A stretch of 64,000 nucleotides of DNA. Origin: Procambarus clarkii (taxonomy: Eukaryota; Arthropoda; Malacostraca; Decapoda; Cambaridae). How positions within the stretch are numbered: the first letter of the stretch is position 1; each line of letters opens with the position of its first letter. Below are positions 1-64,000 of the stretch, in pieces. The notes beneath the pieces are model-generated. The model made no database searches, was not told where the DNA came from, and saw only the letters and a program-made list of their open reading frames with translations. The stretch covers positions 38,009,996 through 38,073,995 of the forward strand of contig NC_091160.1 of assembly GCF_040958095.1 (NCBI RefSeq), written 5' to 3'. Both the position numbers and the translations under genes were made by a program.

Positions 1-1
1 T

Positions 2-656
2 CACATAGAGGAGGTGAATAAAGAACTAGAAAAGTATAAAGAAGAAATAAAAGCGACATATGCTGAAGTTGTAAAAGAGAAAGAGACTATCAAAGAAGTG
101 TGTTCGGAAGTCAAAACCAGAAATGACCAACAAGAAGCAGAAATTAGGCAAGCAATTAGGAAAGAACTGGTTACCAACAGTAAACTGGTACAAAACACTG
201 CAGATAGAACTAAGTCCATAATCATTTTTGGATGTTTAGAGAAGGAAATTTCATCTAGGGTGGACCGAGCGGCAGAAGAGATGAAAATCATAGAGAAAAT
301 AGTAGGTTTAGGAGAAGGCTCAAAGGAAAATGTCAGTGATTTTAGAAGAATAGGAAAATATGAGAAAGAAAAGAACCGCCCCTTAAGGGTGACCTTTAAT
401 GGAGTGAAAAACATGATGGAAGTGCTAAGATGATCACTCTGCCAGGAAACTGCAGAGTGATGAGGTTGGCAAATCTTGGTCAATAAGACAAGACCTCTCC
501 AAGGAAGACAGAGAAAAGCTGAAAATGAACTTAATTGAGGCAAAACGGCTAAATGGGGATAGAAATGAAGAAGACAGAAATTCTTTTTTTTACAAAGTGA
601 CAGGGACTGGAAAGCTTGTGAAATGGTACATAAAAACAAAGCAACAAGATCAGTAG
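2..656 (+). pseudogene. LINE ORF1 (partial, one frameshift)
   Basis: ORF1 of the same LINE, open at the left window edge. The visible N-terminal part is rich in Lys and Glu with heptad-like spacing, consistent with the coiled coil that helps LINE ORF1 proteins multimerise on RNA. A stop at 431-433 ends this frame. Reading resumes in another frame from about 438 (residues SARKLQSDEVG) to a TAG at 654-656, so one indel near 429-437 splits the gene. The restored frame would overlap the ORF2 start at 623, a usual arrangement in these elements. No zinc knuckle is seen in the visible part. Confidence 0.7.
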
Positions 657-3550
657 TGGAAGGGGGAGTAAAGAGCAAAGGAAAAGGGAACATGTTCCTG
701 AAAATTGTATATACCAACATAGATGGAGTGAGGTCAAAAACTTTGGAGTTGCAAGATATAATCCAGCTTAGGGTCCCAGATATTGTTGCATTATCAGAAA
801 CGAAACTTGAAGGAAATATAATAAATGAAGTCATATTCCCAAGAGGCTACTCAGTTTGGAGACGTGACAGGAAAACTAGGAAGGGAGGAGGAGTGGCTGT
901 ACTGGTGAAAAAACACCTGAAGGTAAAAGAGTTAATATTTGAAAACCCTCGAGATATTGACATAATGGCATTGCAGGTCTGGAATCAGGATGATAACCTG
1001 ATAATTGTAAATGCCTACAGCCCACCAGCAAGCAACACGTGGACAAAGGAAGAACTGGATGACAAACGTGAGGGCCTCATAATGGTCATGAGAGATATTA
1101 TTGTACAAGCAGATAAAGATAAATCACGACTGTTGATACTGGGGGACTTCAACTTTAGAGCAATAGACTGGGAGGCCTATGAAGCAAGAACGGAGGACTT
1201 TTGGACATGCAGATTTGTGAACCTCATTCTGGAGACATTCTTGTATCAACACATAAAGCAAGCCACAAGAATGAGGGAAGGAGATATACCGTCAGTACTG
1301 GATCTAGTATTCACCAGGAAAGAAGAAGAGATTTTTGACATCCAGTACCTTCCTCCCTTGGGAAAGAGTGATCACGTCCTGTTAGACATTAAATATGCTT
1401 TAAGATATCATCTAGAAGAAAATGGGGACATTGAAACAGTTGATAAACTCGATTTAAAGAGAGGCAACTATGGGGAACTTCGAAATTTTTTTAATGAGTG
1501 TAATTGGACAGAATTGTTGCTAGGCAGGGAAGTAAATGAAATGTATGCCAAATTTTTAAAACTATACGAGGAAGGCACACAAACATTCATACCAAAACAG
1601 AGATGCAGGACCAGAAAACAGGATTGGTTCGACAGAAATTGTGAGAGGGCAAGAGACCAAAAGACACAAAAATGGAATCAGTATAGGAAGAGGCCAAACC
1701 CCCAAACATACCAGCGATACAAAGATGCGAGAAACAATTATACAGCAGTAAGGAGAGAGGCAGAAAGAAATTTTGAAAAAGGGATAGCAGATAAATGTAA
1801 AACAGAACCGGGCCTATTCTACAAATTCATAAACAACAAATTGCAGGTAAAGGATAATATCCAGAGGTTGAAAATGGGAAACAGATTCACGGAAAATGAA
1901 AAGGAAATGTGTGAAACATTAAATGAAAAGTTCCAAAGTGTGTTTGTACAAAATGAAATCATCAGAGAACCAGACACAATAAGAATTCCAGAGAACAACA
2001 TAGAGCGGATAGAGGTGTCTAGAGATGAAGTGGAAAATATGCTAAAGGAGCTCGGGAGGAACAAAGCAGCTGGCCCAGATGGCGTTTCACCATGGGTTCT
2101 GAGAGAATGTGCATCTGAGCTCAGCATTCCACTTCACCTGATCTTTCAGGCATCCCTGTGTACAGGAATCGTAGCAGACGTGTGGAAACAGGCTAACATA
2201 GTTCCAATCTACAAAAGTGGCAGCAGGGAAGACCCCCTCAATTATAGACCTGTATCATTGACAAGTGTAATAGTGAAAGTATTGGAAAAGCTAATCAAAA
2301 CTAAATGGGTAGAACACCTGGAGAGAAATGATATAATATCAGACAGACAGTATGGTTTTCGATCAGGAAGATCCTGTGTATCGAATTTACTCAGTTTCTA
2401 TGATCGGGCCACAGAGATATTACAGGAAAGAGATGGCTGGGTTGACTGCATCTATCTGGACCTAAAAAAGGCTTTCGACAGAGTTCCACATAAGAGGTTG
2501 TTCTGGAAACTGGAAAATATTGGAGGGGTGACAGGTAAGCTTCTATCATGGATGAAAAATTTTCTGACTGATAGAAAAATGAGGGCAGTAATCAGAGGCA
2601 ATGTATCGGAATGGAGAAATGTCACAAGTGGAGTACCACAGGGTTCAGTTCTTGCACCAGTGATGTTTATTGTGTACATAAATGATCTACCAGTTGGTAT
2701 ACAGAATTATATGAACATGTTTGCTGATGATGCTAAGATAATAGGAAGGATAAGAAATTTAGATGATTGTCATGCCCTTCAAGAAGACCTGGACAAAATA
2801 AGTATATGGAGCACCACTTGGCAAATGGAATTTAATGTTAATAAATGTCATGTTATGGAATGTGGAATAGGAGAACATAGACCCCACACAACCTATATAT
2901 TATGTGAGAAATCTTTAAAGAATTCTGATAAAGAAAGAGATCTAGGAGTGGTTCTAGATAGAAAACTATCACCTGAGGACCACATTAAGAATATTGTGCA
3001 AGGAGCCTATGCAATGCTTTCTAACTTCAGAATTGCATTTAAATACATGGATGGCGATATACTAAAGAAGTTGTTCATGACTTTTGTTAGGCCAAAGCTA
3101 GAATATGCAGCTGTTGTGTGGTGCCCATATCTTAAGAAGCACATCAACAAACTGGAAAAGGTGCAAAGACATGCTACTAAGTGGCTCCCAGAACTGAAGG
3201 GCAAGAGCTACGAGGAGAGGTTAGAAGCATTAAATATGCCAAAACTAGAAGACAGAAGAAAAAGAGGTGATATGATCACTACGTACAAAATAGTAACAGG
3301 AATTGATAAAATCGACAGGGAAGACTTCCTGAGACCTGGAACTTCAAGAACAAGAGGCCATAGATTTAAACTAGCTAAACACAGATGCCGAAGAAATATA
3401 AGAAAATTCACCTTCGCAAATAGAGTGGTAGACGGTTGGAACAAGTTAAGTGAGAAGGTGGTGGAGGCCAAGACCGTCAGTAGTTTCAAAGCGTTATATG
3501 ACAGAGTGCTGGGAAGACGGGACACCACGAGCGTAGCTCTCATCCTGTAA
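623..3550 (+). CDS. LINE ORF2: endonuclease-reverse transcriptase
   Basis: A 975-residue intact ORF2. The N-terminal endonuclease/exonuclease/phosphatase domain (about residues 26-257) shows TNIDGVRSK, the catalytic SETKLEG near 58-64, GDFN at 174-177 and SDH at 249-251. The reverse transcriptase (about 470-760) shows NKAAGPDGVSPW at 480-491, NYRPVSLTS, QYGFRSGRS, the catalytic Asp of YLDLKKAFDRVP near 613, [12 protein letters not shown] and FADD at 700-703. The C-terminal region is the conserved tail of this group (LEYAAVVWCPY, then VVDGWNKL). The protein nicks target DNA and primes reverse transcription from the nick. All catalytic boxes are present, so it could be active. The start at 623 is the first ATG; initiation may be by reinitiation after ORF1. 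Confidence 0.93.
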   Translation: MVHKNKATRSVVEGGVKSKGKGNMFLKIVYTNIDGVRSKTLELQDIIQLRVPDIVALSETKLEGNIINEVIFPRGYSVWRRDRKTRKGGGVAVLVKKHLKVKELIFENPRDIDIMALQVWNQDDNLIIVNAYSPPASNTWTKEELDDKREGLIMVMRDIIVQADKDKSRLLILGDFNFRAIDWEAYEARTEDFWTCRFVNLILETFLYQHIKQATRMREGDIPSVLDLVFTRKEEEIFDIQYLPPLGKSDHVLLDIKYALRYHLEENGDIETVDKLDLKRGNYGELRNFFNECNWTELLLGREVNEMYAKFLKLYEEGTQTFIPKQRCRTRKQDWFDRNCERARDQKTQKWNQYRKRPNPQTYQRYKDARNNYTAVRREAERNFEKGIADKCKTEPGLFYKFINNKLQVKDNIQRLKMGNRFTENEKEMCETLNEKFQSVFVQNEIIREPDTIRIPENNIERIEVSRDEVENMLKELGRNKAAGPDGVSPWVLRECASELSIPLHLIFQASLCTGIVADVWKQANIVPIYKSGSREDPLNYRPVSLTSVIVKVLEKLIKTKWVEHLERNDIISDRQYGFRSGRSCVSNLLSFYDRATEILQERDGWVDCIYLDLKKAFDRVPHKRLFWKLENIGGVTGKLLSWMKNFLTDRKMRAVIRGNVSEWRNVTSGVPQGSVLAPVMFIVYINDLPVGIQNYMNMFADDAKIIGRIRNLDDCHALQEDLDKISIWSTTWQMEFNVNKCHVMECGIGEHRPHTTYILCEKSLKNSDKERDLGVVLDRKLSPEDHIKNIVQGAYAMLSNFRIAFKYMDGDILKKLFMTFVRPKLEYAAVVWCPYLKKHINKLEKVQRHATKWLPELKGKSYEERLEALNMPKLEDRRKRGDMITTYKIVTGIDKIDREDFLRPGTSRTRGHRFKLAKHRCRRNIRKFTFANRVVDGWNKLSEKVVEAKTVSSFKALYDRVLGRRDTTSVALIL

Positions 3551-3552
3551 CT

Positions 3553-4211
<659 letters not shown>

Positions 4212-5315
4212 ATCCATATGTTAACAGTTGTGATAATGTTAATTGTTTAAGTTTGTACCCCTAGAGAAGACAATCCATTACTGATGCAGCCATGTACAGA
4301 GCAGGTACACCATTGTTGTGAATCATTTCCCATCTGTATACCTTAAGATTCAACATTACACAGTAGGTGTGTTTAGTAGGAGGTTTGCAATGAAGAATGT
4401 ACAGTATTAGAAGCAGCATCTGGTCATTAGTTATTCAGGTTCATATATGGATTGAATATTGTAAATACACATTGAAGCAAAGCATAGGAGGATTACTTGA
4501 AGAATATTGCTGGTTATGTATGCTACTTGGCTGTCAAATGTATGACAGGGATTGGCAGAACTTGTTAATTCCTTGACATTATTGACCTACTGTGTGTATA
4601 TATTGATATTGTATGGCCGATACAAACCAATAAAACTATTGTGAAACTATGTTTTGTAGGAACCTTAACAAATAATTATATGAATACTTTTAATGTTTAT
4701 TATGCCTGGTTTTGTAGAGTGATACAAGAACTATAGAATTTTTACTCCCAGGAAGTTGCTTGTATTTCCAACACCCAAACTAAACCTGTGTGCTTCACAA
4801 TTATTAACTTCTCAGCACTCCCCTCTGTCTTTTGGCTCTCCCCAACAAATTTCTTTCCTGACCGATATCAATCCTCCTGCCAGCCATCTTCATAGGTGTC
4901 CATTTCCATTCTCATTATTCCTCTCTGCCTGAGACTGTGGAGGCTGTCAACAGCACATTGCTACTGACACGCCTGTGTCTCACTCAGAAGTGTAAACCAG
5001 GTTCCTCAGCCTCTTTCTTTCCAGCAGCTAAGGCAGCTTCAGTCCTTTTACCCTCCCAATTTCCACTTTTATATTTGTTCCTGCATCTTCTTCCATTGTG
5101 GTAGCAGAATCAGCTGACCTCATTATGGAAGTTACTGCGGCCCTTGATTCTAGCTCTGGGGCTGTTCCTGATACTGTGTCCTTCCTCAGCCCCTCCCCGA
5201 CACCAGCTTCCTCACCAGACCCTGTTGGTTCGCCTGTGCTCCTTCCCGTCACCCTCTCAATCTTTGCTAGATTTACTTAAGAGTATAGCCCCCTCACTCT
5301 GATTTAACTGAACCT

Positions 5316-5319
<4 letters not shown>
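4212..5319. other. No recognised gene (spacer)
   Basis: AT-rich at first, then pyrimidine-rich from about 4740. An AATAAA occurs near 4630 but no coding exon leads into it. Short open frames on both strands near 5030-5280 show no family resemblance I recognise. Confidence 0.5.
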
Positions 5320-5381
<62 letters not shown>

Positions 5382-5425
5382 AGATATATACAAGAGTTGT
5401 TACATTCTTCATATTCCCTAGTAGC
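5320..5425 (-). mobile_element. 61-T tract with LINE 3'-end remnant
   Basis: Sixty-one consecutive T are followed by gagatatatacaagagttg and ttacattcttc. The latter resembles the 3' UTR end of the minus-strand LINE family seen at 55.2-58.5 kb and 58866-58985. Read on the minus strand it is a LINE 3' end with a long poly(A) tail, 5'-truncated to a few tens of bases. Confidence 0.5.
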
Positions 5426-6540
5426 CTGTGTCCTTGGCCTTAGTTCTTATCTTTTCCTGTTCTCTCTCTCTTTATGTCTATTTTACAGTGGAATAGACAT
5501 GGTTTTATGGCAATTTTTATGAGCTCCCACTTCTGATCTCAAGAGTTTTCACCACTTTATGTATATCAACAGGAGCCGATGCTTGGCACTTGATCTAGTC
5601 ACTTCTGCAGTTATTCGTTTCTTTCTTCCCCCTCCGGTATTTGCCGGAATCCAACCAATGTAATAGATGATGGGAAATGGGTTTGGATATTTCATGCATT
5701 GGCCCCCACACATTTAACTCATGGGCATTTAATAGAACACCATCCTACTCATTATTGTCCAAACTGCATTGTCCCACTTAGTCGGTGCACCTCCTTATAG
5801 TGATCTGATTTTCAGGACGATCGTATGTTTTGCTTTCTAATGTGTGTCGATAAATTCTTTGTGAATCTGATACCTTTGATATCACTCGCCTTGTTTCTCT
5901 TTACTCTCCTTTTGGCATCCTGAGTGATATTTAGTGACTTTTAAATATACAGCGACACTGATGGTGTTACATAATTTTGCCGCTTTGTGCCTCCTTTTGA
6001 TAATTACTGTATGAGGTCGGTTATCTGAAGCCCAATCAACCAGACCTTTGGGTTATCCAGCCAAAATAAAGTCCAGATATTTATCTGTCAAACTTCGCCA
6101 TATCCTGATAACCGAGAACAGCATTGGGAGACCTATGTTTACCAGAATGCCGAAGCCTTCAACCAGTGAAGCCTCAGCAGCTGGCAATCAACACTGACCT
6201 TGCCAAGCTTATGTACAGTAATTTTATTGTGTGGTGTGTTAGGTTAATAAATGATCATGAATATGAAATAAAGGAATACATTGCCTAATGCTATATTATA
6301 ATAAATGATAATTATTAAAAATTGCATGTACAGGCATTACCACGTATTTCTATGCTAAAATAGATTTATTTTCACCTGTGTATCATATCATGATGCATGT
6401 GTCGGCGGTGAACAGGTTCCTCTTGTTTTCTGTGACAACGGTTACGTTTTTTTCCTCCATAGATTTCACTGCCACCAATATGTACCAGTCAGTCAAGCAT
6501 TCACAGTTAGTCACAGTAAAAAATGTGTGATCACACACAG
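5426..6540. other. Spacer with a diverged repeat shared with 10.0-10.1 kb
   Basis: No gene seen. The stretch about 5830-5965 (ttggcatcctgagtgatatt and its surroundings) resembles about 10020-10140, and the aagctYatgtacagtaattt segment near 6208 resembles one near 9680. An old dispersed repeat is the simplest reading. Short stretches near 6017 and 6105 are weakly self-complementary (cggttatc / gataaccg). Confidence 0.4.
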
Positions 6541-6547
6541 AGATCAC

Positions 6548-6590
6548 ACTAACGTGACGCATCAAATGAACAAATCCACAAGGGCCAGAA
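6548..6590 (-). mobile_element. SINE fragment, inverted relative to the copy at 6722
   Basis: The segment aatgaacaaatccacaaggg and its flanks are the reverse complement of the post-tRNA part of the SINE at 6722-6815. The two pieces face each other about 200 bp apart. Confidence 0.55.
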
Positions 6591-6721
6591 CGGCCGGAAT
6601 GGGAGAACGGCCTATTGACATAGCTCAGGTGCAGGGGGGGGGTTGTGTAAAAGCCTGGTTTGTGCCTCGGAGAGGCTACGGGATCCAATAAGTTCAGTAG
6701 AACTTCGGTTTCAACCCTTTT

Positions 6722-6815
6722 AACCCTGTCGTAGCTCAGTCGATTAAGGCAGTGTCTGGGATGCTCCCGGACGCAGGTTCGAATCCTCGTCACGGCCCTT
6801 GTGGATTTGTTCATG
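6722..6815 (+). mobile_element. tRNA-derived SINE (family with GTCGTAGCTCAGTCG head)
   Basis: A tRNA-like promoter is visible: A-box-like gtagctcagtcgattaaggc at the start and B-box-like ggttcgaatcc near 6776, with spacing as in a tRNA gene. The 3' portion leaves the tRNA fold (cttgtggatttgttcat), so this is a SINE and not a functional tRNA gene. Confidence 0.65.
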
Positions 6816-7078
6816 TGTGTCTGATGTCAGGCACTCTTTGACTCCCAGGCCATCAGCTGGTAGGAATCTGAGACTCATACCATACAGTATTAATCCTATC
6901 CAGCTGGAGGGATGGGGAATAAGTGGGAAGGATATTTCTGGCAGGGTCCTGGGTATGGGAGGAAGGAGGTTGCAGGTGTGGGGATGGGGAAGGAGGTACA
7001 AAGGACAGTTCAGTGTCAGGATGGAGTGGGGGAGGGTCCGTTTTAGGGTTAGTGGGTAGGACATAGTGGAAAGGATCC

Positions 7079-7140
7079 TTACCTTGAGGTGATTTCATGG
7101 CTTAGCGACCACGCGGCCCGGTCGTCAACCAGGCCTCCAG
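7079..7140 (-). mobile_element. SINE/LINE 3'-tail fragment
   Basis: On the minus strand it reads ggaggcctggttgacgaccg and continues to a caaggtaagg end, the same tail carried by the SINE copies at 8934, 10404 and 63067 and by the LINE fragment at 11330. No tRNA-like head is present. Confidence 0.6.
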
Positions 7141-7567
7141 GATCAGTTGGGGATGAGGGAAAGGATGTTGCTGGGAGGGCCAGGTGTGAGGATGGGGATT
7201 GAGGGAGGCCAACAAACCAGTCTGTGTTAGTCTTATCTCTGATGTCCACCCACCCATTGCTGCCCTTCTGAATGCCCACCTGCCCACTGACAGCTGTATA
7301 CTCACTCTTTGCCAAGAACACACTTGCCAGCCATGTGTTGTTCCCTCACATGATTCTACAGTGTGTTGCTCTATTACTGAAAGATTTTCTTTTCTACCTT
7401 TTTTCTTTAATTTAGATATAAACTTGGATAATTTTTTGCCAACATCATGTCTGGCAGCAGCAGCAATCTACGTGTGGGGTACTAAAATGAAGCAAGTTAC
7501 ACTTTCTATTAAAAATAAGCTACAAATGAGTGAACTTTGTACAAATGGCCATTCTGCTCTGTGTGTA

Positions 7568-9612
7568 CTCACCTAATTGTGCTTGCGGGGGCTGAGCTTT
7601 GGCTCTTTGGTCCCTCCTCTCAACTGGTGTACAGATTCCTGAGCCTACTGGGCTCTATCATATCTACAATTGAAACTGTGTATGGAGTCAGCCTCCACCA
7701 CATCACATCCTAGTGCATTCCATTTATTAACTACTCTTGACATTGAAATTTTTTTTCTTACGTCTCTGTGACTCATCTGGGTACTAAGTTTCCACCTGTG
7801 TCCCCTTGTTCGTGTCCCACCCGTGCTGAAGAGTTTGTCTTTGTCCACCCTGTCAATTCCCCTGAGAATTTTGTAATGGTTATCATGTCTCCCCTTACTC
7901 TTCTGTTTTCCAGGGATGTGAGGTTCAGTTCCTTTAGCCTTTCCTCGTAGCTCATTCCTCTCAGTTCCAGGACGAGCCTGGTGGCATACCGCTGAATCTT
8001 CTCTAACTTTGTCTTGTGTTTAACTAGGTATGGACTCCAGGCTGGAGCTGCATACTCCAGGATTGGTCTTACAGAAGTGGTATACAGGGTCCTGAACGAT
8101 TCCTTACACAAGTTTCTAAAGGCAGTTCTTATGTTGGCCAGTCTAGCATATGCCGTTGATGATATTCTTTTGATGTGGGCCTTTGGGACAGGTTCGGTGT
8201 GATATCAACCTCCAGATCTTTCTCTCTATTTGACTCTTGCATGATTTCACCTCCCAGATGATACCTTGTGTTCAGCCTCCTGCTCCCTTCGCCTAATTTC
8301 ATTACCTTACACTTCCCTGAGTTGAACTTTAGCAGTCATTTTCTAGACCATTCCTCCAGTTTGTCCAGGTCATCCTATAGTCTCTGTCTATCTTCATCCG
8401 TCTTGATTCTTCTCATAATTTTTGCATCATCAGCAAACACTGAGAGGAACGAGTCTATACCTTCCGGAAGATCATTTACATATATTAGAAATAGGATGGG
8501 TCCAAGTACTGAGCCCTGTGGGACTCCGCTGGTAACATTTCGCCACTGATGTCTCCCCCCTCACCGTTACTCGCTGTTTCCTGTTGCTTAAGTATTCCCT
8601 TATCCACTGGAGCACCTTCCCTTTTACTCCTGCCTGTTGCTCCAAATTTCTTAATAGCCTTTTATGGAGTACTGTATCAAAGGCTTTCTGGCAGTCCAGG
8701 AAAATGCAGTCTGCCCACCCATCTCTTTCCTGCCTAATTTTTGTTGCCTGGTCATAAAATTCTATTAAACCTGTGAGGCACGATTTACCATCCCTGAACC
8801 CATGTTGGTGGTGCGTTACAAAGTCATTTCCCTCCAGGTGCTCTATGAGTCTTTTCCTCACGATCTTCTCTATCACCTTGCATGGTATACAAGTTAAGGA
8901 AACTGGCCTGTAGTTCAGTGCCTCTTGCCTGCGCACAGGACTCGTAATTCTGTGGCGCGGGTTCGATTCCCGCACGAGGCAGAAACAAATGGGCAAAGTT
9001 TCTTTCACCCTGAATGCCCCTGTTACCTAGCAGTAAATAGGTACCTGGGAGTTAGTCAGCTGTCACGGGCTGCTTCCTGGGGGTGGAGGCCTGGTCGAGG
9101 ACCGGGCCGCGGGGACACTAAAAGCCCCGAAATCATCTCAAGATAACCTCAAGATATTGGGACTACGTTAGCTGTCTTCCAACTTTCTGGTAAGTCTCCT
9201 GTTTCCAGTGACCTGTTATACACCATAGAGTGGCACACTTAGTGCTTCTGCACCTTCCTTTAGTATCCATGGTGAGATTTTGTCAGGCCCAACAGCCTTT
9301 GTCACATCCAGCTCCAGCAGACACCTTTTGACCTCATCACTGGTGACGTCAAATTCCTCCATGGTTGCTTGGTTTGCCTCCTCATTTAGTGCAGGGGCTT
9401 CTCCTTGTTCTATTGTGAAGACCTCCTGGAATCTCTTGTTGAGTTCTTCACACACCTTGTCATTCTGTGTGTATCTGTTCTCCCCTTTTCTCAGTTTCAT
9501 CACCTGTTCCTTCACTGCTGTTTTCCTCCTGATGTGGCTGTAGAGCAGCTTTGGTTGGGTCTTGGCTTTACTCGCTGTCATTTTCAAACTGTGTCTCTGC
9601 TTCCCTCCCTCC
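7568..9612 (-). mobile_element. 5'-truncated LINE (Jockey/CR1 group), decayed, SINE-interrupted
   Basis: Minus-strand reading gives ordered but frame-broken RT pieces. A thumb-proximal block (about 9587-9216) contains KAVGPDKISPW. After a nested SINE, NYRPVSLTCIPCKV, HGFRDGKSC and DCIFLDCQKAFDTV follow (about 8910-8550). The C-terminal block (8111-7645) reads ILEYAAPAWSPYLV and RGMSYEERLKEL, ending in the short 3' UTR near 7568. Its layout parallels the element at 1-3580 but the sequence is well diverged, so it is a second family. It appears 5'-truncated near 9612, beside a short GT run. Confidence 0.85.
8934..9156 (+). mobile_element. tRNA-derived SINE nested in the LINE
   Basis: The B box ggttcgattcc (8960-8970) sits in a tRNA-like arm (cgcgggttcgattcccgc), followed by the family body (tttctttcaccc, ttacctagcag, aggtacctggga) and the tail ggaggcctggtcgaggaccg to cctcaagata. 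The LINE reading resumes on both sides, so insertion was into the LINE. The tRNA-like head lacks its first part. Confidence 0.85.
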
Positions 9613-10403
9613 TTGTGTGTGTGTGTGTGGTAAAGGATTTTTAGGTGTGAATACTGTCTATGATATAAGAGAACACGAAGCTCATGTACAGTAATTTTAG
9701 TGTTGTTAGGTAAATGAACATTCTGAAGCCCTTCATCAACTAAACAGACAAACTTTAAGGTAAGCTGAAATTTCTGTTGTCACTAAATTCTTTGAATACT
9801 GTAAGTACTGGACTGGCATGTGAAAATCCTCCTCTAACCATGCATAGTGTGTGTGGAAATATGATATATGTTGGCCGTGGTACAAAAACTTGTAAATGTT
9901 TATGTCTAAACTTTCCCAGTAAGAATGGCCGTTTATCCAGTGAGGGGTCTTTCCCATATATGTAGTCTGGACAAACGATAGTAGTCACTACTTATTTTCT
10001 GGTTGTTCTGCACCATTGATGGTGCTCAATAATATTGCAGGCTTAGTATAGTACCTTGTTTTGATAATTGCTTGCTTTGTTATTGTATTGGCATCCTGAA
10101 TGATATTTAAGAAATTTTCAATATTGTGACAAATGCTAAATAGCTTTTTATGGGGGAAGCCCCTTGTGACTCCCTGAAGCTACTGTATACTGTACTGATA
10201 TGGTACCATCTACTATGTCACATCAGTCTTAGGAATTTGAATTATCCTGGAGCTGCTCTGATGCAGGTGTTGACACTAGAGGTGCTCGCGCACACTATCA
10301 GTGTGGGGCTCCAGTGTTGTACATCTTCAGTTAAGTGGTGGTGTTTGCCTTTAGTGGCATTTCCTGTACACAGTGGTGTAGCCATGAGCCTAGTTTTGAG
10401 TGG
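9613..10403. other. No recognised gene (spacer)
   Basis: AT-rich. Apart from the similarity of 10020-10140 to 5830-5965, I see no coding or repeat structure that I can name. Confidence 0.4.
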
Positions 10404-10665
10404 TTATCTTGAGTTATCTTGAGATGATTTCAGGGCTTTAGTGTCCCCACGGCCCGGTCCTCGACCAGGCCTCCACCCCCAGGAAGCAGCCCGTGACAGC
10501 TGACTAACACCAAGGTACCTACTTTACTGCTAGGTAACAGGGGCATAGGGAGAAAGAAACTGCCCATTGTTTCTCGCCGGCGCCCAGGAACGAACCCGGG
10601 ACCACAGGATCACAAGTCCAGTGTGCTGTCCACTCGGCCGACCAACCGGCTCCCAAACACACCGC
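10404..10665 (-). mobile_element. tRNA-derived SINE, full-length or nearly so
   Basis: Reverse complement of the family at 63067. Tail ttatcttgagatgatttcag at the left, body aggtaacaggggcatag, then a tRNA-like head at the right with B box (reads gttcgttcc on the minus strand) and A-box-like ttggccgagtgg. The head resembles a Leu/Ser-type tRNA. Confidence 0.85.
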
Positions 10666-10679
10666 CGAGTGTGTTTGGA

Positions 10680-12640
10680 GCTGCATATGTGCAGGATTAC
10701 CTTCCGTGTTCTCTATAGTGCTGCCCTTACATTCGTAGGATTTTCTTCTCTGGAGTGTTTTGGGGACGCTTCATTAGAGGTCTTTCTCAATTGCGTTGCC
10801 TCTTGTCCAGGGTAAGCCAAGTCTCTGGGACTTTCTTGTCTTAACTCAAGTCAGGAGCGACTTTGGCAGGCAGGGTGCACTGGGGGTTCACATACTGCTC
10901 TTAGCGCAACGAGGTTGGCCTTCACAGCCACATAATCCTGGCAGTGTCAGCTTACTAAGGTCCAATATAGCGATACAAGTGCCTGGGAGTCCTGCTTGGG
11001 TTTCTCCTTCAGGCTCTGGAAATTCCCTGCAGGTTTGGTGGTCTTATGGATATTCCCCTCAAACCTACTGTCACTTCGTGCGAGTTTGAGAGTTGCTCAT
11101 CATCCGTGCCATGTAGCGACATTCATTACTAATGCTCCACAATGGCCTGTTGGGTTGACACTTTTGATGGTCTTGTAGGGTTTGCTCTCGTATAATTGCT
11201 CTTTCTGACCCTCTTGATGAGGTTAGAGCTTACCAGGCAGCAACCACTTTGCATCTTTGTTTTTCTAGGTTGTGTCCAATTGGATTGGATGCCCCAGATC
11301 TACCTCTGGTTTGTGTTCATGTTTAGGGAGGTTTCAAACTAGGATGCTATACCAGTGGTGATATTTTTCAAAATGCTAGTGCTCTCTAAAATAGAACACT
11401 GTTGTACAATGAAAGTCCCTTTCAAAGCTGGAGAAATTGCTGACCTAGAGAGCATACAGAGATCCTTTACTGCTAGAATCCACTCAGGAAAACATTAACC
11501 TATTGGGACTCACTAAAATACCTAAATCTGTATTCTCTTGAGCACAGGTGGGAGATACATAATAACTTAAACGTGAAAAATAATAGAGGGGCTGGTCCCA
11601 AACCTGCACAAAGAAATAACACAACATAAGACCAGAAGGCATAGCAGGATGTGCAGAATATCTCCATTGAAAAGCGGAGGTGCAATAGGTACTCTGAGAG
11701 CAAACTCTATCAACATCAGAGACCCGAGGCTGTTTGACACGCTTCCACTACACACAAGAGGCATAACTGGCTGACCCCTCACAGTGTTCAAGAGAGACTT
11801 GTTAAACACCTCCAAAGGATACGTGAGGAATCAGGCTGTGATTCATAAGTTAGGCTGCGAGCAGCTGCATCCGACAGCCTGGTTGACCAGTACAACAACG
11901 AGGAGGCCTGGTCGCGGAGACGTTGAGCCCGGAAATCATCGCAAGGTAAGGGATCCAAATTGGTGGGGGTGGTGGTGTCAAAAGTGAACTGCACTTTGGC
12001 TCCGTTCGCACCTCCTCTTCCTTTGTATTTGAGCATGGTTCACCCCTCCTCTGATTCTCTTCTCCTTGCCCCGAAGCCTCCAAGGGTTTCCGGGTCGGGC
12101 AGGGTTTAGCTCGGGAAATGATTCGGCCAGCTCAGGGTGTTGCCTCTTCAGATTCAGGCATAAGACAGTTGGGCCTGTTAGTCCTGCCTACGCTTTTGAG
12201 ATTTCCCTTCTTCCTTTGAAGCCTCTCCCTTGGAGTCTGCTTTTCTGTTCTGGCCAGTGGGTGAGAACACTGCCTCTGCCCTGGGAACCTCTTCTGCAGC
12301 TTTCGGGGCTTGGGGGGGATTCAGATTTGGGTCCCTTTTGGCTCAGTTCCTGGATCCTTCTAAGAAGGGTCTCCTTTTTGCAGGGAGAAAGGGTGGTAGA
12401 GGTTATTATTTCCTCCCTCCCTGTCAGAGTATGATTTGGGTGCAGCTTTTCTCAGGGTTTGGTTCCTTGTACCTTTAGGCCCATATGATTGTTCTTCCCG
12501 AGGCTTCCTCTTGGGTCCCTCCAGCGGCAGCTCGGGAGGCTTTTTTTTTTTTTTTATGTACTTTCTGCAAGATCCAGATTACGCCTCCTTGATGCACCAG
12601 CCCTCTTTTGAGTTTAGATCTTTTTCTGTACTATGTGTGT
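10680..12640 (+). mobile_element. Old DIRS-like element remnant (5'/gag-proximal part)
   Basis: Several blocks align by eye, in order, with the DIRS element at 47.9-53.5 kb: tcttatggatattcccctca near 11041 with 48912, cttcgtgcgagtttgagag near 11074 with 48943, and ccccgaagcctccaagggtt near 12070 with 49309. A LINE fragment (11330-11950) interrupts it. Stops and indels break every frame. Similarity is moderate, and the exact ends are uncertain. Confidence 0.55.
11330..11950 (+). mobile_element. LINE 3'-end fragment carrying the SINE tail
   Basis: Broken frames encode the C-terminal part of a LINE protein (LESIQRSFTAR, VFKRDLLNT, AASDSLVDQYN). It ends with aggaggcctggtcgcggaga and agcccggaaatcatcgcaag, which matches the 3' tail of the SINE family. 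This makes it a candidate partner LINE for those SINEs. It is inserted in the old DIRS remnant. Confidence 0.6.
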
Positions 12641-13290
12641 TATAAGGTTCCAGGATCTTCCTGGCTGGCAGAAAATCCTTTGTTCTCGCTTAGTGCAATT
12701 TTTACCGTATTACACAGAATATTTGTTTGCACCTCAATGACTGCCTGTTTGCTCCAACACACAACACTCAGGATTCAGTTCATTTGAAAGTGGGGGACAA
12801 AGGGAACATCATTCCAGATCACGAGAGCAGTAAAGTTAAGAGAGTCCCAAGCATCAACTCCTGGAGACGGACACAAAGCAGTGAAAATTGATATGACAGA
12901 AGTTGGAGTTTAGGAAAATTTACAAAGAAACCACAAATATTCCTTTGAAGAATAGACATAGTGAAGACCAGAGGTAAAGAAAAAGGAGAAAAACGAAAAT
13001 AAAGGACACTAGGGAGGATCAGAAGTAGGAGAAGTGAAGTGGGGGTGGCAAAGGTAAATCCAGTAAAGAGAGCGGTTAGAAGGAGCAGAGGCGAACTAAC
13101 GGGGTCTGGAGACGGATGGTCGAGGAAGGGTGGGGTGAACAACGAACAGCAGTGAGCACTTAATCAGGGACAGGCAGTACCAGAGGCAGAATCAAGGGCT
13201 ATGGGGACGTCCATAGACAGACTCTGCTACTCGGACAGAAGAGGAGGCAGGAACCAAGATGGTAGAGGAAATTGTGGGAAGGACAGAAGC
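12641..13290. other. No recognised gene (spacer)
   Basis: After a short T-run the sequence becomes purine-rich on the plus strand (about 12950-13290). Nothing nameable was seen. Confidence 0.4.
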
Positions 13291-13294
13291 CTTA

Positions 13295-13873
13295 TTATCT
13301 GCAGGAAAGGCGGGAGAGGAAGCAGGTTTCAGTTTGATTGTGTGTCGGTAGGGACGTACTGTGCAACAGTGTCCACAGTCGGAAAGGGGGGGGGGGAGGG
13401 TGGGTAACGAGAGCAGACAACAGGAAGGCGAATGGGAGGAGGCTGGACAGGGAAAGGCCAAAAGACAGAAGAAAGAGGGTGTCAAAAAATGGAGGATGCT
13501 GAGGAAGGAGGAAGCAGAGAAGTGGCATTAACCTGGCAGGTTGAAGAGTGAAGGAAGGTTGGAGTCGATGGACGAAGAATCGTGAGAAAAAACACAGAGA
13601 CCATAGATTGGAGAAGGGGGAGCTGGTGGTGTCAGGATTCATAGTTTGGAAATGATTGCAGAATGAAGGAAGGGAAGTGTGATGCAATGCGTGAGCATAA
13701 GCAATGTTGGAGTAAAGACGGCGCCGAGCCTCTGGGAAAGGTATACGATCACTAGGCTTCAAGATGAAAATGGCCTGTTGAAACTTCAAATGCAAGGGGG
13801 GCCTCCCCACAGTGTATGCATTGGGCCTAAGAGAAGAGCAATTGGTACAAAAATGACCAGGGTCACCACACAC
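13295..13873 (-). pseudogene. Possible retrotransposon ORF1/gag C-terminal piece with zinc-knuckle remnant
   Basis: A 192-codon minus-strand open frame begins CGDPGHFCTNC, close to the end of a CCHC zinc knuckle, and continues with RIPFPEARRRLYSNIAYAHA, then low-complexity Ser/Leu/Phe-rich sequence. Zinc knuckles followed by such text occur in ORF1 proteins of Jockey/I-type LINEs. The first Cys of the knuckle falls outside the frame. The assignment is tentative, and the second half may be non-coding purine-rich DNA read as protein. Confidence 0.35.
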
Positions 13874-14179
13874 GTGGTAAACGGATATGCTACTGTACCT
13901 TAAAGAACCATGACCAACTTTCTAACACTTACTTCAGAAGCATGACAAGGGGATCTACTCCTAAACGGAGCATCTGGCACCAGCAAGAATGATGTAAGAT
14001 ACTGTTCATTGAATGGGAAAGAAATTAAATAATAAATGAAGTTATCTATTTTAATAATATAAAGACGCCTCTGTACATTCAATCACATTGGACTTACAGT
14101 ACTCTACAAAAATGTGCACTGCATGAGGCACTGCATACTTATGCCATTAAGATTTTTTTTATATATATAGAACGACATG

Positions 14180-14890
14180 GCAGCTACATGACACTAGGGC
14201 TTAAGCCCAGTAGGCCCTAGGCTGTCACTGTGATCAGCTGCATCTTGCTCTTTGACTGTGGCATGTTTTTGCACTTAGTGGTCCTAGTGGTGTTGTTATT
14301 ATGGCACCTACCAAGGAACTAAGTAAAGAAACCATTGCTTTAAAGGAGGCAGGCCATCAAACTAAGGAAATAATTTAATTAGTGTGAGTCAAAGTCAACA
14401 ATGAGGAAGCATGTGTGCATTTCAGAGAGGCAAATAGAGTTGTGAGAGAGACCATCACAAAAACTTGGTCTTGAGGTCTTGAACCAAGCCAGTTGGTCTG
14501 GCCTCGTGAAAATTTCAAGGTCTGAACATTCTAAAACCCTCAATCTTCAATGAATGTTTTAGGGCATTTCAGAGACCTTGAAGTCATCCTGGGATGACCA
14601 ACCCAAGGTTTGTGTGGTGTGGTATCTCACTTCTATTTGCCTCTCAAATGTACACAGTACTTCATTGTCGATTTCACAATACCCACCGACTCATTTCTTT
14701 CCTTAGTTTGGTGGCCTGCCTCCTTTAAAGCAATAGTTTCTTTGCTTAGTTCCTTAGTAGGTGCCATAATAACATAATACCACAAGGACCACTGTGCAAA
14801 AATATGCCACAGTCAAAGAGCAAGATGCATCGGACCACTGATCACGACAGCCTGGGGCCGCTGGGTTGTTGCAGAGCCATGTAGCTGCCG
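14180..14890. mobile_element. Palindrome of two head-to-head Tc1-like transposase 5' ends
   Basis: The left half (14180 to about 14535) and the right half (14890 back to about 14535) are imperfect reverse complements. In both, ATG opens MAPTKELSKETIALKEAGHQ (plus at 14301, minus at 14767), a helix-turn-helix start typical of Tc1/mariner-type transposases. Both frames break soon after. This is a foldback derivative of a DNA transposon, not an autonomous element. Confidence 0.75.
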
Positions 14891-15591
14891 TAAGTACATG
14901 GCAACTTGTGCACTATGCTGCATACTTTTGATGAGTACTGTAAAGGAAAAGAAATGACATTTAGTACATATTTACAAACCTGTTGCAATAGAAAATATAA
15001 AAGCTCTTAGCTTAAGGCTTTAAAATTTATACATTTGTGATCTTCAGTAATGACAGTACTGTATATAATTTGTGATGAAGCAGACATTTGGAGGATTAAG
15101 TCAAGCTACGCTCTTGCTAATCCATTATCTGAAGAACTTTCAACTTCTGAATGTCTTGAATAAATATCAAAATTTCTACTTTTGAACTTCCCTTGCATGT
15201 ACATTATTAGGTGGTACATTCCTAGCTTTCAAAAGTACATCACTTGCAAGGATATTATAACAAATATTGACATATCTTTCATTCCACTACAATTGTTATA
15301 CTGTATATCACATATAGCAATCCCTCAACATTTGAAAAATTACCAGTATCTTATTTAAATAATTTATACAACTTAAAAACTTTTAAATTTTTAACCAACT
15401 TGAATCAGACACAAGAGCCCCACCCCCATTGTACCGGTACAATTCAAAAGCAAGATGAGATTACACAGACCCTGTGTTAAACCCAAGTCAGTTGTTCTAC
15501 CACAACCCCAACACACTATAGCAAAGCTATTAAGTTCTTTATGGTTGCTTCACCTTTTAACATTAAAGTATTTCTTAAAGCAGTCCTTTAA
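14891..15591. other. Downstream region of AFG3L2 (probable 3' UTR)
   Basis: AT-rich sequence immediately 3' of the AFG3L2 stop on the minus strand. I could not identify a convincing poly(A) signal, so the 3' UTR end is not placed. Confidence 0.4.
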
Positions 15592-40635
<25,044 letters not shown>

Positions 40636-41145
40636 GGTGGTGGTGGAGGGGTTGTTGAGGGCGTGTGTGTGGTGGAGAGAGGTGGTCACAGAAGCTCCAT
40701 GAGAGCACAACTTACACACGGTGCCGGGTCGTCTGCTCCCGCCCCACCATCACTCTCCCTCACCCCCGCTCCCTCACCCCACTCTCCCTCTCTACCCATC
40801 ATACTATATTTTGATTTTATTTTATATGCCATATAAAATAAATATCATAGGTTAAATATGCCCAGGTAAGTTAAAATAATTAGTGTTGTTGCCTTGCATG
40901 GTAAGGAAACTTGCAAAATAAATGGTTCTCAGAACTACAGACTGGCAATTTGGCTATATTTTTACAAAATAATAATATTAATTGCCTTAATTGACTATCG
41001 GTCAAAGTAGTAGTTACAAAATTGTTAAGTGTAATGACGAGTAGTGTGAGAGAGAAGCGTGAGTGAGAGTGTAACTAGAGTGTTCCTGGGGGCCGGGAGA
41101 GCTGACCCGGCGGGACCCAAACACTGGACCTGACGACGCTCAACC
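40636..41145. promoter_or_regulatory. Divergent promoter region AFG3L2 / SNRPC
   Basis: The two start codons are 510 bp apart and face away from each other, so both 5' UTRs and core promoters must fit here unless 5' non-coding exons exist. The side next to AFG3L2 is GC-richer, the middle (40800-40860) AT-rich. No specific factor site is claimed. Confidence 0.6.
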
Positions 41146-41153
41146 ATGCCAAA
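41146..41153 (+). CDS. SNRPC: SNRPC exon 1 (ATG CCA AA)
   Basis: A tiny coding first exon, MPK split after two bases of Lys, with donor gtaagt. The context caaccATG is good. Confidence 0.88.
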
Positions 41154-44100
41154 GTAAGTTTGTCTCAAATATCTTCCCGGTACCCGGGGTAAAGGGAGCC
41201 AGGTCCTCCCCTGTCTAGGATGTCAGGCTAGGCTTTAAGTTCCGGCTCCGTGTGAGGTGACATTTAGCCGTGAGAGGCAGCTACGAGGGCTGGTCCGGAA
41301 TGTTCTGTAGACCTGTGCAGTGGGGCGCCACATGACAGGGAGAGGTTTCGTGGTGGAAAGGGGAATTTACCTAAGGTCACAGTCTTTCTAGTGGCCTCGA
41401 AAGGGACAGGAAGTCAGTGGCTGGTCAAAGGTCCCTTCTCATTGTTCCTAAGGATCTTTTTATTGGATTTTGAACAGAAGCAGTCTTGGCGTTTATGGCT
41501 TGGGCTGTTACATTGGTTAAACTTGTTTTATCTTTATATAAACTTTAGGCTTGTACATAGGTCCTCCCCCCCCCCCCTAAAAGTCGAACTGCAGACCTTT
41601 CTCAATATAATCCCACAACAGTTGCCTAACTTCCAGGTACCTAGTTACTGTTAGGTGAATGGAAGAATTAAGAGAAAGGAAACTTGCTTAACCACGTTTG
41701 TCCAACTCGGGAATCAAGTCCAGAATCTCCAACTACGAGACAAGAACGTAGCCACTACACTAATCAGACTTATAATAATGGTTGAAAAAGCATCTCCTGT
41801 TTTAATGTCCTACATTGTGGCTTATTGAGCTTGACACTTTTGTTCCTTCTATGTGTTTCGGTTGCCTTAAAAAAGTGGTCTGGATTAATATCCTGCAGCT
41901 TGTTCAGCATTTTAAAGATCTTGATGAGATCAACCCTGTTGTCTGGTTTGTGGTATTGTTCCTATGGCCCTCAACCATTCCTAGTATGAGTGCTGACTTA
42001 GTTTTGGGAATTAATTTTGTTGTGTTATCTTGAACTTTCTCCTCTGCAAATATTTCCTTTTTTAATGTGAGATCTCCACGCTTGATTACAGTAGTCCAAA
42101 TGGAGGCCACCAGACTTGTACAGTTGAATAACCACTTTCATTTCCTTGCTCAAAGGTTCTTTTGACTATTGCTAGGGTTGATGGAAGAGTTGATTTGTTT
42201 AGTAAGATTTAGATGTATGTAATTTTTCACGTAATGTGTTTTGTTAACAGATTTTACTTTTATTAGACCTTACTAACCCACCATAATCTATCCTGTCATA
42301 ACCTAATCCAGCCTAACCTAATGATATATGGTATTTATCAGTTACAATATAAACTGTGTGTGATTTTACTGTAGTTTTGTATGTACTGTATTTCATATCA
42401 TTCTGTACTCTACAGTATGTTATAAAAAAAAATACAATTCTATTATTCTTATTGCTTAGAGATACTTGGACAGTGAGTAAAACAAATTGAGGTGCTCACC
42501 AGAAATCTCAAGTTACTTATTGTACCTTCCAGATACTACTGTGATTACTGCGACACTTACCTCACACATGACTCCGTAAGTATGTCATACTTTACGTATT
42601 AGTAATTATAGGAAAATGTCTCTTCAAATAGGATTGTGGTGCAGAAAATTCTGAATTTATAAATACATGATAATTTCATAACGTACGCATGTTTGCTAGC
42701 TAATATTTGTAAAGATTGCATAATAGGATGTAGAAAGGACATGTAGTACTTTCTACAGTAACAGCATGTTCTGTGTGTGTTCCTTTTAACTCTCATTCTA
42801 ATAACAAAAAAAATCCAAGAAAAATCTTAAGAAATTAAAACTTTCATTTCCCAGATTTCAATTTTGCTGCCTGGAGCACATGTGAACCCTCTAGAAAGGG
42901 GGCATTTCATTACATTAAACACTTCATTTTAATTTTTAAGAATTTTCCTGTATTATTTGTACTGTATAATGAGATGTAACGGCATAATTCCCATATGCTG
43001 TTGTATTTCATTATACAAATACTGTATCTGGTTTCCAAATGATCTTAGGTAGTACTGTACCCTGTACCATAAATACTATATTAAGAACTTATGTAGTATG
43101 TATTGCTTGATTTAATTTATTTCTTAAGTTACTGTAAATGTACATTACTGTACTGTCTTTAATTAGCCTTAGGGTTCTGGTTCTGCATTTTTGTTTAGTA
43201 TAGTAAGTTTAGCCAACCATTAGCACAGTAGTGGTGAATCAAAATTGTTGTTACACTAAGTAAGAGTAACATGAGACCGTAAAACATTTGTCTTTAGTTG
43301 TGAACATTTTTACTCCAGCTGTGAGCATTAGTATCAATATGATGCCCCTTGTTTCATCGTCACTGAATTATTGTGGATAAGCAATTTGTGTATTTGGATT
43401 GAGCTTGATTTTGCTTCAGATGTTTTTTATTTATTTTTGTTGTAATATGTGAACTACATAAATTGTATACGATTGAAACTCGATCATTCTTCACCTTTTG
43501 TAGCATTAATGAAATAACGAATCTTACTGTACATAGGACTGATACTTTTCTCTTGCAAATAATTTTGTGCAGAAAATGCAGCCAGGAAGTGTGGTGAAAG
43601 TGGGGCCAAAGCCAAGGATTATGTGATTAACACTTATATATTTAGTAAAGGTGTAACAAGTGGCTATGCAGGACTAAAATTAACTTGGTTCTTATATAAT
43701 CCCAGATCTTTGCAAATTCCTACAATTTTAACAATACAATTATTGTCATTATTTTTACATTTACCTGCATGATGGTTAAAATACAGCATTCCCTTTTATT
43801 TAAATACATTATTGCAATTTGTGTGCTGTTTTTCTTATCCAGGTTTGTGTATATATATATATGACCAGCTTACATTTTATGAGTCATTGTTTCATTTAAC
43901 TAAACAAACAAATAGAAAATATTACAGTATCTGCAAATTAAAAAAAATGACCTGATATTACAGCCCTCGGTGCGGAAGACTCACTGCCAGGGGCGAAAAC
44001 ACAAGGAAAATGTCAAAATATACTACCAGAAGTGGATGGAGGAGCAAGCTCAGTCTCTGATTGATGCAACAAGTTAGTACTCTATATTGGTGTATTTCTT

Positions 44101-46517
44101 TGCATACATACATACATACAGCACTTTGTATTTTTATAACTAATAGTATACATTGTATTAGAGAATACAGTATATAAAATTGTATATTCTTTCCTAGTTT
44201 GCAGAGACAGAGCTTCGGCTCTTTGGTTTTGTCTCAACAATAGTCAACTGGTTTTCAAGTAATTAATCTTCTGGGTTGTCATTGAATTTGAAACTGTGTA
44301 TGGAGGTGTTCTCTGCCTCTTCACTTTCTTGTACATTCTATTTATTGGCTATTTGAACAATGAATAAATTCTTTGTAACGTGTCAGTGGTTCATTCAGAT
44401 ACATATAGTTTCCATCTGTGTCCCCCCTTGTATATGTACCAACCATGCCAATCTCTCCGTGTTTTGCTGTCGATTATCTTAAAAATTTTGTATGTGGTTA
44501 CAGTATCACATATCCCTCATCTCTTCTTCTTCCTAGTGACATGTGATTTGATTACTAAAGTCTTTCGTTGTACAATAACTCATAACCTTTGACCTCTGTG
44601 ACTTGTCTGGAAGCATACCTGATGACTTTCTCTGGCTTTGTTTTATATTTAATGAGCTACTGATTCCTCTATGGTGGAGCATATTCAAGAATTGTCATAT
44701 ATGGTGTGACAAGTTCTAATGGCACTTCTTACATTGATTAATCTTGCCGAATCAGTTAATGTACAGTTAATGAGAGTTTTGGGAGAGCTGGCTTGGTGAA
44801 ATATCAACCCTGTCTTTTTCAATGTCCAATTACAGAAAGTTTTCCTTAACCCTTTTGTATCTTATGTCTGGTTGTCTATGCCCAGAACCCATACATGCAT
44901 TCATGCACTCCCATGCTCTCACACTCACTATATCTTTCTAATTTGCACACACACTTTTAATGTACTGTAGATTTTATATTAGTAGCTCAAACTTGTTAAT
45001 ATAAACAAAGTTCTTTGTTGGATTCTGTATCCATGGTCTCGGTAATTTGTAGTGTGATACTCCATCATGCAGAGATGTATACTATGTATGTGAGAGTTGT
45101 GCACAATACAGTAAGTCACTTAGAAAATACAATTTTGTATGCAGATGGGAACAGTAGTAGTTTTATATGCTTGAGGATTATGTAGTTTTTTGTAGATATT
45201 CCAGTAGGGATAACTCCTTGCTATAATTGATTGATTAGGTAATAAAACTTTTGTTTTACAGCTGCTGCATTTAAAGCTGGGAAGATCCCAAAGGGAGCAG
45301 CCATTCCTCCACCGACCAGCATGCAAGGTGAGCTCATCGTGTTGACTGCTGTTGGATATCTTAATGATTTCTTAATTTAATTTTGTTTTTATTAAGCATG
45401 AATCAAGTATTCTTCATTTTTGGCCCCTCACAAAAATTGTGTTAATTTTGGTACTTGCATGAATAATGACAAAAAATGACTTGATAAAATAATAAAGTGT
45501 AGAATTTATTGTATGCTAAGTAAAGTGTTTACTTTCAGGAGGACCAGGAGGTCCTGTTGGGCCAGGGGGTCCAGTGGGTCCAGGGCCTCAGAACATGGGT
45601 GGTCCAGGAGGTCCTCCAAGAGGGCCAGGAATGGGGAACATGGGCCCTCCAGGCATGGCTGGTGCAAACATGCCAGGCAACATGGGTATGCCCCCCATGG
45701 GTCCAAGAGGACCCATGATGGGGCCACCAATGATGGGTGGCCCTCCGGGTCCTGGCATGCCACCTGGTATGATGCCAGGTAAGACATTTCTCAGTGTTCC
45801 TGTATGCTACTTAAGTCTGTCCTCTTTTTAAATAAAGATGTGATCAATTATAATTTCTAGTAGTTCATCTTGTGTCAAAAACACAGCAATATTTTCATTC
45901 TGAAATGATATTGAGGCATTCACTAAAAATTATAGTGTTATTTATTTAGTCTCTTGTGGGCCATTTTCATTTGATGTCATTTGCAGATAATTGATTCATG
46001 CAATGTCTTTAAAAAATCCATCTTAATCATCACTTAACAATCATTGTTATTTTCTGTATTCTCAATTACCAACCATATCAAGTTTTCAAGTGTTTAAGCT
46101 TTTTTGAAGGGCTTTTATTAACATTTCAGAAAAAATCATTTTGATTTCATCAAGTTTACTTCTCATATGCAACATTCTATTTCATAACATGGCAGAGCAG
46201 AATGTTACCCCTTATTGTATAAATGGGACACTGTATCTCAGTTCCAGATACTATTATCTTGGACTGTTCATCCATAAAGAACTCTTGTGAGCACGTCACA
46301 TAAGCTTTGCTCTCCCAAGCCTCTTAGGTACCGTGTTTCTTCAACTCTTGTACCATCACTAATACTCAGTTTTACCTAGTTTACTAAAAGATGTTAAATT
46401 AATATAGGTATTTCAGGAATGCGACCTCCGATGGGTGGTCCCATGGGACCAATGATGATGGGCCCTGGTGGGATGCGACCTCCAATGATGGCCGGACCTC
46501 CACAAATAAGACCATAA
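41146..46517 (+). CDS. SNRPC: U1 small nuclear ribonucleoprotein C (six coding exons)
   Basis: U1C binds the U1 snRNP and stabilises pairing of U1 RNA with the 5' splice site in the nucleus. Six exons join in phase to 191 residues. The N-terminal zinc finger is complete: Cys6, Cys9, His24 and His30 in [20 protein letters not shown] followed by [11 protein letters not shown], then [15 protein letters not shown]. The C-terminal 120 residues are Gly/Pro/Met-rich ([19 protein letters not shown]), as in animal U1C, and end QIRP. Human U1C is about 160 residues, so this tail is somewhat longer. The first exon holds only 8 coding bases. The last intron has two in-frame acceptors 9 bp apart. The neighbour AFG3L2 is divergent with no functional link. 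Confidence 0.95.
41565..41770 (-). mobile_element. tRNA-derived SINE, second family, degraded
   Basis: On the minus strand it reads tagtgtagtggctacgttct, a B-box-like gacttgattcc, then tttcctttctcttaattctt and taggtacctgg, the order of the copy at 59688. It sits in SNRPC intron 1 beside a 12-C run. Confidence 0.6.
41790..42130 (-). mobile_element. LINE C-terminal/3' fragment, old
   Basis: A minus-strand frame-broken reading resembles the LINE tail (LINEs here end with ...RRGDMIxxYKI, preceded by an EYxxxVW block): the segment gttgatctcatcaagatctt fits the DLIKIFK-type block. The match is by pattern and is weak. Confidence 0.4.
42533..42575 (+). CDS. SNRPC: SNRPC exon 2 (first zinc ligands)
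   Basis: Encodes [14 protein letters not shown]. The acceptor is ttccag and the donor gtaagt. Confidence 0.95.
43964..44072 (+). CDS. SNRPC: SNRPC exon 3 (zinc finger end, helix)
   Basis: Encodes [20 protein letters not shown] and [16 protein letters not shown]. The donor is gttagt, phase 1. Confidence 0.95.
44200..44960 (-). mobile_element. LINE 3' fragment, old, related to 7568-9612
   Basis: Its plus-strand text parallels 7595-8260 in order: gagcttcggctctttggttt, gaaactgtgtatgga, gtttccatctgtgtcccc, ttaaaaattttgtatgtggt, and the tcatatatggtgtgacaag area. It has many substitutions and indels and lies in SNRPC intron 3. Confidence 0.65.
45262..45327 (+). CDS. SNRPC: SNRPC exon 4
   Basis: Encodes [20 protein letters not shown]. 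The acceptor is tttacag and the donor gtgagc. Confidence 0.94.
45539..45778 (+). CDS. SNRPC: SNRPC exon 5 (Gly/Pro/Met repeats)
   Basis: 80 residues built from GPGGP, MGPPG and GPPM motifs. Collagen-like open frames on the opposite strand are shadows of this composition. Confidence 0.93.
46408..46517 (+). CDS. SNRPC: SNRPC exon 6 (C terminus, stop)
   Basis: Encodes [20 protein letters not shown] to GPPQIRP, then TAA. An alternative acceptor at 46415-46416 (tttcag) would drop three residues in frame. Confidence 0.92.
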
Positions 46518-46626
46518 ATCATATTTATATAGAACTTATAGTAAGAATTTTGATGTACACAATGAACATTTTGAGATAGATGACCTGAAAATTTTATAGA
46601 CAGTTCTACAGTACTGGAGATGGGTT

Positions 46627-46694
46627 AATAAAAATACAACAAACTTTTTTGTTTGTGCAACTTGCTAAATTGGATACCGAGATGTGGAAAATAA
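46627..46694 (+). terminator. SNRPC: SNRPC poly(A) signals
   Basis: AATAAA occurs at 46627-46632 and again at 46689-46694, about 110 and 172 bp after the stop. Either could end the mRNA. Confidence 0.6.
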
Positions 46695-46699
46695 AACTA

Positions 46700-47861
46700 G
46701 CGGTTGATCATGTCCGAAGTAAACCCAATGAAGTTATCATTTTTGTTATTGTAACATCCAGCCAATTTAAAAACAAAAATTAATCATTTTGAGATAACTT
46801 ACTATACTGTACATCTAGGATAACCAAAATTGGGATCATTTTAGTTTTATAAGCTTAATTTGGATTGTGAATGATAAGGATTTTGATAATATTTTGGGTA
46901 TAGCAGTCACATTTCTATTTTTTTTTTTTTAATTTCCAAAGTGATATTTTGATGGTAAAATCAGGGACAATGGAAAGTGGGTCTTTTAGAGCCTTATAAA
47001 AATCAGTGACGTTATGCAATTTGCATTTAGTCTCGGTATTTCTTACAGTGCACATTTATGTACTATTTATAAGACTGTTGAATATAAAATTTGAGTAAAG
47101 AAATGGCCTTTAGCGGAATTTTTATTCAATCATTCTGCCAATATCTTATTAAATGTCACTATCTTAAAATTGCTGTTTTATAAAAGCACAGTAATGTAGT
47201 GTCCCACTGTGTGGGATGGCTGCAGTAGAATTAATTTGTATTATTCTACATTAATATTAAAGTGTACCAGTGCAAATAAAAAAGCAATGTACATCTTGAC
47301 ATGTAAGATGCTCGTCTGTTCTCCAGCAGATAACATGTGCATGTGAGCCGTTACTTTTCTTAAATTAATAGGTTACATTTGTAGCATTGGTTATGAAAAC
47401 ATGCAAAACATGACCTATTAAAAGAGAAGACGAGTTGATATGTGAGTTATAAGTGTATGGTTGTCAGTATGTTTACATTGACTACTATAAATAGAAGTAT
47501 TTAAAGTATTTAATGCAAAATAATTAATGGTTTAAATACAGTTTTATTAAACTTTACATTGTTTGATATACCTGGTGTTTGTGAAATATAACGGTTCATA
47601 ACAGCTTCCTTTGTAATTGGGGAAATACTTAAGAATGTGGCATAGGTACTAACTAGCACAACATGAACATAAAAGTAAAAGGGTAAGCAACTGTAATTAA
47701 GCAGGATCACGGACAGTTCAGTAAGTGAACGGAAAATAGCATTGATGCTAACAGAAATGGCATCCATTTACAAATATGCCTTTGCATGCTCCGCAAGATA
47801 TCTGGAATTATATATGAGAATATGAGTAGCATGGTTTTTGTAAAGGTAAACAGTTAAATTT
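46700..47861. other. No recognised gene (SNRPC downstream spacer)
   Basis: AT-rich. Open frames are short and without family resemblance. Confidence 0.5.
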
Positions 47862-48287
47862 CTGGAGGGAGCCCCTTCGGCTTCTCGGAGCTTACTAGGC
47901 TGATATGCTATTGTCAGACTTTGGCATTAGTCATGTGTATGGAGTTCTATGGGCCTACCGGAGACTACGAGCCAGACCCTGGCCTCCTCAAGAGGCAAGG
48001 GAAGCAATGGCCTATAGAAACCCCCGTGTGGTTGGAAGCATTCTATGTCTGCCATCGAGCAGGTCAGGCACCCAGAAAGATAAGCATCCCGAAACAAACC
48101 CTTATTCTGTTGAAAATATTGCTACCAAAAGCCGAACAAGTGGATAGAACTCCCCTAAACGAAACGAGCAAACGATCATGACGTCACTGCTCCGCTGTCT
48201 GCGCTGATCCCCCCTTCCCTGGGAGGGGGGAAGGGGGAGCCCAAGACCACACGCTAGCTATCTACCCTTTAGTTCTTAGGTTGATGC
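47862..48287 (+). repeat. DIRS left inverted terminal repeat
   Basis: Starts tctggagggagccccttcgg and includes catgtgtatggagttctatg and agcattctatgtctgccat. The reverse complement recurs at 53062-53517. Confidence 0.88.
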
Positions 48288-49299
48288 TAGAGGCTGTGGT
48301 CGTGTCCTCTAGCTTCAGACATAATTTCAGCACTGCTTTGAGTGTAGTGGCTGTCTTCTAGGGGTGCGAGAGCCAGGAGTTATTCTCCAGTACTCGGGCT
48401 GCATGCGCCTAAGGTTCCCTTCCCTAGGTGCCCTGTAAGTACTGCCCTTGGGGCTTGGGGTTACTTTCCACAAGTTCCTTGGGTCCTGTCTCTGCTGGCC
48501 ATTTTATTGCTCGGTTTTTTGACCGCCCTTAGGGTGCTTGGGTGTTTTGTCTCCCTTGTTTACCTTAGGGTAAGAGGCAGTTTGCACTGGTTCGGGGCAC
48601 AGGGTGCTGCATAGCTTGTTTTCACTGATTAGTGGCCGGCTCTGTTCCTCTAGGGTACGCTGTCCTCTTGCTGGGTTTTCTTTTTTGCCTTGTGGGGGGA
48701 TCTGCCCTGCTTTTTGGCAACTTGTGCTTGACCTAGGTTCTCTGGTGGTGCCCCCTGCTAGGTTCCCGTGAGTGTACACGTCCCTGGGGTACAGCTTTAG
48801 TGAGTTTGCTTGGTAGTTTTAGGCGCCGGTTAACGGTACCCCTGCCTGGGGTTACCTGGGAGTAAGTCGTTAAGCGCTCAGGGCCCTAAGAAACCTCTGG
48901 GGGCACTTGGGTCTGATGGATGTGACCCCGGGGTCCCCCCTCGCTTCGTGCGTGTTTGAGGGTTAATCGGTCCCCTTGTCTCAGGGTGACCCTGACTGTC
49001 TTTGCCTCCGTCATGCTGCCTGTTGGGTCGGTGACACTCGACCCTGAGTCCTGTGAGTAATGCTGCTTGCTGGTTACTCAATTTACCCAGTCTAGTGATG
49101 ATCTTATGAGGGTACAGGCGGTGCAGGCGTTGCATGCACGTTTTAGGGTGGTTGCTCACCCGGCTGCCCCGTTTTGCTTATTGTTCCCCTGACTTGGTGG
49201 TGGGGGACGCTTCGACCTTAGTTCAGTCCGCCCCCTCCTTCGTCCTGATCCGAACGTCCTTCCCCTCCTGTGGTTTGTTCTGGTCCCCCCACTCCCCCT

Positions 49300-50700
49300 G
49301 CTTCTGGCCCCGAAGCGTCTGAGGGTTTCGGAGCCGGTGCAGGGTTTAGATGGTCTTGAGGCTCGGGTAGTCTCGGGGGATGCCCCTTCCAGTGTGGCGA
49401 CGGAGGAATTCGAGTCCAGTCTTCCTGCTGAAGCCACCGGGTCTGACCAGTGTGCCCCCTTCCATTTGGTTTACGAGGTTGTGCCAGCCTTGTCTTTTGA
49501 GGCCGGTGCTTTGGGAGATGACTTGGCCCCGGGTCCTGCGGAGGAGGATCCTAGGGCGGGGGAGGGGCTGACTTGGGAAAGGTCCTGCTGGACCCTGCCT
49601 GGGTTTTTCTACCCTCTGAGCGGGGCTTGTTGTTACAAGGAGTGGGGTTCCCTTCTCCCCCCCCCCCCCCCCTCTGCGTTCGAATTGGATTTGGTATCTG
49701 CCCCGGGTTCGGTTGCGTCGGTTCCGTCCTTCCGGAGGTTTTTGGCTTCTCGCATCCAACCTTCTGTGGTGCGGGCAGCCCTTGCGGCTTGCCTCCTGCG
49801 TGACTGATTATGCCTTGGTGATGAATCCGTCTTCGTTCAGGTTTGGGGCTTGGTTCCCTTTCTTTGTCCGTTACGAGGTTCTGGAGTCGTCCTGGCTGGC
49901 GGACTGTCCTGTCTTTGCGTTGGAGGCTTGGCGTTCATTCATACCCGCACGCTTGAGTGGCGCGAGGCTGCGACAGTGGTTCAGGTTTTCCTGGGGGAAG
50001 GGGGTGACCTGGAGCACCTCAATGAGTGCTTGTTTGCCCCCTGCTCTTCCCTGGAATGTGGGCGTGGTGCAGCTCCATGTGCAGGTTCCCTCCCTCTCAA
50101 CTGCACAGGCTGCTGAGGACATGCGTGCCTGTGGCCTTTTGGCTTCGGCTTTGCGTTTCTTTTCCCTCCTGGAGCTGTCGTCGGACTGGCTTGAGGAGGA
50201 TGTAGGGGCGCTCGGGGCCGTCCCTGGGTTCGGTGCCATGGGCTCGGCAGCCTGCTCGTCGGCTGCCTTGCTGAAGCTGTTTGCGCTGATCCTGCGGGAT
50301 GCGGTTTCCCTGTTCTATACTTCCCGGTTCACGTGTCGGCAGGTAGTGCTTGCCTCCTCCCTGGAATCGGCCTGGGCCCTGGCTCTTAGGATGTCTTCGC
50401 CTTTTTGTCCTCTGGTTTTTTAGGATTCTGCCGTAGCCCAGTATATTCAGGCTGCTTCGGCTCCTTGTCGGCCTATGTCTGACTTGTTGGTTCTCCGGGG
50501 GTCCGGGGGGAAGGGGGGACCATCCCGGAGGGGGTCATGCCAGGGCTCGGGGTTCCCCTCGTCGTGGTAGGCCACAGGTGCCCGGTTCGGGTTCGGCGCC
50601 ACCTTTGGTCCCGCATTCGTCTAGTCGGCGCGATGGTCGCTCTGTGCGAGGTTCTGGGTCTCGTAAGGGATGCCGGCCCTTTTGAGGTTCAGCCCTCAGC
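49300..50700 (+). pseudogene. DIRS gag-like ORF, frame-broken
   Basis: Coding-like, GC-rich pieces in changing frames: GLTWERSCWTLPGFFYPLSG (about 49560-49620), AHLNECL-like text near 50020 and EDMRACGLLASALRFFSLLE onward (50110-50420). DIRS gag proteins are poorly conserved, so the identity rests on position before the RT. A C-run near 49660 may cause one frame change. Confidence 0.55.
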
Positions 50701-50879
50701 CCTGAACCTTTTGAGGTTCAGCCCATTGACGGGGCGATGAGGTGGAGGCTTGTGCTGTTCGCACACGCTTGGTCCCACGATTTGTGGGTGTTTCGGGTCG
50801 TTTCTTTCGGCCTGTGGTGGCGTTGGGTGGTCCCCTCCTCCTTCGAGAAGTTCAAGGCTGGCAGAGCACGCCTCTTTAC

Positions 50880-51300
50880 CTGCGCTCTGTCGGGTCATCT
50901 TGGAGTGGGATCGTTTGGGCGTGGTTGAAACGACGACGTCCCTCAGATGGGTTTCCCGTCTGTTCCCAGTCCCGAAACGGGACTGTGCGGACCTGCGGTT
51001 CATTCTGGACTTGTCCCGTCTGAACCCCTGGGTTCATTGCCCTTCCTTTCGCATGACTACGCTGTCCCAGGTTTGTCTCCTGTTGTAGCCGGGCACTTAG
51101 ATGGTGTCCCTGGATTTCTGCGTGTCAATAAGCTCCTGGACGCTTATTGGCACGTCCCGATTCATCCGGGGTTCAGGGGCTGGCTCGGGTTTGTTGTAGG
51201 ACATCAAGGTTACAGCATTCGTTGTCTCCCGTTCAGGTTGAACCTGGCACCTCGCGTGATCACATGCCTTACATGGGTCGTTGAGGTTCATTGTCTGAAC
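50880..51300 (+). pseudogene. DIRS reverse transcriptase, N-terminal part only
   Basis: Reads SLRWVSRLFPVPKRDCADLR and FILDLSRLNPWV, then in another frame KLLDAYWHVPIHP (first catalytic Asp), FRGWLGFVV and LPFRLNLAP. The palm motif with the paired Asp (YLDD type) is absent. The text breaks at a G-run (51301-51320) and resumes in the RNase H region, so an internal deletion removed the second half of the RT. Confidence 0.8.
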
Positions 51301-51320
51301 TGGGGGGAGGGGGGGGGGGG

Positions 51321-51720
51321 TTCGATGCGGTCCTTGGCTCTTTGGCGCTGGTCGCTTCGGGTGACTCGTCTACCGAGTCCTCGGGGTTTGGCTCTCCTGG
51401 CAGTTCACGTGCGGAGTGTGTCCAACGTCTTGGCCGACGGCATGTCCCGTTTCGTTCCCCTCTCCACGGAATGGACGGTCGATGCCGACTCCTTCCGTTG
51501 GCTTTGCCGGACGTTCGGTCGCCCGGAGGTGGACCTCTTCGCCTCAGCGTGGTCACGGCGCCTTCCCCTGTGTGTGGCGCCCTTTCCCGACTGCGAGGCC
51601 ATCGGGGTCAATGCCTTTCGGCAGGATTGGTCAAGGTGGGGGTTCCTGTACCTCTCCCCCGGTTCAGCTGTTGCTCCAGGTGCTGACTCGCTTGGAGACT
51701 TACCAGGGAAGAGTTGTCCT
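51321..51720 (+). pseudogene. DIRS RNase H C-terminal region
   Basis: Reads VRSVSNVLADGMSRF (the conserved N-x-x-AD block), STEWTVDADSFRWL, FGRPEVDLFASAWSRRL and DAFRQDW-like NAFRQDWSRWGFLYLSP. This order is typical of the RNase H and following region in DIRS and related elements. Confidence 0.75.
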
Positions 51721-51879
51721 CTTGGCTCTGTGGTGGCCGGCCCAGCCGTGGTTTCAGGCGCTGCTTACTCGGTGTCCGAAACCGGAGGTTTTCCCGCGGC
51801 TCCGCTTTTTCCAGCAGATCGGCCGAAACGTCATGTGGCTGGTTCGATCTTCCCCTCGAGTCTTCGCGTATGGTACTTT

Positions 51880-52875
51880 TGACTCGAGTTTATCATCATC
51901 TCTATGGTGATCAGGTGGCGTCCTTGTTAGTGTCCCACCTGCGGATTTCGTCTCGGCGGCAGTACAAAGTTTCCTGGTGGTCCCTACTTTTCTTCCTGCA
52001 TCTTCGTCGTTGTCCTTCGCTTTCTATTTGGGTGGTGTTGTCCTTTCTCTCTTTGTTGTTCCAGCACTGTCACCTTATGCCTAGCACTGTCGCCTCGTAT
52101 CGTGTGGTGCCGGTGGAGCCGCTTCAGCGTGCTTTTGGTATTGATGTTACTTCTGCACCGTTTCGAAAGCTGTCTCGGGCGATGTTTCACCTCCGGCCTG
52201 CTCATGTGCCGCCTGAGCCATCCTGGTCATTGGACAGAGCGCTCTTTTATCTTTCTTCTCGGATTGTTGTGGCCCCTTCGGTTCAGGATTGTTTCTCCAA
52301 GGCTCTTTCTCTGTTGGCATTGACCTCTGGGGGTCGGGTTGGTGAGCTTCATGCTCTCCTCCGGCGCAGGGGTTTCTGCTCTTTCGGTCTTCGTGATGGT
52401 TTTGTTCGTTTGCAGCCGTCTCCTTCTTTTCTGGCAAAGAATGAGACTGCTGCTTTCCGGAGGGGTCCCTGGGTTGTGGATGCTTGGTTGGTTAGGCCAG
52501 GGGTGCATCATGTTTTGTGTCCGGTTGCGGCTCTTCGCTGTTATTTGCACGCCACAGCTTGTGTCCGGGGACGCGATTTGGGTTGATCCGGTTTCCCTTC
52601 TTCCCTGTTTGCGGGTGCAGGTCTCCCAGGTCGTCTGCAGAGTTATTAAGGCTAGCCAGCCTGCGGTCTATCCCCGTGCCTAGGACATTCATAAGTTCCT
52701 GCTCTTGCTGCCGTCTTTGGCAACATGTCGTGGGCTGACATTCTGGCGCGGGGCTTTTGGGGGTCGAACAGGGTCCTGGCTGCTCGTTACCTTGTGAACG
52801 TCCATGGGCCAAGTCGGGCCTGTGTCGTTGGCGGTTGCAGCCAGTTGTCTCGACTTCGAGTTGAGAAGTGAGCAG
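51880..52875 (+). pseudogene. DIRS tyrosine recombinase, frameshifted
   Basis: Reads RISSRRQYKVSWWSL (core-binding domain), SLLALTSGGRVGELHALL (likely first catalytic Arg), HHVLCPVAALRCYLHAT, then after frame changes near 52575 and 52720, NMSWADILARGFW and LAARYLVNV with the likely nucleophile Tyr, ending at a stop near 52870. At least two indels break the gene. Identification as a phage-integrase-type recombinase rests on the Arg box, the spacing and the Tyr block. Confidence 0.82.
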
Positions 52876-52919
52876 CGACTGCCTCCCAGGTAAGTCCCTA
52901 AGTTTTTCCTCTGTAGGTA

Positions 52920-53020
52920 GTTATCTCCGGGGAGCCGAAGGGTCTTTCCCCCAGAAAACCAGCGTTGAATGTAATGAAACGCCATTTTCTGGGCGAGACC
53001 CGGAGGCTCCCCGGCATTTC
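52920..53020 (+). repeat. DIRS internal complementary region
   Basis: The left half (ctccggggagccgaagggtc) is complementary to the left element end. The right half (gaaacgccattttctgggcg, then agacccggaggctccccgg) is complementary to the right end. They meet around ccagcgttgaatgtaatg. In the DIRS model this region templates the end-to-end junction. Confidence 0.8.
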
Positions 53021-53061
53021 TCCCTCCCTCCGGTCGGCGTTTTTTTTTTGCGTGTTTTGAC

Positions 53062-53517
53062 ATCCAGCCTAAGAACTAAAGAGTGGATAGCCGGCGTGTG
53101 GGGTCTGGGGCTTTCCCTACCCCTCCTGGGGAGGGGGGAGCTGCGCAGACAGCGGCGCGGTGACGTCATGATCCTTTGCTAGTTTCGTTTAGGGGAGTTA
53201 TATCCATTTGTTCAGCTTTTCGTAGCAATATTTTCACCAGAATAGGGGGTTTGTTTTGGGATGCTTACCTTTCTGAGTGCCTGACCCGGTTAATGGCAGA
53301 CATAGAATGTTCCCAATCACACGGGGGTTTCTATAGGCCATTGCTCCCCTTGCCTCTTCTGAGGAGGCCAGGTTCTGGTTCGTGGTCTCCGGTAGGCCCA
53401 TAGAACTCCATACACATGACTGATGCCAAAGTCTGACATTAGCATATCAGCCTAGTAAGCTCCGGGGAGTCTCCGGGTCTCACCCAGAAAATGGCGTTTC
53501 ATACATTCAACGCTGGT
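53062..53517 (-). repeat. DIRS right inverted terminal repeat
   Basis: Inverse of 47862-48287, with indels. The outermost part (ctccgggtctcacccagaaa, catacattcaacgctgg) extends slightly beyond the left repeat. Confidence 0.88.
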
Positions 53518-53713
53518 TTTTTTGTAGGTTGTAGACCTGGAAATGATGGATTGGAATGCTCTGGGAATTACATAAATTGTAGTGATTGAGGTTGTCTGCT
53601 GCAATAAAATGTTTTCTTAATGGAATTGAGGATTTGGAAAACTGAACGAGGAACCAGGTTAAATATTTGTAAGTGAAGTAAAATCAACATTAGCTACAGA
53701 TGCTCGAGGCCTG

Positions 53714-53950
53714 ATGGTCGAGGACTTTGCCTCCATGCTTATGCCACCACTCATAGGAGCAGCATACTCCAAAGATAAACATTTACAATCTGGAGGATTG
53801 GCCATGTTAAACTTTGCCAATTTCCTGTTTCAGCGCCTCAGTGCGGCGATCCAGAGAGGAAACGCCTGCTGCGTCCTCGGTTCCTGTTCGGAAGCAGAGG
53901 TGCTCCAAGAGATCTATAACCTGCAAATCCTATTGTATTCCGATGTATAT
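53714..53950 (+). other. Unassigned coding-like fragment
   Basis: The frame opens MVEDFASMLMPPLIGAAYSK and continues KHLQSGGLAMLNFANFLFQR, then LGSCSEAEVLQEIYNLQ. The composition looks protein-like up to about 53945, where AT-rich repeats begin and the frame loses meaning. I do not recognise the family; its position just after the DIRS end suggests a piece of another element. Confidence 0.35.
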
Positions 53951-54054
53951 ATTGTAGCCTTTAAATATCCAATTATTATTGTAACCTTTAAATATCCAAT
54001 TATATATATATACATATATAACAAGTTATATAAATCAATAAAATTATTTTTCAA

Positions 54055-54258
54055 TGAGAATCAAAAGATGGCAACCTGCCACATGCAGGGCCGTTCGACT
54101 GGAAGCCTCGGAATGAATCGATCATCAACCCCCCCTTGTATGATATGTATCACAAGCATGAAGTCAGATGCTACGGGAGAGGACAACCACAGCCCGGGAG
54201 AAGCCCAGGGCTCGACCGTGCGGCAAGGCAGCGGGAGCCCCTTATATGGAAGCGAATG
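54055..54258 (+). other. Unassigned open frame, exon-like
   Basis: In the frame starting after a TGA near 54054 the text reads SKDGNLPHAGPFDWKPRNES, INPPLYDMYHKHEVRCYGRG, to REPLIWKRM and a stop. It is about 65 codons of balanced composition. No family is recognised. It may be a further piece of the element represented at 53714. Confidence 0.3.
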
Positions 54259-54319
54259 TGACACTAGCGAGCAGACCAGAGCAAAGCTGACCGATCAATG
54301 TTCGTGTGTCTACTAGACA

Positions 54320-55244
54320 CAGCTTCCAGCAATACTTCACTTGGAACTTCTATATATAGTGAATGTTGCACTGCGGACATACGTTTTTTGAGCAATTCGT
54401 ATGTTCATCTTTTTTTTGTATAGTTTTGAAATTTATACGTTTTTCATTGTAATCAAAAGTTTTATTCTACAATTTGAAAGGGGATGCTTAGAAACAAATT
54501 ATTAAAAATGTTAATTTAATATAAAAATTTACATAAGAACTTTAAGAAGAGACGCTAAGGCGGCTGTTGGATTTACCGCCCTAGTCTCGGCTCTTTAAAG
54601 CGCCAGACAAACCTCTTTACTCCCGGCTTTCTCACCAGTAAATACACTAATGGCCATAAAATTGGGCAATGGCTGAAGATTTATAATTACAAACAATATA
54701 AAAAATTTCCTGCATAGAATTGATTGCATATTTAAGCAATGCATTATGAAATATTATTAGAGGTTTTTGCAGTTTTCCACATTTATGCTATTATTATTAT
54801 TAAAATTCCAGCATTGAGCAAAATCTTTCTGAATTCTGTTCCGTTAAACAAAAAATAGTTATTCACCGGTGTAAGTAATATTAAAACTTGCTTTTTTTCA
54901 CAATAAACATACAGAGGCAAAACATATAAAAGTATATACATTTTATTATTGTTAACCCTAAACAATTTCATAGAAAACTAAATTAACCGCAAACACTTAT
55001 ATTTCAATAAATAAATATAAATGGAAAATTATTACTTAGTTTCGTATTTATGCAAATATATAATGTACAGCACTCAGCGATGTGTTTAGACCTATACATC
55101 CGGACAGTATAAAACATCCGGCAAAAATAGTAATTGCCAGAATTAGGCTTAGATACTGTTACCTACATGGCAATCAATTTCTTTCTTTATTATGCACCCC
55201 ATGGCAGCTGCTAAGAATCTCATAACTTTTTTTACTTATTTAAT
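54320..55244. other. No recognised gene (AT-rich spacer)
   Basis: AT-rich on both strands. A short GC-richer patch near 54550-54640 has no assignable structure. Confidence 0.5.
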
Positions 55245-58200
55245 TATATTTATTTATTATTAATTTATTTATTTATATACAAGAAGGTACATTGGGTTTG
55301 TGAGAATACATAGCATAGTATTTACAATCTTGTAAAGCCACTAGTACGCGCAGCGTTTCGGGCAGGTCCTTAATCTAACAGATAATTTTTAAGTAGGTAA
55401 ATTCTAGCAGAATTAATAAAATGATAACAAATACATTGCATGTAAGAAAAAAATTGAGATGAGAGAGATTAGTAAGTATAGTAAAGCACATTGGTATATT
55501 AAAGCTCTGATTGATTACATTGACAACTTGATTGGTAATTTAAACGAAGATTAATAGACACCATACAGCAGATTGATAGCACATATAAGAAGACAGCAAT
55601 GATCCCAATAGTAAAGTTGTTCGGATTGGGTACATAAAGATTGGGAGATTGGGTAGCAATAGATACAGTGCAATTTTAAAGCAACAAGGTAGGAAACTAT
55701 GAAGATGAAATTAGGTACTTTTTTGTTTTGTTTTTGAATGACGCAAAAGTTGGACAGCTTTTCAATTCGTTAGGGAGTGAGTTCCATAGACTGGGTCTCT
55801 TTATTTGCATAGTGTGTTTACACAGAATAAGTTTGACTTTGGGGGTATCAAAGAGATATTTATTTCTGGTGTGGTGATAATGGGTCCTATTACATCTGTC
55901 CAGGGAGAGTTTCAGAGCAGGATTTGCATTTAAGAACAGGGTTTTGTAAATGTAGTTGACACAAGAGAATTTATGGAGTGAGATTATGTTTAGGGAGTTA
56001 AACAAGGGGGCTGAGTGTTGTCTGAAAGCAGAATTTGTTATTATTCTGATAGTAGATTTTTGCTGGGCGATGATGGACTTGAGGTGGTTTGCAGTGGTTG
56101 AACCCCATGCACAGATACCTTAGTTGAGATAGGGATAGATTAGTGCATAATATAGTGAGATGAGAGCAGAGTTAGGTACATAATATCTGATTTTGGAGAG
56201 TATACCAACTGTTTTAGAGACTTTCTTAGTTATGTTTTGTATGTGGGTGCTGAAGTTGAGTCTCTTGTCTAAGAATAGGCCAAGAAACTTTCCATCACTT
56301 TTACTACTAATGTTAACATTGTCTATCTGAAGCTGAATTGCATTTGTTGATTTGTTTCCAAATAAGATGTAGTAGGTCTTTTCTATGTTAAGTGTTAGTT
56401 TGTTGTTAAGTGTTAGTTTGTTGCTTGACATCCATAAGTGAACTTTTTTTTAGTTCATTATTAACAACATTATTTAGTGTATGTGGGTTGGGGTTAGAGT
56501 AGATGAGGGTAGTATCATCAGCAAACAATATAGGTTTCAGAATGTTGGTGACATTAGGCAGATCATTGATGTATATAAGAAATAGGAGAGGCCCCAAGAT
56601 GCTGCCCTGTGGCACTCCAACGGTTATTGGTAGAGTGGAAGAGGTTGTATCATTGATGGCTACACATTGCATGGTGTCTATCATTTAGATAGGATTGGAT
56701 ATAGTCCAGGGCATGGCCTCAGATTCCATAATGATGGAGTTTACGTAAGAGGTAGTTGTGATTAACAGTATCAAAGGCCTTTCTCAGGTCAATGAAGAGT
56801 CCAATCGGAAACTTATTTTTGTCAAGGGCTGAGTAAATTATATCAAGGAGACTAATAATTGCATCGTTGGTACTCTTTTGGGAGCGGAAGCCAAACTGAC
56901 AGGGGCTAAGAATGTCGAATTTTACGAGATAGGAGTAGAGCTGTTTGTAGATAATTTTTTCAACAATTTTTGATAGTATGGGTAGGTTTGATATTGGTCT
57001 ATAATTGTTTATGTCTGCCGGATTACCTCCTTTATGAACTGGCGTTACTCTTGCTTTTTTAAGGATATCAGGGAAGGTGTGACACTCTATAGATTTGTTG
57101 AACAGTAGAGCTATGGGTGGGGCAAGGGCATGGGAGGTGCTCTTGTATACAATGGATGGGATTTCACTGATGTTCCCAGCTTTGGTTTTTAGTGAGTGTA
57201 TGATGGACACATCTGTCGGGCTGATTGGTGAAAGGAGAAGAGAGTGTGGATAGCTGCCTGAGAGATATGTGTCTGGGTCTTTGGGATTTTTCTGGTAAGA
57301 TTAGCACCAACCGATGAAAAGAAGCTATTAAATTCATTTGCCATTTCTAAATCAGTTGACGGTGTATAGCCATCCTTAGAGAGTGTTATTTGGTTGTGGG
57401 AGTGTTGTTTAGTTCCTAGGATATTAGAGATGGTATTCCATGTGCTTTTCATGTTGCCTTTTGCTTCTTTGAATCTAGTCTAATAATATGAAAGTTTAGC
57501 TTTTCTTATGATACTGGTAAGCACTGATGAGTACCTCTTAACTACTTCCTTTGTAACTAGGCTAATCCTAAATTTCTTTTCATATTCATATTTTTTGTTC
57601 ATTGATTTGAATATGCCACTTGTGAGCCACAGATTGTTTATTCTTGTCAGTTATTTGTTTGGTAAGGAGAGGACAATGAGTGTTGTAGAGGGTTTAGAGG
57701 CTTAGAGTTTTGTAGAGAAAGATGTTAGTTAATGAGTTTATATCCTGTGTATTATTGAATTCAGATTCCCAGTTAATATTGTGAAGTGCATCTGTAAGAT
57801 TGCCTAAATCTGATTCACTGTGTAGCCTAAATGAGAGTTTCTTGCTTTTTGATGGTGTTATGCTCATGCTTGCTATGAGGAAGGTAGGATAGTGGTCAGT
57901 TGTTCTGTTATAGATTACCCCAGATGTAAAGGGAGCTGTTATATTACTCCATAAGTGATCCAAGGTAGTGGCAGATGTCGCGACTCGGGTGGTTTTTGTG
58001 ATTGTGGGGATTAGCATACAGAAGTTCATGCTGTTACGGAAATAGTCAACTTGAGGGTTGTTTTGAAGACCCAGGTCAATATTGAAATCACCTCATAGAA
58101 TGATGTGATTTTTGTTGAGATTATTTATAAGATTCCTTACGTTATCTGAGAATAAAGCTATGTTGGTATTGAGAAATCTATAGATGGCACCGATAGTCAA

Positions 58201-58530
58201 GGAGGATTTAAGGGATTTACTGGAGAACTTGGCAAAGGTATATTCACAATAGTCATCTCTATCACTTATGACACTATTGCAGATGAAGGTAACTTTGTAA
58301 TATATTGCTGTGCCACCTCCTTTTTTTATTAGGCCTGCAGTTATGAATGGCTTTATAACCAGCTAAGTTATAGAGTTGGGTATAGTCTTTACTTAACCAG
58401 GTTTCTGTTAAAATAATGAAAGATCATTTATTACCTAGTGCTGTGAGTAGTGCATTTATATCATCAAAATGTTTACCAAGTGATCTAACATTTTGGTTGT
58501 AAACTGATAAGCAGGTGCTATTTAGGAATT
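55245..58530 (-). mobile_element. LINE, second full-structure family, decayed
   Basis: On the minus strand, endonuclease text begins near 58520 (YNQNVRSLGKHFDDINALL, LTETWLS), then GDFNID after an in-frame stop near 58096 and DHLWSNI. The RT reads ARVTPVHKGGN, NYRPISNLPILSKIVEKIIY, QFGFRSQKSTND, GLFIDLRKAFDTVNH, then after a stop and shift [20 protein letters not shown] and FADDTTLI. The C-terminal part runs to about 55697. The 3' UTR (55690-55278) holds the conserved cctgcccgaaacgc motif and ends in TAAA/TTAA repeats. Stops and frameshifts make it inactive. Confidence 0.88.
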
Positions 58531-58865
58531 TTTTTTTGCAAGATTTGCTGTGTAATACCTGCAATAATGATGATCAATGTGCTGATTAGTGTGGTTATGA
58601 GACAGAAGATTTCGATCAGGATCAATATCAGTATGCATGTAGATGCAATGGGGTCACGATACAATAAAAAAAGCAATTACAGGAACAGCTAAATACTAAA
58701 TCATCTGTAAATAGAAAGTAATTATAGCAAAAGGCAACAATAAATGTAAGTACACAAAAAATAGAAACAATTAGAAGTGGAGTGAAGATCACCGTAGATA
58801 GCCAGGAAGGATACATTAGTTAGGTTAAGAGAGAAGACAAAAAATCAGTAGAATGACAAGATTGA

Positions 58866-58985
58866 TATATAGCAAATATACAAGAAGGTATATTAGGTTT
58901 ATGAAATTATATTTCATTGCTGTTTTACATTCTTGTACAGCCACTAGCACTCATAGCATTTCGGGCAAGTCATTAATCTTAGTTA
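58866..58985 (-). mobile_element. Second LINE 3'-UTR copy at the 5' flank of the LINE
   Basis: The sequence atatacaagaaggtatatta to acattcttgtacagccacta and gcatttcgggcaagtc parallels 55270-55375 in the same orientation. It is a truncated 3' end of a separate insertion of the same group. Confidence 0.7.
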
Positions 58986-59027
58986 TTTCCCTGGAATATG
59001 ACCCGACAAATCGTTTAACAACCCGGT

Positions 59028-59120
59028 GCCCTATGCAGACGAGGAGTCACAATAACGTGGCTGAAATATGTTGACCAAATCACACACTCCTAGTGTGTGG
59101 TTTAGTCAACCAGGTACCCA
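59028..59120. mobile_element. Deleted copy of the 21.5-kb foldback
   Basis: The same lead (gagtcacaataacgtggctg) leads into gttgaccaaatcacacact and its inverse agtgtgtggtttagtcaac with a 3-nt loop. About 58 bp of each arm found at 21550-21708 are missing. Confidence 0.8.
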
Positions 59121-59255
59121 TTCACTGTTGGGTGAACAGAGGCTACAGTTAAGGATTGGCGCCCACTCAATCCTCCTCGGCCAGGATATGAACCCAGGCC
59201 AAAGCTCCGAGCGAGTGCTTTACCACTGCACCATGGGGATTGTGAACCTGTTGAC
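59105..59255 (-). mobile_element. tRNA-derived SINE, third family
   Basis: The minus strand reads ccatggtgcagtggtaaagc (A-box-like), then gggttcatatcc (B-box-like), then a non-tRNA body ending agtgaatgggtacctgg. Confidence 0.65.
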
Positions 59256-59325
59256 TAAATGAGCACTCCAACTGTATATTCATAAAGCGAATCTGTTGAC
59301 TAAATGAGCACTCCAACTGTATATT
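59246..59325. repeat. 45-bp direct duplication
   Basis: The block ctgttgactaaatgagcact to aactgtatattc occurs at 59248 and 59293. A 12-bp-arm inverted repeat (tgaaattacc / ggtaatttca) follows at about 59328-59353. Confidence 0.85.
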
Positions 59326-59687
59326 CCTGAAATTACCTGAGGGTAATTTCAGTCCTCGATGAGGACTGGAAGCCGGCGGCTTGTTGAAAGTCCCCCCCCC
59401 CCCTCTAATTCTGTGAGCAAGAGCTGCAACACATCACTACTGTATCTGCTAATGTCCATCAGGCCCGGCTTTAAACCAATTTAACAAATTACACCCAGTT
59501 GGGTCCTGCACCCAAGGGGGGTCCCACCTTAGGGTAATATACTCTTTGTCAAGTAACATTGCCTTCTAAGAGAGCTAAACCTGTACGGTATAAAGGCCCA
59601 TCACAAACCAACATGAACTTGCAAGGTAATATTGTGATTTGTGTGTGTGTGTATTGCAAGGTAATGTTTATGTGAACATTACCGGGA

Positions 59688-59945
59688 CAAGGGGCCCCTG
59701 GTAGTAGTTGGCTTTGTTCTCGACGCACAGTCGAGAATTCCGGTTCGAATCCCGGGCGGGACAGAAATGGTTGGGCACATTTCCTTTCTCCTACAGCATT
59801 AGGTGAAACCTAATACCTCTGTTCACCTAGCTTTAAGTAGGTATTCAGGAGTTAATTAGCTTGTTGTGGAGTTGCATCCTGGGCGGGGTCAGCAATTCTG
59901 CTTTGGAGGAGGGACCTTTATAAGAACCTAATGTGTATGAATACA
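59688..59945 (+). mobile_element. tRNA-derived SINE, second family
   Basis: Tail-to-head order: gtagttggctttgttctcga (A-box region), B box ggttcgaatcc near 59742, gggcgggacagaaatggttg, then catttcctttctcctacagc, ttcacctagc and a tail including ttgcatcctgggcggggtc. Confidence 0.78.
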
Positions 59946-59949
59946 CTCT

Positions 59950-61040
59950 GGCTTCCTGTCCCCCGACACAGTGAATTATTATTAATTATATCTAGTGAAT
60001 TCTGTATGACAGAATATAAGTAATTATCAAAAGAAGGTGCCAAGCCAGGGAGAATATGTAGCAACAGAATATAGACACGAGTCAGACAATATGCTTTATT
60101 TGTTATCAATTCGTTGATGAATGTTACTTTTAATATTATTTATTTATTTTACTCTAAATTCATTATGCACCTCTCAGGGATTCTCTCACCACCAGGTCTT
60201 CCTTAATTCATAAGACCTTAATACCCACTTTGTATGCAAACCTAGAAAATGTAAGGTACCCCTTTTTATCCGTATACAGGGTTCCCATTTTCTGGACCTT
60301 TTTTATTTACAGTATTTGTATTTTTACACAGGTGGGTACAGGAACAGACAACTTCTGACTCTCAGTCACACTTTCCATCTGGCTTTTTTGTTAAAAGTGC
60401 TTGTGCTCCACTTTTACACCTTGAATTTTTTATTTTTACTGCCAGCGGAAGCTAGTTTATTGTGCACCCCCCATATTTATCCAGTAAACAGTAGTACAAC
60501 AGGATTACAGCGAGCACGTCTTAATCAGACCTGAGCAGATATTGTACATTGACTTTTACAATTTATCTGCAAACCTTATCATTAATTACTGTATAATGTA
60601 AGCTAGTAACACCCTTCTTGCACTGCACCTCAAATTCAAATTGAAAAACTTTATTCATAAGCTGTTGTACATTTATAACTGAGATTACACAAAATTACAA
60701 GACATTATTTACATAAGAGAAAGTCATAATAATAAGCACGATACCTCACCATTATAATTACATACTGTATAATCTAGTTTTAGTTTACCATTATACATTT
60801 GAGGTAAGTCATTTTATAATAAAATAATTTTCAAATACTGGATATTACAGGATAATTATTAGGAGCTGCTGTTTATGATTCTTGTCTACACAGTATATTC
60901 ATTACAGTACTTTAATTTATTTACTAGAAGCAAACTATGGATACAATGCACAAATTTCAGTTATCTAATTATTTATAATAAAATTATTTGTCATTTCAGG
61001 CAATATACATTTAGATATATATGGTATCTATAAATGTTTT
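59950..61040. other. No recognised gene (AT-rich spacer)
   Basis: May be part of the long 3' UTR or the downstream region of the minus-strand exon at 62844. No elements are named. Confidence 0.4.
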
Positions 61041-61044
61041 ATCA

Positions 61045-61325
61045 CGCAGTATAAAATGAAGGTGAAGTTATACCCAATTTATGTGTAAGTGTAATAAAAA
61101 CAAATTTTCAGATGTGATCTACACCCTTTCTCAAGGTATTGTATACTGTATAATGTTTTCACAATGTATACATACTGTATAGAATGAGAACACTGCATAC
61201 AGTACCTTGAGATAGGATGTAGGTTACATCCCAAAAATTTGTTTTTTAATACAGAAATTAAATTATACAGTACAAATTACATATACAGTACTGTATTGGG
61301 TCTTTCCTTCGCCTTCATTCATGCA
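61045..61325. mobile_element. Palindromic MITE-like element
   Basis: The left arm (atgaaggtgaag, acaaattttcagatgtgatc, ctttctcaaggta) and the right arm read inversely (atgaaggcgaag, acaaatttttgggatgtaac, ctatctcaaggta) pair imperfectly over about 130 bp around 61185. There is no coding capacity. Confidence 0.7.
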
Positions 61326-62843
61326 CTATGGCATTGTAGTAAGTTTCTCTGCAGTATAAAATGTAATGCACTAGTGTGTGGTCTTGTCTATGTCTACACA
61401 CTTCACATTTCACGTCATCTAATGCCTCATGTAAGCTGAACTCCAAAGATTACTTAAAACCAAGTTATATTTAAGCTGTGACAACATCTACCAGTCTCCT
61501 GATTTTGTTACTTAATCCAACACGAGCGTTTTGTTGCACACCTTTCACGGTGATGGCCTGGCCTCGTGATTACTACTTCCTTGGAAATATCAATTCATAA
61601 CACCACATATGATTTTGGATGTTTGATGGTATAGATATGGAGTGTTTTTGTGAAAATTGTAATATTGATACAGAACATGCAAAGTATTATGCCGACAAGA
61701 CAAAGTTACCTTAAACTGCTTTGCTTTCAAATTATTTATATGGAAATGCTTGAAGCATTCTTACATGCTTCTACATTAAGCAGCAGTAAATGTTTTGTTT
61801 GTATATATTAACACAATAGGAGTAATGTACACCGAGTCTTGGGGCACCGATGAGGGGTGGTGGTGGTTCTCAATAATACATTCTGGTATATGACTTGAAT
61901 AACTGAGTATAATTTCATTACATCCTGTTTTCTTTTCTCTATATTATTATTTCCTCCCTTGATGATTTGCCCCGCCCTGTGGAAATGGGGTAATGATGAA
62001 TGCCTGACATATACATTTACCAACTGTATAATCTCTTCCCATTGCAATGTTTAGTCACAGTCAAGTTAAAATTTTCAGCCAACAAATAAAAACAAAATGC
62101 AAAAGTGGAAATACAAAAAACATTCTCAAACCTCTCATATTTATTGATCAACAAATCATATGGAGACGTCTCTGTCCTGGCTATTCCAGTCGCAATATAC
62201 CATGTAGTATTATTTATGTAATCAATATTTATGAAAGCACTCATGTTCTGAATGGACCCTCTTAAACATTTTACACACTCTTACAAAAACTGGTTAATAA
62301 CCAACTATCAGTCTTAAGTGCTTAAAAATATCAGGTACTGAATGACACTACATGGCAGAATAATATTCTGAACCTAGTACTCTAATGTGAGGCAGAACAT
62401 CTGGTAATAAGGCTCTGAACTGTAAGAGTTACAGTTTTGATGTGAACCAAAGATAAAGGGGCACAGAGCAGTATAGTCTTATTAAATGAGAAATAAAAGT
62501 TTAACATAGTAGTGAGACTAGACCACAAAATCTAGACATGAGAGGCTAAGCATCATATCAAACTTATACACATTGTATCTTAATGCTTCATATTTTACAA
62601 GACACTAGACACTGTTCACTGCTCATTAACTGGTCACATTCATGAACTAATAAATAAATAGTCTTTAATCTAAATTTTTGTAATTGAATAAAATAGGCTG
62701 GTTCTTTAATTCTACATATATAATATGGTACAATTTTAATTTCTCTCTCCTTGCACCCACTCATTAATGAACAGATCACAAATGTATATTTTGTCTTTTT
62801 ATCACAACAGAATGAATTGATTTCATTTGTCCCAATTCTGAAC
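61326..62843. other. AT-rich stretch, possible 3' UTR of the minus-strand exon
   Basis: Lies directly downstream of the stop at 62844 on the minus strand. No coding or repeat feature was seen. Confidence 0.35.
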
Positions 62844-62943
62844 CTAGAGTATCACAAGAGGGAAGAGATTCCTCACTGGTCCCCAAACATCTGAATCTTG
62901 ATCCGAGTCGTCTACAAGGTCGTCATCGCTATGGCCGTCATTT
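62844..62943 (-). CDS. Probable terminal exon of an unidentified gene (acidic C terminus)
   Basis: A splice acceptor (attttacag on the minus strand) is followed by one base of a split codon and 32 sense codons reading NDGHSDDDLVDDSDQDSDVW, then GPVRNLFPLVIL and TAG. The Asp/Ser-rich run followed by a hydrophobic end is coding-like and unlike the surrounding AT-rich DNA. Upstream exons would lie at higher coordinates, perhaps outside the window. I do not recognise the protein. Confidence 0.42.
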
Positions 62944-63066
62944 CTGTAAAATAATATAGTGTGTATAAACAAAGCAATGAGTGATGAGTACCTCAGGTGT
63001 ACATCTCTCTGCCCCTATACTTGCCTCAGCCCCCATGTACAGAACAACTACCCATGTACTCAATCC

Positions 63067-63315
63067 TCCAGCTGAACGGCCGAGCGGACAGCACGCTGGA
63101 CTTGTAATCCTGTGGTCCCGGGTTTGATCCCGGGCGCCGGCGAGAAACAATGGGCAGAGTTTCTTTCACCCTATGCCCTTGTTACCTAGCAGTAAAATAG
63201 GTACCTGGGTGTTAGTCAGCTATCACGGGCTGCTTCCTGGGGGTGGAGGCCTGGTCGAGAACCGGGCCGCGGGGACACTAAAGCCCCCGAAATCATCTCA
63301 AGATAACCTCAAGAA
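63067..63315 (+). mobile_element. tRNA-derived SINE, best-preserved copy
   Basis: The head gaacggccgagcggacagca resembles a Leu/Ser tRNA A box. The B box is gggtttgatcc near 63120, with a palindromic arm cccgggtttgatcccggg. The body tttctttcaccctatgccct and tail ggaggcctggtcgagaaccg to aagataacctcaaga complete the family layout. Confidence 0.88.
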
Positions 63316-63619
63316 TCAAGAACAAACTGAGTGTTGATATCTGATTAGCATAAGTACTGTACCACATTATCTGAATATCCTTCCATTCATTTTCTGCTCA
63401 CTCTTCTATTTAACTACAATATGCAGTATAACTTTACATATTACTGCATTGAATTATCTAAATAACAAATTCTGTAATTAATCTCCTATATGATCTCTCT
63501 AATAATAAGCTTTTTGGTTAGTCTGAGTGTAAATAAAGACACAAAATCATATCGCTTAAGTTTCTGAAGCAAAATTAATAAAATGATTCAAATAGCAAAT
63601 ATGAACTATATTTAGTCTT

Positions 63620-63738
63620 TCTGGGTTTTTGCCCTTCAGCAACTCATCTCGGCTTACACCACTAGACTGTTTAGGAGACAGACATCTGACAAGCCTGCTG
63701 GCGTCAATCTCAGCACACCTATTTGGCACAAATCTAAT
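63620..63738 (-). other. Coding-like open frame, possible exon
   Basis: The minus strand reads FVPNRCAEIDASRLVRCLSP and KQSSGVSRDELLKGKNPER after an acceptor-like ccaattag. A strong donor-like gtaagc occurs after KQSSG. The composition is protein-like, but the family is not recognised. The plus-strand LINE starts at its edge. Confidence 0.28.
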
Positions 63739-64000
63739 TGGACCTAAAAAAGGCTTTCGACAGAGTTCCACACAAGAGGTTGTTCTGGAAGCTGGAAAAT
63801 ATTGGAGGGGTGACAGGTAAACTTCTAACATGGATGAAAAATTTTCTGATTGATAGAAAAATAAGGGCAGTAATCAGAGGCAATGTATCGGACTGGAGAA
63901 ACGTCACAAGTGGAGTACCACAGGGTTCAGTTCTTGCACCGGTGATGTTCATTGTCTACATAAATGATCTACCAGATGGTATACAGAATTATATGAACAT
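63739..64000 (+). mobile_element. 5'-truncated LINE, sister of the element at 1-3580
   Basis: From tggacctaaaaaaggctttc onward it matches 2458-2719 almost base for base and runs off the window. It encodes [32 protein letters not shown] and the next RT block. The beginning inside the RT shows 5' truncation, typical of incomplete reverse transcription. Confidence 0.93.

Follow-up and report, generated by a model that had tools for sequence, protein, structure and literature searches.

DIRS1-like elements and the layout of the decapod copy

DIRS1-like retrotransposons, which carry a tyrosine recombinase, are common in animals, and more than 4000 copies were reported in 30 species (PMC3266345). 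In Table 3 of that paper, AcDIRS2 starts with TTT, has an AAA junction and an extension of 28 nt, and its internal regions are given as 39-60. In decapods, DIRS1-like elements (Alvi and others) were found in 8 caridean and 3 astacidean species tested (PMC2685390), and in a decapod repeat survey DIRS represented less than 1% of repeat content in almost all species, with 8.84% in Macrobrachium nipponense (PMC10454600). PAT-like and Ngaro elements are likewise tyrosine-recombinase retrotransposons, but they have split direct repeats, as opposed to the inverted repeats and internal complementary region of the element described here.

This element lies in a window of 64,000 nucleotides from the genome of Procambarus clarkii (4.03 Gb, 2308 contigs). 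We estimate at roughly 95% the probability that, at positions 47859-53520, a DIRS1-like tyrosine-recombinase retrotransposon inserted and later decayed, leaving a dead copy. It is an addition to the already known DIRS superfamily, not a new type. Its ends and internal region are the following.

47859-53520, plus strand: whole element, from TTT at 47859-47861 to TTT at 53518-53520 (direct sequence reading)
47859-48287, plus strand: left terminus, inverted terminal repeat of about 425-430 bp, beginning with TTT (repeat comparison)
52918-52957, plus strand: left half of the internal complementary region, reverse complement of the left end (repeat comparison)
52955-53014, plus strand: right half of the internal complementary region, reverse complement of the right end and its extension (repeat comparison)
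53065-53492, plus strand: right inverted terminal repeat (repeat comparison)
53493-53520, plus strand: right extension of 28 nt, ending with TTT inside a T-run (repeat comparison)

The original prediction, of a DIRS-like element with intact terminal architecture and a deleted reverse transcriptase core, proved correct as to the inverted repeats, the internal region and a gap in pol. The terminal repeats were indeed readable: in a within-window comparison, 47859-48283 matched 53065-53490 in inverted orientation with 86.7% identity over 430 columns (E 5e-144), far above chance. The internal region at 52918-53014 had been described as complementary to both outer ends, and this was borne out both here and in young relatives. 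Its right half (52955-53014) is 95% complementary to 53462-53520 (E 1e-19), and its left half (52918-52957) is 80% complementary to the left end over 40 nt. The two halves overlap at an AAA (52955-52957), the circular junction, which matches the TTT found at both element ends. The right extension is complementary to the internal region only. In this copy the matches between internal region and ends amount to 58/60 on the right (2 gaps) and 33/38 on the left (3 gaps), compared with 57-60/60 and 37-38/39 (the latter with 2-4 gap columns) at the same places in eight young relatives. As these match strongly on the left too, the weaker left match of this copy is real but decayed.

Relatives were collected from the host genome by a search that gave 27,299 first-look candidates, 40 of which were scored, and 31 stretches were taken for study. 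Inverted terminal repeats were also found in the 14 relatives, out of 24 examined, that had both ends usable and entered the arm comparison; L015, L019, L020, L021, L023, L024, L025, L027, L041 and L042, with one end missing or partial, were left out. All 15 copies (this one and the 14 relatives) start with TTT, and 13 of them end with it. Target-site duplications are absent, the longest string common to the 20-nt left and right flanks being 3-6 nt in 14 of the 15 copies; 210 mismatched flank pairs, used as a control, gave 2-8 nt, with 8 nt reached once. The exception is relative L040, which has an 8-nt repeat beside both ends, not expected of a DIRS insertion.

This layout is that of the DIRS1-like elements as tabulated in PMC3266345, since the TTT at each end, the AAA, the 28-nt extension and the internal regions of 40 and 60 nt fall within its table. 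AcDIRS2 of Anolis and XtDIRS2/3 of Xenopus resemble the present element in their TTT start, AAA junction and long pol/recombinase overlap; their right extensions measure 28-34 nt (28 here), their internal regions 39-43 and 60-65 nt (40 and 60 here) and their lengths 5.6-6.2 kb, against 6.2-6.4 kb for relatives here, this copy lacking about 0.7 kb of pol (PMC3266345). In contrast, the inverted terminal repeats of about 430 bp exceed the 66-316 bp given in the 28-element table of that paper, the roughly 120 bp reported for Xenopus elements (PMC9210276) and the 61-343 bp of nine caecilian contigs (PMC8498967). With the decapod families such as Alvi, the element has in common the DLFAS motif of pol, given there as specific to DIRS1-like elements; these families are represented by partial pol sequences, and the likeness is one of motif (PMC2685390).

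The same ends bear on another reading, in which the element would belong to the PAT or Ngaro type, with its split direct repeats, or would be a DNA transposon that has long inverted repeats and acquired pol sequence. DNA transposons also can have long inverted repeats, and these alone would fit such an origin. However, the longest direct repeat among the 20 largest of the 28 families listed for 47000-54600 is 33 nt, the complements of the two ends meet at AAA in the internal region, an architecture common to 15 copies, and what relatives carry between these ends is a YLDD reverse transcriptase, DLFAS and a recombinase frame. Direct rather than inverted repeats, or an integrase or protease in the interior, had been named in advance as arguments against a DIRS element. 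The repeats are inverted, and no Pfam match to a protease or a DDE integrase was obtained in three frames of relative L028 or in nine pieces of this copy. A PAT, Ngaro or DNA transposon origin is thus scarcely credible, and we retain a DIRS1-like insertion.

Coding remains of this copy and of its relatives

Ten relatives were each recovered in one stretch, eight of them 6197-6412 bp long and two internally deleted (L022, 4.0 kb, and L026, 3.4 kb). A search for full-length relatives had been proposed, and those of 6.2-6.4 kb do keep the pol block. Three long open frames occur in L028, L029 and L039. In L028 and L029, pol is a frame of 753 codons that includes YxDD and DLFAS, and it overlaps a recombinase frame of 945 codons. 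Compared with L028, the coding remains in the window are as follows.

48961-50697, plus strand: gag-like frame remains with stops and frameshifts (tblastn of the L028 frame, lowest E 4e-99, with matching pieces spread over three frames)
50741-51282, plus strand: amino-terminal part of pol and reverse transcriptase up to ...NLAPRV... (tblastn with L028 pol, E 5e-75)
51283-51286, plus strand: deletion junction with 2-3 nt of microhomology, (T)GG (alignment with relatives)
51286-51879, plus strand: remaining part of pol, with the end of RNase H and the DLFAS region; uninterrupted over 199 aligned positions, frame shared with the reverse transcriptase piece
51302-51320, plus strand: G-run, with one A, inside the RNase H frame (alignment with relatives)
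51318-52835, plus strand: putative tyrosine recombinase frame, broken, overlapping pol; it retains the R box (GRVGEL) and the RYL box but not the HxxR pair

By tblastn against L028, the gag-like, pol and recombinase frames of this copy all contain stops or shifts; in pol, a frameshift lies between 51115 and 51133. The expectation that the ends and most of the recombinase were preserved holds for the ends and for the length of the recombinase, but its frame is broken and its HxxR pair is gone. The roles of the recombinase residues R, HxxR and Y are those we presume for this class of enzyme. A profile search of translations had also been suggested. The broken pieces of this copy, nine taken singly and also joined, gave no reliable match with Pfam, and nothing useful with NCBIfam. 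Domain names therefore rest on relatives and motifs. The pol of L028, which contains YLDD and DLFAS, matched RVT_1 (2.5e-17) and, below the cut-off, RT_RNaseH (0.004), and its best solved relatives were 4ol8 (RT/RNase H, 1.4e-8) and 7q5b (Ty3-G pol, 6.2e-8). The stretch of pol after RNase H that carries DLFAS, which we tentatively take to be the methyltransferase domain, gave no methyltransferase profile match. In the recombinase frame of L028, GRVGEL, HDVRK and RYL occur in order, with a weak match to Phage_int_SAM_4 (0.005, below the Pfam cut-off), and a PDB search with the recombinase frame of relatives returned no meaningful match.

The window also contains another member of this family, further decayed and absent from the original prediction.

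33193-35555, minus strand (5' limit provisional): second copy, with RNase H, recombinase frame, internal complementary region and right terminal repeat

Differences between the two window copies were counted by codon position. The third position was favoured at the end of the recombinase (5/44, 4/43, 20/43), in its first part (19/119, 27/119, 40/120), in the RNase H/DLFAS stretch (20/82, 16/80, 26/81) and in a later stretch of pol (7/56, 11/57, 21/56). No such bias was seen in a middle piece of the recombinase (13/46, 7/47, 7/47), nor over the whole stretch read in one frame (69/313, 74/314, 72/313). On balance, the pattern of substitutions would fit two source lineages that were under selection before insertion.

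The pol deletion and the second locus that bears it

In the alignment with L028 pol (753 residues), this copy covers residues 269-318 and 559-753, in one frame and with 3 nt between the two blocks; about 240 residues, including YLDD, are therefore gone. The missing segment, about 0.7 kb of pol lost in frame, takes in YLDD together with what we take to be the thumb, the connection and most of RNase H. In 16 relatives, the distance across the junction exceeds that of this copy by 702-711 bp (15 relatives) or 660 bp (one relative). The (T)GG at the junction, 2-3 nt, is common to both sides of it in most relatives aligned.

The reverse transcriptase had been said to have lost its paired-Asp motif at a G-run. 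The YxDD motif is indeed absent, but the breakpoint is situated about 16 nt upstream of the run, which is a separate feature. This run is about 12 bases longer than in the second window copy (33193-35555) and in most relatives aligned. L019 and L020, which are mutual duplicates, have long G-rich runs at this place and yet keep the pol block, so that the length of the run is not tied to the deletion. These observations also bear on a possible artefact of assembly or base calling as the cause of the missing block. G runs are hard to sequence, and this one is close to the junction; however, the gap between the two, the block kept in L019 and L020, and the presence of the same junction in a segmental duplicate 2.3 Mb away make an artefact very improbable.

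In a search with a 291-base query spanning the junction, 40 of 4384 candidates were scored. Among the 41 rows obtained, 2 bridge the deletion, 36 stop at query positions 152-163 and 3 begin at positions 156-187. The second bridging locus, 97% alike over the query, matches window positions 43645-51643 without a break (8.0 kb including element sequence, 99.5%) and then 54001-58508 (4.5 kb, 98.3%). Because the flanks also match, this second bearer of the deletion is a segmental duplicate; it has an extra insert of 0.8 kb and is devoid of the right part of the element.

It had been proposed that such a copy could be mobilised only in trans. This is possible in principle, but it received no support, the sole other bearer of the deletion found among the 40 scored of 4384 candidates having the same flanks. 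A deletion that preceded insertion, with the deleted form then copied in trans by the proteins of intact members, would make the element a non-autonomous DIRS derivative. Consistent with this, the copy retains its two ends and its internal region, the deletion does not shift the frame, the genome contains relatives whose frames are open, and other internally deleted copies occur, for instance L022 and L026. Nevertheless, no group of loci with differing flanks was found to carry this junction (2 of 41 rows bridge it, with common flanks, among the 40 scored candidates), L026 and its look-alike L043 also have common flanks, as do L019 and L020, and the rest of the copy has decayed too. We consider such a derivative very improbable.

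The history we favour for this dead insertion is one of deletion in place. Judging from the behaviour of the family, a full-length RNA would have been reverse transcribed, the element ends completed on the internal complementary region, and a circle closed at TTT/AAA, which the recombinase would then have inserted at a TTT. The copy has decayed, and about 0.7 kb of pol has been lost between very short matching stretches, a deletion that we infer to have followed insertion. The locus was also copied, flanks included, by segmental duplication.

Copy number, arm divergence and recent movement

The element had been presented as a rare full view of the DIRS layout in an animal. A 25-base pattern from the right end, with up to 2 mismatches allowed, was found at 10,774 places on the forward and 10,765 on the reverse strand, or 21,539 places, against 0 for the control. 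As a complete copy holds two opposite pattern sites, one in the internal region and one at the right end, this corresponds to roughly ten to twenty thousand recognisable 3' ends. Many copies have both ends, and copies were already counted in thousands in PMC3266345, so that the claim of rarity does not stand. With thousands of relatives in the same genome, some of them recently moved, the element is ordinary.

The first 100 exact pattern places on C1 (78 once those lying within 1 kb of each other were merged) were strongly clumped, with a variance to mean ratio per Mb of 6.3 for a null maximum of 2.0. A LINE pattern occupies, as judged by eye, largely the same stretches of C1, so that the clumping is not specific to DIRS. 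Outside the host genome, no relatives were found in viral contigs (protein scans; 0 places for the reverse transcriptase pattern). Four places of this pattern in genome contigs were chance matches by their translations.

The two arms of this copy are 88.1% alike in their conserved part (12% different). Six other relatives span 81.7-90.6%, and this copy therefore does not stand out from the old ones. The arms are 97.5-99.0% alike in eight young copies (on C72, C66, C43, C31, C91, C82, C73 and C46). Three of these eight (L028, L029 and L039) have the three long open frames, although in L028 and L029 the edge of the locus truncates gag; in the remaining five, at least one frame is interrupted or fused. 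No similarity was detected between the flanks of the eight copies at E 1e-5 in the nearest 227-300 nt. When all flank was compared, C66 and C72 had common repeat pieces at 92%, whose positions relative to the element differ by about 1.1 kb; one of these pieces also matches a LINE of the window (1128-1705, 79%). Further common pieces were present in the flanks of C31/C66, C43/C66 and C31/C72, at differing distances from the element. As the common pieces sit at differing distances, the young copies are separate insertions, some into other repeats. The DIRS family of this genome has moved recently, as attested by eight separately placed copies with near-identical arms.

Signs of a separate inheritance of left and right arms were conflicting. 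In the arm tree, the left arms of the subgroup of this copy group together (93/91), as do the right arms of the young group (87/96). Counts of arm sites are opposite to the tree, with 2 side-specific against 9 copy-specific sites in the old subgroup, and 0 against 3 in the young one.

Taken singly, this copy has little importance, since it is a degraded representative of an established superfamily. Some use can be made of the family, in which recent and separate DIRS insertions with open frames accompany thousands of copies within a single animal genome; the rebuilding of DIRS ends could be tested on its long arms and on the many copies that are dated. It may plausibly be a recently active, very numerous animal DIRS family with inverted repeats longer than those in the published tables compared here. 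If so, the replication model could be put to the test on the numerous dated copies of the family: are both arms rewritten at each cycle, and are deleted forms carried in trans?

Duplication of the region around the element

The region carrying the decayed DIRS1-like copy is found twice: window 43645-58508 is duplicated at G000:C11:40380001-40394000 (G000 being the host genome as searched), at a separation of 2.3 Mb. Identity between the duplicates is 99.5% across 8.0 kb and 98.3% across 4.5 kb. The C11 duplicate has no counterpart of window 51843-54001. A stretch within the portion common to both duplicates, 0.5 kb right of the DIRS element, gave an Rfam match:

54063-54327, minus strand: 7SK RNA match, 35.8 bits against a gathering threshold of 35, E 7.6e-8 in a short search

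The 3′ hairpin of the match agrees well, with TTTT as the end; this stretch is a possible 7SK gene.

Second DIRS copy and other features of the window

Another copy of the same family, more decayed than the element and absent from the original prediction, lies in the opposite orientation:

33193-35555, minus strand: second DIRS copy, internal region and right terminal repeat present

Beside it, 36280-36545 has two ends that, judged by eye, resemble inverted repeats of one another; this is perhaps a small DNA transposon.

Two further kinds of feature were recorded:

20193-20585, minus strand: reading frame resembling an exon, matching AAA lid and Peptidase M41
8931-9156, 10405-10640, 21397-21846 and 63077-63314: repeat family of ~230 bp, members 82-95% alike

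The exon-like frame, which we take to be AFG3-like, is overlapped by a tandem array of three 55-bp units (20162-20328). Members of the repeat family have a tRNA-like start (Rfam tRNA match at 8920-8981), and the family is likely a tRNA-derived SINE.

LINE and DIRS copies across the genome

The window also holds a LINE:

569-3547, plus strand: 993-codon open frame encoding both an endonuclease domain and a reverse transcriptase domain (RVT_1, 2.5e-32)

This LINE looks intact as read, and an (AC)n run of ~630 bp comes after its frame. A 27-base pattern taken from it has 3437 exact occurrences genome-wide. On contig C1 (G000:C1:1-29740295), places of the DIRS end pattern, a 25-base sequence taken from the right end, are strongly clumped, with gaps of 3.9-7.5 Mb; judged by eye, LINE-pattern places there largely coincide with stretches rich in the DIRS end pattern.

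Flanks were compared for 15 copies, the element and 14 relatives. At one locus, L040, a young DIRS copy is flanked at both ends by an identical 8-nt string, which sets it apart from the other 14 copies. As a control, 8 nt was attained in 1 of 210 mismatched flank pairs.
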